A DNA stretch of 64,000 bases from Pseudomonas sp. MH9.2 (GTDB lineage Bacteria; Pseudomonadota; Gammaproteobacteria; Pseudomonadales; Pseudomonadaceae): NCBI RefSeq assembly GCF_034353875.1, contig NZ_CP133784.1, positions 806,001 to 870,000 on the forward strand. Direction: 5' to 3'. Under the pieces are notes generated by a model. That model was given only the letters and a program-made list of their open reading frames with translations, did no database searches and had not been told where the DNA came from. The position numbers were made by a program, and so were the translations under genes. Below are positions 1-64,000 of this stretch, piece by piece; position 1 is the stretch's first letter; each line of letters begins with the position of its first letter.

Positions 1-116
1 CAGAAGGGGTTCATCGACATTTTGACGTTAGCGAGATCGACGCCGGAGTTGTCCGCTTTGACGCGAACCTTGACGTTGTAGTCGACCACTCGTTTGACAG
101 CTACAAGAACCTTCAT
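1..116 (-). CDS. etfB: Electron transfer flavoprotein beta subunit, N-terminal part (cut by the window edge)
   Basis: The complement strand encodes a start typical of EtfB ([18 protein letters not shown]), and the reading frame runs off the left edge after about 38 codons. EtfB pairs with EtfA to form the soluble flavoprotein that collects electrons from acyl-CoA and other dehydrogenases. The start ATG at 116 has a GAGGAA ribosome site 7 nt upstream. It is divergent from the ETF:quinone oxidoreductase at 519, its direct electron acceptor, so both halves of the electron route share one 400-bp control region. etfA presumably follows outside the window. Confidence 0.93.
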
Positions 117-192
117 GGATTCCTCGTTACTCTCCGGTGAAAAGAAAATCGCCCGGGCGGACCTGGCGATTGATACGCGTCGGTAAAAAGGA

Positions 193-238
193 CACCTCTA
201 AAAACAACTGCACCGCGCTCCAACGCTTTTTAGAGGTG
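193..238. repeat. Perfect 12-bp inverted repeat with a 22-nt spacer
   Basis: CACCTCTAAAAA (193-204) is matched exactly by its reverse complement at 227-238. It lies 77-122 nt upstream of the etfB start, so if it is transcribed on the minus strand it would form a leader hairpin; otherwise it may be a pair of protein-binding half-sites. I do not recognise a known regulator for this motif. Confidence 0.6.
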
Positions 239-374
239 CCCTTTGAAACCAGCGGTCAGCCTACGGCGAGCGCAAAACCGCCCGTATCTTGACCGGAACG
301 TCTTTTCTGGTCAATACGCTAAAACGGTCAGATATGAGCAGCGCGTCTTTGATTTATCTGGCCTGCAGCAAATT

Positions 375-388
375 CAAACAAACGTTTG
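375..388. promoter_or_regulatory. PsrA-type operator upstream of the ETF:quinone oxidoreductase
   Basis: The sequence CAAAC-AAAC-GTTTG fits the published PsrA consensus (G/C)AAAC(N2-4)GTTT(G/C) exactly and is part of the 12-bp palindrome ACAAACGTTTGT (378-389). PsrA is the TetR-family sensor of long-chain fatty acids in pseudomonads. The site ends 2 bp before the -35 hexamer at 391, a position suited to repression, which would link expression to fatty-acid supply. Confidence 0.65.
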
Positions 389-390
389 TA

Positions 391-419
391 TTGGACCTGA
401 GCGATGGTCCAGATATAAT
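391..419 (+). promoter_or_regulatory. Sigma70 promoter for the ETF:quinone oxidoreductase gene
   Basis: TTGGAC (391-396) and a perfect TATAAT (414-419) are separated by 17 bp. Transcription would start near 425, giving a leader of about 95 nt before the GTG start at 519. Confidence 0.75.
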
Positions 420-518
420 GCGTGCCTTTGCGGCGCGCAGGTCGGTCAATGTTACTCGCGACCCGCGCTAGTTGCTTCATATAAAAAAAACTGTTGAGCC
501 CTGAGTAGGAGATAGCCT

Positions 519-2183
519 GTGGAACGCGAATACATGGAATTCGACGTCGTCATCGTCGGCGCAGGCCCCGCGGGTCTTTCCGCCGCTTGCCGACTGAAGC
601 AGAAGGCCGCCGAAGCCGGAAAGGAAATCAGCGTCTGCGTGGTGGAAAAAGGCTCTGAAGTGGGCGCGCACATTTTATCCGGTGCCGTGTTCGAACCTCG
701 CGCCCTGAACGAATTGTTTCCGAACTGGAAAGAGCTCGGCGCGCCTCTGAACACCCCGGTCAAGCGCGACGATATCTTTGTACTCAAAAGTGCCGACAGC
801 GCAACTAAAGTACCCAACCTCTTTGTGCCTAAAACCATGCACAACGAAGGTAACTACATCATTTCCCTGGGCAATCTGTGCCGCTGGCTGGCTCAGCAGG
901 CTGAAAACCTGGGTGTCGAAATCTACCCGGGCTTTGCCGCCCAGGAAGCACTGTTCGACGAGAACGGCGTGGTACGCGGGATCGTTACCGGCGATCTGGG
1001 CGTTGACCGTGAAGGCCATCCTAAAGAGGGTTACTTCACCCCTGGCATGGAACTGCGCGGCAAGTACACGCTGTTCGCCGAAGGTTGCCGTGGCCACATC
1101 GGTAAACAATTGCTCAAGCGCTTCAACCTCGATACCGAAGCCGATGCGCAGCATTACGGTATTGGCCTCAAAGAAATCTGGGAAGTCGACCCGGCCAAGC
1201 ACGAGCAAGGCCTGGTGGTCCACACCGCTGGCTGGCCATTGGACGTAATGGGCACCGAGAACACTGGCGGCTCTTTCCTTTATCACCTGGAAAACAATCA
1301 GGTGGTGGTCGGCCTGATCGTTGATCTGTCCTACTCCAATGCCTTTCTGTCACCGTTTGATGAATTCCAGCGCCTCAAGCACCACCCGGTGATCAAACAG
1401 TACCTCGAAGGCGGCAAGCGCATCAGCTACGGCGCGCGCGCCATCTGCAAGGGCGGCTTGAATTCGCTGCCGAAAATGGTCTTCCCGGGCGGCGCGCTGA
1501 TCGGCTGCGACCTCGGCACCCTGAACTTCGCCAAGATCAAGGGCAGCCACACCGCCATGAAATCCGGCATGCTCGCGGCTGATTCGGTGGCTGATGCCCT
1601 CTTCGCTGGCAAGGAAGGCGGCGACGAACTGAACACCTACGTTGAGGCCTTCAAAGCCAGCTGGCTCTACGATGAACTGTTCGCCAGCCGTAACTTCGGC
1701 CCGGCGCTGCACAAGTTCGGTCCGATCCTCGGCGGTGCGTTCAACTTCATCGATCAGAACTTCTTCGGCGGCAAGATCCCGTTCACCCTGCACGACACCA
1801 AGCCGGATTATGCGTGCATGAAGCTCGCGGCCGACTCGAAAAAGATCGATTACCCACGCCCCGATGGCAAGCTCAGCTTCGACAAGCTCAGCTCGGTATT
1901 TCTCTCCAACACCAACCATGAAGAGGAACAACCCTGCCACCTGAAGCTGGCCGATCCAAGCATCCCGATTGGCACCAACTTGCCGCTGTACGACGAACCG
2001 GCGCAGCGCTACTGCCCTGCCGGCGTGTATGAAGTGGTGACGAAGGAAGACGGCGAGAAGCGCTTCCAGATCAACGCGCAGAACTGCGTGCACTGCAAAA
2101 CCTGCGACATCAAAGACCCTTCCCAGAACATTACCTGGGTAGCGCCTGAAGGCAGTGGCGGTCCGACTTACCCGAACATGTAA
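519..2183 (+). CDS. Electron transfer flavoprotein:ubiquinone oxidoreductase
   Basis: This 554-residue protein passes electrons from reduced ETF to the membrane quinone pool, linking fatty-acid and amino-acid oxidation to respiration. The N-terminus carries the FAD dinucleotide-binding motif (VVIVGAGPAGLSAACRL, about residues 11-27). The C-terminal 50 residues contain the cysteine pattern CPAGVYE...CVHCKTCDI that ligates a 4Fe-4S cluster, ending in GPTYPNM as usual for the family. The start is GTG at 519, preceded by AGGAG 7 nt upstream; a downstream ATG (residue 6) is a weaker choice. Length is normal. It is divergent from etfB and probably controlled by the PsrA-type site and promoter just upstream. 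Confidence 0.97.
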   Translation: MEREYMEFDVVIVGAGPAGLSAACRLKQKAAEAGKEISVCVVEKGSEVGAHILSGAVFEPRALNELFPNWKELGAPLNTPVKRDDIFVLKSADSATKVPNLFVPKTMHNEGNYIISLGNLCRWLAQQAENLGVEIYPGFAAQEALFDENGVVRGIVTGDLGVDREGHPKEGYFTPGMELRGKYTLFAEGCRGHIGKQLLKRFNLDTEADAQHYGIGLKEIWEVDPAKHEQGLVVHTAGWPLDVMGTENTGGSFLYHLENNQVVVGLIVDLSYSNAFLSPFDEFQRLKHHPVIKQYLEGGKRISYGARAICKGGLNSLPKMVFPGGALIGCDLGTLNFAKIKGSHTAMKSGMLAADSVADALFAGKEGGDELNTYVEAFKASWLYDELFASRNFGPALHKFGPILGGAFNFIDQNFFGGKIPFTLHDTKPDYACMKLAADSKKIDYPRPDGKLSFDKLSSVFLSNTNHEEEQPCHLKLADPSIPIGTNLPLYDEPAQRYCPAGVYEVVTKEDGEKRFQINAQNCVHCKTCDIKDPSQNITWVAPEGSGGPTYPNM

Positions 2184-2198
2184 GGCTGATCAAACATC

Positions 2199-2222
2199 AA
2201 GGCTCCTTCGGGAGCCTTTTTG
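2199..2222 (+). terminator. Rho-independent terminator after the ETF:quinone oxidoreductase
   Basis: AAGGCTCC-TTCG-GGAGCCTT forms an 8-bp stem with a stable UUCG tetraloop, followed by a T tract, 15 bp after the stop codon. Confidence 0.9.
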
Positions 2223-2264
2223 TTGAGTCCGAAAAACCACCTGCCTGCACCTGAACGATCAGCA

Positions 2265-3164
2265 TTATGGATGAGCACCCATCGCTTCATCCCCCGGGCT
2301 GTGCTCGAAGTAACGCTTATATTCCCGACTGAATTGCGACGTACTTTGATACCCCACGCGCAGGGCAACCTGCGCCACACCGATGCCTTCGGCGATCAAC
2401 ATCCGCTGCGCCTTGAGCAGTCGTAGACGCTTCAGATACTGCACCGGGGACAACAGGGTGCCGCGCTTGAAGTGCTCATGGAAGGTCGAGGCACTCATGT
2501 TTGCGCAGCGAGCCAGGGTCTCGACGCTGAGCGGTTCCGCATAATGCGCATGCAAATGGCTTAACGATGCAGCAACACGGGCAAACGGCCCTTGCTGCTC
2601 GACCAGCGCCCGCAACACACTCGCCTGAGGGCCACGCAGCGCGGCATACAGTACCTCTCGCAAACGCGTGCGGCCCATGATCTGACACTCCATCGGATCA
2701 TGCAGGCAGCGCAACAAGCGCTCGACACTTTCGCGCATGCCCGCGTCAAGCGCGGCGGAGCTCATGGACTCCAGGGTCTGGGGTTGAGTGTCACGCCCCG
2801 GCATTAGCCCCATGGCCAGCACCAACTCCCCCAGCATGATCCGGTCAATGCCAATCGAGATGCCGAGCAACGGCACTTCGGGTGTGGCAAAGGTTTCGCA
2901 CTCGAAGGGCATCGACAACGCCTGAACCAGATAGCGCCCCGCGCCATATTCCAGAGTGCGCGGCCCCAGGTAGGCCAGTTTGCTGCCTTGAGCAATGATC
3001 ATCAGGCTTGGCTCGTAAATCTGCGGGCAACGCGCCACATTGCTGCGAGCCGAAACGATTTGCACCTCAGGCAATAGCGTCGGCAGAAACCCCGGACGAG
3101 TGGCGAGCGGCTGGATCAACGAGACCAGTGTTGCATTGGCATCAAGGTGGCGGGTCAACAACAT
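2265..3164 (-). CDS. AraC-family transcriptional regulator
   Basis: The protein has an N-terminal cupin-like effector domain of the AraC_N type (about residues 15-165) and a C-terminal double helix-turn-helix (about 190-295), including the family signature region around VALRVGYQSTSQFSREYKRY. I chose the ATG at 3164 (299 residues); an upstream TTG at 3182 would add six residues but has no ribosome site. It is divergent from the alcohol dehydrogenase at 3347. The pair of GCCGGAGGAAT repeats between the two genes suggests this protein activates the dehydrogenase. AraC_N regulators beside alcohol dehydrogenases usually respond to aldehydes or alcohols, but the effector here is not known. Confidence 0.9.
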   Translation of the reverse strand: MLLTRHLDANATLVSLIQPLATRPGFLPTLLPEVQIVSARSNVARCPQIYEPSLMIIAQGSKLAYLGPRTLEYGAGRYLVQALSMPFECETFATPEVPLLGISIGIDRIMLGELVLAMGLMPGRDTQPQTLESMSSAALDAGMRESVERLLRCLHDPMECQIMGRTRLREVLYAALRGPQASVLRALVEQQGPFARVAASLSHLHAHYAEPLSVETLARCANMSASTFHEHFKRGTLLSPVQYLKRLRLLKAQRMLIAEGIGVAQVALRVGYQSTSQFSREYKRYFEHSPGDEAMGAHP

Positions 3165-3242
3165 GGGAATCCAGCTTCGCAAGAGGAATAGACAGCGCCA
3201 TCATCGCAGATCCGCCCAAAAAAATAGCCAATCAGCGCTGAT

Positions 3243-3274
3243 GCCGGAGGAATAGGCAAGATAGCCGGAGGAAT
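3243..3274. promoter_or_regulatory. AraC-type operator: two direct repeats 21 bp apart
   Basis: GCCGGAGGAAT occurs identically at 3243-3253 and 3264-3274, with a start-to-start spacing of 21 bp, two helical turns, as in classical AraC half-site pairs. A possible -10 (GACAAT, 3303-3308) lies about 29 bp downstream with no good -35, as expected for an activator-dependent promoter of the alcohol dehydrogenase. An inverted pair ATGACC/GGTCAT (about 3272-3289) overlaps the downstream edge. Confidence 0.6.
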
Positions 3275-3346
3275 GACCATGGCCGGTCATGCCTTGCACG
3301 GGGACAATAGCTCGCATCACCCAGTCATTGTTTTGCGAGGTTCACT

Positions 3347-4399
3347 ATGTATAAAGCCATCGGTTACGCCGCCCAGTCGGCCACCGCCCCCCTCGCCCCC
3401 ATGAACTTCGAACGCCGCAGCCCTCGGGCCGATGACGTGGCCATCGAGATTCTCTACTGCGGCGTCTGCCACTCCGATATCCACCAGGCACGCAACGAAT
3501 GGGGGATCGCCGTCTATCCCTTGATGCCAGGCCACGAGATCGTTGGCAAGGTGACCGCTGTCGGCGCAGACGTCAGCCGCTACAAAGTCGGCGATAAGGT
3601 CGGGGTCGGTTGCATGGTCGATTCCTGCCGCCAATGCGAAGCCTGCAACGCTGACCTGGAGCAGTATTGCCTGGAAGGACCGACCCAGACTTACGCGTCG
3701 AAAGACCGCGTCGACGGCAGTATCACCATGGGTGGTTACTCTGACAGTATCGTGGTCAGCGAGCGTTTCGTCGTGCGCATCCCAGAGAAACTGGACTTGG
3801 CCAGCGCGGCGCCAATTCTCTGCGCAGGGATCACCACGTACTCGCCACTCAAGCACTACAACGTGAAACCGGGCGACAAGGTCGGCATCCTCGGCATGGG
3901 CGGTCTGGGTCACATGGGTATCAAATTCGCCAAAGCCATGGGCGCCGAAGTGACCCTGTTCACCCGCTCCGAGGCCAAGGCAGAGGAAGGCCGTCGTCAG
4001 GGCGCCGACCATGTAATCGTGTCAACCGATGCCAAACAGATGGCAGCCGCAGCCGGCCATTTCGACTTCCTGCTGGACACCATTCCGGTGCAACACGACC
4101 TCAACCCCTACCTGCAAACCCTGCGTTTCGATGGCGTGCATATTCTGGTGGGGCTGGTCGAGCCGGTGGAACCTCCAGTGCATTCGGCCAACCTGGTCAC
4201 GAAACGTCGCGTGCTGGCAGGCTCGATGATCGGTGGCATGGCGGAAACCCAGGAAGTCCTGGACTTCTGCGCCGAGCATGGCATCACCTGCGACATCGAG
4301 ATGCTCGACATCCGCAACATCAACGACGCCTTCACTCGAGTGGTCGCGGGCGACGTGAAGTACCGTTTCGTCATCGACATGGCGAGCTTGAAAGCCTGA
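3347..4399 (+). CDS. Zinc-dependent NAD(P) alcohol dehydrogenase, YahK/cinnamyl type
   Basis: This 350-residue medium-chain dehydrogenase interconverts aldehydes and alcohols. Catalytic zinc ligands C41 (GVCHSD) and H63-E64 (PGHE) are present, as are the four structural-zinc cysteines C94, C97, C100 and C108. The nucleotide-binding loop GILGMGGLGHMG lies near residue 180. Sequence and length fit the YahK/CAD subgroup, which usually prefers NADPH and broad-range aldehydes. It is divergent from an AraC regulator that probably activates it. Its stop is one base from the stop of the convergent IclR gene. Confidence 0.93.
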   Translation: MYKAIGYAAQSATAPLAPMNFERRSPRADDVAIEILYCGVCHSDIHQARNEWGIAVYPLMPGHEIVGKVTAVGADVSRYKVGDKVGVGCMVDSCRQCEACNADLEQYCLEGPTQTYASKDRVDGSITMGGYSDSIVVSERFVVRIPEKLDLASAAPILCAGITTYSPLKHYNVKPGDKVGILGMGGLGHMGIKFAKAMGAEVTLFTRSEAKAEEGRRQGADHVIVSTDAKQMAAAAGHFDFLLDTIPVQHDLNPYLQTLRFDGVHILVGLVEPVEPPVHSANLVTKRRVLAGSMIGGMAETQEVLDFCAEHGITCDIEMLDIRNINDAFTRVVAGDVKYRFVIDMASLKA

Positions 4400-4400
4400 T

Positions 4401-5219
4401 TCAGGCTTTGGCCCCTAACTCGGCCGAGAGTCGCGCTGCGGTCTGTTTGATCAGCGGGATCAGCTCGGCCATTTTCTCCAGGGGCATATAAGGCACGGTA
4501 CTGGCAATACTGATGCCAGCAACGATTCGGTTGCTGGCATCACGTACCGGCGCGGCGACACAGCGAATCGACGGTTCGTTGTCCTCCAGATCAAACGCAT
4601 AGCCCCCCGCGACATAGTCCTGCATTCGCTGCTGGAACTGTTCCCAGGACTGTTCCTGATGCTGCGGCCACACCATGGATTTTCCGTCGACTGGCAAACT
4701 GACCTGATACAGACGCTGCCACTCGTCCTGCGTGCAATCAATCATCAACGCCTTGCCAATCCCGGTGCGCGCCAACGGCATGCGATGACCGACCCGCGAG
4801 CGCATTTCGGGACCATTGCGACCTGGATTTTTGTGCAGATACAGCACGTCATCACCCTCACGAATCGCCAAGTGCACGGTATCCCCGGTCAGCGCTGACA
4901 ACTCGTCGAGGTATGGACGCGCCAAAATTGCCAGCGGCACTTCCTCACGGGCCTGAAAACCCAGCTCGATCAGCTTGGGCCCGAGCAGGTAACCCACCTG
5001 TGGCAAAACCCGCAGATAACGCTCCTCCACCAGACAACTGACCAGGCGATGGGTCGTGCTGCGCGTGGTGCCGATAACCCGGGCAATTTCCTTGAGGTCA
5101 CGGGCACCGCTGGCCACGGCCTGAACCACACCAAGCCCACGCAACAGGGTTTGGGTACCGGTTGGCGAGACGTCCTTGGTGGCGTTGCTTATCGCAGGGT
5201 TGAGTGAATCGTGCTGCAT
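4401..5219 (-). CDS. IclR-family transcriptional regulator of the galactonate operon
   Basis: This 272-residue protein has an N-terminal winged helix-turn-helix (about 22-85, with TTRSTTHRLVSCLVEE as recognition helix) and a C-terminal IclR effector-binding domain (about 95-265). It is the last gene of the minus-strand set dgoK-dgoA-dgoD-dgoT, 56 bp behind the transporter. By position it is the likely local regulator of galactonate use. In Escherichia coli the dgo genes are controlled by a GntR protein (DgoR), so this locus uses a different regulator family. The effector is probably galactonate or a KDGal derivative (inference). Confidence 0.88.
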   Translation of the reverse strand: MQHDSLNPAISNATKDVSPTGTQTLLRGLGVVQAVASGARDLKEIARVIGTTRSTTHRLVSCLVEERYLRVLPQVGYLLGPKLIELGFQAREEVPLAILARPYLDELSALTGDTVHLAIREGDDVLYLHKNPGRNGPEMRSRVGHRMPLARTGIGKALMIDCTQDEWQRLYQVSLPVDGKSMVWPQHQEQSWEQFQQRMQDYVAGGYAFDLEDNEPSIRCVAAPVRDASNRIVAGISIASTVPYMPLEKMAELIPLIKQTAARLSAELGAKA

Positions 5220-5275
5220 ATCACGCCTTATTCATTCAGAAAGCTGACGGCATTATTGTCGCCAGCTTGCCTCGG

Positions 5276-6586
5276 TTACAACTCGATGCGCTCGACCTTC
5301 CCCACCAACAGAATGTACGACAGCGCCCCTACCAGCGCCAACACGGCTACGTAGGTGATCGCGGGCGCAAAAGAATCCCCTGTTGCCAGAAAACCGATCA
5401 CGATGGGTGTGGTGATCGCCGCCAGGTTGCCGATGAAATTAAAGGTGCCGCCGGTCAATCCCAGCAATCGGGCTGGCGCCAGAGTCGACACCAGCGACCA
5501 GGTGATCGACGCCAGCCCGTTACCGAAGAACGCTAGCGCGAGAAAGGCGATCACCAGCGGTGTCGACTCGACGTAGTTGGCGCCTATGATTGAGGTCGAA
5601 ATCAGCAACCCGCCGATAATCGGCAACTTGCGGGCAAAACCCACGCTGCTGCCGCGACGGATCAGCCAATCGGAGAAGAAACCCGAACAGAGCACACCCA
5701 CGAATGCCGCAAGAAACGGCAGTGAGGCCAGTAAACCGGACTTTATGAAGTCCATGCCACGGTACTTCACCAGGTAAGTCGGGAACCAGGTCAGGAAGAA
5801 CCACAGCGTCGAGTTCAGACAGAACTGGCCCAAATAGATGCCCCAGAGCTTGCGCTTGCTCAGGACGATCCCCAGATCCGGCCAGCTGAAACCGCGTTTG
5901 TTTTTCTCGGTACTGGTCTGGATATCCACCAGCCCGCCCCCGTCGCGAATCAGCTCGATTTCCGCCTGATTGACGCCGTTGAAATCACGCGGCTCGCGAT
6001 ACACCAAAAACCACACCAGTGCCCAGATGACACCCACGGCACCAGTGCTGACGAAAACCATGTGCCAGCCATACTGCGCCTGCAACCAGGCCAGAACCGG
6101 CGTCAGAAACGCCAGCCCGACAAACTGCCCGGACGTATAAAACCCAATCGCCGTCGCCCGTTCACGCTCCGGGAACCAAGTGGTCACCACGCGGCTGTTG
6201 ATTGGATAAGCCGGCGCTTCCAGGGCGCCCACTGCCATACGCAGAACAAACAGCGCGATAAAACTGGCCGCGAAGCCGAGCATGATGGTCGCCAGTGACC
6301 ACAGCAACAGCGCGACGGCATAGAGAATCCGCGGCGGTACGCGGTCCACCAGCCAGCCGCCGGGGATCTGCATCGCGGCGTAGGTCCAGCCGAAAGCGGA
6401 AAAGATCAAACCGACATGAATCGGATCGATCCCCAGCTCCGTGGTCAGGGCCGGTGCAGCAATCGACAGGTTGGCGCGATCCAGGTAGTTGATCACTACC
6501 GTAATGAACAACAGCACCATGATGAAAAAACGCTTACGGCTCGGCGTCACTAATGACGTCTTTCCTGCGAAGGTCTGAGGTTGCAT
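5276..6586 (-). CDS. dgoT: D-galactonate/hexonate:proton symporter, MFS anion:cation symporter family
   Basis: About 436 residues with 12 predicted membrane helices. The first-helix motif NYLDRANLSIAAPAL and the fold match the anion:cation symporters (DgoT, GudP, ExuT) that import sugar acids with protons. I place the start at the ATG at 6586, which has AAGAGG about 6 nt upstream; a longer frame extends to 6670 but would overlap the end of dgoD. It lies 55 bp behind galactonate dehydratase, so galactonate is the most likely substrate, although glucarate-type acids are also handled by this family. Confidence 0.9.
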   Translation of the reverse strand: MQPQTFAGKTSLVTPSRKRFFIMVLLFITVVINYLDRANLSIAAPALTTELGIDPIHVGLIFSAFGWTYAAMQIPGGWLVDRVPPRILYAVALLLWSLATIMLGFAASFIALFVLRMAVGALEAPAYPINSRVVTTWFPERERATAIGFYTSGQFVGLAFLTPVLAWLQAQYGWHMVFVSTGAVGVIWALVWFLVYREPRDFNGVNQAEIELIRDGGGLVDIQTSTEKNKRGFSWPDLGIVLSKRKLWGIYLGQFCLNSTLWFFLTWFPTYLVKYRGMDFIKSGLLASLPFLAAFVGVLCSGFFSDWLIRRGSSVGFARKLPIIGGLLISTSIIGANYVESTPLVIAFLALAFFGNGLASITWSLVSTLAPARLLGLTGGTFNFIGNLAAITTPIVIGFLATGDSFAPAITYVAVLALVGALSYILLVGKVERIEL

Positions 6587-6641
6587 GGGGTGCCTCTTAT
6601 TATGATTATTTGAGGACAACACGGAGCGGGGGATTACTGAA

Positions 6642-7790
6642 TCACCACTCGGCAAAACTGCCATCGGCATGGCGCCAGATCGGGTTACGCCAGCGATGGC
6701 CGATGGCGGCGCGCTCCTTGACGTATTCTTCGTTGATTTCGATGCCCAGGCCCGGGCCGTTGGGGATCTTCACGAAGCCTTTGTCGTAGTCGAATACTTC
6801 CGGGTTTTTGATGTAATCGAGCAGGTCGTTACTTTCGTTGTAATGGATGCCCAGGCTCTGCTCCTGGATAAACGCGTTGTAGCAAACCGCATCCAGTTGC
6901 AAACAGGCAGCCAGGGCAATCGGCCCTAGCGGACAATGCAGCGCGAGGGCGACATCGTAAGCTTCAGCCATGTTGGCAATTTTGCGGGTTTCGGTGATCC
7001 CGCCTGCGTGCGAGGCATCGGGCTGAATGATGTCGACGTAGCCTTCGCTCAGGACTCGTTTGAAGTCCCAGCGCGAAAACAATCGCTCACCCAAGGCAAT
7101 CGGGGTGCTGGTCAGGGGCGCCAGTTCCTTGAGTGCTTCGTAGTTCTCGCTGAGCACCGGTTCTTCGATGAACATCAACTTGTACGGATCGAGTTCCTTC
7201 ATTAGCACCTTGGCCATGGGTTTGTGCACCCGGCCATGGAAGTCGACGCCAATGCCGACGTTAGGCCCGACGGCATCCCGCACGGCGGCGACGTTGGCCA
7301 GCGCCAGGTCGACTTTTTCGAAGGAGTCGAGGAACTGCAACTCCTCGGTGCCGTTCATCTTGATGGCGGTAAAACCACGGTCCACGGCCTCTTTGGCAGC
7401 GCGAGCGGTGTCGGCTGGGCGATCACCGCCGATCCAGGAATACACTCGGATTTTGTCGCGCACCTGACCGCCGAGCAAATCGCTGACCGACACACCCAGG
7501 GCCTTGCCCTTGATGTCCCACAACGCCTGATCAATCCCGGCCAGGGCGCTCATGTGCACCGCCCCACCCCGATAAAAACCGCCGCGATAGAGCACGGTCC
7601 AGATGTCCTCGATGTTGCGCGGGTCCTTGCCAATCAGGTAATCGGACAATTCATCCACCGCCGCAGCGACCGTGTGCGCACGGCCTTCGACCACCGGCTC
7701 GCCCCAACCGGTCACACCTTGGTCGGTCTCGATTTTCAGGAACAACCAGCGTGGCGGAACAATAAACGTCGTGAGTTTGGTGATTTTCAT
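6642..7790 (-). CDS. dgoD: D-galactonate dehydratase
   Basis: This enolase-superfamily enzyme (382 residues, full length) removes water from D-galactonate to give 2-dehydro-3-deoxy-D-galactonate. The residues expected for DgoD are in place: D183 and H185 in VDFHGR, E209 in FIEEP, E235 in LGERL and H285 in LHCPLGP. The N-terminal capping domain spans about residues 1-125. It sits between dgoA and dgoT on the same strand, giving a complete pathway with dgoA and dgoK. Confidence 0.96.
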
Positions 7791-7835
7791 GTGTGCGCTC
7801 TCTTATTGGAGGCGACGCTCAGGGCGCCGATCAGC

Positions 7836-8456
7836 TCAGCTCAATTGATTCCATGCAGATACGTAGGCATCGGCGCGCTCGGCAACCTCAGCGGCGCTCA
7901 TCCCCGGTTTGAACAACCCGGAGCCAAGTCCGAAACCGCACACACCGGCGTCGATAAAGACCTGCATGTTGTCCGGGGTAATGCCGCCCACCGGGATCAG
8001 TGCGGTACCGGCTGGCAATACAGCAAGGAAGGCCTTGACCACTGCGGGCCCCATTTGCTCGGCGGGAAACAGCTTGAGTACGTCCGCGCCCTCAGCCAGT
8101 GCGGCGAAGGCCTCGGTCGGCGTGGCAACACCCGGCGACAGGTACAAGCCCGCCGCTTTGGCTGCGCGCAGCACCTTTGGGTCGCTGTGCGGCATGACGA
8201 TCACTTGACCGCCCGCCTCCTTGACCCGCCCCACTTGCTCAGGCGTCAACACCGTGCCAGCGCCGATAAGGCAATCGGCGGGCAACGTTGCGCGCAGAAT
8301 ACGGATGCTGTCGTAAGGCTCAGGTGAGTTAAGCGGCACTTCGATGACGCGAAAACCCGCTTGATACAGCACCTCACCGATGGACGCCGCCTCTTCAGGA
8401 CGCAGACCACGGAGGATCGCGATCAAGCCGTTTTTAGCCAGTGTTTGTTTGAGCAT
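7836..8456 (-). CDS. dgoA: 2-dehydro-3-deoxy-6-phosphogalactonate aldolase
   Basis: This 206-residue class I aldolase of the KDPG/KDPGal family splits 2-dehydro-3-deoxy-6-phosphogalactonate into pyruvate and glyceraldehyde 3-phosphate. The Schiff-base lysine is K128 (DVLKLFPAEQ) and the general acid/base glutamate is E39 (RVIEVPLNS). Family membership alone would allow KDPG, but its place directly after dgoK and before dgoD assigns it to galactonate. The dgoK stop and this start are one base apart, so the two are translationally coupled. Confidence 0.95.
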   Translation of the reverse strand: MLKQTLAKNGLIAILRGLRPEEAASIGEVLYQAGFRVIEVPLNSPEPYDSIRILRATLPADCLIGAGTVLTPEQVGRVKEAGGQVIVMPHSDPKVLRAAKAAGLYLSPGVATPTEAFAALAEGADVLKLFPAEQMGPAVVKAFLAVLPAGTALIPVGGITPDNMQVFIDAGVCGFGLGSGLFKPGMSAAEVAERADAYVSAWNQLS

Positions 8457-8457
8457 G

Positions 8458-9450
8458 TCAGACCTCTACAAGAGTGGGCTTGAGCAAGTTGGCCTGTACC
8501 GCCAATTGCCATAAACCGCGTTCGGTAGCCTGTTCGGCCACGGTCACCTGAGCGAAACCGCAGGCGGCCAGCGCACGTGAATAACGCGCGCACAGCTGGC
8601 TATTGCCGATCAGGATGATGGGAGGGAGGTGTTCGCGGGCTCGCTGCTGCAAGGCGACAAGCGCGACCAATTCGTGACCGATCAACAGACCGGACAGATA
8701 GTCGGACTGCGCGGTGGCGCTGAGTTCACCGGTCAAGCCAAGGGTCCGACAGCTGAATATCGTCGACAGCAGCCCGGCTGCACCGTCGGCAGACCCTGCG
8801 ACAGCGACACCGCGATCAAATGCCTCGGCGTCGAACGCCTCGCTGTGCTGCAGGGTTCGACCGAGGATGGTGTGTGCACTCAGGGCGGCATAGACCTCGC
8901 CCGTCATAAACGTGTCGAAATGCACGATGCAGCCATCGGTGACCTGCACCCATTTCGAGTGGCTGCCAGGCAGGCCGATCAACAATGGGTCGTGATTTTT
9001 TTCGGCGGGCAAGCTGGCGAGAATACCCATAACCTGGGTTTCTTCACCGCGCATCATATTGGGCAACACAGAACGCTGCAGCACGCCAGGAACGATGTGT
9101 ACATCGACCCCACGGACACTGCGTACGGTTTGCAGGGCTGCGCTGAGACCCGCCACATCCGCAGGGGTTTCGCGGTACACCGCTTCACTCCATCCCTGGG
9201 CGCTGCCAACCATGCCGCAGGCGATGACAGGCGTCCCGGGCTCGGCGTCGAGCCAATCACCACACGCCTGATCGAACGCCAGCTCAAATCCATCGACACA
9301 CATCACGCCGGCAATCAGCCGAGGGGCCGTCGGCAACTGCATGATGCCTGCGCTCAGTGAGCGCTGTTCCAGAACCTGACCCTGTTCCCCGAGCCGATAG
9401 GCACGCAGAGAGGTTGTCCCCCAATCGAGCGCGATCAATTGCGCGTGCAT
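8458..9450 (-). CDS. dgoK: 2-dehydro-3-deoxygalactonokinase
   Basis: A 330-residue DgoK-family kinase that phosphorylates 2-dehydro-3-deoxygalactonate before aldol cleavage. The N-terminus LIALDWGTTSLRAYRL is the phosphate-binding loop of the sugar-kinase/actin-like fold, and GLPGSHSKWVQV (around residue 160) is the conserved family segment. AGGTGA lies just before the ATG at 9450. It is the first gene of the operon, so the promoter and any operator should lie between 9451 and about 9600. Confidence 0.95.
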   Translation of the reverse strand: MHAQLIALDWGTTSLRAYRLGEQGQVLEQRSLSAGIMQLPTAPRLIAGVMCVDGFELAFDQACGDWLDAEPGTPVIACGMVGSAQGWSEAVYRETPADVAGLSAALQTVRSVRGVDVHIVPGVLQRSVLPNMMRGEETQVMGILASLPAEKNHDPLLIGLPGSHSKWVQVTDGCIVHFDTFMTGEVYAALSAHTILGRTLQHSEAFDAEAFDRGVAVAGSADGAAGLLSTIFSCRTLGLTGELSATAQSDYLSGLLIGHELVALVALQQRAREHLPPIILIGNSQLCARYSRALAACGFAQVTVAEQATERGLWQLAVQANLLKPTLVEV

Positions 9451-9880
9451 CGCTTCACCTGTTTTATTTTTTTGCGAGATAAGTGAGTGCGCGACGACTA
9501 TAGACCCAAAGCCTGCATCGTCTCAATATGTAAATTCATATCCCATATATAGGGAATTACAAGCCATACATAAAGTGCCGACAAACGCGCCTGTACGCAG
9601 CACGTCAGCACTGGCATCATTTCTGCCAAATACGGCATACTGCCCAAGCATTCCCCAAGTTGATCCACCCTCCAATCGGCCCCTGCGCCGAGGGTGGTAA
9701 CTATCCTTAAATTCTTCGCCCGTTCCCTCCCCGTGTGTTCTCTGTCTCTGGCCTGTTGACGCTTTGTCGCGCACAGGTTTCCAGGGTTGTGGTCATGCCG
9801 TGCGCATTGCGTTTGTGCGGCCATTGCCGCGTTGCCAAAAAAGTCGTCAGACCCACTTCTCATCTGCAAGGACAACTGCC
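9451..9880. other. Divergent control region between dgoK and the acyltransferase gene
   Basis: These 430 bp contain no convincing gene. Two overlapping minus-strand frames (9498-9875 and 9523-9774) lack a ribosome site and resemble nothing I know. The AT-rich stretch 9525-9580 contains an imperfect inverted repeat, listed separately, and is the likely place for the dgo promoter. Confidence 0.7.
9530..9560. promoter_or_regulatory. Possible operator upstream of the galactonate operon
   Basis: GTAAATTC (9530-9537) and GGAATTAC (9553-9560) form an inverted repeat with one bulged base, and TCCC/GGGA form an inner pair around ATATATA. The site is 80-110 bp upstream of dgoK. A palindrome of this size could bind the operon's IclR protein, but no IclR consensus is strong enough to prove it. 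Confidence 0.35.
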
Positions 9881-11038
9881 ATGAAGCGATTTCTGGTGCT
9901 CGATAGTTTTCGCGGTCTGTGTGCCTTGGCGGTGGTGATGCATCACTCCCACGCGCTGCGCAGCTTTACTGAACTGACGTTTTTCAAGAACGCTAACTAC
10001 CTCGTCGAGTTCTTCTTCGTCCTCAGCGGCTTTGTGCTTTATCACACCTATGCGAACCGGTTGGGCTCGGTCGAGCAGTTGCGCCGTTTCGTGATCACTC
10101 GCACCTGCCGCCTGTACCCGCTGCACGTGGTGATGCTGGCGGTATTCATCGGCTTCGAAGTATTGAAAGTCGTGGTCGAGCGCTACGGGATGTCCTTCAA
10201 CGCCCCGAGCTTCACCGGCGCCCGGGCGCCCGACGAGATTGTGCCGAACCTGCTGTTGATTCAGTCCTGGTGGCCGAGTTTCAACGCGCTGTCGTTCAAC
10301 TATCCGTCGTGGAGCATCAGCGTCGAATACTACCTGTACCTGATCTTCGGCCTGATCGCCCTGGCCTTGCCGACGCAGGCGCGCAAGGTTTTCGTAGCCA
10401 TCGCGGTACTCGCTTTCCTCGCGCTCTACTTCAAGAGCACGCTGGTAACGGACAATGCGCTGAAAGGTCTGGGCTGTTTTTTTGCGGGGGGCGTTACTTA
10501 CCGGGTATACGCAAAACTGCCAAGCCTGCACCTGAGTCCACTGCTTGGCAGCGCGCTTGAGGTGCTGGTTCTAGGTGTGATCTACCTGATCATGATTTAC
10601 AGCGATACGCCCCAGGATATTCTCCTGAGCCTGCTGTTCTGCGTGGCGATCTGGGTGTTTGCGTTCGAAGCCGGCTGGGTGTCGACGCTGCTGCGAAAAT
10701 CTCTGTTCACCTGGCTTGGCATGCTGTCGTTTTCTATCTATATGACCCACGCAGCGGTGATTTTCGCGATGTCGATCGGGGTGATGATTGTCGCCAAGCT
10801 TACCCACCTGCCGCTGCTGATAGACCTACCCAGCGAAATCGTTGGCGTGGTTATCCGCTATATCGATACCGGCAGCATGGCACTCGACAATCTACTGATG
10901 GTCATTGAAGTGGCGGCGGTGCTGGCTGTTTCGGTGCTGAGCTATCGCCACATCGAACTGCGCGGCATCGCGCTTGGCAAGCGATGGAGCAAGGACCGCT
11001 TGACCGCGGCAAGCCTGGCACCACGCCTTCCCGAATGA
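9881..11038 (+). CDS. Acyltransferase-3 family membrane protein (OafA type)
   Basis: A 385-residue polytopic membrane protein with about ten hydrophobic segments. The N-terminal motif LDSFRGLCALAVVMHH carries the arginine and histidine typical of the acyltransferase-3 family, whose members O-acylate sugars of lipopolysaccharide, exopolysaccharide or other surface glycans. The start at 9881 has AAGGA 8 nt upstream; a longer open frame from 9764 has no ribosome site. It stands alone between dgoK and a bidirectional terminator, so the acceptor sugar cannot be deduced from context. Confidence 0.9.
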   Translation: MKRFLVLDSFRGLCALAVVMHHSHALRSFTELTFFKNANYLVEFFFVLSGFVLYHTYANRLGSVEQLRRFVITRTCRLYPLHVVMLAVFIGFEVLKVVVERYGMSFNAPSFTGARAPDEIVPNLLLIQSWWPSFNALSFNYPSWSISVEYYLYLIFGLIALALPTQARKVFVAIAVLAFLALYFKSTLVTDNALKGLGCFFAGGVTYRVYAKLPSLHLSPLLGSALEVLVLGVIYLIMIYSDTPQDILLSLLFCVAIWVFAFEAGWVSTLLRKSLFTWLGMLSFSIYMTHAAVIFAMSIGVMIVAKLTHLPLLIDLPSEIVGVVIRYIDTGSMALDNLLMVIEVAAVLAVSVLSYRHIELRGIALGKRWSKDRLTAASLAPRLPE

Positions 11039-11068
11039 ATTCGCTCGCTACGCTTTCACACGCGCAAT

Positions 11069-11104
11069 AAAAAACCGCTTCTCAAACGAGAAGCGGTTTT
11101 TTTT
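11069..11104. terminator. Bidirectional terminator between the acyltransferase gene and asd
   Basis: AAAAAACCGCTTCTC and GAGAAGCGGTTTTTT flank a 4-nt AAAC loop, with A and T tracts on both sides, serving the two converging genes. Confidence 0.93.
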
Positions 11105-11119
11105 GAAACAGCTAACGCA

Positions 11120-12232
11120 TTAACGTTCCAGCAGAATCCGCAACATACGACGCAGCGGTTCGGCGGCGCCCCAGAGCAACTGGTCGCCAACAGTGAACGC
11201 GCCCAAGTATTGCGAGCCCATGTTCAGCTTGCGCAGACGTCCCACCGGAATGCTCATTGTCCCGGTTACCGCCGTTGGGCTCAGCTCTTGAATGCTCGCT
11301 TCACGGTGGTTCGGTACCAGCTTCACCCATGGGTTGTGCTGGCTGATCATGCCTTCGATGTCGGCGATTGGCACATCCTTGTTCAGCTTGATGGTCAGCG
11401 CCTGGCTGTGGCAACGCATGGAGCCGATGCGCACGCAGATACCATCGACCGGGATCGGGTTCTTGAAGCGACCCAGGATCTTGTTGGTCTCGGCCTGGCC
11501 TTTCCACTCTTCACGGCTCTGACCGTTCGGCAACTCTTTGTCGATCCACGGAATCAAACTGCCGGCCAATGGCACGCCGAAGTTCTCAGTCGGGAAGGCT
11601 TCGCTGCGCATGGCTTCGGCAACCTTGCGGTCGATGTCGAGGATCGCGCTGGCCGGGTTGGCCAAGTCGTCGGCCACGGCAGCGTGAGTAGCACCCATCT
11701 GCTTGATCAGTTCACGCATGTTCTGCGCGCCGGCACCGGAGGCCGCCTGATACGTCATGACGTTCATCCACTCCACCAGACCGGCTTCGAACAAACCGCC
11801 CAGGCCCATCAGCATCAGGCTGACCGTGCAGTTGCCGCCAATGAAGTTTTTGGTCCCGGCATCGAGCTGCTGGTCGATCACCTTGCGGTTTACCGGGTCC
11901 AGCACGATTACCGCGTCATCCTGCATACGCAGGCTGGAAGCGGCATCGATCCAGTACCCCTGCCAGCCGGCTTCGCGCAGTTTCGGGAAGACCTCATTGG
12001 TGTAGTCGCCACCCTGACAGGTCAGAACCACGTCGAGGGTTTTGAGTTCTTCGATGCTGTAAGCGTCCTTCAGGGGCGCAATATCCTTGCCCACGGCCGG
12101 GCCTTGGCCACCGACGTTGGACGTGGTGAAGAACACCGGCTCGATCAGATCAAAATCCTGCTCTTCCAGCATCCGCTGCATGAGCACGGAACCGACCATA
12201 CCGCGCCAACCGATCAGACCTACACGTTTCAT
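11120..12232 (-). CDS. asd: Aspartate-semialdehyde dehydrogenase
   Basis: This 370-residue enzyme reduces L-4-aspartyl phosphate to aspartate semialdehyde, the branch point to lysine, diaminopimelate, threonine and methionine. The NADP-binding loop [17 protein letters not shown] is at the start. The catalytic cysteine is in [11 protein letters not shown] (about residue 135), and the substrate-binding region around [12 protein letters not shown] is present. Its place behind leuB is the usual one in Pseudomonas, 57 bp downstream on the same strand. Confidence 0.97.
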
Positions 12233-12289
12233 CGCAACTGCACCTTTAACGAAAAAGTGGGCCGCTCCGATAAGAGCGGGCCCGAGATA

Positions 12290-13372
12290 TTACAGATTGA
12301 GCAGCGCGGCGACTACGGCCTCGCCCATTTCCTGCGTACCTACTTTGGCGTTACCAATCGACCAGATGTCGCCGGTACGCAAACCTTGATCCAGTACCAG
12401 GCTCACAGCCCGTTCGATCGCCTCAGCAGCAGCCAGCTGATTGAAGCTGTAACGCAGCATCATCGCGACCGACAGAATCGTTGCCAGCGGGTTGGCAATG
12501 CCCTGCCCTGCGATGTCTGGAGCAGAGCCGTGGCAGGGTTCGTACATGCCCTTACTGTTGGCATCCAGCGACGCCGAAGGCAGCATGCCGATAGAACCGG
12601 TGAGCATCGAAGCCTCGTCTGACAGAATATCGCCGAACAGGTTATCGGTGACGATCACATCGAACTGCTTGGGTGCACGTACCAGTTGCATCGCCGCGTT
12701 GTCGACGTACATGTGGCTCAGCTCGACATCAGGATAATCCTTGGCGACCTGTTCGACCACTTCACGCCAGAGCTGGCTGGATTCCATGACGTTGGCTTTG
12801 TCCACCGAGCACAGTTTCTTGCTGCGAAGCCGGGCCATGTCAAAGCCTACACGGGCGATACGACGGATTTCGCTCTCGCTGTACGGGAGAGTGTTGTAAC
12901 CCTCGCGCTCGCCGTTGTCGAGGGTACGAATACCCCGTGGCGTACCGAAGTAGATACCGCCGGTCAGCTCACGAACGATCAGGATGTCCAGGCCCGACAC
13001 CACTTCCGGTTTCAAGGTGGACGCTTCAGCCAATTGCGGATACAGAATGGCTGGCCGCAGGTTGCCGAACAGTTTCAGCTCGGAGCGAATCTTCAGCAGG
13101 CCTTTTTCCGGACGAATTGCACGGTCCAGCGTGTCCCATTTCGGGCCACCGACGGCACCGAGCAGCACAGCATCGGCAGCGCGGGCGCGGGCCAGGGTTT
13201 CATCGGCCAAAGGCACGCCATACTTGTCGATGGCCGCGCCACCGATCAGGTCATGGCTGAGCACGAAGCCCAACTGAAACTTGTCATTGACCAACTCCAG
13301 CACCTTGACCGCTTCGGCCATGATTTCCGGACCGATACCATCACCTGGGAGAATCAGAATCTGCTTGCTCAT
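12290..13372 (-). CDS. leuB: 3-isopropylmalate dehydrogenase
   Basis: A 360-residue NAD-dependent enzyme that oxidises and decarboxylates 3-isopropylmalate in leucine synthesis. The N-terminus [19 protein letters not shown] and the core motif [19 protein letters not shown] with the metal-binding aspartates are clear. The start at 13372 is preceded by GAGGAA; the frame stays open to 13417 but without a better site. A methyltransferase separates it from leuD and leuC upstream. Confidence 0.97.
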
Positions 13373-13453
13373 ACGTTCCTCAATCCATTTAAACGGCGCG
13401 TGATCGTGCGCCTGCAAAAAGAACCATCACTGCTTTTTATAGAAGCAACAAGA

Positions 13454-14221
13454 CTAACGTTCTGCCCACAACACCAGCACATCGGTGCTGAAGGAGCCGT
13501 CGTCAGTGATCTCAAAATACTCGCGCACTTCTGCACCCATTGCCTCCTGCAACTCACGAATCGCGACACGCAACACCTGTGGCGTGCGCATACGCTCGAC
13601 CCACGAACTGTACTCCAGGTGCAAGCGCTGACGGCTGTGACTGCGGGTGAATAACCCGGCCTCGCTGACATGGCGCAACCACTCACCCGCAGAATAGTCG
13701 CGGACGTGGCTGGTGTCGCGCAGCACTTCAACACTTTGCAGATACGTATCGAACAGCGGACTGCCTGGCGACATGACGTCGATAAACGCCGCAACGCCAC
13801 CCGGTTTCAGCACGCGTCGCACTTCACGCAGGGCCAGGCCCAGATCGCTCCAGTGATGCGCCGAGTAACGGCTGAACACAAAATCGAACTCGCCGTCCTC
13901 GAACGGAAGGCGCTCGGCGGCCCCACAGACCGTTTGCACGTTGCTCAGTCCACGCTCTACCGCCGCGCTGGCGACCACATCGAGCATCTGCTGCGACAGG
14001 TCGTAAGCCACCACCTCGCCCACCGACGACGCCACATTAAAACTCACATGACCGGCGCCACAGCCCAGATCCAGCACTCGCGCATCGCCACGCCCGGCCA
14101 CTTCGGCCTGTAGCAACGCGAACTCGGTGCCTTGAGCGTGCACAGCACTGCTCAGATAGGCCGCTGCCTGTTCACCGAATTGACGCTGGACGACTTGGGT
14201 GTGCGCGGTGTGGGTCATCAT
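13454..14221 (-). CDS. SAM-dependent class I methyltransferase, UbiE/Methyltransf_11 type
   Basis: A 255-residue soluble methyltransferase with SAM motif I VLDLGCGAGHVSF (about residues 45-57) and motif III region LREVRRVLKPGGVAAF (about 115-130). The substrate is unknown. Its place between leuD and leuB is common in pseudomonads; a role in leucine synthesis is not known and not implied by the sequence. AAGGAA lies 6 nt before the first of two adjacent ATG codons. Confidence 0.88.
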   Translation of the reverse strand: MMTHTAHTQVVQRQFGEQAAAYLSSAVHAQGTEFALLQAEVAGRGDARVLDLGCGAGHVSFNVASSVGEVVAYDLSQQMLDVVASAAVERGLSNVQTVCGAAERLPFEDGEFDFVFSRYSAHHWSDLGLALREVRRVLKPGGVAAFIDVMSPGSPLFDTYLQSVEVLRDTSHVRDYSAGEWLRHVSEAGLFTRSHSRQRLHLEYSSWVERMRTPQVLRVAIRELQEAMGAEVREYFEITDDGSFSTDVLVLWAER

Positions 14222-14253
14222 GGAGTTCCTTAATAGGCTTCGACTGTCGGGAC

Positions 14254-14324
14254 GCTATCGCGGGCAAGCCCGCTCCTACAAGAACAGTACGCATTCTGCA
14301 GAAGCGGGCTTGCCCGCGGTCAGC
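14254..14324. repeat. REPIN: inverted pair of REP elements
   Basis: The left REP contains GCGGGCAAGCCCGC (14260-14273) followed by TCCTACA; the right one contains the exact reverse complement GCGGGCTTGCCCGC (14304-14317). The two face each other across about 30 nt, the arrangement of a REP doublet (REPIN) that is mobilised by RAYT transposases. It lies between leuD and the methyltransferase gene, inside an otherwise co-directional set, and could form a stable hairpin in the mRNA. Confidence 0.88.
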
Positions 14325-14341
14325 TTGACGCGGTCTATCAA

Positions 14342-14983
14342 TCAGTCGCGAAACAACCACGGCTGGCTGGCGCGATGCATGCTTTCGAAGCGGGCAATCG
14401 CCTCGCCATCCATCAGCGTCAGACCAATGTCGTCCAGGCCGTTGAGCAGGCAGTGCTTGCGGAACGCATCGATCTCGAAGCTCAAGACTTTGCCGTCAGG
14501 ACGGGTCACGGTCTGCGCCACCAGATCAACGTTCAATTGATAACCCGGCGTGGCCTCGACCTGTTCGAACAACTCATCGACCTCCGCATCGCTGAGGATG
14601 ATCGGCAGCAGACCGTTCTTGAAGCTGTTGTTGAAGAAGATGTCGGCATAGCTCGGCGCAATGATGCTGCGAAAGCCATATTCTTCCAGCGCCCAAGGCG
14701 CGTGTTCACGGCTGGAACCGCAGCCAAAATTCTCGCGAGCCAGTAATACGCTGGCACCTTGATAACGCGCGTTATTGAGCACGAAATCCTTGTTCAATGG
14801 ACGCTTGGAGTTGTCCTGATAAGGTTGCCCCACATCCAGATAGCGCCACTCGTCAAACAGATTAGGACCAAAGCCCGTGCGTTTGATCGATTTGAGAAAC
14901 TGTTTGGGAATGATCTGATCAGTGTCGACGTTGGCACGATCCAAAGGAGCGACGAGGCCGGTGTGCTGAGTAAATGCTTTCAT
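14342..14983 (-). CDS. leuD: 3-isopropylmalate dehydratase, small subunit
   Basis: The 213-residue small subunit of isopropylmalate isomerase, which joins LeuC to convert 2- to 3-isopropylmalate. The N-terminus with [17 protein letters not shown] and the swivelling-domain motif [18 protein letters not shown] are characteristic. It lies 10 bp downstream of leuC on the same strand. Confidence 0.97.
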
Positions 14984-14993
14984 GCTGGGCTCC

Positions 14994-16418
14994 TTAGTGT
15001 TGGATCAAGTCACGAACGTCGACGAATCGACCGTTGACCGCCGCCGCTGCCGCCATGGCAGGGCTGACCAGGTGAGTACGGCCACCGGCGCCTTGACGGC
15101 CTTCGAAGTTACGGTTGGATGTGGACGCGCAATGCTCGCCGGACTCCAAACGGTCCGGGTTCATCGCCAGGCACATCGAGCAGCCCGGTTCACGCCATTC
15201 AAAACCGGCCTCGATGAAAATCTTGTCCAGCCCTTCTTTTTCCGCCTGCGCCTTCACCAGACCCGAGCCTGGCACCACGATGGCCTGTTTGACGGTGGAA
15301 GCAACTTTGCGGCCTTTGGCGATCTCTGCCGCAGCACGCAAGTCTTCGATCCGCGAGTTGGTGCAGGAGCCGATAAACACACGATCCAGCTGAATGTCAG
15401 TGATCGCCTGATTGGCATGCAAGCCCATGTACTTCAACGCGCGCTCGATAGAACCCCGCTTGACCAGATCGGTTTCTTTGGCCGGGTCAGGCACGTTTTG
15501 ATCGACGGCCAACACCATTTCCGGTGAAGTGCCCCAACTGACTTGCGGCTTGATCTGAGCGGCATCGAGCTTGATCACGGTATCGAAGGTGGCGTCGGCA
15601 TCGGACACCAGGTCCTTCCAGGCTTCGACAGCCAAGTCCCACTCCGCACCTTTAGGGGCAAACGGACGACCCTTCACGTAAGCGACCGTTTTTTCATCAG
15701 TCGCCACCAGGCCCACGCGAGCGCCGGCTTCGATGGACATGTTGCAGATGGTCATACGCCCTTCGACGGACAGGTCGCGAATCGCGCTGCCTGCGAACTC
15801 GATAGCATGACCATTGCCGCCCGCCGTACCGATCTTGCCGATAACAGCAAGAACGATGTCTTTGGCCGTGACGCCAAACGGCAATGTGCCTTCGACCGAC
15901 ACCAACATGTTTTTCATTTTCTGGGCGACCAGGCACTGCGTAGCGAGCACATGCTCGACCTCGGAAGTGCCGATGCCATGGGCCAACGCGCCAAACGCAC
16001 CGTGAGTCGAGGTGTGCGAATCGCCGCAGACCACGGTCATACCCGGCAACGTAGCGCCTTGCTCAGGGCCAATGACGTGAACGATGCCCTGACGTGGGTC
16101 ATTCATCTTGAATTCGGTAATGCCATATTCATCGCAGTTGTCGTCAAGGGTCTGCACCTGCAGACGAGACACTTGATCGACGATGGCCTCAATCCCGCCT
16201 TTACGCTCCGGTGTCGTCGGCACGTTATGGTCTGGAGTGGCAATGTTGGCATCGATCCGCCATGGCTTGCGCCCGGCCAGACGCAGACCCTCGAAGGCTT
16301 GCGGCGAGGTCACTTCGTGAATGATGTGACGGTCGATATAAATCAGCGCCGAACCATCGTCGCGCTGTTTGACCAAATGCGAATCCCAGAGCTTGTCGTA
16401 GAGCGTTTTGCCGGCCAT
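14994..16418 (-). CDS. leuC: 3-isopropylmalate dehydratase, large subunit
   Basis: The 474-residue aconitase-fold subunit carrying the 4Fe-4S cluster of isopropylmalate isomerase. [37 protein letters not shown] and [13 protein letters not shown] give the substrate loops and cluster cysteines. The start ATG at 16418 has AGGAA 8 nt upstream, so the longer open frame to 16472 is not used. It is divergent from a LysR regulator, a conserved arrangement in Pseudomonas that suggests LysR control of leuC. Confidence 0.97.
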
Positions 16419-16567
16419 CAGACGTTTCCTCATCAGCTTGTTTCTATGCCGGTTATCGATGACGTGGCTCAATAACCCTTTGGCTTGTGAGGAAGATCCT
16501 ATGGGGTATGATTAAATAACTCAAATTCATATTTTTTATGCTTTGGATAACCAATTGGAATCCTAAA

Positions 16568-17440
16568 ATGGATCTAGCCAATCTCAACGCGTTTATTGCC
16601 ATTGCCGAGACAGGAGGCTTCTCAGCGGCAGGGGAACGCTTGCATCTGACCCAGCCAGCGATCAGTAAACGAATTGCCGGTCTGGAGCAGCAACTCAAGG
16701 TTCGGCTGTTCGACCGACTGGGTCGTGAAGTCAGCCTGACCGAGGCTGGCCGGGCACTGCTGCCCAGAGCCTATCAAATCCTTAGCGTGCTGGACGACAC
16801 TCGCCGCGCATTGACTAACCTCAGCGGCGAGATCAGCGGACGCCTGACCCTGGCAACCAGCCACCACATCGGCCTGCATCGCCTGCCTCCCTTATTGCGC
16901 GAGTTCACACGGCGATACCCCGAGGTCGCGCTGGACATCCAGTTTCTCGACTCGGAAGTGGCCTACGATGAAATCCTCCATGGGCGCGCCGAACTGGCGG
17001 TGATCACCCTCGCTCCGCAACCGCATACGCTGGTCAAGGCGGTAGTGGTCTGGGACGACCCACTGGATTTCGTCGCAGCCCCAGAACATCCCTTGGCCAA
17101 CAGCGGCGCTGTAAGCCTGATGGATATAGCGCGCTATCCAGCGGTGTTTCCCGGAGAAAATACATTCACCCATCACATCGTCAGCCGCCTGTGCGAAGCT
17201 CAAGGCCTGAAACCGAACATCGCCATGAGCACCAACTATATGGAGACCATCAAAATGATGGTCTCCATTGGCCTGGCCTGGAGCGTCTTGCCACGCACCA
17301 TGCTTGATGATCAAGTAGCGCGCATCCCTTTGCCGGGCATTCAGCTCACTCGCCAGCTAGGCTACATTGTGCACACTGAAAGGACACTCTCCAATGCCGC
17401 ACGAGCATTCATGGCATTACTGGATGCGCAAATAACGTAG
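16568..17440 (+). CDS. LysR-family regulator divergent from leuC
   Basis: A 290-residue LysR protein: N-terminal winged helix-turn-helix (residues 1-60, LNAFIAIAETGGFSAAGERL and LTQPAISKRIAGLE) and a C-terminal periplasmic-binding-like effector domain (about 90-290). The start at 16568 fits the family's N-terminus. It is transcribed away from leuC. The 149-bp gap is AT-rich around 16515-16545 and has the partial palindrome CATA-N5-TATG with an overlapping T-N11-A, a candidate LysR site. The natural effector is probably a leucine-pathway intermediate (inference from position). Confidence 0.9.
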   Translation: MDLANLNAFIAIAETGGFSAAGERLHLTQPAISKRIAGLEQQLKVRLFDRLGREVSLTEAGRALLPRAYQILSVLDDTRRALTNLSGEISGRLTLATSHHIGLHRLPPLLREFTRRYPEVALDIQFLDSEVAYDEILHGRAELAVITLAPQPHTLVKAVVVWDDPLDFVAAPEHPLANSGAVSLMDIARYPAVFPGENTFTHHIVSRLCEAQGLKPNIAMSTNYMETIKMMVSIGLAWSVLPRTMLDDQVARIPLPGIQLTRQLGYIVHTERTLSNAARAFMALLDAQIT

Positions 17441-17506
17441 TCTCCGAGCATAAAAGCGCTTAAAACAATCAACGTCTTTGCCCACTTTCTCAAGGCTTGT
17501 TGACCG

Positions 17507-20398
17507 ATGCCCAAAACAGCTGACGGCCTCCTACTCCCGGCGTTTCACCAGGTCACCGACTCCAGCGAGTCGGAAAAACGCTTTGAGACTCTGTATAACC
17601 TCAGTCCCAATGTAGTCCTTCTGACCCGGCTGGAAGACGGCCTTATCTGTGAGGCCAATCGACATTTCGAAAGCCTGCTGGGCTGGCCAATCAAAGATAT
17701 TCTGGGCCGTACCAGCGTGGAAATCGGGCTGTGGGCTGTTCCGGCACAACGTCAACAGGTTCACGACATGGTCAAGGGCGAACCCAAACCCGTTACCCTT
17801 GAGGTGCAATTGCACGCCAGCAATGGCCGGGTTCACGATGGCACGCTCTGCGCACAGAAGATCGTGCTGGATAACTGCGCCTATCTTCTCAGCACTTTTC
17901 TGGACAACACCGAACACAAGCGTGCCGAACTGGCCCTCAAAGAAAGTCAGGAGCGTCTGGACCTGGCACTGGATTCGGCGCAACTGGGCACGTGGGACTG
18001 GCACATCCCCACCGGCATGTTGTATGGGTCAGCCCGAGCCGCGCAGTTGCACGGCCTGGCACCGGAGCCTTTTCACGAATCATTCGATGCTTTTTTCGAG
18101 GGTGTGCCCGGCAAAGACCGAGACCACATGCGTCAGGCCTATCGCAGCCTGCGCGAAGGTCCGGCGGGCAATTATCAGATCACCTACCGCATTCAGCTGG
18201 AGAACGGCACTTCGCGCTTTCTCGAAAGCCGCGCCCGGCTCTACCGTGATGCAAACGGCGAACCGCTGCGCATGGCCGGTACGTTGCTGGACATCAGCGA
18301 CCAGGTCGAGCGCGAGCAACGCCTGAGCAGTTCAGAGGAGAAGTTCGCCAGCCTGTTTCAAGCCAGCCCTGACCCGGTATGTGTCACCCATTTCGAGACC
18401 GGCCAATTCGTCGAGATCAACCCCAGTTTCACCCAGACATTTGGCTGGAAAGCCGATGAAATCATCGGCCTGAACGTTACGGATATCAGTTTTTGGGCGG
18501 ACCCGTTAAAACGCCAGCAACGCAACAAGCAAATCATCCGCGACAAGGGCCTGGACAACCTTGAGGTGCTGCTGAAGAACAAGGAAGGCGAACTGCTGAC
18601 CTGCGTCATCTCCAGCCGCTTGATCGTGGTCGACGAACAACCGTGCATTGTTACCACCCTGCGCGACATCACCCAACAGCAACGTGCCGAAGCGGCGCTC
18701 AAGGCCAGCGAAGAGAAGTTTGCCAAAGCGTTCCACTCCAGCCCCGACGCCATCACCATCACCGAGCGCGATTCGGGTCGCTACCTTGAGGTCAACGACG
18801 GTTTCTGCCGGTTGACCGGCTACAGCTCCGAAGAGGTGATAGGACGCACTGCCTACGACGTGGGCATCTGGGCTGAACCGGCGCAGCGCAGCCTGATAAT
18901 CAGTGATTTACAGGACCAAGGCCGCGTCCATCACCGGGAAATGCTGGCACGCAATAAAAATGGAGACATGCTGACGGTTGATGTGTCAGTGGAGCCCATC
19001 ACCCTGAATGAAACGCCGTGCCTGCTGATGACTGCCCGCGACATCAGCCAATTGAAGAACGCTCAGGCGCAGATTCAGCACCTGGCCTACCACGACCCGC
19101 TGACCGACCTGCCCAATCGCGCGTTGCTGATGGATCGTCTAAGCCAGCAGATTGCCCTGCTCAAACGTCATAACCTGCGGGGCGCGCTATTGTTTCTCGA
19201 CCTCGACCACTTCAAGCACATCAACGACTCTCTCGGTCACCCGGTCGGCGACAGCGTGTTGAAGGTCATCACCGCACGCCTGGAAGCCAGCGTGCGCACC
19301 GAGGATACGGTGGCGCGTCTGGGCGGCGATGAATTCGTGGTCCTGATCACCGGACTGGAAGGCACGCGGGCCGAAGTCACCCATCAGGTACGCGGCCTGG
19401 CTGACACCCTGCGTGAGTTACTGGCAGAGCCGATGTTCCTCGACGGTCAACGTCTGCAGGTGACACCGAGCATTGGCGTGGCCTTGATCCCCGATCATGG
19501 GTCAACCCCGGCTGACCTGCTCAAGCGTGCGGACATTGCCTTGTACCGGGCCAAGGATTCTGGGCGCAACACCACACAACTGTTCCACAGCACCATGCAG
19601 AAAGCCGCCAGTGAGCGCCTGAGTCTGGAAAACGATTTACGCCTGGCCCTGCCCCGCGGCGAGTTCAGCTTACACTACCAGCCTCAGGTGGACGCACGAG
19701 ACAGCCGCATCGTCGGTGCCGAAGCGTTGCTGCGCTGGCAGCGTCCGCAATTGGGCGCGATGGCACCGAGTCACTTCATTCAGGTGCTGGAAGAAAGCGG
19801 AATGATTCTGGAAGTCGGTAGCTGGATTCTTGATGAAGCGTGCAAGGCAGGCGGACAGCTATTAAGGGAAGCGTTGATCGACGCGGATGATTTCAGCATG
19901 TGCGTCAACATCAGTCCCCGGCAGTTTCGCCAGAATGACTTCGTCGAGCGCGTCGAACGTAGCCTGCGCGTTCATCGCCTACCCAGCCGGCTTCTCAAGC
20001 TGGAGATCACCGAAGGCATCGTAATCCAGAACCTGGACGACACCATCGCCAAAATGCGTCGCTTGAAGAAAATGGGCGTCAGCTTCGCGATGGATGATTT
20101 TGGCACGGGTTACTCGTCGCTGACCTATCTCAAGCGCTTGCCGGTGGACGCGCTCAAAATCGATCAATCGTTCGTGCGCGATGCAACCACTGACCCCAAC
20201 GACGCCGAAATCATCCGCGCCATCGTGGCCATGGCCCAGAGTCTGAACCTGGCAGTGATCGCCGAGGGCGTGGAAAAACCGGAACAACTGAGGTTTCTCG
20301 AACAATTGGGTTGCCATTTATATCAAGGGTATTTGTTCAGCGAGGCGCTGCCGCTGGAGGGGTTTATGGGGATGCTGAGTCAGGAACAAGAGCCATGA
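17507..20398 (+). CDS. Multi-PAS diguanylate cyclase/phosphodiesterase (PAS-GGDEF-EAL)
   Basis: A 963-residue cytoplasmic sensor with four consecutive PAS-type segments (about residues 20-520), a GGDEF domain (about 535-700) and an EAL domain (about 715-960). GGDEF is intact at about residue 606 and is preceded by RTED, the RxxD inhibitory site. The EAL domain keeps EALLRW, the asparagine of CVNISPRQF, LEITEG, MDDFGTGYSS, LKIDQSF and AEGVEK. Both making and breaking of cyclic di-GMP are therefore possible, with the PAS domains setting the balance. No membrane segment is visible. The gene is followed by a strong terminator and is monocistronic. Confidence 0.93.
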   Translation: MPKTADGLLLPAFHQVTDSSESEKRFETLYNLSPNVVLLTRLEDGLICEANRHFESLLGWPIKDILGRTSVEIGLWAVPAQRQQVHDMVKGEPKPVTLEVQLHASNGRVHDGTLCAQKIVLDNCAYLLSTFLDNTEHKRAELALKESQERLDLALDSAQLGTWDWHIPTGMLYGSARAAQLHGLAPEPFHESFDAFFEGVPGKDRDHMRQAYRSLREGPAGNYQITYRIQLENGTSRFLESRARLYRDANGEPLRMAGTLLDISDQVEREQRLSSSEEKFASLFQASPDPVCVTHFETGQFVEINPSFTQTFGWKADEIIGLNVTDISFWADPLKRQQRNKQIIRDKGLDNLEVLLKNKEGELLTCVISSRLIVVDEQPCIVTTLRDITQQQRAEAALKASEEKFAKAFHSSPDAITITERDSGRYLEVNDGFCRLTGYSSEEVIGRTAYDVGIWAEPAQRSLIISDLQDQGRVHHREMLARNKNGDMLTVDVSVEPITLNETPCLLMTARDISQLKNAQAQIQHLAYHDPLTDLPNRALLMDRLSQQIALLKRHNLRGALLFLDLDHFKHINDSLGHPVGDSVLKVITARLEASVRTEDTVARLGGDEFVVLITGLEGTRAEVTHQVRGLADTLRELLAEPMFLDGQRLQVTPSIGVALIPDHGSTPADLLKRADIALYRAKDSGRNTTQLFHSTMQKAASERLSLENDLRLALPRGEFSLHYQPQVDARDSRIVGAEALLRWQRPQLGAMAPSHFIQVLEESGMILEVGSWILDEACKAGGQLLREALIDADDFSMCVNISPRQFRQNDFVERVERSLRVHRLPSRLLKLEITEGIVIQNLDDTIAKMRRLKKMGVSFAMDDFGTGYSSLTYLKRLPVDALKIDQSFVRDATTDPNDAEIIRAIVAMAQSLNLAVIAEGVEKPEQLRFLEQLGCHLYQGYLFSEALPLEGFMGMLSQEQEP

Positions 20399-20422
20399 GT
20401 TTGGCCGCCATAAGCCCATAAA

Positions 20423-20454
20423 CAAGAAAGGCGCCGATCAGGGCGCCTTTCTTG
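20423..20454. terminator. Bidirectional terminator between the PAS-GGDEF-EAL gene and dusC
   Basis: CAAGAAAGGCGCC (20423-20435) pairs with GGCGCCTTTCTTG (20442-20454) around a 6-nt loop; it lies between converging genes. Confidence 0.88.
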
Positions 20455-20467
20455 AGCCAGAATGATT

Positions 20468-21427
20468 TCAAGCCGCCTCGCTGTGAACAAATCCAATCAA
20501 CTGTCCGATCCGCTCGCAATCGGTCTCACGCCGCAGGGTGTTAAACAGCGTTGTCGCCTCGGGATAGCTTTTGGTCAGCAGCGCCAGCCATTGCTTCAAA
20601 CGGCCGGGGGCCTGAATCGGGGTCATTTTGTTCAACGCCTGTTGCCAGAAGTCTTGCAGGAAGGGCTGCAGTTGCGTCCAGGTCATCTCGATCACGTCTT
20701 CGCCCGCCTCGGCAGCCGCAATTTGCCGGGCCAGATCAGGGCGCGCGACCAACCCGCGACCGATCATGATGTCTCGGGCGCCACATATTTCCCGGCAGCG
20801 TCGCCAGTCGTCAACGGTCCAGATTTCGCCGTTGGCAACGACCGGGACCTTGACCACTTCCTGGATACGCGCGATCCATTCCCAGTGCGCTGGCGGTTTG
20901 TAGCCATCGACCTTGGTCCGAGCATGGACCACAATCTGCTCCGCACCACCATCGGCCAGTGCCCGGGCGCAATCGAGAGCGCCCTCCGGGCTTTCATAAC
21001 CCAGACGCATTTTCGCCGTCACCGGGATATGCGCAGGCACAGCGCGCCGTACATGGTTGACGATGCTGTGCAGCAACTCCGGCTCTTTGAGCAGGATCGC
21101 GCCGCCACGGGAACGATTGACGGTCTTGGCCGGACAACCGAAGTTCAGGTCCAGCACGGGGGCACCCAGCTCACAGGCATAGGCTGCGTTTTCGGCCAGG
21201 CACACAGGATCGGAACCCAGCAATTGCAGGCGTAAGGGCACACCCGCATCGGTCTTCGCCCCCTGGTGCAACTCCGAGGCGTATTTGTAGAAGTAGTGGG
21301 CCGGCATCAGGCGCTCGGACACACGAATGAATTCGGTCACACACCAATCGATGCCGCCAACCTGAGTCAGCACATCGCGCAGGATGTCGTCGACCAACCC
21401 CTCCATGGGCGCCAAGGCAATTTGCAT
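20468..21427 (-). CDS. dusC: tRNA-dihydrouridine(16) synthase
   Basis: A 319-residue FMN-dependent TIM-barrel enzyme that reduces uridine 16 in the D-loop of tRNAs. [16 protein letters not shown] near the start and [17 protein letters not shown] (about residues 93-109, with the catalytic cysteine) are diagnostic, and the length and N-terminus fit DusC rather than DusA or DusB. It is the last gene of a minus-strand group with the thioesterase 75 bp upstream. Confidence 0.94.
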
Positions 21428-21502
21428 GGGTCACACTCGAAAAAAAGTCCGGCAGTTTACGGGGCGTCCACTGGATTGGAAACGCTTATACGCCGTTTGG
21501 CG

Positions 21503-21943
21503 TCAGGCTTGCGGGTTGACCAGCGCCGGACCATAGCCTTCGATGAACTCGGCAGGCATACGTTTGGGTTTACCGCTGGACAGTTCGATGCAGACGAAGG
21601 TGGTTTGCGCGCGCAGTAACGTCAGACCGTCACTTGGCCGCTTGAGCTGAAAACGGCGGGTCATCTTCAGGCGTTGATCCCAATCGACGATCCAGGTTGC
21701 CAATTGCAGCTCGTCGTCCTCGTAGGCGCTGGCCAGGTAGTCGATTTCATGCCGGACCACCGCCATCGCCCGATCGATTCGACGGTACTCGCTCAAATCC
21801 AGGCCAAGCCGTTGTGAATGTCGCCATGCGCAACGCTCCAGCCAAGTCACGTACACCGCATTATTGGCATGACCCAGCCCATCGATGTCTTCAGCCACCA
21901 CACTCAGGTCAATGACGAATGGCGTTGCCAGATCCCAGCTCAT
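21503..21943 (-). CDS. Acyl-CoA thioesterase, 4-hydroxybenzoyl-CoA thioesterase-like hotdog fold
   Basis: A 146-residue single-domain hotdog protein. The conserved active-site segment D21-GLGHANN-AVY with the aspartate and the helix following it matches the YbgC/4HBT family, which hydrolyses acyl-CoA thioesters. The natural substrate cannot be read from the sequence. It lies between the TetR-hydrolase pair and dusC on the same strand. Confidence 0.88.
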   Translation of the reverse strand: MSWDLATPFVIDLSVVAEDIDGLGHANNAVYVTWLERCAWRHSQRLGLDLSEYRRIDRAMAVVRHEIDYLASAYEDDELQLATWIVDWDQRLKMTRRFQLKRPSDGLTLLRAQTTFVCIELSSGKPKRMPAEFIEGYGPALVNPQA

Positions 21944-22003
21944 GCTCGCTCCTTGATGTGTGCCCCAACGTGGAGAGCAACTCGCGAGCAGTGTAACGGA
22001 AGC

Positions 22004-22837
22004 TCAGGCAGATTGGCGCTGCGGGTGTGCGCTGCCGGCCAGCAACGCCAACACGCCCTCGATCACCTTCGGATCGGCCAGCACCCGCTGATGTCCGCCC
22101 TGCTTGAGGAGCAACAAGCGGCTGTCAAACCAGGCATCGTGGATCCGTTGCGCTTCGTCCACCGGCACCATGAGGTCATCCTCCGCATGCACGATCAAGC
22201 CTGGCACATTCAGCTCATAGCGGCTGACATCCAGCGCAGACGCCGCCATGCCCACCTCGCGTTCGAACTGCCTGATGAACGAAGAGCGCGCAACAGGTGG
22301 CAATCCAACCCGATGCGCAAAACCACGCAGCACCCCCAATACACGGCGCGGCGCGGCAATGCTCACCAGGGTTTCGCTGCGCAGGCCCATCTGAGTCGCC
22401 AGCAGCACGCTGGCGCCGCCCATGGAATGGCCAATTACGGCTTTGAGTGGCGGAAGCTCTGCCGAAGCTTCCAGCAGCGCCCTGGCAAACAACACCACAT
22501 GAGCTTCATGACCGGGGGACTGTCCATGGACTGGACCGTCAAGCGCCACGACGGTATAACCCGCAGTGACCAAGGCCTCTATCAAACTGGCGAATTGGGT
22601 TGGGCGCCCTTCCCAGCCATGCATGAGCAACACCGTAGGACCCGCCCCCCAACGCAAGGCGGAAAGACCGAAGCGCAAGGTCACGCGCTCGGCACGGGCC
22701 AGGACTGGCAACTCCCAGTCAGACGGCAATCGATGCTGCGGGGTAGTGAACGCCAGATGCATTTTTGCTGCCACCAACCTGGGTGCCAGCCGACCCAAGG
22801 TGCCATTGACTCCGCGAATCCAGCCTAACCTGCTCAT
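22004..22837 (-). CDS. Alpha/beta hydrolase
   Basis: A 277-residue alpha/beta hydrolase. The oxyanion-hole segment LLMHGWEGR, the nucleophile elbow GHSMGGAS (serine near residue 140), an aspartate in HAEDDLMVP and a histidine in GGHQRVL near the C-terminus complete a catalytic triad. The start ATG at 22837 has AGGAGAG upstream; a frame to 22891 is less likely. It lies 69 bp behind a TetR repressor gene with a clear operator, so it is probably the repressor's target. Substrate unknown; an ester is most likely. Confidence 0.9.
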   Translation of the reverse strand: MSRLGWIRGVNGTLGRLAPRLVAAKMHLAFTTPQHRLPSDWELPVLARAERVTLRFGLSALRWGAGPTVLLMHGWEGRPTQFASLIEALVTAGYTVVALDGPVHGQSPGHEAHVVLFARALLEASAELPPLKAVIGHSMGGASVLLATQMGLRSETLVSIAAPRRVLGVLRGFAHRVGLPPVARSSFIRQFEREVGMAASALDVSRYELNVPGLIVHAEDDLMVPVDEAQRIHDAWFDSRLLLLKQGGHQRVLADPKVIEGVLALLAGSAHPQRQSA

Positions 22838-22906
22838 CGCTTCTCTCCTGCAAACCCACTGCGTTGCGTTGTGTGTTTTAAATTCTGGCACTGCAAACAG
22901 CGTTGA

Positions 22907-23446
22907 TCACAGTACCGCCGACTTTGCGGCCCGGAGCACCCGGTCAGATAATTCGCAAGGGCCTAAAGCGCGCGCCAAGGCCAGACCACCGGTCATCAAT
23001 GCCATGTCCGCCAGGACCTTGTCGGCGTCCTCAGGGCTGTCCGCCAATTGCGCCACCATCAACTCCACATGCTCGGCCAATACCGCACGAAAACCGTCAG
23101 GCAGACGCGACAGCTCACCCACGGTTGATGGCAACGGACAGGCATGCTCCGTAGCGTCCCGATGCTTACGCGACAAATAGAAGGCAGCGACCAGCGCTCG
23201 GCGCTCATCGCCAGCCAAGTGCTCGTCAATTTGCGCCATCAGCGCCCTGCGCTGGCCGAGCAATTGACTGAAGGCCTCGAGCATCAAGGCATCCTTACTT
23301 TCAAAGTGCGCGTAAAAACCACCCACCGTAAGGCCGGCAGCACCCATCACGTTGCTGACACTCGGCTCAACCGGACCCTGCTGGATCAGAGCAGAGCTGG
23401 CGGCCTGAAGAATACGCTCGCGGGTTTGCGCCTTTTTATCGTTCAT
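22907..23446 (-). CDS. TetR-family repressor of the adjacent hydrolase
   Basis: A 179-residue TetR protein with an N-terminal helix-turn-helix (TRERILQAASSAL...LTVGGFYAHFESKDAL, about residues 8-52) and a helical ligand domain with no recognisable specificity. I chose ATG 23446, preceded by GGAGG at 5 nt, over a TTG 12 bp upstream. A perfect 12-bp inverted repeat lies immediately upstream over the promoter region, so the gene is almost certainly autoregulated together with the hydrolase gene. Confidence 0.92.
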   Translation of the reverse strand: MNDKKAQTRERILQAASSALIQQGPVEPSVSNVMGAAGLTVGGFYAHFESKDALMLEAFSQLLGQRRALMAQIDEHLAGDERRALVAAFYLSRKHRDATEHACPLPSTVGELSRLPDGFRAVLAEHVELMVAQLADSPEDADKVLADMALMTGGLALARALGPCELSDRVLRAAKSAVL

Positions 23447-23456
23447 GCTCGCCTCC

Positions 23457-23492
23457 AAATATTATGGATATAATATTATCTCCATAATATTT
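23457..23492. promoter_or_regulatory. TetR operator: perfect 12-bp inverted repeat
   Basis: AAATATTATGGA (23457-23468) and TCCATAATATTT (23481-23492) are exact inverted copies around a 12-nt AT-rich spacer that itself offers -10-like hexamers. The site ends 11 bp before the repressor start, so bound protein would cover the promoter. Confidence 0.8.
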
Positions 23493-23601
23493 ATTGGCAA
23501 GCAGATTGTCATGCCGCCGGTCGGCAGGACGAATGCGATACAGCGCAGGAAGGGGTTGACGGAAAATACGGCAGGAGGGGTAAAACGCAGCACAAAAACA
23601 A

Positions 23602-23630
23602 AAGGGCCATTCAATAATTGAATGACCCTT
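23602..23630 (-). terminator. Terminator of the tRNA operon
   Basis: On the minus strand a 13-bp stem (one U-G pair) with a 3-nt loop is followed by TTTGTTTTT. It lies 22 nt after the CCA end of the last tRNA-Glu. Confidence 0.9.
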
Positions 23631-23652
23631 GGTCCCGTAGAACGGGCAATCG

Positions 23653-23728
23653 TGGCGTCCCCTAGGGGACTCGAACCCCTGTTACCGCCGTGAAAGGGCG
23701 GTGTCCTAGGCCACTAGACGAAGGGGAC
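23653..23728 (-). tRNA. tRNA-Glu (TTC), copy 2
   Basis: A 76-nt tRNA on the minus strand: acceptor GTCCCCT/AGGGGAC, anticodon stem CCGCC/GGCGG with loop CTTTCAC (anticodon TTC), T-arm GGTTCGAACC, and an encoded CCA end. It is identical to the copy at 23937 and is the last gene of the four-tRNA operon. Confidence 0.97.
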
Positions 23729-23808
23729 GCAAAACCTTCTATACAACGTGATCAGACTGAGCCTGATCGATTCAAGGCCTGCGTGGCCAAGCCTTGAACT
23801 GTACAATT

Positions 23809-23884
<76 letters not shown>

Positions 23885-23936
23885 GGATTTTTCGCCTCAC
23901 GGCGGAGCAATACCTCGCGGCACTGCTTCTTGATAC

Positions 23937-24012
23937 TGGCGTCCCCTAGGGGACTCGAACCCCTGTTACCGCCGTGAAAGGGCGGTGTCCTAGGCCACTA
24001 GACGAAGGGGAC
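23937..24012 (-). tRNA. tRNA-Glu (TTC), copy 1
   Basis: Same 76-nt sequence and anticodon loop (CTTTCAC) as the copy 284 bp away at 23653. It is joined to the preceding tRNA-Ala by an 80-nt spacer that is also duplicated. Confidence 0.97.
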
Positions 24013-24092
24013 GCAAAACCTTCTATACAACGTGATCAGACTGAGCCTGATCGATTCAAGGCCTGCGTGGCCAAGCCTTGAATTGTACAATT

Positions 24093-24168
<76 letters not shown>

Positions 24169-24186
24169 ACGTTGTGGACGGGGCGC

Positions 24187-24215
24187 ATATTAAGCGCGAC
24201 CTTGGAACCTGTCAA
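24187..24215 (-). promoter_or_regulatory. Strong stringent-type promoter of the tRNA operon
   Basis: On the minus strand, TTGACA (24215-24210) and TAATAT (24192-24187) are 17 bp apart. An AT-rich UP-like stretch lies upstream and a GC-rich discriminator (GCGCCCC) follows, the combination found at stable-RNA promoters repressed by ppGpp/DksA. Confidence 0.85.
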
Positions 24216-24355
24216 ATATATTTTCAACAAATTTCAATATTTTTCGTCGGCATAACAATCACTTACCGTCCAACCCCCGTAAATCCGGGGGCGCAACGGC
24301 CACTGTGCGCCCTACTCCAGGCAGACACAATGACCCACAACGCCTGGTGAGCGTG

Positions 24356-25837
24356 TCAGGCAATGGCGCCCAACAGCTTTTCCCATTCCTTGTTTTCTTT
24401 CTTCGATACGCCGCCAAGCAAGTCGATGGCCTGACGCAGACGGAAGCGTGTCAGGTCCGGACCGAGGATTTCCATCGCGTCGAGGACCGAGACCGAGCTG
24501 GCCTGCCCCGTGATTGCAGCAAACATCAGCGGCATGGCGTCGCGCAGTTTGAGCTCCAAGTGCTCGACCACAGCCTGAATGCAGCCTGTAATCGGATCTT
24601 TTTCCCACTGGCGCAGAGTCTCCAGTTTCCACAGAATCAACTGCATCAACTGCCGGACCTGATCGGGCGACAGTTTTTTGTGTTCGAACAGTTTGGCATC
24701 CAGCTGCAAGCCACCGGCGAAGAAGAAACCGGCCAACGGCGCAATCTGACTGAAAGTTTCTACGCGCCCCTGAACGTGAGGAGCGATTTTCATCATGTAC
24801 TCGGGGTTCAGCGCCCAATTCTGCACACGACGGGCAAACTCTTCGACCGGCAACTCGCGCAGCCATTGGCCGTTGAGCCAGGACAGCTTCTCGATATCGA
24901 AAATCGGCCCGCCCAGGGAAACCCGCGACAGGTCGAAATGCTCGACCATTTCTTCCAGCGAGAACTTCTCGCGCTCGTCCGGCATCGACCAGCCCATGCG
25001 ACCCAGGTAGTTGAGCATGGCTTCAGGCATGAAACCCATACGCTCGTAGAACGTCACCGAAGTCGGGTTCTTGCGCTTGGACAGCTTGCTCTTGTCCGGG
25101 TTACGCAGCAGCGGCATGTAGCACAGCTCCGGCTGATCCCAACCGAAATACTCGTACAGCAGGATCAGTTTAGGTGCCGACGGCAGCCACTCTTCGCCGC
25201 GCAGGACATGGGTGATACCCATCAGATGGTCGTCGACGACGTTGGCCAGAAAATAGGTCGGCAACCCATCGGTCTTCATCAACACTTGCATGTCCATGCG
25301 ATCCCACGGGATCTCGACGTCGCCACGCAGCATGTCCGGCACCACGCAAACGCCTTCGCTTGGCACTTTCATGCGGATTACATGCGGTTCGCCAGCGTCC
25401 AGTCGACGCTGAACCTCTTCCTTCGACAGCAACAGTGCACGGCCGTCGTAGCGCGGGGTTTCGCCCCGGGCCATCTGTTCGGCACGCATCTGATCGAGCT
25501 CTTCCGCGGTGCAGAAGCACGGGAACGCGTAGCCCATCTCGACCAGCTGCTTGGAATACTTCTGGTAAATGTCGCCCCGCTCGCTCTGCCGATACGGGCC
25601 GTGAGGACCACCGACATCCGGGCCTTCGCTCCACTCGATTCCCAACCAGCGCAACGCATCGAAAATCTGCTGTTCAGACTCACGTGTCGAGCGCACTTGG
25701 TCAGTGTCTTCGATGCGCAGGATGAACTCGCCACCGTGTTGCTTGGCAAAGCAATAATTGAACAATGCGATGTAGGCAGTGCCAACGTGGGGGTCGCCAG
25801 TGGGCGATGGCGCGATGCGGGTGCGGACGGTGGTCAT
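24356..25837 (-). CDS. gltX: Glutamyl-tRNA synthetase
   Basis: A 493-residue class I synthetase that charges tRNA-Glu. The HIGH-type motif appears as [13 protein letters not shown] (about residue 15) and the KMSKS-type motif as SKLSKRKN (about residue 245). The start ATG at 25837 ([14 protein letters not shown]) is the family's usual N-terminus; the frame stays open to 25987 without support. The tRNA operon lies just downstream on the same strand, including two copies of its own substrate tRNA-Glu, an arrangement known in Pseudomonas. Confidence 0.97.
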
Positions 25838-26005
25838 GAAAGATCTCGAATAGGTCGAACAAGCGTCGAATCTTAACAGGCGCACCCCCCATGGCTCCAG
25901 CGCAGGGGCGTAATCAACGTACGGCCGAGCGCCTGCATACCTCATAGAAGGTAGATACAAGGCATAACGGACTAAATGAATACCCAAACATCACCTGCAG
26001 TCATT

Positions 26006-26033
26006 ATTCTGGCGTATGGCTATATGCCAGAAT
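26006..26033. promoter_or_regulatory. Near-perfect inverted repeat upstream of the efflux operon
   Basis: ATTCTGGCGTAT (26006-26017) and ATATGCCAGAAT (26022-26033) pair in 11 of 12 positions around a 4-nt GGCT centre. It is 47-74 bp upstream of the membrane-fusion gene, in the likely promoter area. No regulator gene is adjacent, so a distant repressor would be needed if this is an operator. Confidence 0.5.
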
Positions 26034-26079
26034 TAAACACTGATAAGTTTGCTTACATTTCAAATAATTTAGAACGCCC

Positions 26080-27132
26080 ATGCCCGCCCAACTTAAACGC
26101 CGCGTGTACATCTTCTTCACGATTGCCCTACTGATCGCCCTCGCCTTTTTTGCCCAGTGGTACTTCAAGGGCCGCTTCTATGAAACCACCGACAACGCCT
26201 ATGTACAGGGCGAAATCACCCGAATTTCCAGCCAGCTCGCCGCGCGCGTCGACGAAGTTCTGGTCCAGGACAACCAGCACGTCGAAAAAGGTCAACTGTT
26301 GGTGAAGCTAGATGCCGCTGACTTCCATCTGGCCGTTGACCGGGCGAAGGCCATGCTCGATACCCGTGAAGCCGAGCGGATTCAGGCAAACAGCAAGTTG
26401 ACCCAGCAAGCCAGCATGATTGCGTCCGCCGAAGCCCAAGTGGCAGCCAGTCAAGCAACCTTCGGACGCACACAAATCGATTTAAACCGCGCAGAGACTT
26501 TGCGCAAACCCGGCTACATTTCCGAAGAGCGCGTCACCACCCTGTCTGCCGACAGCCATATCGCACGTTCGCAGGTCACCAAGGCCCAGGCCGAAGTACA
26601 AGGCCAGCGGCAACAGGTGGTCGCCCTTTCGGCGGAAATCAAACGCCTCGACGCGCAGATCGCCAATGCCCGCACCGACCTTGCCCAAGCTGAACTCAAC
26701 CTGCAACGCAGCGAGATTCGTGCGCCACTCAGCGGGATGATAGGCCAACGCGGGGCGCGCAACGGCCAATATGTACAGGTCGGCGCGTACCTGCTGTCTA
26801 TCGTGCCGGATGAAGACATCTGGATTCAGGCCAACTTCAAGGAAACCCAGATCGGCCATATGGCGCCAGGGCAAGCAGCCGAACTGATTTTCGACGCCTA
26901 TTCCGACACCCCCATCAACGCCAGGGTGGAAAGCCTGTTCGCCGCCTCCGGTGCGCAATTCAGCCTGCTGCCGCCGGACAACGCCACCGGCAACTTCACC
27001 AAGGTGGTACAGCGTATTCCAGTGAAGCTGACCTTTGCCGCCGATAACCCGTTGCACGGCAAAATCCGTCCCGGCATGTCGGTGACAGTCAAGGTCAACA
27101 TCAAGGCAAACGGCGCTGACAGTGGCCGGTGA
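26080..27132 (+). CDS. Periplasmic membrane-fusion protein of an EmrAB/FarAB-type efflux pump
   Basis: A 350-residue HlyD-family adaptor. One N-terminal membrane helix (about residues 9-26) is followed by a biotinyl-lipoyl half (TTDNAYVQGEITRISSQ), a long coiled coil (about 85-200), the second lipoyl half (IRAPLSGMIGQRGARNGQYV) and a beta-barrel domain. It should bridge the MFS pump downstream to an outer-membrane channel encoded elsewhere. It overlaps the pump gene by 11 bp. Confidence 0.94.
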   Translation: MPAQLKRRVYIFFTIALLIALAFFAQWYFKGRFYETTDNAYVQGEITRISSQLAARVDEVLVQDNQHVEKGQLLVKLDAADFHLAVDRAKAMLDTREAERIQANSKLTQQASMIASAEAQVAASQATFGRTQIDLNRAETLRKPGYISEERVTTLSADSHIARSQVTKAQAEVQGQRQQVVALSAEIKRLDAQIANARTDLAQAELNLQRSEIRAPLSGMIGQRGARNGQYVQVGAYLLSIVPDEDIWIQANFKETQIGHMAPGQAAELIFDAYSDTPINARVESLFAASGAQFSLLPPDNATGNFTKVVQRIPVKLTFAADNPLHGKIRPGMSVTVKVNIKANGADSGR

Positions 27133-28672
27133 TCAACTGATCCGCCCCGCTGGCGAGCCAAGCCGACGGGACTGGATCGCGGTCATGAGCGTGATGCTGG
27201 GCGCTTTTATGGCGGTGCTGGACATCCAGATCACCAACTCTTCGCTCAAGGACATTCAGGGCGCGCTGTCGGCGACCCTTGAAGAAGGCTCGTGGATTTC
27301 CACCTCGTACCTGGTGGCGGAAATTATTATGATTCCGCTCACCGCCTGGCTGGTGCAGTTGCTCTCAGCGCGACGCCTGGCGGTCTGGGTTTCGGGCGGG
27401 TTTCTGCTGTCCTCCATGCTCTGCTCCATGGCCTGGAGTCTGGACAGCATGATCGTGTTGCGCGCCTTGCAGGGCTTCACCGGTGGCGCGCTGATCCCGC
27501 TGGCGTTCACCATGACCCTGATCAAACTGCCCGAGCATCATCGTGCCAAAGGGATGGCCCTGTTTGCGATGACAGCGACATTCGCGCCCTCGATCGGCCC
27601 GACACTGGGCGGCTGGCTGACAGAGAACTATGGCTGGCAGTACATTTTCTACATCAACATACCGCCCGGCCTGCTGATGATCGCCGGCTTGCTCTACGGC
27701 CTGGAAAAGAAAGCTTCGCACTGGGAACTGCTGAAAAGCACCGACTACGCGGGCATCGTTACCCTGGGGGTCGGCCTAGGCTGCCTGCAGGTGTTTCTGG
27801 AGGAAGGTCATCGCAAGGACTGGCTCGAATCCCACCTGATTGTCAGCCTGGGCAGCATCGCCCTGGTCAGCCTGATCACCTTCGTGATTCTGCAACTGTC
27901 CAAACCCGAGCCACTGATCAACCTGCGTATTTTAGGAGAACGCAATTTTGGCCTGTCGAGTATCTCCAGCGTGGGGATGGGTGTGGGCTTGTACGGTTCG
28001 ATCTATCTGTTGCCGCTGTACCTCGCGCAAATTCAAGGCTACAACGCGCAGCAGATCGGCGAAGTGATCATGTGGATGGGCATTCCTCAGTTGTTTTTGA
28101 TCCCGCTGGTGCCACAACTGATGAAAGTGATACCGCCGAAGCTCCTGTGCGCCATCGGTTTCGGGCTGTTCGGGTTTGCCAGCTTCGCGTCCGGAGCACT
28201 CAACCTGGACTTCGCAGGACCGCAGCTCAATCAGATCCAGATCGTGCGCGCCCTCGGCCAACCGATGATCATGGTTACCATTTCGTTGATCGCCACCGTC
28301 TATATCCAGCCGAAGGACGCGGGCTCAGCCTCGAGCCTGTTCAACATCCTGCGAAACCTGGGAGGCGCCGTTGGTATCGCCCTGCTCTCCACCCTGCTTG
28401 ATGCCAAGACCAAGACCTATTTCGACTATTTGCGCGAAGCCATTGTCCCGAGCAACCCGCAAGTCGCCGAGCGCATGGCCTTGCTCACCGACAAGCTGGG
28501 CAACGAACAAGCCGCCTTGGCCAGACTCAGTGAGATCACGCACCAGCAGGCATCCATCATGGCCTACAACGACGCCTTCCATTTCGTCGGTATCGCACTA
28601 GGGATAAGCATGATCGCCGTGCTGCTGACCAAAGCGCTGCCTGTTGGCGTCAAGGGCGGGGCGGCGCATTAA
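27122..28672 (+). CDS. MFS multidrug exporter, DHA2 family (EmrB/QacA type)
   Basis: A 516-residue proton-driven exporter with 14 predicted membrane helices. LDIQITNSSLKDIQGAL in helix 1 and the motif-C region around ATFAPSIGPTLGGWL are typical of DHA2 drug exporters. The start is probably the GTG at 27122, inside the end of the adaptor gene, making the pair translationally coupled. Substrates of such pumps include fatty acids, uncouplers and dyes; this one is not predictable from sequence. Confidence 0.94.
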   Translation: MAGDQLIRPAGEPSRRDWIAVMSVMLGAFMAVLDIQITNSSLKDIQGALSATLEEGSWISTSYLVAEIIMIPLTAWLVQLLSARRLAVWVSGGFLLSSMLCSMAWSLDSMIVLRALQGFTGGALIPLAFTMTLIKLPEHHRAKGMALFAMTATFAPSIGPTLGGWLTENYGWQYIFYINIPPGLLMIAGLLYGLEKKASHWELLKSTDYAGIVTLGVGLGCLQVFLEEGHRKDWLESHLIVSLGSIALVSLITFVILQLSKPEPLINLRILGERNFGLSSISSVGMGVGLYGSIYLLPLYLAQIQGYNAQQIGEVIMWMGIPQLFLIPLVPQLMKVIPPKLLCAIGFGLFGFASFASGALNLDFAGPQLNQIQIVRALGQPMIMVTISLIATVYIQPKDAGSASSLFNILRNLGGAVGIALLSTLLDAKTKTYFDYLREAIVPSNPQVAERMALLTDKLGNEQAALARLSEITHQQASIMAYNDAFHFVGIALGISMIAVLLTKALPVGVKGGAAH

Positions 28673-28720
28673 AGAGTGTCCGCGCCTGCACTGACCCTTT
28701 CGCGAATGAATGGGTCAACA

Positions 28721-30736
28721 TCAAACCGTCAACAACCGCTCACGCAGCTTGCCGATCTCGTCGCGCATCTGTGCCGCAGCCTCGAACTCGAGGTCGCGGG
28801 CCAGTTGGTACATTTTCTCTTCCAACTGGCGAATGCGTTTGCCGATCTCGCCCGGCGTGCGCAATTCGGCTTCGTACTTGGCGTTCTCTTCGGCGGCCTT
28901 GGCCATGCCTTTGCGCTTCTTGCTGCGCGAACCCGGCACGACGGCGCCCTCCATGATGTCGGCAACGTCCTTGAACACGCCTTTAGGGGTGATGCCGTGT
29001 TCCAGGTTGTAGGCAATCTGCTTGTCACGCCGACGGTCGGTTTCGCCAATCGCCCGCTCCATGGAGCCGGTGATACGGTCGGCGTACAAAATCGCCCGTC
29101 CATTGAGGTTACGCGCGGCGCGGCCAATGGTCTGAATCAGCGAGCGTTCTGAACGCAGGAAGCCTTCCTTGTCAGCGTCGAGAATCGCCACCAGCGACAC
29201 CTCAGGCATGTCCAGGCCTTCGCGCAGCAGGTTGATGCCCACGAGTACATCGAACGTACCCAAACGCAGATCGCGGATGATTTCGACCCGTTCCACGGTT
29301 TCGATATCCGAATGCAGGTAACGCACCCGAACACCATGGTCGGCCAGGTAATCGGTCAGGTCTTCGGACATGCGCTTGGTCAAGGTGGTCACCAATACCC
29401 GTTCCCCCACGGCCACACGCTTGCCGATCTCTGACAGCAGGTCATCGACCTGAGTCAGTGCCGGGCGAATCTCGATCTGCGGGTCGACCAGACCAGTAGG
29501 TCGCACCAACTGCTCAATCACTCGACCGGCATGCTCCGCCTCATAGTTGCCGGGGGTGGCCGAGACGAAAATCGTCTGCGGACTGACGCTTTCCCACTCA
29601 TCGAAGCGCATCGGCCGGTTATCCAGAGCCGACGGCAGACGGAAGCCATACTCGACCAGGGTTTCCTTTCGTGAGCGGTCCCCCTTATACATCGCGCCCA
29701 CCTGCGGCACGCTGACGTGGGATTCGTCGATCACCAGCAATGCATCGGCCGGCAAGTAGTCATACAACGTCGGCGGCGGCGCACCGGAAGGTCGTCCAGA
29801 CAGGTAGCGTGAGTAGTTTTCGATACCGTTGCAGTAGCCCAGTTCCAGGATCATCTCCAGATCGAAGCGGGTGCGCTGCTCCAGCCGTTGCGCTTCCACC
29901 AGCTTGTTATTGCTGCGCAGGTACTCCAGCCGCTCCTGAAGCTCGACCTTGATCCCTTCCATCGCATCCAGCAGTGTTTCGCGCGGCGTTACGTAGTGAC
30001 TCTTCGGATAGAACGTAAAGCGTGGCAGTTTGCGAATCACTGCGCCCGTCAGCGGGTCGAAGGCCGAAATGTTCTCGACCTCGTCGTCGAACAGCTCGAT
30101 GCGGATCGCTTCGAAGTCCGATTCAGCCGGGTGGATGTCGATCACGTCCCCGCGCACGCGAAACGTCGCACGAGCAAAGTCCACGTCGTTGCGAGTGTAT
30201 TGCAAGTCAGCCAGACGCCGAAGCAGCTCGCGCTGATCGAGTTTGTCACCACGATCGACGTGCAGCACCATCTTCAAATACGTCTCGGGGCTGCCCAAAC
30301 CGTAGATGCACGACACCGTGGTGACGATGATCGCGTCCTTGCGCTCCAGCAACGCCTTGGTCGCCGACAACCGCATCTGCTCGATGTGGTCATTGATCGA
30401 AGCATCCTTCTCGATAAACGTATCCGACGACGGCACGTATGCTTCTGGCTGGTAGTAATCGTAGTAAGAAACGAAATACTCGACTGCGTTGTTCGGAAAG
30501 AACGCCTTGAACTCACCATACAACTGCGCTGCCAAGGTTTTGTTCGGCGCCAGCACCAGGGTCGGACGCTGCACTTGCGCGATCACGTTGGCGATGCTGA
30601 AGGTCTTGCCCGAACCGGTTACGCCGAGCAATGTCTGGTGCGCCAGCCCGGCCTCGATCCCTTCGACCATCAAGCGAATAGCTTCCGGCTGATCACCGGC
30701 CGGCTGGAAACGGGTTACGAGCTCAAACTCAGACAT
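28721..30736 (-). CDS. uvrB: Excinuclease ABC subunit B
   Basis: The 671-residue DNA-damage verification helicase of nucleotide excision repair. Walker A GVTGSGKT is at residues 38-45, followed by the beta-hairpin region ([14 protein letters not shown]), helicase motifs ([21 protein letters not shown]) and a C-terminal UVR motif that contacts UvrC ([16 protein letters not shown]). No LexA box of the CTG-N10-CAG form is seen upstream. It is divergent from the aromatic aminotransferase gene and convergent with the efflux pump. Confidence 0.98.
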
Positions 30737-31077
30737 ACGCTACCTCTGGGTTCATTCCGGCCTGCAAAACAGCGCTGAAACGAGAAAACCGCGAACGACC
30801 GATGCCGCCGGGAAAAGACATGAAGAGACTATAAATGGAGTCAAAGACATCACCTTTCAAGCGACCCATCCTACAAGCCCAAAACAATTGCGGTTGCAAT
30901 TTGACTAACGGTCGAAAAATAAACGTGGAAAACCCTAAAAAACTCTGAAAAACGCGCTTCAGCCTGTCGCAGCGCTGAACGATGCTCTCTATACTAGGTC
31001 CCCGTTTGCGCACCGCTCTAGTGCACTCGGCCGGAGCGTTGTACCTCTTCAATCCTCCATTCAGAGCTGCCGTAAAA
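30737..31077. other. Divergent control region between uvrB and the aromatic aminotransferase
   Basis: 341 bp with no supported gene. Possible -10 elements are TATACT at 30990-30995 (plus strand, toward the aminotransferase, weak -35) and TATAGT on the minus strand at 30833-30828 (toward uvrB). No operator stands out. Confidence 0.5.
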
Positions 31078-32271
31078 ATGAGCCTGTTCTCCGCTGTCGA
31101 AATGGCACCACGCGATCCAATCCTGGGCCTCAACGAAGCATTCAATGCCGATACCCGTACCTTTAAGGTCAACCTGGGGGTCGGGGTGTACTGCAACGAA
31201 GAGGGGCGAATTCCACTCCTGCGTGCCGTCGCCGAAGCTGAGAGCATTCGCGTGGCTCAACACGTCGCACGCGGTTACTTGCCGATCGATGGCATCGCCG
31301 CTTACGACCTGGCCGTGCAGAAACTGTTGTTCGGTGCCGAGTCGCCGTTGCTGGATTCCGGGCGCGCCCTGACTGTTCAGGCCGTGGGCGGTACCGGTGC
31401 ATTGAAAATCGGTGCCGACTTCCTCAAGCAACTCAAGCCCGACGCGATCGTGGCCATCAGCGATCCAAGCTGGGAAAACCACCGTGCGCTGTTCGAGACC
31501 GCTGGTTTCCCGGTTCAGAACTACCGTTATTACGATGCGACCAGCCATGACGTGAACCGTTCAGGCATGCTCGAAGATTTACAGAACCTGCCGTCAGGTT
31601 CGATCGTGGTCCTGCACGCCTGCTGCCATAACCCGACAGGTGTCGACCTGAGCCCTGAGGACTGGAAAAATGTCCTCGACGTGCTCAAAGCCAAAGGCCA
31701 CGTGCCGTTCCTGGACATGGCGTATCAAGGCTTCGGCGACGGCATCGAAGAAGACGCCGCCGCAGTGCGCCTATTTGCCGAGTCGGGCCTGACCTTTTTC
31801 GCCTCCAGCTCGTTCTCCAAATCGTTCTCGCTGTATGGCGAACGCGTTGGCGCGTTGTCGATCGTCACTGAATCGAAAGACGAAACCGCACGGGTTCTGT
31901 CACAGGTCAAACGCGTAATCCGCACCAACTACTCCAACCCGCCAACCCACGGCGCAACCATCGTCGCTGCGGTGCTCAACAACCCTGAGCTGCGCGAGAT
32001 GTGGGAGCAGGAACTGGGCGAAATGCGTCTGCGGATTCGTGGCATGCGCAAGGCCATGGTCGAGAAGCTGGCGGCCCAGACCGATCACGACTTCAGCTTC
32101 GTCGGTCGTCAACGCGGCATGTTCTCCTACTCCGGACTGACCACCGAACAGGTTCATCGCCTGCGCAATGAATTCGGCATCTACGCCCTCGACACCGGCC
32201 GGATCTGCGTTGCCGCACTGAACCAGAGCAACATCGACGTCGTGACCAAGGCGATTGTTCAGGTGATCTGA
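31078..32271 (+). CDS. tyrB: Aromatic amino acid aminotransferase (aspartate aminotransferase family)
   Basis: A 397-residue fold-type I PLP enzyme that exchanges amino groups between aromatic amino acids or aspartate and 2-oxoglutarate. The PLP lysine is in SSSFSKSFSLYGERVG (about residue 246), and the N-terminus FSAVEMAPRDPILGLNEAF is typical. The ATG at 31078 is the natural start; a longer frame from 30982 is unsupported. The uvrB neighbour on the opposite strand is the usual Pseudomonas order. Confidence 0.93.
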   Translation: MSLFSAVEMAPRDPILGLNEAFNADTRTFKVNLGVGVYCNEEGRIPLLRAVAEAESIRVAQHVARGYLPIDGIAAYDLAVQKLLFGAESPLLDSGRALTVQAVGGTGALKIGADFLKQLKPDAIVAISDPSWENHRALFETAGFPVQNYRYYDATSHDVNRSGMLEDLQNLPSGSIVVLHACCHNPTGVDLSPEDWKNVLDVLKAKGHVPFLDMAYQGFGDGIEEDAAAVRLFAESGLTFFASSSFSKSFSLYGERVGALSIVTESKDETARVLSQVKRVIRTNYSNPPTHGATIVAAVLNNPELREMWEQELGEMRLRIRGMRKAMVEKLAAQTDHDFSFVGRQRGMFSYSGLTTEQVHRLRNEFGIYALDTGRICVAALNQSNIDVVTKAIVQVI

Positions 32272-32290
32272 CGGTCGTTGGCGGTAGACA

Positions 32291-32324
32291 AAGGGGAGTC
32301 AGCGTGAGCTGACTCCCCTTTTTT
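32291..32324 (+). terminator. Rho-independent terminator after the aromatic aminotransferase
   Basis: AAGGGGAGTCAGC and GCTGACTCCCCTT form a 13-bp stem with a GTGA loop, followed by TTTT, 19 bp after the stop. Confidence 0.93.
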
Positions 32325-32357
32325 ATGTAAGCCAGACACCCGTCAAAGGCACGTGAT

Positions 32358-33323
32358 TTACTGCGCTTTTTTGCGATACGCCATCGAATCATCAATCCGC
32401 TTGAGGATGTAATCCCCCGCTGCGACGGGTGGGTACAGGCTCGATGCCGAATCGATACCTAAATCACAGGGATCGACCACCGCGCTGTAGGTCGGGTCGT
32501 AAAAGGTCGCGATGGAATAGCGTTCATGACCTGACTTATTGATCACTCGATGCAAGGTCGAGCGGAAACGGTTGTTGGACCAATGCGCCAGCAGGTCGCC
32601 GACGTTGACCACCAGACTGCCAGGGATCGGCGTGGCATCGATCCAGCGGTTAGAGCCCAGCTCACGCACCTGCAAGCCCCCGCTGTTGTCCTGATACAGC
32701 AACGTAATGCAGCCGTAATCCGTGTGCGGTGCAACCCCGAATTGATCGGCTTCGGCCATCGGCGGATGGGGTGGGTAATACACCATCTGAGTCCGTTGCA
32801 GCGGTGTGTGGTACTTGCTGTTGAAGAAATCCTGTTCTATGCCCAGACCCGCTGCCACCGCTTTCAACAGATCGGCCCCGGCCTTGCCGATTTCGACGTA
32901 ATACTCAGCCAGCGCAGTGCGCAGCCCCGGCATAAATGCCGGCCATTGGTTCGGTCCGCGTAAAGCCTCTCCAGCTACCACACACGGATCGTCTTCAGGC
33001 AGTTCCAGCCCGATGCTGAAGAACTCCTTGAAATCAGGCTTGGTCGCCTCATACATGGTCGCCCCGCCCAACGCATGCCAGCCTCGGTGCCGCTTATTCA
33101 CCGCCACCTGCCGCTTGACCTCGGCCGGGTAGGCAAAGAACTGCGCTGCCGCCGCCATCGCCCGATCAATCACCTCCTGCGGCACACCGTGATTGATGAT
33201 GTAGAAGAAGCCGGTTTCGCTGCAGGCCACGCGAATGGCCTCACCGGCCCGGCGAATACTCGCCTGGTCACCTTCACGAACACCGGACATATCGATCAAG
33301 GGCAGATTAGCGCTAGAGGTCAT
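32358..33323 (-). CDS. 2-oxoglutarate/Fe(II)-dependent oxygenase, isopenicillin N synthase-like
   Basis: A 321-residue non-haem iron oxygenase. The iron triad is H200 and D202 (APHTDYG) with H258 (STLHRV), and the 2-oxoglutarate carboxylate is bound by R268-Y-S270. The N-terminal DIOX_N domain occupies about residues 5-110 and the double-stranded beta-helix about 170-285. Relatives hydroxylate or cleave small acids and amino acids; the substrate here is unknown. A GTNTANAC operator 68 bp upstream matches sites in front of the transporter operon to the right, which suggests shared control by the GntR protein at 39745. Confidence 0.92.
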   Translation of the reverse strand: MTSSANLPLIDMSGVREGDQASIRRAGEAIRVACSETGFFYIINHGVPQEVIDRAMAAAAQFFAYPAEVKRQVAVNKRHRGWHALGGATMYEATKPDFKEFFSIGLELPEDDPCVVAGEALRGPNQWPAFMPGLRTALAEYYVEIGKAGADLLKAVAAGLGIEQDFFNSKYHTPLQRTQMVYYPPHPPMAEADQFGVAPHTDYGCITLLYQDNSGGLQVRELGSNRWIDATPIPGSLVVNVGDLLAHWSNNRFRSTLHRVINKSGHERYSIATFYDPTYSAVVDPCDLGIDSASSLYPPVAAGDYILKRIDDSMAYRKKAQ

Positions 33324-33686
33324 GCTCGCTCCTGTTTACAGGGGTTATACCGGGCTGGAATGGAGGGATCAATCGAACAGCAGAATGCGCGGTATATACA
33401 GGTGTAAGCATTTACTGTGCCGCCGACATTGTCCTTTTCCGCAAACCCTCATGCTCACGCTGACCGCCTGTTTTTCTAACGACCAACGCCGCCTTGTCAT
33501 CAGCAATTACCTGGTTTCCCTTTGCCTCATCAGTGGGCGGAACGACCTCAATGGGTGCAACTTTCGGTGACAGCAGCTGCCAGGAATACCCCGGCAATCC
33601 TGTTTGATTCTATAAACACAGGCGAAGGAACGACCCTCATGATTTGCAATCGACGCATTGGCCTGCATCTTGCCTTACCTGTATAG
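33324..33686. other. Region between the oxygenase and the dehydrogenase remnant
   Basis: 363 bp without a convincing gene. It contains the GntR-type operator at 33392 and probably the oxygenase promoter. A minus-strand frame of 61 codons (33412-33597) starts with TTG and has only a marginal ribosome site; it may be a small unknown protein or chance. Confidence 0.6.
33392..33399 (+). promoter_or_regulatory. HutC-subfamily GntR operator, site A
   Basis: GTATATAC fits the HutC-subfamily consensus GTNTANAC exactly and is followed by AGGT, giving the ATACAGGT core shared with sites B and C. It lies 68 bp upstream of the oxygenase start. Confidence 0.6.
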
Positions 33687-33688
33687 AC
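33681..33688 (-). promoter_or_regulatory. HutC-subfamily GntR operator, site B
   Basis: On the minus strand GTCTATAC fits GTNTANAC exactly, again followed by AGGTA. The 20-nt stretch 33671-33690 matches site C in 17 of 20 positions. It lies at the upstream edge of the dehydrogenase remnant. Confidence 0.6.
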
Positions 33689-33911
33689 AAGAGCATATGG
33701 CTTGCCAACGATTGCTGCGGATGCGGTTCTGCTGGGACGCGCTACCTTGTATGGAGTGGCCGTCGGCGGCCAGGCCGGTGCAGGGCATGCTCTTGATCTG
33801 CTGACACAAGAGTTACGTCTGGCCCTGTCGTTGCTCGGTCAACCGGACTTGAGCCAACTCGACAGTCGCGGGTTGCGCCTGAATCCTCTTTCTTCTCTTA
33901 CCGTGAGCTAG
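33687..33911 (+). pseudogene. C-terminal remnant of an FMN-dependent alpha-hydroxyacid dehydrogenase
   Basis: From about 33702 the frame reads [19 protein letters not shown]...HALDLLTQELRLALSLLGQPDLSQL, which is the C-terminal end of lactate/mandelate/glycolate dehydrogenases of the FMN type. Only about 70 of the usual 360-390 codons remain; an in-frame TAG (33684-33686) lies just before. The FMN-binding and catalytic parts are missing, so it cannot be active. Its TAG stop is 4 bp before the GlcD-like gene, with which it was presumably once co-translated. An internal deletion that kept the promoter side and the 3' end is the simplest explanation. Confidence 0.82.
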
Positions 33912-33915
33912 GCCG

Positions 33916-35292
33916 ATGCCTCATTTGCAACAGACCCTCGAGCAATTGCGCGCAGCATTGGGTGACGCGGCGGTAGTCACGGGCGCCGCGATCAATCAAC
34001 GGCACTACAGCGACTGGACCGGCCACGCACCTGCCTGTCCGGCGGCGGTGTTGCTGCCAAGGAGAACTGAGGACGTCGCCGCCGCCTTGCGTATTTGCAA
34101 CGCAGCGCGGCAAACGATCGTGCCTCAAGGGGGAATGACCGGGCTGGCCGGCGGCGCGGTGCCTCGGGAAACCGACATCGCCCTGTCCCTGGAGCGGATG
34201 CACGGCATCGAGGAAATCGACCCCGCCGCCGCCGCCATCAGTGTCTGGGCAGGCACCACCCTGCAAGAAATTCAACACGCGGCGCTCGACGCAGGCTTTC
34301 TATTTCCGCTGGACCTGGGTGCCCGAGGCTCATGCCAGATCGGCGGCAATATCGCGACCAACGCGGGTGGCAATGCCGTGATCCGCTATGGCATGACCCG
34401 AGACTTGGTGCTCGGCCTGGAAGTGGTTTTGGCCGATGGCCGCGTGCTCAATCTGCTGAACAAGATGATCAAGAACAACTGCGGTTATGACCTGAAACAG
34501 TGCTTCATCGGCAGCGAAGGCACCCTTGGGGTAATCACCCGCGCCATCTTGAAGCTCGCGCCATTACCCGGTGAAACCACGACCCTGCTGTGCGCCCTGC
34601 CCGACTACGCCAGCGCGGTGAGCCTGCTGCGGCGAGTGCAACGTAGCGTTGGCACACCGCAAGCCTATGAGCTGATGTGGCAGGACTTCTTCTGCTTGGG
34701 CGTTTCCTGGCTGGAAAGTCCGGTAGCGCCGATGTCGCTGGATTATCCACTGTACGTGCTGCTGGAATCCGCCGCCGCCCGCGAGCGGTTGGAACAGGCC
34801 CTGGAAGATGCCATCAACGCTGGCGAAGTGGTGGATGCAGTGCTGGCCAGCTCACAGGCCCAAGCCCACGCACTGTGGAAGATTCGCGAAGCGACCGGTG
34901 AATTTCCGTTGCGCATGACGCCGTTGAATTTCGACGTAAGCTTACCCATTGGCCAGATCGGCGACTTCGCCGAGCTGTGTCGGCAGCGCCTTGAGCAACG
35001 CTGGCCGGGTAACCGCAGCGTGTACTTCGGCCATATCGGCGATAGAAACCTGCACCTGACCGTGGACTGCGATTCATTGCCACAGCCAGCGCCTGTTTTC
35101 GAGATTGAAGAACTGGTCTATACCGCCGTCGGAGAGTTGGGCGGATCGGTGTCCGCTGAACATGGCATCGGCCTGCTCAAGCGTGATTTTCTTCATCACT
35201 CGGTCAGCCATGAAGCGCGTCAGGCGATGCAGCAGCTCAAGGATTGCTATGACCCCAACGGCATTCTCAATCCGGGGAAAATACTCGGCTGA
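33916..35292 (+). CDS. FAD-binding oxidoreductase, GlcD/D-2-hydroxyacid dehydrogenase family
   Basis: A 458-residue flavoprotein with an N-terminal FAD-binding (PCMH) domain (about residues 37-215; PQGGMTGLAGGAVPR and GSCQIGGNIATNAGGNAV bind FAD) and a C-terminal FAD-linked oxidase domain with the HIGDRNLH and EHGIGLLKRDF motifs that hold the metal and substrate carboxylate. Relatives oxidise D-lactate, D-2-hydroxyglutarate or glycolate to the 2-oxo acid. It follows the remnant of an FMN hydroxyacid dehydrogenase and precedes an amino acid ABC transporter, so a hydroxyacid intermediate is likely. Confidence 0.93.
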   Translation: MPHLQQTLEQLRAALGDAAVVTGAAINQRHYSDWTGHAPACPAAVLLPRRTEDVAAALRICNAARQTIVPQGGMTGLAGGAVPRETDIALSLERMHGIEEIDPAAAAISVWAGTTLQEIQHAALDAGFLFPLDLGARGSCQIGGNIATNAGGNAVIRYGMTRDLVLGLEVVLADGRVLNLLNKMIKNNCGYDLKQCFIGSEGTLGVITRAILKLAPLPGETTTLLCALPDYASAVSLLRRVQRSVGTPQAYELMWQDFFCLGVSWLESPVAPMSLDYPLYVLLESAAARERLEQALEDAINAGEVVDAVLASSQAQAHALWKIREATGEFPLRMTPLNFDVSLPIGQIGDFAELCRQRLEQRWPGNRSVYFGHIGDRNLHLTVDCDSLPQPAPVFEIEELVYTAVGELGGSVSAEHGIGLLKRDFLHHSVSHEARQAMQQLKDCYDPNGILNPGKILG

Positions 35293-35307
35293 AGCTCATC
35301 TCAGGTT

Positions 35308-35315
35308 GTACATAC
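35308..35315 (+). promoter_or_regulatory. HutC-subfamily GntR operator, site C
   Basis: GTACATAC, one mismatch from GTNTANAC, followed by AGGTA. It lies 16 bp after the dehydrogenase stop and about 140 bp before the transporter operon. A threefold AATAGGC/AATAAC run (about 35342-35361) lies between site and gene. Confidence 0.55.
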
Positions 35316-35456
35316 AGGTACGGCACGCTAACTGCACTGAGCAATAGGCAATAGGCAATAACCCTTACGCAACGATCATAAAAATCAACACCACAGCCAA
35401 TACAAGAACCGACACAAACCACCAGCGTTCACTGCATCTGATGAAGGAGTTACCCC

Positions 35457-36293
35457 ATGCAACTCGATTCTCTGTTCAGTAAGACATTCAACGGCCTGTG
35501 CGTCGCCATGGCCCTGGCCGTTGCTCCCCTGACGGCGCATGCCGATCAACTGGCCGATGTAAAAAAAGCCGGTGAGCTGGTGGTGGGCACCGAACTGCAA
35601 TTTGCACCGTTCGACTTCACCGACAACGGTAAACAGAAAGGCCTGAACGCCGAACTGTTCGAACAACTGGGCAAAGAACTGGGGGTCAAAATCAAATTTC
35701 TCGACCTGCCGTGGCCGAGCGTATTGCCAGGGCTGGAAGCGAAGAAATTCGACGTGGTCGCTGGCCCCATTATCGTCACCAAGGCGCGCAAAGAGCGCTA
35801 CCACTTCGTGATGCCGATTGCCGAAGCGACTGTAGCGCTAATGATTGGCGCCAAAGACGAGACCATCAAAAAGCCTGAAGACATCTCTGGTAAAACCGTC
35901 GGCGCAGGCAAAGGATCGGCACAGCTCGAAGAGCTCAAATCCTTCGCCGCGACCCTGCCGGAGAAAGTCACGATCCGCGAGTACGTCGATAACAACCAAG
36001 CCTATGCCGACCTGGCTGCCAAGCGCATCGTCGCAGTCGCCAACTCCCTGCCGAACATTTCCTACGTCGCGGCCGAGAAATCAAACTTGTACAAAGTGGT
36101 CATGCCACCGTTCGGCAAGAAATCTTACTTCGCCTATCTGGGACGCAAGGATGACGACGCCAACAGCCTGATCGCCGCCCTCAACGCCGCCATGCTGAAA
36201 ATGCATGAAGACGGTCGCCTCGCCAGCCTGCAGAAAAAATGGCTGGGGGCCGAAATGGACGTGCCTAAAGCTGACTTCGACCCAACCTGGTAA
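35457..36293 (+). CDS. Periplasmic substrate-binding protein of a polar amino acid ABC transporter
   Basis: A 278-residue family-3 solute-binding protein. A signal peptide with cleavage after AHA (about residue 30) is followed by the two-lobed binding domain (VGTELQFAPFDFTDNGKQKG at the start of lobe 1). GGAG precedes the ATG. It is the first gene of an ABC operon with two permeases and an ATPase. The ligand is probably an amino acid or a related small acid; specificity is not readable. Confidence 0.94.
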   Translation: MQLDSLFSKTFNGLCVAMALAVAPLTAHADQLADVKKAGELVVGTELQFAPFDFTDNGKQKGLNAELFEQLGKELGVKIKFLDLPWPSVLPGLEAKKFDVVAGPIIVTKARKERYHFVMPIAEATVALMIGAKDETIKKPEDISGKTVGAGKGSAQLEELKSFAATLPEKVTIREYVDNNQAYADLAAKRIVAVANSLPNISYVAAEKSNLYKVVMPPFGKKSYFAYLGRKDDDANSLIAALNAAMLKMHEDGRLASLQKKWLGAEMDVPKADFDPTW

Positions 36294-36367
36294 ACAGCTT
36301 TAGCGGGTTGAATCAACGGATCGCCGGCTCAACCGGGCCGGCGATCATCGAGGGTGGAGTCACGACG

Positions 36368-37027
36368 ATGTTCGATTGGCCTTTACTGCTGCAAAACCTG
36401 CCGTTACTGCTGAACAGCTTGCTGGTGACCCTTGAGGTTTCGGTCGCGGCACTGGTTTTTGGTTTTGTCATCGGCGTGATCGTCGGCAGCTTGCGGCTGT
36501 CACCCGTGCCGCTGTTAAGACGCCTGGGTGGCGCCTATATATTCGTGTTCCGGGGCATTCCGCTGCTGGTGCAATTGCTGTTCATCTATTACTTCCTGCC
36601 GCGCATCGGCCTGCCGAACGTCTCGCCCATGGTGGCGGCAGTGATCGGCCTGTCGCTAGCGGCCGGGGCTTATATCGCCGAGATCATGCGCGGTGGTTTT
36701 CTCGCCATTCCCGGCGGGCAACTGGAAGCCGCCGGCCTGCTGGGCATGAGCGCAGGACAAATGCTGGTGCGCATTCGCGTGCCTCAAGCCGTACGCCTGA
36801 CCCTGCCGGCGCTGGTCAATGAAATGATTCTGCTGATCAAGGCATCGTCGCTGGTATCCGTAGTGGGTCTGGCCGACCTGACCCGTACCGCACAGAACAT
36901 AGCGGCCAGTGACTACATGTTCGTTCAGGATTACCTGATGCTGGCTGGCTTCTACTGCCTGATCAACATTCCGCTGGCATTTTGTGGTGGCCTGCTGGAA
37001 CGCCATCTGAAGAAGCGAGCCCTATGA
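36368..37027 (+). CDS. Amino acid ABC transporter permease 1
   Basis: A 219-residue HisM/HisQ-type inner-membrane permease with about five helices. The EAA loop region LEAAGLLGMSAGQMLVRIRVP (about residues 119-139) contacts the ATPase. I chose the ATG at 36368 (GGTGGAG upstream); the frame opens earlier at 36308 without support. Its stop overlaps the next start (ATGA). Confidence 0.94.
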   Translation: MFDWPLLLQNLPLLLNSLLVTLEVSVAALVFGFVIGVIVGSLRLSPVPLLRRLGGAYIFVFRGIPLLVQLLFIYYFLPRIGLPNVSPMVAAVIGLSLAAGAYIAEIMRGGFLAIPGGQLEAAGLLGMSAGQMLVRIRVPQAVRLTLPALVNEMILLIKASSLVSVVGLADLTRTAQNIAASDYMFVQDYLMLAGFYCLINIPLAFCGGLLERHLKKRAL

Positions 37028-37695
37028 TTTTCGACCCCAGGATCATCACCGAGCACCTCGGTGACATCGGCCAGGGTTTCATGGTCACCCTCGGCACCTG
37101 GTCTGCCGGTGTTGTCCTTGGATTAATGCTGGGCATGCTGATCGCCGTCGCGCAGCTGTTCGGCAACACCCTGGTTCGCACGCCGCTGCGCGTATTCATC
37201 GAGGTGATTCGAAGTACGCCGTTTCTGGTCCAGCTGTTTCTGGTGTATTACGGCGGGCCGTCTTTTGGTCTCAGCCTGGAGCCCATCCCGGCCGGCATCC
37301 TCGGCCTGGGCATCTATGGCAGTGTCTATTTCGCCGAGATTTTCCGTACCGGCTTTGAATCCGTGGCCCGCGGCCAACTGGAAGCCGCCGACTGCCTGGG
37401 CATCAGCCGCCTGCAATGCATCACGCGTATTCAGATTCCGCAAATGCTGGTGATCATCCTCCCGGCACTGGTCAATCTGGTGACCATCCTGTGCAAGGAA
37501 ACCGCCGTGCTGTCGATCATCACCATCCCCGAACTGACCATGGTCCTGACCGGCATCGGCTCGGAAACCTTCGCCTTTGTCGAAACCCTGCTGGTGCTGT
37601 GCATTGGTTACCTGTTGCTGGTGGAAGCGTGCTCACGGTTGGGCATGCTGCTTGAAGTGCGGGTCGGGCGTTTCATGCAGAAGCAACCGCGATGA
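37024..37695 (+). CDS. Amino acid ABC transporter permease 2
   Basis: A 223-residue partner permease of the same family, with the EAA loop [21 protein letters not shown] (about residues 121-141). It starts inside the previous gene's stop (ATGA overlap), so the two are translationally coupled and form the heterodimeric channel. Confidence 0.94.
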
Positions 37696-37772
37696 ACAAT
37701 GCCCTCCGCCCCGCCACAGACCCGCGCCTGGCACCCACGCGCTTATCAGCCTTGCAAGAATCAGGTGAAGCG

Positions 37773-38612
37773 ATGAAAACTCCCGAAGCACTCTCCGACA
37801 ACCGCGAGCCGATGCTGAAACTGCACTGCGTCGGTAAAAGTTTCGGTCCATTGCGCGTACTCAAGGGTATCGACTTGCAGGTCCGGCACTCTGAAGTGGT
37901 GTGTCTGATCGGCCCCTCAGGCTCGGGTAAAAGTACCCTGCTGCGCAGCATGGCGTTTCTCGAAGAGTACGACGAAGGCGAGATTTATATTGAGGGAAAT
38001 CTGCTTGGCTGGGTGCCAGACAACGGCAAAGGCCGCAAGCGCGCTGCGCAATCCCAGATCAATCTGGTGCGGCGCAATGTCGGCATGGTCTTTCAGCAGT
38101 TCAACCTGTGGCCGCACATGACCGCACTGGGCAACGTCAGTGAAGCGTTGCTGCGCGTGCGTAAGCTGTCTGCCGCCGATGCGCGGCAGCGGGCCATGGC
38201 GATGCTCGATAAAGTTGGCCTCGCCCACAAGGCGGATGCTTATCCAGCCCAACTTTCCGGTGGTCAGCAACAGCGTGTGGCGATTGCCCGAGCCCTGGCC
38301 ATGGAGCCGCACATCATGCTGTTCGATGAGCCGACCTCGGCCCTCGACCCGGAGCTGGTCGGCGAGGTGTTGCACGTCATGAAAACCCTGGCCAAAGAAG
38401 GCATGACCATGGTCGTGGTCACCCATGAAATGGGCTTCGCCGCGCAAGTGGCCGATTCGGTGGTGTTTCTCGATCAGGGGGAAGTCGTCGCGCGCGGCAC
38501 GCCGCACGAGATATTTCATAACGCCGAACACCCGCGCCTACAGCAGTTTTTGCAGAACTACCTGGACCGCAATGCGTTCTGGCAGGACAGCAAAGAAGTG
38601 AGCCCGGCATGA
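37773..38612 (+). CDS. Amino acid ABC transporter ATP-binding protein
   Basis: The ATPase of the uptake system: Walker [10 protein letters not shown], signature [15 protein letters not shown], Walker [14 protein letters not shown] and the switch histidine in VVVTHEMGF. The ATG at 37773 has AGGTGA 4 nt upstream and gives 279 residues; a frame starting with an ATGA overlap at 37692 would add 27 residues of unrelated character and is the alternative. It overlaps the aminotransferase start by 4 bp. Confidence 0.9.
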
Positions 38613-39745
38613 GCACGACCGATTTGAACCTGCTGGCTCGCGCCGAAGTACGCGACCTTGCCAGCTACAACGCCGGCCTCAGCTCGGAGGCGGTGCGCAA
38701 ACGCTTTGGCCTGACCCGCGTCGCCAAACTCGGCAGCAATGAAAATCCGCTCGGCCCGGCACCTGCCGTGGCCGCCGCCATGGCCCAGGCGTGCAGCGAA
38801 ATTGCCCTATACCCGGACGCCAGCTCCCTGACGTTACGCACCGCCCTCTCGAAAAAGCTCGGGGTGCCGGGTAATCAATTGGTGTTCGGCAATGGCTCGG
38901 AGGATCTCCTGAGTATCGTCAGCCGAGTGTTTCTCGACCACGGCGATGAAGTGGTGACTGTGGTGCCGTCCTTCGGCCTGCACTTCATCTATCCGATAGC
39001 CGCAGGCGCCTGGGTTGTGGGCGTACCGATGACCGCCGACGGCGCCTTCGACGTAGCGGCAATGATTGCTGCACTGACGCCGCGTACGCGCTTGTTGATG
39101 TTTTCCTGCCCGTCCAACCCGGTCGGCAGCACCCTAAACGCCGATGAACTGCAGCAATTGCTCGCGGCATTGCCTGCGTACTGTTTGCTGGTGCTCGACG
39201 AAGCCTATTACGAATACGCGCAACATGAAGCCGGGTACCCGGACTGCCTGGGCCTGATCCAAGACAGCGCTAAACCTTTCATTTTGCTGCGCACCTTTTC
39301 CAAAGCCTACTCGCTGGCTGGTCTGCGCATCGGGTACGGTATCGTCAGTGATCCCGTGTTGGCAGACCTGATTGATCGCCTGCGCACGCCTTTCAATATC
39401 AACCGCGTGGCCCAGGCTGCGGCGGTTGCGGCATTGGCCGATGATGAGCACCTGCACGCGGCCCTCGAACATGTCGCCGGCGAACGTAGACGAATGGCCA
39501 CTGCGCTGCAGGGTTTGGGCATCGTCAGTGTGCCGTCGATGGCCAACTTCCTGTTTTTCTCCACACCCCTTGCCGCCGAGACCGTCAACCAGGCGCTGTT
39601 ACACCTGGGCGTGATCATCAAACCCTGGCGTGAGGCCGGGCATACCCGCTATTTGCGAGTATCCGTCGGCAGTCGTGAGGATAACGACCTGTTTCTTGAG
39701 GCCTTGGCAAGCGTCCTCACCCAACAACACGTGCGGAGCGCCTGA
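38609..39745 (+). CDS. HisC-like pyridoxal-phosphate aminotransferase
   Basis: A 378-residue fold-type I aminotransferase of the histidinol-phosphate aminotransferase family. SNENPLGP near residue 40, CPSNPVG with the PLP-contacting asparagine, LDEAYYEY with the ring aspartate, and the lysine in [16 protein letters not shown] are all present. It is co-translated with the ABC transporter (ATGA overlaps) and the GntR regulator, so it more likely transaminates the imported compound than serves histidine synthesis. The actual amino donor is unknown. Confidence 0.9.
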
Positions 39746-40482
39746 TGATAAAAGCCGCACCGCAGGCCCTTTACCAGCGGGCGAAGGACTTTGTTCAAGG
39801 CAAACTTCGCTCCGGCGAATGGAAGCCCGGCGATTTGATTCCTTCGGAAAACCGTCTGGTGCAGGAACTGAGCATGTCGCGCATGACCGTCAATAGGGCA
39901 CTGCGCGAACTGACCGAGGAAGGCCATCTGGTGAGGGTCTCAGGGGTCGGCACCTTTGTCGCCAAGAGCAAGCCGCAATCGAACCTGCTGCGCATCACCA
40001 ACATCGCTGACGAAATCACCGCCCGTGGCCACCGGTACTCCTGCCATGTGTTGCATCTGGGGCGCGAAGCCGCCTCAATGGCCGTGGCCGCTGCCTTGGC
40101 GTTGTCCACCGGCACCTCGGTGTTTCACCTGTTGTGCGTGCACTGTGAAGACGGCGTGCCGGTGCAACTTGAGGACCGGTACGTCAACCCCGAGCTGGCG
40201 CCCGAGTTCATTCAGCAAACATTCGGCGAACACCTGCAAGCGTCCCGGTACCTGCTACAGGTGATCCACCCTGACGAAATGGAACACATCGTAGAAGCCA
40301 GTCACCCCAGCAACGACGAAAGCAAATACATGCAGATCGACGCCAACGAACCCTGCCTGGTGCTGATGCGTCGAACCTGGTGCGGCGGCAAGGTTGTCAC
40401 TTACGTACGCCTGGTTCATCCCTCATCACGCTATCGACTCGGCAGCCGTCTGCACGTCAACGGTGCGTACCGCGACGGCTGA
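39745..40482 (+). CDS. GntR-family regulator, HutC/UTRA subfamily
   Basis: A 245-residue repressor-type protein with an N-terminal winged helix (about residues 8-75; SENRLVQELSMSRMTVNRAL) and a UTRA effector domain (about 95-238). It shares one base with the stop of the aminotransferase (TGATG) and so belongs to the operon. HutC itself senses urocanate in histidine use, and this protein resembles that group, but the associated genes are not hut genes. Three nearby sites fit or nearly fit the subfamily operator and probably bind this protein. Confidence 0.9.
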   Translation: MIKAAPQALYQRAKDFVQGKLRSGEWKPGDLIPSENRLVQELSMSRMTVNRALRELTEEGHLVRVSGVGTFVAKSKPQSNLLRITNIADEITARGHRYSCHVLHLGREAASMAVAAALALSTGTSVFHLLCVHCEDGVPVQLEDRYVNPELAPEFIQQTFGEHLQASRYLLQVIHPDEMEHIVEASHPSNDESKYMQIDANEPCLVLMRRTWCGGKVVTYVRLVHPSSRYRLGSRLHVNGAYRDG

Positions 40483-40643
40483 CCCCGCTCAATCGCTCGC
40501 CATTAGCCGGGCGCTGGCCTACCATCGCCACGGCCTGTGGTTTCACGCAGGGCCCGATTACGCTAAGGAATCACCATGACCGACCAACACCGCATGCATT
40601 CAGGCCGACTTGATGGCCGGCATCCACAGCAAGGGGTCGAACA

Positions 40644-40877
40644 ATGAGCCTCGACGGGATCGTGTTACCAAAAGGCGTGGGACCCGACGCCGAGAAGCTG
40701 CTGGACGCCATTACCCAAGCAGGTACGGCCGATGATTTGAATCGCGCTGGGGGCAAAGCTGAAGGATTCGTCCTGGGACTGGAGAGCGGCAAGTGCATTA
40801 AAAGTCAGATCGCGGAGCGTCTTTATGTGGCGTTTGATGACGCGTGCAGCCAACGACTGACAGAACTGTCCGCCTAA
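40644..40877 (+). CDS. Small protein of unknown function (77 residues)
   Basis: I do not recognise this family. The ATG is preceded by AAGGGG at 7 nt, the codon use is normal for the genome, and a terminator follows at 40913. The protein is soluble and mildly acidic, with no signal peptide, membrane helix or cysteine pair. It lies 160 bp behind the GntR gene and may be transcribed separately. Confidence 0.55.
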   Translation: MSLDGIVLPKGVGPDAEKLLDAITQAGTADDLNRAGGKAEGFVLGLESGKCIKSQIAERLYVAFDDACSQRLTELSA

Positions 40878-40912
40878 CTATCAGCGACCTGAACACCAAA
40901 AAACATACCGAT

Positions 40913-40943
40913 AAAAAAGGTTCTGTATCACAGAGCCTTTTTT
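40913..40943 (+). terminator. Rho-independent terminator after the 77-residue gene
   Basis: AAAAAAGGTTCTGT and ACAGAGCCTTTTTT pair (one G-U) around ATC; the A and T tracts would let it work in both directions, also for the converging DUF2790 gene. Confidence 0.88.
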
Positions 40944-40989
40944 ATAAATCAGGTCATATAGCTTTTATCAAAGCGCACCCGACGATGGC

Positions 40990-41256
40990 CTATCCACCAT
41001 TAGAGCAACCGGTACCCATCACCAAGTATTCAAGGATATGTGCCTTGCCAGCAGAGTCCAGGTAGTTCATTTGCACCGGAACCGCTTCACAGCCCCCTCG
41101 GGCATCGGAAATTGACAGGACCTTCGCAATGTCCGGTTTCATTGAATAGTCGTAGTGTTCAACGGCAGGCTGTTGCTGGGCAGTCCCTTCATGTTTTTCA
41201 TCGGCCATGCTGACTGCAGACACACAGGCTAATAAAAACAGCAGTGACGCTTTCAT
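40990..41256 (-). CDS. DUF2790 exported small protein
   Basis: An 88-residue protein with a signal peptide (about residues 1-18, ending SMA) and the DUF2790 core: EHYDYSMKPDIAKVLSI, a cysteine in GGCEAVPVQMNY and a C-terminal LEYLVMGTGCSNGG. This family is common and multi-copy in Pseudomonas; some members are induced by copper or other stress, but its function is not established. The two cysteines may form a disulfide in the periplasm. Confidence 0.88.
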   Translation of the reverse strand: MKASLLFLLACVSAVSMADEKHEGTAQQQPAVEHYDYSMKPDIAKVLSISDARGGCEAVPVQMNYLDSAGKAHILEYLVMGTGCSNGG

Positions 41257-41676
41257 CTTTACATCCCTCTCACTTTAGGTGCGACAGGCAGCCGAACTCA
41301 CGACACGTCAATTTCATCTTGCAGGCGTGAGTGATCAACGTGTCTGTTCGGGTTTCAATAGTTAGTGAGGTGAAGGGTAGGCGGCAACGGTGCTTACTTA
41401 CAGTGCCTATTCTGATAAAGACTATGTGCTGTTTTGGTAACAATAACCCCGCACTCCGTTAAACTCAGTGACTGCCCACAAAGACAATACGCAATACGGC
41501 GTAGCCCTCGAACACGTCCACACATCTTCGTCCCAATCGCCCTTCCCCCCCTTGTGCGGGTTCAAAGCGGAGGGCGCAACGGTGCCACTGATACACACGG
41601 TCGTGCCACCCGCCTCGCCATCACCTGATGCTCATTGAGGCCGTGTCGGAAGTTGCATCAGGTGTACATCTTGCCC
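41257..41676. other. Intergenic region upstream of the DUF2790 gene
   Basis: 420 bp between the DUF2790 gene and the slipin stop. I see no supported gene, hairpin or operator; the short frame at 41434-41628 has no ribosome site. The DUF2790 promoter should lie in the right-hand part of 41257-41350. Confidence 0.5.
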
Positions 41677-42435
41677 TCACACCTTGGGCGACAGGTCGGC
41701 CATGCCCTTAAGCAACTCAATGGGCAATGGGAAGACAATCGTCGAGGTGCGGTCGTTGGCAATCACACTCAGGGTCTGCATGTAGCGCAGTTGCATGGCG
41801 CCAGGTTGTCGGCCCAGCACCTCAGCGGCTTCTGCCAACTTCTCCGAGGCTTGCAACTCGCCTTCGGCATGGATCACCTTGGCCCGACGCTCACGTTCAG
41901 CCTCTGCCTGTTTGGCGATGGCACGAATCATCGACTCGTTGAGGTCGACGTGTTTAATCTCGACGTTCGCCACCTTGATCCCCCAGGAATCGGTCTGTGC
42001 GTCGAGCACCTTCTGAACATCGACATTGAGCCGCTCACGCTCGGCCAGCAGCTCATCCAGCTCGTGCTTGCCCAGCACGGCCCGTAGCGTGGTCTGCGCC
42101 AGTTGGCTGGTGGCCATGAGAAAGTCTTCGACCTGGATGATCGCCCGTTGCGGATCAAGCACCCGAAAATACAGCACTGCGTTGACCTTCACCGAAACGT
42201 TGTCCCGGGTGATCACGTCCTGCGGCGGCACATCCAGCACCACCGTACGCAGATCGACCCGCACCATCTGCTGAACCATCGGAATCAGCAGGATCAAGCC
42301 CGGCCCCTTGACCTGCCAGAATCGCCCCAGCTGAAACACCACCCCTCGCTCATACTCACGCAGGATACGAAAGGTAGAAAGCGCCAGCAGTACCAACAGC
42401 AACACCAGCGCGCCAAAACCCAGTTGCACAAACAT
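41677..42435 (-). CDS. Slipin: stomatin/prohibitin (SPFH) family membrane protein
   Basis: A 252-residue protein with one N-terminal membrane helix (about residues 5-22), an SPFH/band-7 domain (about 25-180) and a charged coiled coil ([20 protein letters not shown], about 188-207). Such proteins form membrane scaffolds and are the partner or substrate of NfeD-type proteases. The gene starts 2 bp after the nfeD stop, with GGAG ahead of the ATG. Confidence 0.95.
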
Positions 42436-42437
42436 GA

Positions 42438-43775
42438 TCAGTCTCCTTGTTGAGGCTTATCCGGCACCTCCGTGACCTCCAGCAGCAGGCCACGACGCGC
42501 CACTACCCGGACCCGTTGACCGGGCCGTAACGGTGTTTGACTCAACACCTGCCAGTTTTCACCTTGCAGTTGCACCCAACCGCCCAAGGGGTCATCCGCC
42601 TGCAATGCGGTTATCGTGACCATACTGCCGACCAGGCCCGCGTCACCGCTGACGACCTGGCGCTGCCGGGACTTGAGCGCCACCCCGACCAAACCGATGA
42701 GGCACAGGGCGCTGACCGCTGCCATCGCGATGATCAACGGCAACGCCACCGAGAATCCAGGGGCCTGGGTGTCCATCAACATCGTCGCGCCGCCGATGAA
42801 AGCAACAATGCCGCCAAAACCGATCACCCCGAAACTCGGCAGAAACGCCTCGGCCACCATCAGCGCCATCCCCAGCATGATCAGACCGACACCGGCATAA
42901 CTCACTGGCAACAATTGCAAGGCATACATCGCCAGCAGCAAACAAATGCTACCGATGACACCTCCAGCTGCCGAGCCAGGGTTAAAAAACTCGAAAATCA
43001 GACCGAACACGCCGATCATCATCAGCACCAGCGCTACATTGGGATTGGTGATGATCGCCAAGGCGCGGATGCGCCAGCCCGGATCGTCGTGAATCACCGT
43101 CGCATTCGCGGTATGCAACTGCACATTCCGGCCTTCCACGTTCAGGAATTTGCCGTCCAGTTGCCCGAGCAGATCGCTCAAATCCTTGGCACGGTACTCA
43201 ATGACATCAAGTTTCGCGGCTTCAGAATCAGTCAGGCTGACAGCGTCACGTACCGCCTGCTCGGCCCATTCGGCGTTACGCCCGCGCAATTGAGCCAGCC
43301 CACGTAAAAAAGCTGACGCATCGCTGATTTGCTTGCGCGTCTCGGTGTCGGTTGCGGGAGATTCTGACGGCGCAGGCTGAACGCCAAGCTGAATAGGTGT
43401 GGCGGCGCCCAGATGGGTGCCCGGTGCCATGGCCGCGATATGGCTGGCGTAGAGGATATACGTGCCGGCACTCGCCGCACGGGCACCGCTGGGCCACACA
43501 TAACTGACCACCGGCACCGGGCTAGCGAGAATAGCTTGCACAATCACCCGCATCGAGCTTTGCAGCCCGCCAGGGGTATCGATGGTGAGCACCACTAACT
43601 GAGCCTGCTCGTCCGCAGCCCGGGCCAAACCATTAACCACGTACTCGGCGCTGGCCGGGCCGATCACATCATCCACCGCCAACACCCTGACCGAACCGTC
43701 TGCAGCAGTCGCCACCACGGGCACCCCGAGCAGCCACATCAACAGCACTGTATTGCGCCACCAACGACTGCTCAC
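42438..43775 (-). CDS. nfeD: NfeD-family membrane serine protease
   Basis: A 445-residue protein: signal peptide (about 1-25), a ClpP-like serine protease domain (about 28-220) with the nucleophile in [12 protein letters not shown], four membrane helices (about 235-365) and a C-terminal OB-fold NfeD domain (about 385-440). Archaeal homologues cut the C-terminus of the partner stomatin, which is encoded next here. The start is GTG at 43775, with GGGAGG at 6 nt. Confidence 0.93.
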
Positions 43776-43973
43776 AGAAACCTCCCAAACATGTCTCGCC
43801 GACTGTCACCTGTCATTTTAGTTGACGCCAGCCCCGGACGGATGGGTTTAAGGGGGGACTCACCAGCGCATGCGCACGCCAAGGTTACCGATCAAGCTAA
43901 AGGCGTTCTCGGCAGAGGACTTTGTCCGACAAACAGGCCCGCGCGTGGGGTATCCCCGCGAGTGCTTTGCTCT

Positions 43974-46865
43974 TTACCCCAGCCGCCAGGTCCCTGGAGC
44001 CTTTGAGGTCTGGATCAATTCGTTCAGCGCCATGGGCTTGGCGAAGTAATAACCCTGAGCCTGACCAGCCCCCATTTCGCGCAGGAGGTCGAGGGTCTCG
44101 ACGTCTTCCACGCCTTCGGCCACCACTGAGAGGCCGAGTGATTCGGCCATACGCACGATGGCCCTGACGATGGCGCGACTGCGCGGGCTGGCGGTGAGTT
44201 CGAGAATGAATGACTTGTCGATTTTCAGGCCGCTGAAGCGGTACTGGTGCACATAGCTCAGTGACGAAAACCCCGCGCCGAAGTCATCAAGCACCACCGA
44301 CATACCATTGTCGGCCAGTTGCTGCATGGTCTGCCGCGCAATGTCCGGTTCGGCCACCAGCGCGCCCTCGGTCAGTTCCAGGCAGATCCGCGACGGTGCG
44401 ACCCCGTGTCGGGCGAGCAGCGTCAGCACTTCACTGGCGAGCTCCGGCCGGGTCATGCTGTAACTGGAGCAGTTCACATGTACGGGCGGCCAGTGGGCGT
44501 GTTCGGGCTGCGCCAGAATGACGACGATACTGGTCAGCATGTACAGGTCGAGTCGTCCGATCAGGCGCAGGCCTTCTACAGCGGGTAGAAACTGGCCTGG
44601 GGCAATGACCCGGCCGTCAGGCTGGTGCCAGCGAATCAGCGCTTCTAACGCGACCAACTCGCCAGTTCTCACGCAGACGATAGGCTGGAAATAGGGCACC
44701 AGTTCGTCAGTGCGCTTAAGTGCATTACGCAGTGCGCCTTCCTGCTCGACCTGGTCCGACACCTCACGCCGCACCTCTTGATTGAACACGGCATAGCTGT
44801 CGCGACCGCCACTCTTGACCCGATACATCGCCATGTCCGCATCGCGCAACAGGTCGGCCGGCTCATGGTGAAATTGACTGTCAGCGCTGACAATACCGAT
44901 GCTGCAGGAGGAAAACACTTCATGGCCATTGATAAAAAACGGCAGGTCGAACGCAGCAAGAATCCGCTCGGCTATATCGACCACCGCATCGAGTGGTGCA
45001 TCGGGCGCAAGCACCGCAAACTCGTCGCCGCCGAGCCTCGCCAGCAGGTCGCTCTCACGCAGACAGCTGCGCAAACGATAAGCCGCCTGCATCAGTAACA
45101 GATCGCCAAAGTGATGGCCGAGACTGTCGTTGACCATCTTGAAGCGGTCAAGGTCGATGAACATCACGGCGAGCGGCAGGCCGTCGTTGCCAAACTGAAT
45201 CCATGCCACATCAAGGCGCTGCTGCAAATAGCCGCGGTTTGGCAGACCGGTCAAGGCGTCGTGGGAGTTCTCGTGTTGCAACTTGGCATTGGCGTGGTCG
45301 AGTGCGCGGGTGCGATCCTGAACCCTCGCTTCGAGCTTGAGGTTGGCCGCGTGGATCGCTTCGGCAGCGCTACGACGCGACAACGCAGTGTCGATATGAC
45401 GCGACACGAAGGACAGCAACTCTTGATCGCGCTGTGAATAGCTCACCTCAGGAGTATAGCTCTGCACCGCGAGCACGCCACGAACCACGTCACCATCGAA
45501 CAGTGGGATGCCAAGCCAGGAATAAGATCGGGTGGACTCGTTGATAATTTCGATTTCGCCGAGTCTCTCCAGCCTCAAGGCTTCATCTCGATCAATCAGA
45601 CGCGGCCGGCGCTGGCATATCACATATTCGGTATACCCACGCTGACCGCGTCGTGACGATGGTCGCGCCGTCTGTCGCTCATCGACATAGTAAGGAAACG
45701 TGACCTCTGCGGTCGTGTCGTCGAAGAACGCGATGTAGAAGTTTTTCGCAAACAACAGATCGCCCACGATCCCGTGCAGACGCTGAAAAAGCTCCTCCAT
45801 GTCGCCGGATTGGCTCGAGAGTTCGGCAATCTGAAACAGCGCACTTTGGAGGTGTTCAGCACGCTCTCTGTCCGCCACTTCCTGACGCAGTGCATTGTTG
45901 AGCTCCGACAGTTCCAGCGTGCGTCGCAACACCGTTTCTTCTAGGTCGGCACGGTGCAGAATCCGGTCGAGCGCCATGGCCACGTGCCGCGCAACGACCA
46001 GGAACAGCGCCCGGTCCTCGGCACTGTAAACGCGCGAAACGTCATACACCTGCATCGCCAACATGCCGAACACATCATCCGATGCATTTTTAAGCGGCGC
46101 GCCCATCCAGAACTCGGGCCGATGGCCTACACAAAAAAATCGACCCTGCGCCTGGGCTGTACGGATACCGGCGGCGTCGATCAGTAATGGCTGGCCGCTG
46201 GTCAGTACCTGCCCGGTCAAGGACACGTGCGTGGGATCGAGAAATTCGTAGTTCTCGGCTTCCAGTGCATCAACATCAATGATGTCGACGTAATAGGGGT
46301 AGGTAATTTTGCCGCTGCGAGCATCGTAGAGCGCGAGGTAAAAATTCTCGGCGTCGATCAGCGTCGCGAGTAAACGGTGAACCCCGACCAGAAAGACCGA
46401 ACGCTCACGTGTGGAGCTGGCCAGGTAGGTGATTTCATACAGCACACGTTGGGTAATTTGTGCCCGAGCCAGCGTATCGGTCTGCACCTGAAGGCCCAGA
46501 CGCAGGGCAAAGTCGGCCAAAGCAGGATTTGCGGCGTCATCCAGTGGCGCCAATAGCCAACCCAGTGCGCTTTCGCCACTACCCGTTGGCCAACGGTGCA
46601 GTTTCCAGGCGACGCAAAAAGCATCGAACGCGTCATTGGCGATACTGGCAGGCCATTGCACCTGCGGATCGCCCTGCCCCACCCGGTGCATTTGCTCACC
46701 GGCTCTGTACACGACCCATGACGTTGTGTGGTTCCAGCTCTGAGCTGCCGCCAACAGCGTTTCAATCGCATCCCTGGCGCCGCCCGAGCTGCCGATAGTT
46801 TGAGAGGCGACATCGCCGCAATCATTTGATTGCCCCAAGGTGTCGGTCAAAGGACGGAAACTCAT
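43974..46865 (-). CDS. GAF-GAF-GGDEF-EAL cyclic di-GMP protein
   Basis: A 963-residue soluble protein with two GAF sensor domains (about 140-300 and 345-490), a short coiled coil, a GGDEF domain (about 525-690) and an EAL domain (about 705-955). RLGGDEF is intact and RESD lies five residues before it (RxxD inhibitory site). The EAL part retains EALIRW, the asparagine of VNCSS, LELTEG, LDDFGAGFSS, LKIDKSF and VAEGVED. It may therefore make and degrade cyclic di-GMP. I start at ATG 46865 (GGAGCG upstream); the frame extends to 46898. Confidence 0.92.
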   Translation of the reverse strand: MSFRPLTDTLGQSNDCGDVASQTIGSSGGARDAIETLLAAAQSWNHTTSWVVYRAGEQMHRVGQGDPQVQWPASIANDAFDAFCVAWKLHRWPTGSGESALGWLLAPLDDAANPALADFALRLGLQVQTDTLARAQITQRVLYEITYLASSTRERSVFLVGVHRLLATLIDAENFYLALYDARSGKITYPYYVDIIDVDALEAENYEFLDPTHVSLTGQVLTSGQPLLIDAAGIRTAQAQGRFFCVGHRPEFWMGAPLKNASDDVFGMLAMQVYDVSRVYSAEDRALFLVVARHVAMALDRILHRADLEETVLRRTLELSELNNALRQEVADRERAEHLQSALFQIAELSSQSGDMEELFQRLHGIVGDLLFAKNFYIAFFDDTTAEVTFPYYVDERQTARPSSRRGQRGYTEYVICQRRPRLIDRDEALRLERLGEIEIINESTRSYSWLGIPLFDGDVVRGVLAVQSYTPEVSYSQRDQELLSFVSRHIDTALSRRSAAEAIHAANLKLEARVQDRTRALDHANAKLQHENSHDALTGLPNRGYLQQRLDVAWIQFGNDGLPLAVMFIDLDRFKMVNDSLGHHFGDLLLMQAAYRLRSCLRESDLLARLGGDEFAVLAPDAPLDAVVDIAERILAAFDLPFFINGHEVFSSCSIGIVSADSQFHHEPADLLRDADMAMYRVKSGGRDSYAVFNQEVRREVSDQVEQEGALRNALKRTDELVPYFQPIVCVRTGELVALEALIRWHQPDGRVIAPGQFLPAVEGLRLIGRLDLYMLTSIVVILAQPEHAHWPPVHVNCSSYSMTRPELASEVLTLLARHGVAPSRICLELTEGALVAEPDIARQTMQQLADNGMSVVLDDFGAGFSSLSYVHQYRFSGLKIDKSFILELTASPRSRAIVRAIVRMAESLGLSVVAEGVEDVETLDLLREMGAGQAQGYYFAKPMALNELIQTSKAPGTWRLG

Positions 46866-47009
46866 CTGCGCTCCATGAGCCAGAAACTGGCGGTACACAT
46901 CTTATTTGTAGTAATCGATGTGCTAACAATCCTTTTTTTTAAAGCTTATCGCGCTGTATTTCAATTGTTTTATATGTTTTTGTACGGCCCCCTCCAATAA
47001 CAACTTAGT

Positions 47010-47489
47010 TCATTGCGCTTTATCGGCGGATTCCGGCGCGGCCGCACTGCTGCGGTACATGAACACCAAGGCAAGCCCCAGGCAGACCATTGCCAGGATA
47101 CGGCTGCCCGACAACTCGATGGCGGGATTGCCCAGCCAGCCAAAGTTATCAATCAACATGCCCATGCCCAGTTGACCGACGATCACCGCAACGGTCGCGA
47201 CAGCCGTACCCACCCGTGGTACGGCACCGACCATCACCATCATGTAGATCACCCCGAAAAAGGCACCGCCCAGCTGCCATTTCGGCACATCCAGCACGCT
47301 GATGGAATGCGCGGGTTCGAAGAACAGGATAAGCAGTGCGGTGATCACCGCGCCCACTACGAAGGTCAGCAAACTGCTGCGCAATACACCCACAGCCTCT
47401 CCAAGACGACCATTGATGGCGGCCTGAATGCTTAGAACGGCGCCAGCAGCCACCACCAGAATCAACAATAGAGTCACGTTCATCATCAA
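47010..47489 (-). CDS. YdcZ-type DMT transporter subunit, second gene of a pair
   Basis: A 159-residue protein with about five membrane helices, of the DUF606/DMT_YdcZ family (GQLGMGMLIDNFGWLG is the conserved loop). Such half-size drug/metabolite transporters often occur as adjacent, non-identical pairs that probably work as heterodimers. It overlaps its partner by 4 bp. Substrate unknown. Confidence 0.9.
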   Translation of the reverse strand: MMMNVTLLLILVVAAGAVLSIQAAINGRLGEAVGVLRSSLLTFVVGAVITALLILFFEPAHSISVLDVPKWQLGGAFFGVIYMMVMVGAVPRVGTAVATVAVIVGQLGMGMLIDNFGWLGNPAIELSGSRILAMVCLGLALVFMYRSSAAAPESADKAQ

Positions 47490-47980
47490 CCTCGCGCAAT
47501 CAGAATAAGTGCCACCAGAATCAGTATCAGGGCCACCCAGCGTTCAACATTGACCCGCTTGCGGGCCGCACCGAACCAGCCGAAATGGTCGATCAACACG
47601 CTTTTACCCACCTGGCCGGACAGAATGGCAATCATGGTCATCGCGATGCCGATGTGGGGCGTCGCCACTGTCAGCACCACCACATACATCGGCCCAAGGA
47701 AGCCACCCAGCAATTGCCAGCGCGGCAACTCAGACAACGCGGGCCCCTGTTGCGGCCCACTGAGCAGCGTTAGCAAAAACAGCAGGGCGGCACCGACACC
47801 AAAGATACTCAGGGTTGCCCACAAGTGCCCGACCTGCACACCCAATGGGCCGAGCAATCCGGCTTCGACCGACAGGCCCATGCCCGCGAGAATCACCAGC
47901 GGCAGCAGCAGCAACTTTTTCAGCCGGGCGTGCCGGTCCTGATCTTCAAGTACAGCGTTTTCCAGCGGTGTGACGTGCAT
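47486..47980 (-). CDS. YdcZ-type DMT transporter subunit, first gene of a pair
   Basis: A 164-residue paralogue with the same conserved loop (GQVGKSVLIDHFGWFG) and five membrane helices. Unlike its partner it has a charged N-terminal extension of about 25 residues before the first helix. It is divergent from a LysR gene that probably controls the pair. Confidence 0.9.
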   Translation of the reverse strand: MHVTPLENAVLEDQDRHARLKKLLLLPLVILAGMGLSVEAGLLGPLGVQVGHLWATLSIFGVGAALLFLLTLLSGPQQGPALSELPRWQLLGGFLGPMYVVVLTVATPHIGIAMTMIAILSGQVGKSVLIDHFGWFGAARKRVNVERWVALILILVALILIARG

Positions 47981-48116
47981 CAGGTGCGCCTTCTACAAAA
48001 ATCGAGGTGCAAGACCAAGGCCTTGCCGAGGGCACGAAGTATGGGTTGATCGTCCTTTGCGTAAAATGGGACTATTCACAAAGTACTTTTGCGCAACCCG
48101 CACAGCAGGATTAATC

Positions 48117-49049
48117 ATGCACGGCTTCAACGAGTTGGGATTCAAGGCGCTGCGCCTGTTCGTCGCCGTGCTTGATCGAGGGAGTTTTTCCGAAGTTGCG
48201 CGCCGTGAAGGTGTGGCGCCCTCCTCGATTTCGCGGCAAATCCAGGTGATGGAAAACGCGCTGCAACAACAACTGTTGTATCGCCATACGCGCGCCGTTA
48301 CGCCGACCGAGGCGGGGCGATTGCTCGAACATCATGCCCGCCTGGTACTCGCGCAACTGGAGGAAGCCGAGCGGGCCTTGCAGGAGCAGGACAGTGAACC
48401 CAGCGGTCTCGTACGGATCAATGCACCGGTGGTCTTCGGCCAACGGCATCTGGCGCCCGGGCTGGCCGAGTTGTGCCGCCGCTATCCGAAGTTGCAACTC
48501 GACGTGCAGCAGACCGATACATTCGTTGACCCTTTGCAGGAAGGCGCGGACTTGCTGTTCCGCATCGGCGTCCTGAATGACTCGAGCATGCAGGCGCGCA
48601 TCCTCGCCCCGCAACGCTATCGGCTTGCCGCCAGCCCGGCGTACCTGGCACGCCACGGTACACCGCAGCACCCGGATGAGCTGGCGGCGCATCAGTGCCT
48701 GGCCTACAAAGGCATGACCGGCCAGCAGCGCTGGTTCTTTCGCCTTGGCCAGGACAACTGGGTGCCTTACACCGTCAAAGGCCCACTGACCGGCAATCAC
48801 GCCGAAACCCTGACCCAGGCCGCCGAACTCGGCATGGGCCTGGTCATGTTTCCCTCGTGGCTGATTGGCGAGGCACTGCACAAAGGGACGCTGCAAGCGG
48901 TACTGAGCGAGTTTCACGTATCGACCAGTCTCGAACCCCAACAGATCGCGGCCCTGTGGCCGACCAGCCGACGCCTCTCGGTCAAAGTCAGAACAGTGAT
49001 CGATTTCTTTGTCGAGCGGTTTGGACCGACACCCTATTGGGATCGTTGA
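48117..49049 (+). CDS. LysR-family regulator divergent from the YdcZ pair
   Basis: A 310-residue LysR protein with a winged helix-turn-helix (residues 8-66; FSEVARREGVAPSSISRQIQVME) and an effector domain of the CrgA-like group (about 95-300). The ATG at 48117 has AGGA upstream; the frame is open from 47970 but that would overlap the transporter gene. The 136-bp gap to the divergent YdcZ pair is the likely operator region. Confidence 0.9.
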   Translation: MHGFNELGFKALRLFVAVLDRGSFSEVARREGVAPSSISRQIQVMENALQQQLLYRHTRAVTPTEAGRLLEHHARLVLAQLEEAERALQEQDSEPSGLVRINAPVVFGQRHLAPGLAELCRRYPKLQLDVQQTDTFVDPLQEGADLLFRIGVLNDSSMQARILAPQRYRLAASPAYLARHGTPQHPDELAAHQCLAYKGMTGQQRWFFRLGQDNWVPYTVKGPLTGNHAETLTQAAELGMGLVMFPSWLIGEALHKGTLQAVLSEFHVSTSLEPQQIAALWPTSRRLSVKVRTVIDFFVERFGPTPYWDR

Positions 49050-49217
49050 ACGGTGTGTTCTTCGGATAGCCGTGTGCTTTTACTTCCTGGCAGCTTTTAC
49101 TTCCCTGCAATAGTTCCGCAGGGTATTTTCGCACCTTCACCAGCCCATCAATGCGCGGTGGCGTCATTCATTTCGACGCCCACAAGGCGCTGCGCGCAAT
49201 CAATCAGGAGAGATTAA

Positions 49218-49799
49218 ATGTCTTTTTTCGTTAAAAAGGCCGCTGTTTTGATCCTGGCGATGGCGGCCAGTCTGGGCGGTATAAACAGCTATGCGGCGAC
49301 TGCGCCGACCAAACAAAAACCGGCGATGCAGACAGTATCGACACTCAGCGGAAAATTCGAATTCAAACTTCCCGACAGCTATGTGGCCAACCCATTGCCC
49401 GCAGGCGATGAAGCCAGCGGCACTGCGGGTGAGACCGGAACGATGTACGTCAATAAAACGACGAAGAGCGTGGTCATCGCCGTCGAACACCCTCTGCAGG
49501 CTGGGGTGAACGCGAAAGACAATGACGCTGATTTTCTCGACGGCGCGGTTGCCGGCTTTCTCAAACAACAGAGTGCAGGACTGCCTGATTTCAAGAAGCT
49601 CAGCGAGAAGAAACTGACCCTCAAAGGTCTAGGCGTGCGCCAGATCGACAGCACCGCCACCATGGGCGGCGGCAGGACCCTCAGCACCACTTTCCTGGCC
49701 GGGTCGGGCACTCACATGTCGGTGGTTCAGGTCATATTCCGCGCGGACGACCAGGCTGGGCACGATAAACTGATCAAGCAAATCGTCGGTGGTCAATGA
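49218..49799 (+). CDS. Exported protein of unknown function, possibly DcrB-like
   Basis: A 193-residue protein with a clear signal peptide (cleavage after SYA, about residue 26). The mature part begins GKFEFKLPDSYVANPLP and resembles the fold of DcrB/PsbP-like exported proteins, but I cannot assign the family with certainty. AGGAGAG precedes the ATG. It converges with the esterase gene and has no obvious partner. Confidence 0.8.
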   Translation: MSFFVKKAAVLILAMAASLGGINSYAATAPTKQKPAMQTVSTLSGKFEFKLPDSYVANPLPAGDEASGTAGETGTMYVNKTTKSVVIAVEHPLQAGVNAKDNDADFLDGAVAGFLKQQSAGLPDFKKLSEKKLTLKGLGVRQIDSTATMGGGRTLSTTFLAGSGTHMSVVQVIFRADDQAGHDKLIKQIVGGQ

Positions 49800-49841
49800 G
49801 GTGATGCGCCTGTGAAGCGAGTGAGGCTCCGCTTCCAGGCA

Positions 49842-50561
49842 TCATTGATTGATCTGCTGCAACCAACTGTTCAGGTCCACTATTTCGGTCTGACTGATCG
49901 TGTGGCCAATGCCTGGATAGGCATGAAACTCCGGGGTCAGGGACAGGCTTTGCAGCAGCGTCTCTGCGTCGGTTGCACCCGCGTAAGGAAGCTTTCGGTC
50001 TGCGGTTCCATGACCGATAAAAATAGCCACCTGTTTGAGGTTGTCGGCAGGCTTCAATTCAGACTTCAACACCGGCAGAATCTTCCCGCTCAATGCCGCG
50101 ATCCCGCGCACGACCTCGGGATCGCGCAGGGCAACTTCATAGCTCATGATCGCCCCTTGGCTAAAACCAACCAGAAACACCTTGTCAGGCTGGGTGTGGT
50201 ATTTCCCGGTGGCTTTGGCGATGAAATCAACGATCTTCCCTGCGCTGCTCTTCAGCTCATCCGTCTCGCCATCGTAATCACCCTCGCCCGCCTTTTTGTT
50301 GAACCACTGATAGCTGTCTGACTCGACCTCAAACGGTGCCCGCACCGACAGATAGGTGTAGTCGGCGGGCAATTGATCTTTTATGTCGAACAGGTCCTCT
50401 TCATTGCTCCCAGAGCCATGAAGAAAAATAATAAGCGGTTTATTGTGTGAGTCGGGACCGGCCTGCTCGATGTAACTCAACGGTAGGTCGGTGTGCAGTG
50501 TTGTGTCGGCATGGGCAGCCGTCGATGCCAACATAAACAACACGGTCCAAAGCTTAATCAT
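49842..50561 (-). CDS. Exported phospholipase/carboxylesterase-type hydrolase
   Basis: A 239-residue alpha/beta hydrolase with a signal peptide (cleavage after AHA, about residue 18). LIIFLHGSGSNEEDL gives the oxyanion hole, GFSQGAIMSYEV the nucleophile serine, HGTADRKLPY the aspartate and GIGHTI the histidine. It is predicted to act on esters in the periplasm. Its ATG is one base after the TGA of the ThDP enzyme gene, so the two are translationally coupled despite acting in different compartments. Confidence 0.88.
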   Translation of the reverse strand: MIKLWTVLFMLASTAAHADTTLHTDLPLSYIEQAGPDSHNKPLIIFLHGSGSNEEDLFDIKDQLPADYTYLSVRAPFEVESDSYQWFNKKAGEGDYDGETDELKSSAGKIVDFIAKATGKYHTQPDKVFLVGFSQGAIMSYEVALRDPEVVRGIAALSGKILPVLKSELKPADNLKQVAIFIGHGTADRKLPYAGATDAETLLQSLSLTPEFHAYPGIGHTISQTEIVDLNSWLQQINQ

Positions 50562-50562
50562 T

Positions 50563-52239
50563 TCAATGCTCTCGTGGCCCGTCAAAGAGGCGCACCTGGG
50601 GCGATATCTGCCGTGGGTCCGTACTTAATTCAATCAACGCAGGAACGCCCGCCAGCCGGGCACGCTGAAACGCATCGGCAAAATCTTCGGTGCGCTCGAC
50701 TAATTCACCATAAGCACCAAAGGATCTGGCGAAGGCCACGAAGTCAGGGTTGACCAGGTCGGTCGCCAACACCCGGCCGGGGTACTCGCGTTCCTGGTGC
50801 ATACGGATGGTCCCCAGCATGGCGTTGTTGACTACGATGACCACCAGCGGTGCACCGAACTGCATGGCGGTCGCCAACTCCTGCGGGTACATCATGAAGC
50901 AGCCGTCGCCGGCAAAGCAGACCACGGTGCGCTCGGGGTTGCGTAGCTTGGCGGCAATCGCGGCGGGAAAACCGTACCCCATCGCGCCGTTGGTAGGCGC
51001 CAACTGAGTGCCCGGTTGCCGATAGCGGTAGAAACGATGAACCCAGACGGTGTAGTTACCGGCGCCGTTGCTGATCACGGCGTCATCGGGCAGTACATCG
51101 TTCAAATGTGCAACCACGTGCGCCATGTCCACGCCGACCAGTTGCGGGTGAGCCTGGGGCGGCGTTGAATGCTCCACGTAATCAGCCCGCGCAGTTTCGG
51201 TCCAGGACGTCCACGGCTGCTCCGCAAGCGGCTCGAGTTGCGTCAGTGCAGCAGCAAAACCGCGCAGGGAAGACACAATCGGCAATCGGGCTTGATACAC
51301 CCGCCCCAGCTCTTGCGGATCGGGGTGCACGTGGACCAATGGCTGCGTCGGCACCGGGCTTTTGATCAGCGTGTAGCCATTGGACACAGTTTCGCTGAGG
51401 CGCGAACCGATCACCAACAACAGGTCAGTGGTGCACAGGCGCTCGGCAAGCTTGGGCGAAATGCCCAGGCCCAACTGACCGACATAATGCGGATCACGGT
51501 TATCGAACAGGTCCTGGCGACGGAACGACGCCGCCACCGGCAGGTTGTTCACCGTAACGAAATGCTTGATCGCCCGGGAAGCCTCGGCATCCCAACCCGT
51601 GCCACCCAACACCACCAAGGGCTTGCGAGCGGCACGGAGCAGCTCGCGCAACTCAATCATCGCGGCCGGGTCCGGCGCTGCGCAGGCAACGCGGACCGGC
51701 GACGCGTCGAGACACAGACCGCTGCCGAACAGCACTTCTTCCGGCAGGCTGATCACCACCGGCCCCGGGCGCCCGGAGAGTGCAATGCTGAACGCCTTCG
51801 CAACGATTTCCGGAATACGCTCCAGACTATCGATCTCGGTCACCCATTTCGCCAGGCCGCCGAACATCTGGGTGTAATCGACTTCCTGAAAGGCCTCGCG
51901 GCCCTTGAAGCCACTTTCGATCTGGCCAATGAACAGAATCATCGGGGTCGAGTCCTGTTTGGCCGTGTGCACCCCATTGCTCGCATGGGTGGCGCCAGGG
52001 CCACGGGTCACAAAGCAGATGCCCGGCCGCCCCGTCAGCTTGCCGTAAGCGTCGGCCATGTTCGAGGCGGCGCCTTCATGGCGGGTGACGATGGTGCGGA
52101 TGGCGTGTGCATCGTGCAGGGCGTCGAGCACCGGCAAATAGCTTTCGCCGGGCACGCAATAGACCGTGTCCACAGCATTGTGCAGCAGCGCATCGACCAG
52201 GATTTTCCCGCCGCTGCGGGGTTCGATGAGTTCAGGCAT
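50563..52239 (-). CDS. Thiamine diphosphate-dependent enzyme, acetolactate synthase-like
   Basis: A 558-residue three-domain ThDP enzyme: N-terminal PYR domain (about 10-180; the catalytic glutamate in TRHEGAASNMADAYG), central domain (about 200-330) and C-terminal PP domain with the ThDP/Mg motif GDGCFMMYPQE...VIVVNN (about residues 438-467). It resembles IlvB-like and benzoylformate decarboxylase-like proteins, but no regulatory subunit gene is present, so it is probably not the biosynthetic acetolactate synthase. AAGGAG lies 10 nt before the ATG at 52239; the frame stays open to 52305. Substrate unknown. Confidence 0.9.
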   Translation of the reverse strand: MPELIEPRSGGKILVDALLHNAVDTVYCVPGESYLPVLDALHDAHAIRTIVTRHEGAASNMADAYGKLTGRPGICFVTRGPGATHASNGVHTAKQDSTPMILFIGQIESGFKGREAFQEVDYTQMFGGLAKWVTEIDSLERIPEIVAKAFSIALSGRPGPVVISLPEEVLFGSGLCLDASPVRVACAAPDPAAMIELRELLRAARKPLVVLGGTGWDAEASRAIKHFVTVNNLPVAASFRRQDLFDNRDPHYVGQLGLGISPKLAERLCTTDLLLVIGSRLSETVSNGYTLIKSPVPTQPLVHVHPDPQELGRVYQARLPIVSSLRGFAAALTQLEPLAEQPWTSWTETARADYVEHSTPPQAHPQLVGVDMAHVVAHLNDVLPDDAVISNGAGNYTVWVHRFYRYRQPGTQLAPTNGAMGYGFPAAIAAKLRNPERTVVCFAGDGCFMMYPQELATAMQFGAPLVVIVVNNAMLGTIRMHQEREYPGRVLATDLVNPDFVAFARSFGAYGELVERTEDFADAFQRARLAGVPALIELSTDPRQISPQVRLFDGPREH

Positions 52240-52367
52240 AGACTTCAAGCTCCTTGTTAAGGGTTTCCGGCAGGAACAGAGCGACGAAAAAAACATTCCA
52301 GGCATCCAAGTGCGGACACTCGACTAACCTCAGCAGAACGGTTGACTCTATAGGGTGATTGCCGCTC

Positions 52368-53150
52368 ATGACAACGATTAGCCGCATCGCGCGAATCCTG
52401 ATTTCACTGCTGGCATTAGCCGCTGTTTTGTACGTACTGGCCTGTGTGCTGCTGTTCGTGTTCCAGCGCTCGCTTATCTATTTCCCGCAACCTCGCGCCA
52501 TGAGTAGCCCCTCGACTGTTCTTGAGCTCTCGCAACCGGATGCGAAGGTGTTGGTATCGGTCTGGCCACGCGCCAGCCCCAATGCGCTGATTTACTTCGG
52601 GGGCAATGCCGAGGATGTTTCCCTGAACCTGTTGCAGTTTTCGCAAGCGTTCCCGGACCAGGCCCTTTATCTGCTCCACTACCGCAGCTTCGGCGGCAGC
52701 ACCGGTTCACCCTCCGAGGAGTCGATTAACCGTGACGCCCTCGCTTTGTTCGACAAGGTCCACGCTGTCCACCCTCACGTTACGATTGTGGGTCGCAGCC
52801 TGGGTTCGGGCGTCGCCATTCGCCTCGCCAGCGAACGCCCGGCATCGCGACTGATCCTGATTACCCCCTATAACAGCCTCTTGGAACTGGCCCAAAGCAG
52901 GATGCCCTTGTTCCCGGTGAAATGGGTTATGCGGGACACGTTTGAATCCTGGCGTTACGCGCCACTCATCACCGTGCCGACACTGCTGATCGCGGCCGGG
53001 CAAGACGAAATCATACCCCGCGCCAGCACGGAGCAACTCCGCACACACTTCGCCAACGGCGTGGCCACGCTGCAGGTAATCCCCGGCAAAGACCACAACT
53101 CTATCTCCGACAGCCCTCAGTATTTGCAAATGCTGCGAGACGGGCTATGA
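52368..53150 (+). CDS. Membrane-anchored alpha/beta hydrolase (BEM46/YfhR type)
   Basis: A 260-residue protein with one N-terminal membrane helix (about residues 10-32) and a hydrolase domain outside or on the membrane. YFGGNAEDV is the oxyanion segment, VGRSLGSGVAI the nucleophile elbow (serine in GRSLG), AGQDEIIP the aspartate and KDHNSIS the histidine. This matches the BEM46/YfhR group of unknown substrate. It lies just before the iron-regulated operon but its own promoter seems separate. Confidence 0.88.
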   Translation: MTTISRIARILISLLALAAVLYVLACVLLFVFQRSLIYFPQPRAMSSPSTVLELSQPDAKVLVSVWPRASPNALIYFGGNAEDVSLNLLQFSQAFPDQALYLLHYRSFGGSTGSPSEESINRDALALFDKVHAVHPHVTIVGRSLGSGVAIRLASERPASRLILITPYNSLLELAQSRMPLFPVKWVMRDTFESWRYAPLITVPTLLIAAGQDEIIPRASTEQLRTHFANGVATLQVIPGKDHNSISDSPQYLQMLRDGL

Positions 53151-53216
53151 GGGCCTGGCTGGGCATTTCAGCCATCTAGAATCAGGCCTTGGGCATCCGC
53201 CTAGATAAATAAGAGC

Positions 53217-53244
53217 TTTACATACAAACGATAACGATTATCAT
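53217..53244 (+). promoter_or_regulatory. Promoter of the siderophore operon
   Basis: TTTACA (53217-53222) and TATCAT (53239-53244) with a 16-bp spacer. The Fur box covers the -10 element, as at classical Fur-repressed promoters. Confidence 0.7.
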
Positions 53245-53248
53245 TGGC
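53230..53248. promoter_or_regulatory. Fur box
   Basis: GATAACGATTATCATTGGC matches 15 of 19 positions of the Fur consensus GATAATGATAATCATTATC. It predicts repression of the whole siderophore operon when iron is plentiful. Confidence 0.9.
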
Positions 53249-53277
53249 GATATGTTTCACATTACGGAATATGCCCA

Positions 53278-54048
53278 GTGATCAGGAAGTCACCCGTTTT
53301 TTCTCGCCTCAATGGCGGCGAAAGCGTCTACGGTTTACTCAATTCAGTCCCCTCCCCCCTGCTGTGCGAAATGATTGCCAGCGCCGGCTATCACTTCGTC
53401 ATTCTCGATATGGAACACCTGCTGCGGTCCGGCGATGAGCTGATGCATTGCATACGCGCTTGCGAAGCAACAGGGATTTCGGCCTGGCTGCGTATCCCGG
53501 AAGTCGACGTCAAACTGATTGGCCGTGCGCTGGACGCAGGCGCCGAAGCCATCGTTCTGCCGCGTGTCGAAAGCGCCGACGAAGTCGCCCGCGCCCTGGA
53601 AGCGGCGTATTTCCCACCGCTGGGCAAGCGCGGAATCAGCGGCGGTCGCATCACTGGTTTTGGCCATGTGTCATTGCCCGACTATATCGAACTGGCGAAT
53701 CGCCAACGCCCCATCGTACCGATGATCGAAAGCGCCGCAGGGCTTCGAGCCCTGCCCGACATTCTCGCGCTGCCCGGCGTTGGCATGGTGCTCGAAGGCG
53801 CGCTCGATCTCGCCCTCGATTTGCAACTGGGTCCTGATCCATTGCACCCGCGTGTCTGGCAAGCCCTACAAGGCATGGCCGATGCCTGCGCCGCCGCTGA
53901 AGTTCCCTTTTGCGCAAATCCACGCTCGCCCGAACAACATGCCTGGTGGCGTGACCGGGGGATTCGCAGCTTTCTCGCTGGCGAAGACCGCGGCCTGCTG
54001 CACAACGCGTTGAAAGCGCGCTTGAACAGCCTTCAATTTCCCAACTGA
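53278..54048 (+). CDS. HpcH/HpaI-family protein, possible SbnG-like citrate synthase of the siderophore operon
   Basis: A 256-residue TIM-barrel protein of the HpcH/HpaI aldolase family. The family residues are present: H47 (LDMEH), R72 (WLRIPE), metal-binding E151 (PMIESAAG) and D177 (ALDLAL). It is the first gene behind the Fur box. In staphyloferrin B clusters a protein of this family, SbnG, makes citrate from oxaloacetate and acetyl-CoA for the siderophore; the same role here would supply the citrate core of the product. That assignment is inference, and a true aldolase is the alternative. The start is probably GTG at 53278, with GGAA about 8 nt upstream; no in-frame ATG is available nearby. 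Confidence 0.82.
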   Translation: MIRKSPVFSRLNGGESVYGLLNSVPSPLLCEMIASAGYHFVILDMEHLLRSGDELMHCIRACEATGISAWLRIPEVDVKLIGRALDAGAEAIVLPRVESADEVARALEAAYFPPLGKRGISGGRITGFGHVSLPDYIELANRQRPIVPMIESAAGLRALPDILALPGVGMVLEGALDLALDLQLGPDPLHPRVWQALQGMADACAAAEVPFCANPRSPEQHAWWRDRGIRSFLAGEDRGLLHNALKARLNSLQFPN

Positions 54049-54065
54049 GCCTGAACGAAGTCCAG

Positions 54066-56150
54066 ATGAAAACAACAAACTATCTGTTTGCATTTCCCTT
54101 CAGCCTGCTCTCTCTGAGCATCTGCCAAACCGTACTGGCCAACGACCCGCCTGCCGATTACTCGCTCGCCCCTATGGTGATCAAGGGTGACGTGCTCGGT
54201 ACCGCCAGCGATCCGGAAGTGCGGACCTACTCCGGTAGCCGCAGCGTGATCGACGCCGCCGACTTGAGGAAAGGCAGTGTCCGCGGGATTGACGATGCCT
54301 TGCAGCGCGTGCCCGGCGTCAAGATTTTCGATGAGACCGGCACCGGCGCCTTGCCGCAGATTTCCGTACGCGGTCTATACGAGAGCCGAAGCGGGCGCAT
54401 TCAGGCCTTGTCCGATGGTATTCCTCTGGCCTTGGCGCCCTATGGCCAGACGGGGTTGTCGCTGTTTCCGATGACTCTGGCGACAATCGACCGCGTCGAC
54501 ATCGTGCGCGGCGGCGCGGCAGTGCAGTACGGCCCGAACAATGTCGGCGGCGTGATCAACTTCATCAGCGCGCCGATTCCCCATGAAATGCAGACCACTA
54601 TTCAGGAGCGCACCACCTTCGCCGCCGGCGGGCGCCAACTGTTCGACACCTACCTGGGGACCGGTGGCTACCTGACCGACAACTTCGGCCTGCAACTGGA
54701 CGTCAATACCATTCAGGGCGAATACGGCCGCGAGCACTCCGATACCGACATCCAGAACTACCGTCTGCGAGGTCAATGGAACATCGATGATGACCGCTCA
54801 CTGAGTTTTGGCGTGCAGCACTACACGGCCGATATGGACCTGGCAGGCGCCCTGAGTGTCAAGGACTACAAGGACGATCCGCGCCAGTCGACCCGTCCCC
54901 TAGACCGCTTCGAAGGCGATACCGACCGGGTCTGGGGCACTTACACGCAACAGCTTGGCGCCATGGGCCCTTTCGATTCAGTCGAGTTCAGCTGGACCAA
55001 CTTCGCCCACAAAAGCTACCGCAACTTCGTTGTTGGCCTGCCGTTCACCCCGGACGGTACCGCCGTGACCCAGCAGGACGGTCCGCGTGACTTCAAGGTC
55101 TGGGGCAGCGAACCGCGCCTGAGCATGAGCATCGACGGTGACAAGGTCGGTCAAACCTGGGTGCTGGGTGCCCGCTACGTCAAGGAAGACATCGATTACC
55201 GGGTTGATCGCGAAGCCCTCGGCACGGGCGTGACCAGCGTCTTCCGTGACTGGCATTTCAACGACGAAGCCAAAGCCGCCTACCTGAGCAACGCCATCAG
55301 CCTGTTCGACCGGCGCCTGACCATCACCCCGGGCATTCGCTACGAAAACGCGCGAATGGACTATAGCGACGGGATCACCGGTTTTCAGCACAGCAACCTG
55401 GCCGAAGAATGGTTGCCCGGCCTGACCGTGGGTTTCCAGGCCAACGACGATTGGTTCGTGTACGCCAACGCCCAGCGCTCATTGCGTCCACCGCAGATCA
55501 CCCAAATCGTCAAGGAAGGCGACGTGGGCGCGGAAATCGCCTGGAACTACGAGACCGGCGTGCGCTACACGCCATGGCAAGGCTTGCGCGTCGATGTCGG
55601 TCTGTACCGCATCGATTTCGATAATCAGATCGAGTACAACGCCACCACCGACCGTTACGTGAACCTGGGCAGCACCCGCCATCAGGGTATCGAGACTGAA
55701 CTGTTCTGGACCCCGTCGGTGACCCCGAACCTGGACCTGCATGTCAGCTACGCCTACCTCGATGCCAAGCAGCGAGCCGGTGACTTCAAAGACAACGAAG
55801 TGCCTTTCGCGTCCAGACACCAGTTCAACGCCGAAGGTCGTTATCACTTCTCCCAGCACTGGACCTACAGCCTTGATGGCCTCTACGTCAGCAGTGCCTA
55901 CACCGATGCGGCCAACAGCGGCGCGGAAAACGCCAGTGCATCGGTTGGCAGGCTACCGGCCTATTGGGTCTTCAACACAGCGCTTGAGCGCGAATTCAAG
56001 CTTGACGACAAAAGCGTGCTGACCACATCCGTCGGCATCAGCAACCTGCTCAACCGCGAATACTACTTCCGTGGTATCGACACCAGCCCATGGGGTCGCC
56101 AGCCGGCCCCGGAGCGCGCCCTCACCCTCGGCGCAAATTACCGCTTCTAA
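54066..56150 (+). CDS. pvuA: TonB-dependent ferric siderophore receptor
   Basis: A 694-residue outer-membrane receptor: signal peptide (cleavage after VLA, about residue 25), plug domain (about 45-165; ALQRVPGVKIFDETGTG, VDIVRGGAAVQYGPNNVGG) and a 22-strand barrel ending in the aromatic LGANYRF. There is no N-terminal signalling domain, so control by a FecI-type sigma factor is unlikely and Fur control suffices. It begins 17 bp after the aldolase-family gene and precedes the biosynthetic genes, so the ferric form of the locus's own siderophore is the expected ligand. The symbol is by synteny with vibrioferrin loci. Confidence 0.9.
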   Translation: MKTTNYLFAFPFSLLSLSICQTVLANDPPADYSLAPMVIKGDVLGTASDPEVRTYSGSRSVIDAADLRKGSVRGIDDALQRVPGVKIFDETGTGALPQISVRGLYESRSGRIQALSDGIPLALAPYGQTGLSLFPMTLATIDRVDIVRGGAAVQYGPNNVGGVINFISAPIPHEMQTTIQERTTFAAGGRQLFDTYLGTGGYLTDNFGLQLDVNTIQGEYGREHSDTDIQNYRLRGQWNIDDDRSLSFGVQHYTADMDLAGALSVKDYKDDPRQSTRPLDRFEGDTDRVWGTYTQQLGAMGPFDSVEFSWTNFAHKSYRNFVVGLPFTPDGTAVTQQDGPRDFKVWGSEPRLSMSIDGDKVGQTWVLGARYVKEDIDYRVDREALGTGVTSVFRDWHFNDEAKAAYLSNAISLFDRRLTITPGIRYENARMDYSDGITGFQHSNLAEEWLPGLTVGFQANDDWFVYANAQRSLRPPQITQIVKEGDVGAEIAWNYETGVRYTPWQGLRVDVGLYRIDFDNQIEYNATTDRYVNLGSTRHQGIETELFWTPSVTPNLDLHVSYAYLDAKQRAGDFKDNEVPFASRHQFNAEGRYHFSQHWTYSLDGLYVSSAYTDAANSGAENASASVGRLPAYWVFNTALEREFKLDDKSVLTTSVGISNLLNREYYFRGIDTSPWGRQPAPERALTLGANYRF

Positions 56151-56227
56151 CTGCGCACCCGCGCCCCTGTAAAACCAGTCGCCCAACCTGCTTGGGACGG
56201 GCGACTGCTGCCCCCAGGAAACTCGTC

Positions 56228-57427
56228 ATGCACCGTCCTCTCGTCATCCTCAGCCACGTCACCCACGCCGCCGTTACCGAAGGTTTTCTGCCCGCCGCCC
56301 GCAAGCGCGGACTGTCAGTGGTGCTGATCAGCGACCATGCCCATGAGCATCGGCGCCTGCTCGCCACGTCCGACTTTCCCGCGCAGGACTTACTGATCCT
56401 CGAGTGCGACGTGTTCAATCCCCTTGCGGTGATTGAACTGATCAACGCTCATGGCCTGCGCCCTGCAGCAGTGTTTTCCAACAGCGATCACCTGCAAACC
56501 GCCACTGCGTTAGTGGCGGAAACCTTCAACGTGCCCGGCAAGGACTGGCTGATGTGTCACTGGGCAAAAAACAAGGCGGTCATGCGTGAACGCATGCAGG
56601 ATCTGGGCTTGCCCGGCCCCTGGTTTCATGTGCTGACCGCTGGCAGCGCGGTGCCCGACGATGCAGTATTTCCGCTAGTGGTGAAACCCACCCAAGGCGT
56701 GGCCAGCCTTGATGTGCGCTTGTGCCACAACGCCGACGAGCTGAGCGATTACTGCGCCCGGTTCTGGCAGCAACAACCCGGTCGTGCGTTGTTGCTGGAG
56801 GCCTACATGGAAGGCCCACTGTTTACCCTCGAGACTCTCGGCGACGGTCAGCGGTTGCAAGCCATCGGCGGCTTTGATGTCAGCCTGTCGCCACCCCCGC
56901 ACTTCGTCGAACTCGCTGCGCGCTGGAACGGCTCATTGAGCGTTAACCATCGGGCGGGAGCGCTGGCTCAGGTCGCTGCTTTTGGCATCAACTTCGGCGT
57001 GTGCCACAGCGAATTCATCCTCACTGCCGAAGGACCGGTGCTGGTGGAAATCAACTACCGCAGTATCGGCGACGGCCGCGAGTTCCTTCTCGACCGCCTG
57101 CTGCCCCAAGGCTGGTTCAACCGCATCCTCGGCGTGCACCTTGACGAACCACTGGTAGATGCCCAGCCCGGCCTGGCGCAAGCGCTGGTGCATTATCTGG
57201 TCGCCGACACACCTGGCCGCTTGCAGCAGGCTTCCAGCAGTTTTCGTTACGAGCAGGACAATCACTGGAGCGACTACCGTGCGCTGCGCGAGATTGGCGA
57301 CGACATTCACGTGAGTCACTCGAATAAGGATTATCTGGGCGTACTGCGCCTGATCGCCCCGGATACTGCCAGTCTGGACGCACGTTTCGCCGCCACATTG
57401 GCCGATCTGCGCTGGGTGATGGCATGA
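56228..57427 (+). CDS. pvsA: ATP-grasp amide ligase of siderophore synthesis, PvsA-like
   Basis: A 399-residue ATP-grasp enzyme: N-terminal pre-ATP-grasp domain (about 1-100), FPLVVKPTQGVASLDVRL as ATP-binding lysine strand (about residues 150-167), EAYMEGPLF as the hinge region and VEINYRSIGDGRE as metal-binding end. Such enzymes join a carboxylate to an amine through an acyl phosphate. In the vibrioferrin pathway PvsA is thought to join alanine to 2-oxoglutarate. AGGAAA precedes the ATG at 56228; the frame runs from 56090 inside the receptor gene. It overlaps the next gene by ATGA. Confidence 0.87.
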   Translation: MHRPLVILSHVTHAAVTEGFLPAARKRGLSVVLISDHAHEHRRLLATSDFPAQDLLILECDVFNPLAVIELINAHGLRPAAVFSNSDHLQTATALVAETFNVPGKDWLMCHWAKNKAVMRERMQDLGLPGPWFHVLTAGSAVPDDAVFPLVVKPTQGVASLDVRLCHNADELSDYCARFWQQQPGRALLLEAYMEGPLFTLETLGDGQRLQAIGGFDVSLSPPPHFVELAARWNGSLSVNHRAGALAQVAAFGINFGVCHSEFILTAEGPVLVEINYRSIGDGREFLLDRLLPQGWFNRILGVHLDEPLVDAQPGLAQALVHYLVADTPGRLQQASSSFRYEQDNHWSDYRALREIGDDIHVSHSNKDYLGVLRLIAPDTASLDARFAATLADLRWVMA

Positions 57428-59202
57428 GCGTTGTGGCGCAGGATGCTGATCACGCAGCCATCAGCCAACGCATTATCGATTGCTGCCTGCGCGAAGATAT
57501 TCGCGGGCTGCTCAGCCAAGGCATCGTCCAGCACCTGCCCACCGAACTGCACGAACACTGGACCGCAACCGTCAGTCCTTACTGGCTGCGCATCGCCCAC
57601 CTGGACGCCGATGAACTCTGGCTGCCGGTTCACCCAGGCGGCCCGTTGCAGACCTGGAGCACGTCCAGCCATGCCTGGCTCTGCCAGCAAGACGGGCACG
57701 TCCGCATCGAGCACGGTTACGCACGCTGGCTCGAACAGTTGAGCAACGGCCTGGACGACGCCAGCCTTGAGCTGTTTGCCGCGTACCGCAAAGAAGCCGA
57801 CTGCGCCGTGCACCATCGCGCGCTGTGTCATGCAGCCTATCAAGAACACGCGACCGAACTGAGCGACATCCTCGACAAGCCCGCCTGGGACCAACGCCTG
57901 ATCGGTATCGACCGACTCGCCAGCTACCTGGACCATCCGTATTACCCTACCGCCCGCGCCAAAAGTGGCTTCGACAGCACAGCCCTCAAACGCTACGCCC
58001 CGGAGTTCGCCCCGCGCTTCAAACTCAATTGGCTGGCGCTGCCAAATGCGGCCCTGACGTTGAGCAGTTCGCCGCCCAAACATTGGCCGAGCTTTGTCGA
58101 GCTGGGTCTGAAACAGAGCCTCGAAACCAGCCATACCCTGCTACCGGTGCATCCGCTGACGTGGCTAGAGCTGGAAAAATACGGGTTACCCGAAGGCACG
58201 ATCAAGGCACCGCACAGCGCTATGGACGTTGAGCCGACCCTGTCGGTGCGTACCGTAATGTGCGTCGAGCGACCGCACTGGCACATCAAACTACCGTTGC
58301 TAGTGACCACCCTGGGCGCCCGCAACCTGCGCCTGATCAAACCCAGCACGCTGTATGACGGCCATTGGTTTCAGACCACGCTGCAAGCACTGGCTAAACG
58401 CGATCCTCAGCTGGGCATGCGCTATCTGCACGTTGATGAGGAACATGGCGGGCATGCCGATGAAAGCCGCCACCTGGCCTATATTGCGCGTCACTACCCC
58501 GGCGAACTGGGCGTCGCCACACTGGTGCCGGTCGCCGGCCTCGCCAGCCCGTTGCCCGATGGTCGACTGTTCGTCGAGCAACTGGTCGAGCGCTTCTACC
58601 AGGGCTCACTGCAACGCTGGCTCGAAGATTATCTGGACCTGCTGCTGCACGTGCACCTGCGCTTGTGGCTGGGTTATGGCATCGCGCTGGAAGCCAATCA
58701 GCAGAACGCCGTGCTGATCTTCGAGGCTGATCGCCCACTGCGTTTGCTGATGAAAGACAACGACGCCGCACGCCTCTGGCCCGAGCGCTTCGCCGCAGCC
58801 TGCCCCGACCTTGCGCAGCGTCCTGCAGACTTGCGTGACGAGCGCATCCGCGTCAACGATGCCCAGCCACTGGCCGAGATGTTCTGCACCATCACCTTGC
58901 AACTGAACATCGTCGCGGTGCTGGAAGCGATCATTGCCGCCGACCTGGCACCCCGCGGGCCACTCTACGCCACCTTGCGCCAGCGCCTGATCGATTGCAT
59001 CGGGCAACTAGAGGGCGAAGGCCTGGACTGCACTGAAGCCAAGCGCGTTTTGCTGGACAGCCCGAAACTACCGGTGAAATACCTGCTCAGTGCCGGCAGC
59101 TTGTTCAGCAAAGCATACTCAGGCGCCCAGGACATCAACAAGTTCTATGGCTACAGCGCGGCAAACTTCCTGCGGGAGGCGCACCCGTGCAACGCAGACT
59201 GA
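57424..59202 (+). CDS. pvsB: IucA/IucC-family siderophore synthetase 1, PvsB-like
   Basis: A 592-residue NRPS-independent siderophore (NIS) synthetase that adenylates a citrate or 2-oxoglutarate-type carboxylate and couples it to an amine or alcohol. LLPVHPLTWLELE and EPTLSVRTVM form the ATP site, and the C-terminal FhuF-like part has LLMKDNDAARL. The usual ExHxQN element reads EANQQN here (58690-58707), with histidine replaced by asparagine. By order it equals PvsB, which performs the final condensation in vibrioferrin synthesis. ATGA overlap at the start; 16-bp overlap with the exporter gene at the end. Confidence 0.9.
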   Translation: MSVVAQDADHAAISQRIIDCCLREDIRGLLSQGIVQHLPTELHEHWTATVSPYWLRIAHLDADELWLPVHPGGPLQTWSTSSHAWLCQQDGHVRIEHGYARWLEQLSNGLDDASLELFAAYRKEADCAVHHRALCHAAYQEHATELSDILDKPAWDQRLIGIDRLASYLDHPYYPTARAKSGFDSTALKRYAPEFAPRFKLNWLALPNAALTLSSSPPKHWPSFVELGLKQSLETSHTLLPVHPLTWLELEKYGLPEGTIKAPHSAMDVEPTLSVRTVMCVERPHWHIKLPLLVTTLGARNLRLIKPSTLYDGHWFQTTLQALAKRDPQLGMRYLHVDEEHGGHADESRHLAYIARHYPGELGVATLVPVAGLASPLPDGRLFVEQLVERFYQGSLQRWLEDYLDLLLHVHLRLWLGYGIALEANQQNAVLIFEADRPLRLLMKDNDAARLWPERFAAACPDLAQRPADLRDERIRVNDAQPLAEMFCTITLQLNIVAVLEAIIAADLAPRGPLYATLRQRLIDCIGQLEGEGLDCTEAKRVLLDSPKLPVKYLLSAGSLFSKAYSGAQDINKFYGYSAANFLREAHPCNAD

Positions 59203-60332
59203 TCGCCAGTGTATTGCTTGGCCACTATCTATCGGCCTTCACCGCCCTCGGCATTCCGTTGTACCTGCCACGCATCCTCGCCGACCTGGCGCCGGATGCG
59301 CCGGGCTGGAGCATCGGTGTGTTGTTTGTCCTGCCGACCCTGTGTACCGCTCTGACGGCGCCACTCTGGGGTCGCTGGGCGGATAGACGGGGCTGTCGCC
59401 TGTCCTTGCTGCGTGCCCATGCCGGACTGTTTACGGGCTTTCTCCTGGCCGGGTTCAGTACCAACCTGCCGATGTTCGTGCTGGCCTTGATCATTCAAGG
59501 CACCTTTGGCGGGGCGATGGCCGCATCCAATGCCTACCTGGCGACCCAGTTCAAGGACGGCGACCTGTCTCGGGCCCTGAACTGGACTCAATACTCGGCA
59601 CGCCTGGCCATGATCAGCGGCCCCATTCTGCTCGGTCTTATGACGGCGCAAGGGTTGGGACTGGAGCTGTATCGCTACCTGGCCTGGTTACCGTTACTGG
59701 CGTTCGTGATGATCCTGCCGTTGCCCGCCGATACACCCCGTCATCAGGCGAATGCGACCACAGCCGCCGGCCCACTTAGCCAACTGCCGACGGACATGCC
59801 ACGTCTGCTGCTGGTGCAATTCCTGTTCAGCTTCGCCATGGTCGTCACCTTCCCTTATTTCGTCCCTTACGGCGAAGCACTGGGCATTGGCAACGACGCG
59901 CTGATCGGCCTCCTCTACAGCCTGCCGCATCTGGTTTACCTCATCGCCCTGCCTTGGGTCCAACGGCATGCCAGCAACTTGCTGCTGCCCGGCCTCGGGC
60001 TGCTGGCCGTGAGCAATGCCCTGCAGTTCTGGAGCAGCCAGGCCGAGCCTTTATTTGCCCTGCGCCTGCTCAGCGGTGCAGGAATGTTGCTGGGCTTTGT
60101 CGGCTTGCATCGCTGCCTGAGCCAACGCAGCCGCCAAGGCAGTGCCGGGCGCATGTTTGGCTGGTTCGATGCCAGCGGTAAATGGGCCGGCACAGCTGCC
60201 GGTGTGACCGCCGGGCTGGTCAGTCAGACCTGCGGCATCACCTCACCTTTTCTCGTTGCCTGTCTGGCCGCCGTTGCTGCGATGGCCTTGGCACGCCCCC
60301 TACTCATGACCTCGCGGGAGATACCAGCATGA
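59187..60332 (+). CDS. pvsC: MFS siderophore exporter, PvsC-like
   Basis: A 381-residue MFS protein with 12 predicted helices; PLWGRWADRRGCRLSLL (about residues 57-73) is the motif-A loop between helices 2 and 3. The GTG start at 59187 lies inside the previous gene and has GGGAGG upstream. It is embedded between the two synthetase genes, as PvsC is, so secretion of the apo-siderophore to the periplasm is the clear role. Confidence 0.92.
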   Translation: MQRRLIASVLLGHYLSAFTALGIPLYLPRILADLAPDAPGWSIGVLFVLPTLCTALTAPLWGRWADRRGCRLSLLRAHAGLFTGFLLAGFSTNLPMFVLALIIQGTFGGAMAASNAYLATQFKDGDLSRALNWTQYSARLAMISGPILLGLMTAQGLGLELYRYLAWLPLLAFVMILPLPADTPRHQANATTAAGPLSQLPTDMPRLLLVQFLFSFAMVVTFPYFVPYGEALGIGNDALIGLLYSLPHLVYLIALPWVQRHASNLLLPGLGLLAVSNALQFWSSQAEPLFALRLLSGAGMLLGFVGLHRCLSQRSRQGSAGRMFGWFDASGKWAGTAAGVTAGLVSQTCGITSPFLVACLAAVAAMALARPLLMTSREIPA

Positions 60333-62092
60333 CCCTTGCTCTGACCACCGCTTCCCTGCATGAACGCGCTCTCGATGGTGAAGCCCAACGGCACGCCATT
60401 GAATGCCTGCTCAATTGTTATCTGCGTGAATACGCCCTGCCACGCGACGAGGCGAGCCTGGACTATCGTGCTCAGGATCTGCCCATGAGCCTGCGTCAAC
60501 TCAATGGCCAGTGCATCAGCATCCGGCTGCCCAGCGGGCGACTGGTGGTGCGAGTCGACCGCGCGAGTGTGCTCGGTCGTTGCCGCTTTGTCAGCGCCCC
60601 CTATTTCAAGGGCAATGGGCACAGCTGGCACCCGTTGAACGCGACCGAACTGGCGCGTCTGCTGTGCGTGCCGCTGAGCCAGCCGGACCGTGTGGGCGAG
60701 ATGTTGCAGCAGGTCGATAACAGCCTGCAGATCACCCGGACCTTTCTCCGGCATACCCGCGCCGATCGCGATCAACCGACTGACAGCCTGCTGGCTTCAG
60801 AACAGCATCAGATTTGGGGGCACGCCCTGCATCCAACTCCCAAGAGCCGCGAAGGCATCTCGCAAAATGCCCTGTTGGCCTGCTCGCCGGAAGTCGGCGC
60901 GTGCTTCGAGCTGCACTGGTTTCGTGTTGATCCGGCGTTGATCCAGCATCAAGGTGACGATCCCCGAGAGACCCTGTATCAGCTGTGTGGTCGAAACGAT
61001 CTGTACCCTTGCCACCCGTGGGAAGTCGAGCGGATTCTGGCCGACCCGCTGGTCCGTCGCGCACAACAGCGTGGCCTGCTGGAGTACCTCGGCCCTCAAG
61101 GCCTGGCGCTGTACCCGACCTCGTCGGTACGCACCCTCTATCACCCCGAGCTTGCCTATTTCCTGAAATTTTCGATGCATGTGCGGCTGACCAATTGCGT
61201 GCGCAAGAACGCCTGGTACGAACTGGACAGCGCGGTCGCCCTGACCCGCTTGCTCGCACCGGTGATGGCCGAGCTGGCCCACGCACTTCCGGATTTTCTG
61301 CTGATGCCGGAACCGGCCGCCAGCACCCTGGACCTGAGCAGTCTTGGCACCCAGGAGCAGGCCCGCGAAGTCACCGAATGCTTCGGCATCCTCTACCGCC
61401 AGAACCTGGATGAGGCCACCCGCGAGCGCTACCAACCGCAAGTGGCCATGGCGCTATTCACCTGGGATCTGCAAGGTCGTAGCGTTTGTCAAAGCCTGGT
61501 GCAGCAATGTGCCGAGCGTCTTCGTATCGACGTGGCCGAGGCGACCCTGCGCTGGCTCGACGGCTATGCCCGTCAACTGCTCGGCGGGGTAATGCATTGC
61601 CTGTTCCGTCAGGGCGTGGTGCTGGAGCCACACTTGCAGAACACCCTGCTGGGTTTCGACGCCGACGGCTTGCCTTGTCGGGTCTGGATTCGCGACCTGG
61701 AGGGCACCAAGCTGGTGGCCAGCCATTGGGCACCGGAACGACTCAGCGAACTCAACGAGCGCACCCGCGCCTCGCTGTACTACAACGAGGATAAGGCCTG
61801 GCAGCGCGTCGCCTACTGCGCGCTGGTGAACAACCTGGGCGAAGCGATCTTCCATTTGGCCAACGCCGATTCAGGGCTGGAAAACCAACTGTGGATGCAT
61901 ATCGGCACGCTGTTGCAGGCACAACGAGCGGTGCTGGATGACCCCGTGCAGCTGCGCGAGTTATGTGCAGGGGCACCGCTGCCCAGCAAGGAAAACTTCA
62001 TGACCCGGCTGATGATGCGTGCCGACCGCGAAGCAGGCTACACCGCCCTCCCCAGCCCGCTGTTCACTGCTCGCGCGAGGGCCCGTTCATGA
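60329..62092 (+). CDS. pvsD: IucA/IucC-family siderophore synthetase 2, PvsD-like
   Basis: A 587-residue NIS synthetase with an intact set of motifs: YPCHPWEVERIL, YPTSSVRTLYH, KFSMHVRLTN, LEPHLQNTLL (the ExHxQN element) and RDLEGTKL. In vibrioferrin synthesis PvsD couples citrate to L-serine. It is coupled to its neighbours by ATGA overlaps on both sides. Together with synthetase 1 and the ATP-grasp enzyme it gives three bond-forming enzymes, the number the vibrioferrin scheme needs. Confidence 0.92.
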   Translation: MTLALTTASLHERALDGEAQRHAIECLLNCYLREYALPRDEASLDYRAQDLPMSLRQLNGQCISIRLPSGRLVVRVDRASVLGRCRFVSAPYFKGNGHSWHPLNATELARLLCVPLSQPDRVGEMLQQVDNSLQITRTFLRHTRADRDQPTDSLLASEQHQIWGHALHPTPKSREGISQNALLACSPEVGACFELHWFRVDPALIQHQGDDPRETLYQLCGRNDLYPCHPWEVERILADPLVRRAQQRGLLEYLGPQGLALYPTSSVRTLYHPELAYFLKFSMHVRLTNCVRKNAWYELDSAVALTRLLAPVMAELAHALPDFLLMPEPAASTLDLSSLGTQEQAREVTECFGILYRQNLDEATRERYQPQVAMALFTWDLQGRSVCQSLVQQCAERLRIDVAEATLRWLDGYARQLLGGVMHCLFRQGVVLEPHLQNTLLGFDADGLPCRVWIRDLEGTKLVASHWAPERLSELNERTRASLYYNEDKAWQRVAYCALVNNLGEAIFHLANADSGLENQLWMHIGTLLQAQRAVLDDPVQLRELCAGAPLPSKENFMTRLMMRADREAGYTALPSPLFTARARARS

Positions 62093-63273
62093 GTTTGCCG
62101 ACACGCGTCACCCAGGCCATCGGCCAATTGCGCGAGCAACAGCAAACACCGCTCTGTGCTTACGTCTATGATCTGGTCGCGCTGGAGCAGCACGTTCGGA
62201 ACATGCGTGAAACGCTGCCCGCCAACTGCGAGCTGTTCTATGCCGCCAAGGCCAACCCGGAAGCACCGATCCTGCGAACCCTGGCGCCGCTGGTAGACGG
62301 CTTCGAGGCCGCGTCCGGTGGTGAGTTGCGCTGGCTGTATGAGCAATGCCCAGGGCATTTGCTGATTTTCGGCGGCCCCGGCAAACTCGACAGTGAGCTG
62401 GAAATCGCCATGGACTACCGGATTTCGGCCTTTCACGTCGAGAGCCTGACAGAGTTACGCAGCCTGGCGCGCATCGCTGCCAGACGGCGCCAACGGACGC
62501 CGGTCCTGCTGCGCCTGAACCTGAAACTGGCTGAAGCACCCGATAGCCGTCTGGTGATGGGCGGTAAACCGACCCCCTTCGGCCTGGACGAAGACGCATT
62601 GGACGAAGCGCTGAAGCTGTTGCGTGATGAGCCCTGGCTGGAACTGCAGGGCCTGCATTTTCATGTGCTGTCTCATCAGCTTGATGTGGGCGCTCACCTG
62701 AGACTGATCCGCAGCTACTGTCGCACCTTCAGCCAGCTCTGCGCCGAACACGGTCTGCAGCTGCCCCTGCTCAACGTCGGAGGCGGCATGGGCATTAATT
62801 ACCAGGACCCGCAGAACTCGTTCGACTGGACGACATTCTGCCAAGGGCTCAAGGCATTGATCGCGGAAGAAGGCATGGGCGATACGCGCATTCGCTTCGA
62901 GATCGGCCGTTTTATCAGCGCGGCCTGCGGCTACTACGTGATGCAAGTCCTGGACATCAAACGCAGCCATGGTCAGTACTTCGCCATTGGCCGGGGTAGC
63001 ACCCACCACTTCCGGACACCGGCGGCCCAGGGGCATGACCATCCTTTTGTCGTGATACGGGGCCAGCAACCCGCGCAGTTGCAGAATCAGCAGGTTACCC
63101 TGGTCGGCCAGCTGTGTACGCCAAAAGATGTGCTGGCAAGCCAGCAAACAGTCACCGCCCTCGCGATTGATGACCTGCTGGTGTTCACCCTGGCAGGCGC
63201 CTATGCCTGGAACATTTCGCACCGGGACTTTCTGATGCATGAACCACCCCAGATGCTGTTTCTAACGACATAA
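62089..63273 (+). CDS. pvsE: PLP-dependent decarboxylase of siderophore synthesis, PvsE/SbnH-like
   Basis: A 394-residue fold-type III PLP enzyme of the diaminopimelate decarboxylase group. The PLP lysine is K54 in FYAAKANPE, HFHVLSHQLDV is the barrel histidine segment, and LLNVGGGMGINY binds the cofactor phosphate. Siderophore relatives decarboxylate a citryl-amino acid (SbnH, citryl-diaminopropionate; PvsE, citryl-serine to citryl-ethanolamine). It is the last gene of the operon; no strong terminator follows in the 56-bp gap before the converging gene. Confidence 0.92.
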   Translation: MSLPTRVTQAIGQLREQQQTPLCAYVYDLVALEQHVRNMRETLPANCELFYAAKANPEAPILRTLAPLVDGFEAASGGELRWLYEQCPGHLLIFGGPGKLDSELEIAMDYRISAFHVESLTELRSLARIAARRRQRTPVLLRLNLKLAEAPDSRLVMGGKPTPFGLDEDALDEALKLLRDEPWLELQGLHFHVLSHQLDVGAHLRLIRSYCRTFSQLCAEHGLQLPLLNVGGGMGINYQDPQNSFDWTTFCQGLKALIAEEGMGDTRIRFEIGRFISAACGYYVMQVLDIKRSHGQYFAIGRGSTHHFRTPAAQGHDHPFVVIRGQQPAQLQNQQVTLVGQLCTPKDVLASQQTVTALAIDDLLVFTLAGAYAWNISHRDFLMHEPPQMLFLTT

Positions 63274-63329
63274 AAAACTGACGACATAAACAGGGCAACC
63301 TGACCACACAGCCATGCCACCCCTGCGCA

Positions 63330-64000
63330 TCACGTAGTGGCTGGCACAGGCTCATTCACGAGGCGGTTGGCGGCCAGCTCGTCCGGCACTTTGACGAAAA
63401 TGCTGTACTTCGCGCCTTCCATGGCTTCAAAGGCGATCAACTTGTCGACCAACGCGATGCTGATTACCTTGCCAGCATTGAGCAGGAGCATGCCATTGTC
63501 GGCATTGAGGTTGCGTGCAAGCACCATCCCCCTCAACAGTTCACGGGTGCCAACCACCTTGACCGTTGGATCGTTCAGAGTGACATCGCTCAGGTAGGCG
63601 GCACAGACCTGAACGAAGTCTTCCACCAGCGCTGGGTCATAAAGACGGCCGGCGTACTTACGGATAAACACCAGGGCTTCATCACTGTTCATTTGCCGTT
63701 CGAGGATCAACCCGCGCTGCAACTCGATAAAGTCCACGGCCAGCTTCAGCAAGCGCGAACCAAACGGGATAGCCTCGCCTTTGAGGTGGTCGGGGAATCC
63801 CGTGCCATCCCAACGCTCTTGGTGGTGAAGAATCAACTGGGCCGCGTCCTGCATCGGCTCCAACGTCATCAACAGCGACTCGCTCTGTTTCGGATAACCG
63901 CGATAACGCTCACGATCCGTATGGTGCAACAGGTCGGCAGGCGCGCTCATCATGCTGTCGCTCCAGCTCAACTTGCCGATGTTGTAGAGCGCTGCCGCCA
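63330..64000 (-). CDS. Degenerate HD-GYP domain protein, C-terminal part (N-terminus outside the window)
   Basis: The visible 220 or so residues continue past the right edge in the same frame (AALYNIGKLSWSDSMM). They match the HD-GYP fold of cyclic di-GMP phosphodiesterases, but the HD pair of the usual HDIGK motif reads YN (codons at 63981-63986) and the GYP motif reads GFP in HHQERWDGTGFPDHLKGE. The remaining HH and the helix around LLKLAVDFIEL are kept. A C-terminal extension follows (NADNGMLLLNAGKVISIAL). The protein is probably not a normal phosphodiesterase; it may bind the nucleotide or act as a scaffold. Confidence 0.85.
   Translation of the reverse strand, partial: AAALYNIGKLSWSDSMMSAPADLLHHTDRERYRGYPKQSESLLMTLEPMQDAAQLILHHQERWDGTGFPDHLKGEAIPFGSRLLKLAVDFIELQRGLILERQMNSDEALVFIRKYAGRLYDPALVEDFVQVCAAYLSDVTLNDPTVKVVGTRELLRGMVLARNLNADNGMLLLNAGKVISIALVDKLIAFEAMEGAKYSIFVKVPDELAANRLVNEPVPATT

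Follow-up and report, generated by a model that had tools for sequence, protein, structure and literature searches.

A vibrioferrin-type operon of Pseudomonas sp. MH9.2 that opens with a predicted SbnG-type citrate synthase gene

What does a gene labelled aldolase or 4-hydroxy-2-oxovalerate aldolase by sources for Pseudomonas, Azotobacter, and Xanthomonas do when it stands at the head of a siderophore operon? The operon in question lies in a 64-kb stretch of DNA (the window) from Pseudomonas sp. MH9.2, whose genome is a single contig of 5.58 Mb. An earlier note on the window had read seven genes behind a Fur box, in the order HpcH/HpaI protein, TonB receptor, ATP-grasp, IucA/IucC, MFS, IucA/IucC, and PLP decarboxylase, and the open frames, Pfam, and a box scan bear this out. 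In particular, seven plus-strand open frames run from 53278 to 63273 in that order, with overlap among the last five, and the order of a pvs cluster (ATP-grasp, NIS synthetase, MFS, NIS synthetase, PLP decarboxylase) is present (Table 1). The neighbours on either side seem to have nothing to do with it: upstream are genes for a thiamine-diphosphate enzyme and for alpha/beta hydrolases, downstream one for an HD-domain protein.

Table 1. Features of the operon and the basis of each assignment
Feature	Coordinates	Strand	Basis
Fur-box-like operator	53230..53248		Best Fur-consensus match; enriched at homologous loci
SbnG-type HpcH/HpaI-fold protein, predicted citrate synthase	53278..54048	+	GTG start; Pfam, nearest structure, tree, signature
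TonB-dependent siderophore receptor, in the place of PvuA	54066..56150	+	PF00593, PF07715; TIGR01783 over cut-off
PvsA, ATP-grasp ligase	56228..57427	+	Alignment with named PvsA; 72% to A. vinelandii CA, 74% to P. fragi F1801
PvsB, IucA/IucC NIS synthetase	57424..59202	+	PF04183, PF06276; 47% to Vibrio fortis PvsB
PvsC, MFS exporter	59187..60332	+	PF07690; 43% to V. fortis
PvsD, IucA/IucC NIS synthetase	60329..62092	+	PF04183; AcsD 2w02, 222 bits; 42% to V. fortis PvsD
PvsE, PLP-dependent decarboxylase	62089..63273	+	PF02784, PF00278; 58% to V. fortis PvsE, 47% to AcsE

Pfam supports the family of six of the seven genes. The exception is the ATP-grasp protein, for which PF13535 scores 26.7 bits, just below its cut-off of 27, so that its identity as PvsA comes from alignment with proteins of that name. 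The receptor scores 364 bits against the FecA model, below that model's cut-off of 1100. Longer upstream starts are available for genes 3, 6, and 7; the ATGs at 56228, 60329, and 62089 were chosen because they are located at gene junctions and, for PvsA, also because relatives start there. Among named relatives, Pseudomonas sp. UMAB-08 comes closest in the pvs proteins (96% identity for the HpcH protein, 95% for PvsA, PvsB, and PvsD combined).

Comparison with five plasmid-borne reference clusters (two pvs, one acs of achromobactin type from Sodalis, and two sbn-type) places both synthetases and the decarboxylase nearer to pvs enzymes than to acs or sbn enzymes. Specifically, PvsB scores 498 bits against Vibrio fortis PvsB versus 95 against the best non-pvs synthetase, PvsD scores 451 bits against pvs versus 251 against Sodalis AcsD, and PvsE scores 468 bits against pvs versus 320 outside it. 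The earlier proposal of a vibrioferrin-type product, which would have failed had the closest relatives of the synthetases belonged to another siderophore, thus stands in silico. AcsD, which couples citrate to serine, is the solved protein closest to PvsD, in keeping with a pathway that starts by joining citrate and serine.

The genome holds two IucA/IucC genes, both in the operon. Queries with SbnA (from Pseudonocardia) and SbnB (from Agrobacterium) gave no match in the window at E <= 1e-3, in agreement with the earlier note, which had reported sbnA and sbnB absent. SbnG, by contrast, is part of a staphyloferrin B cluster that also encodes SbnA, SbnB, and a set of three synthetases, as the accessible text of PMC9301485 describes it. 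Staphyloferrin B was therefore rejected as the product, on synthetase similarity, the count of two IucA/IucC genes rather than three, and the lack of SbnA and SbnB matches in the window. Achromobactin clusters resemble the operon in having an SbnG-type gene inside an NIS siderophore cluster (acsB, labelled 'aldolase' in a table of PMC8907978, the part of that source drawn on here), but they have three synthetases and mostly a diaminobutyrate aminotransferase, neither of which was found here. Achromobactin was likewise rejected, on synthetase similarity, on the IucA/IucC count, and because the set of three NIS synthetases plus an AcsF aminotransferase is not present.

A close variant of vibrioferrin, built by the same enzyme set with another amino acid or acyl donor, is very unlikely to be the product. 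The enzyme family does not fix the substrate, and PvsA is only 46-47% identical to the Vibrio fortis and Cupriavidus proteins; PvsA, PvsB, PvsD, and PvsE are, however, 72/68/74/76% identical to those of the Azotobacter vinelandii CA locus and 74/70/75/76% identical to those of the P. fragi F1801 locus, and both species are cited as vibrioferrin makers (PMC9164167, PMC6372532, accessible passages). Vibrioferrin of Xanthomonas campestris has been measured by HPLC, according to the accessible part of PMC5130282. The search of the genome for an NRPS condensation domain (PF00668) was negative. A pyoverdine-type assembly line thus seems to be missing, and vibrioferrin may therefore serve as the strain's main siderophore. 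If it is, a deletion phenotype would be simple to read.

The HpcH/HpaI protein has SbnG (PDB 4tv5) as its closest solved relative over its whole length. In a tree it falls on the SbnG side of the split from aldolases (support 97/99, in a set for which the program flags long branches), and it shares with SbnG residues that aldolases lack, the two differing at 8 of the 25 positions compared. It misses the cut-offs of the aldolase families: 104.8 versus 368.8 bits for HpaI, 93.5 versus 406.75 for GarL, and 71.7 versus 441 for PRK10128 (rhamnonate aldolase). Tree, signature, and family cut-offs thus disfavour an ordinary aldolase. The residue mutated in 4tv6, E151, is present, as it is in aldolases, and does not discriminate; conserved catalytic residues were dropped as proof of citrate synthesis because aldolases possess them also. 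SbnG and homologues encoded in other siderophore clusters reportedly form a clade (Kobylarz, 2014). Sequence, tree, signature, and fold agree with the earlier reading of this protein as SbnG-like, and the most likely role of the first gene is to provide citrate as a building block under iron shortage, as far as sequence can tell.

We then asked how usual such a gene is. A scan of genome contigs by PvsA alignment gave 556 relatives, and the best 80 were kept, a set that leans towards window-like clusters because only top PvsA matches entered it. The HpcH gene lies within the locus in 77 of these best 80 (one of them, L070, only a contig-end fragment); the three loci without it are L074, on a short contig, and two from Marinomonas. 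In a genus sample, 21 of 298 genomes have PvsA, and all 21 carry the HpcH gene and hold the 21 top HpcH profile scores (383-409 bits); HpcH and PvsA share contig and strand, and their starts are about 3 to 3.5 kb apart (coordinates compared by eye). The next scores in that sample are thirty genes at 352-369 bits, followed by 188, and the ten of these thirty that were fetched all lie between AcsC and AcsA in achromobactin-type clusters. Among 398 phylum genomes, five genes besides that of the window exceed 270 bits: two in pvs clusters, two in acs clusters, and one in an SbnA/SbnB-type cluster. An SbnG-type gene is accordingly found inside achromobactin and staphyloferrin-B-type clusters also. 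The operon is typical rather than peculiar, the HpcH gene being usual among the relatives sampled, and the counts for pvs loci and PvsA-bearing genus genomes led us to reject the idea that a private HpcH gene sets this operon apart.

Carriage is not universal. In a class sample, 6 of 369 genomes have PvsA, and besides that of the window two have HpcH after pvsE and three, all from one family, lack it. The HpcH gene is present in plasmid pvs clusters of Pantoea soli, Cupriavidus necator H16, and two Rhodococcus, and absent from those of two Vibrio and Piscirickettsia salmonis. A search for an SbnG-type gene elsewhere on the Vibrio and Piscirickettsia plasmids gave no match, and neither Marinomonas genome holds an SbnG-type gene (a single 167-bit match in one, none in the other).

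These contexts bear on whether the first gene could be an ordinary class II pyruvate aldolase that sits in the operon by chance, with GltA as the sole source of citrate. We consider this improbable: although the genome holds two citrate-synthase-fold genes, some pvs clusters lack the HpcH gene, and fold and catalytic and metal-ligand residues are identical between the SbnG type and aldolases, the nearest solved relative, tree, and signature indicate SbnG, and beyond the 77 pvs loci a further 26 contexts (nine plasmid records, hand-picked among 40 listed of 692, plus 15, plus two) lie within citrate-siderophore clusters versus two outside an intact one. The latter two are a transposon-cut Pseudomonas mandelii copy and a frame from Acinetobacter soli that contains a stop. 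Five lower-scoring HpcH-fold genes, at 175-206 bits (two from the phylum sample, three from the genus sample), have no such cluster within about 9 kb on each side, or less at one contig end. The SbnG-type assignment suggests a function for a gene named aldolase in three genera.

The Fur-like box was scored against GATAATGATAATCATTATC, which we take to be the Fur consensus. It matches at 15 of 19 positions, is the single best match of the window (the runner-up has 13 of 19), and ends 29 bases ahead of the first gene. Matches of at least 12 of 19 occur in 74 of 77 upstream stretches of named pvs loci versus 75 of 1540 random stretches from the same loci; the 77 stretches come from the best 80 loci, three of which lack an HpcH match, and include one (L070) that, as a contig-end fragment, is not genuinely upstream.

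The literature already describes vibrioferrin clusters for Pseudomonas, Azotobacter, and Xanthomonas. The cluster comparison proposed in the earlier note found that pvs/xss clusters of these genera share the genes of the operon and mostly its order, with HpcH first, and differ from it in no clear way. The accessible portions of the published accounts name pvsA-E and a receptor and omit the HpcH gene; the word 'aldolase' is absent from the text of the Xanthomonas paper (PMC5130282). The literature searched, which excluded most subscription journals, contained no paper tying vibrioferrin to HpcH in Pseudomonas, or to SbnG together with citrate synthase. The vibrioferrin cluster of Vibrio parahaemolyticus is given as pvsABCDE plus pvuA (Tanabe 2003, as cited in accessible text of PMC4465626 and PMC5812596). 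It shares with the operon the five biosynthesis and export genes, their order, and a receptor in the cluster; the operon differs in being a single seven-gene unit with the SbnG-type gene first, the Vibrio side of this comparison being two plasmid clusters, both HpcH-less. A testable question thereby arises: why do only some vibrioferrin makers have a citrate synthase of their own, preceded by a Fur-like box?

HpcH distances correlate with PvsA-E distances at 0.92-0.95, nearly as closely as Pvs distances among themselves (0.94-0.98), with shared species history contributing; 81 of 86 loci have all six proteins and were used (L037, L070, L074, L079, and L103 were dropped). In trees of PvsA, PvsB, and PvsD combined (33 and 30 hand-chosen rows, quick method, Rhodococcus as outgroup), the HpcH-less clusters (two Vibrio, two Marinomonas, and Piscirickettsia-like) nest inside carriers, and two changes are needed. 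A single common loss for all HpcH-less clusters was rejected by the AU test (p 9e-6), to be read with the long Piscirickettsia branch, the quick method, and a grouping already seen on an earlier tree in mind. We read the two changes as two losses, though the count cannot itself separate loss from gain. Because the HpcH-less clusters are nested within carriers, the five-gene Vibrio operon looks reduced. On balance we favour the reading that it is a reduced form, that the original cluster included a TCA-independent citrate synthase, as achromobactin and staphyloferrin-B-type clusters do, and that this gene was lost on separate occasions in the Vibrio/Marinomonas and Piscirickettsia lines. This reading is the freshest part of our findings. 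If true, a built-in citrate supply would be common to all three citrate and 2-oxoglutarate siderophore families, and the Vibrio/Marinomonas and Piscirickettsia lines would have to rely on the TCA enzyme for citrate.

Separate recruitment of the extra gene by several lineages, in place of these losses, appears unlikely, given that HpcH distances follow Pvs distances across the 81 loci and that the tree nests the HpcH-less clusters within carriers with two changes. It would nonetheless account for the variable position of the gene (at the head, divergent, immediately ahead of pvsA, or at the end behind pvsE) and for the grouping of the Rhodococcus HpcH copies with the copy of a Pseudonocardia staphyloferrin-B-type cluster. 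Variable position and the Rhodococcus/Pseudonocardia grouping make some exchange of the HpcH gene between siderophore clusters likely, judging from sequence. A Psychrobacter vibrioferrin cluster is listed with pvsA-E only in the accessible part of PMC8907978, and it could be a third HpcH-less case.

From the genes, order, family ties, box, and conserved linkage established here, we infer the catalytic steps, the product, and the regulation of the following scheme. The operon is, with high probability, a Fur-repressed unit that makes, exports, and retakes vibrioferrin, its first gene encoding a dedicated, TCA-independent SbnG-type citrate synthase. When iron falls, Fur would leave the box at 53230 and the operon would be read. 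The HpcH/HpaI-fold enzyme would convert oxaloacetate and acetyl-CoA to citrate, PvsD would couple serine to citrate, and PvsE, like AcsE, would decarboxylate the PvsD product to give the ethanolamine moiety. In the vibrioferrin pathway alanine and 2-oxoglutarate are added by PvsA and PvsB, and the proteins of the operon would do the same. PvsC would export vibrioferrin, and the TonB receptor would return ferric vibrioferrin. The private citrate supply would be an inherited part of the cluster that is gone from the Vibrio/Marinomonas and Piscirickettsia lines. In a Staphylococcus aureus strain that lacked the genes for the citrate synthase of the TCA cycle and for aconitase, citrate could still be measured inside the cells under an iron chelator owing to SbnG (PMC11315280, accessible text), and a review describes SbnG as a TCA-cycle-independent citrate source (PMC12096840, accessible text). 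If the same logic carries over, TCA iron enzymes would fall and siderophore output should not depend on TCA flux.

Several single loci show further states of the gene or its cluster. A pvs-bearing genus genome has an HpcH copy with an in-frame TAG (G198:C1:1423878-1424636), perhaps a recent loss. A Pseudomonas mandelii JR-1 plasmid (L028, 11001-15652) has the HpcH gene and a partial receptor gene followed by a Tn3-family transposase, the other pvs genes being unmatched in the 22.8-kb stretch, a cluster cut by a transposon. Acinetobacter soli plasmid pGFJ1 (L134, 9001-9735) holds an unannotated SbnG-like stretch with an in-frame stop, which adjoins a TonB receptor gene in a stretch without an annotated IucA/IucC gene. 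In an HpcH-less pvs cluster (L182, from G617, 7511-16470), receptor, PvsA, PvsB, and PvsC matches are fragmented, as if decaying. Finally, at L178 and L179 the HpcH copy after pvsE gives a better score against the achromobactin copy than against that of the window, a hint of inter-cluster exchange.
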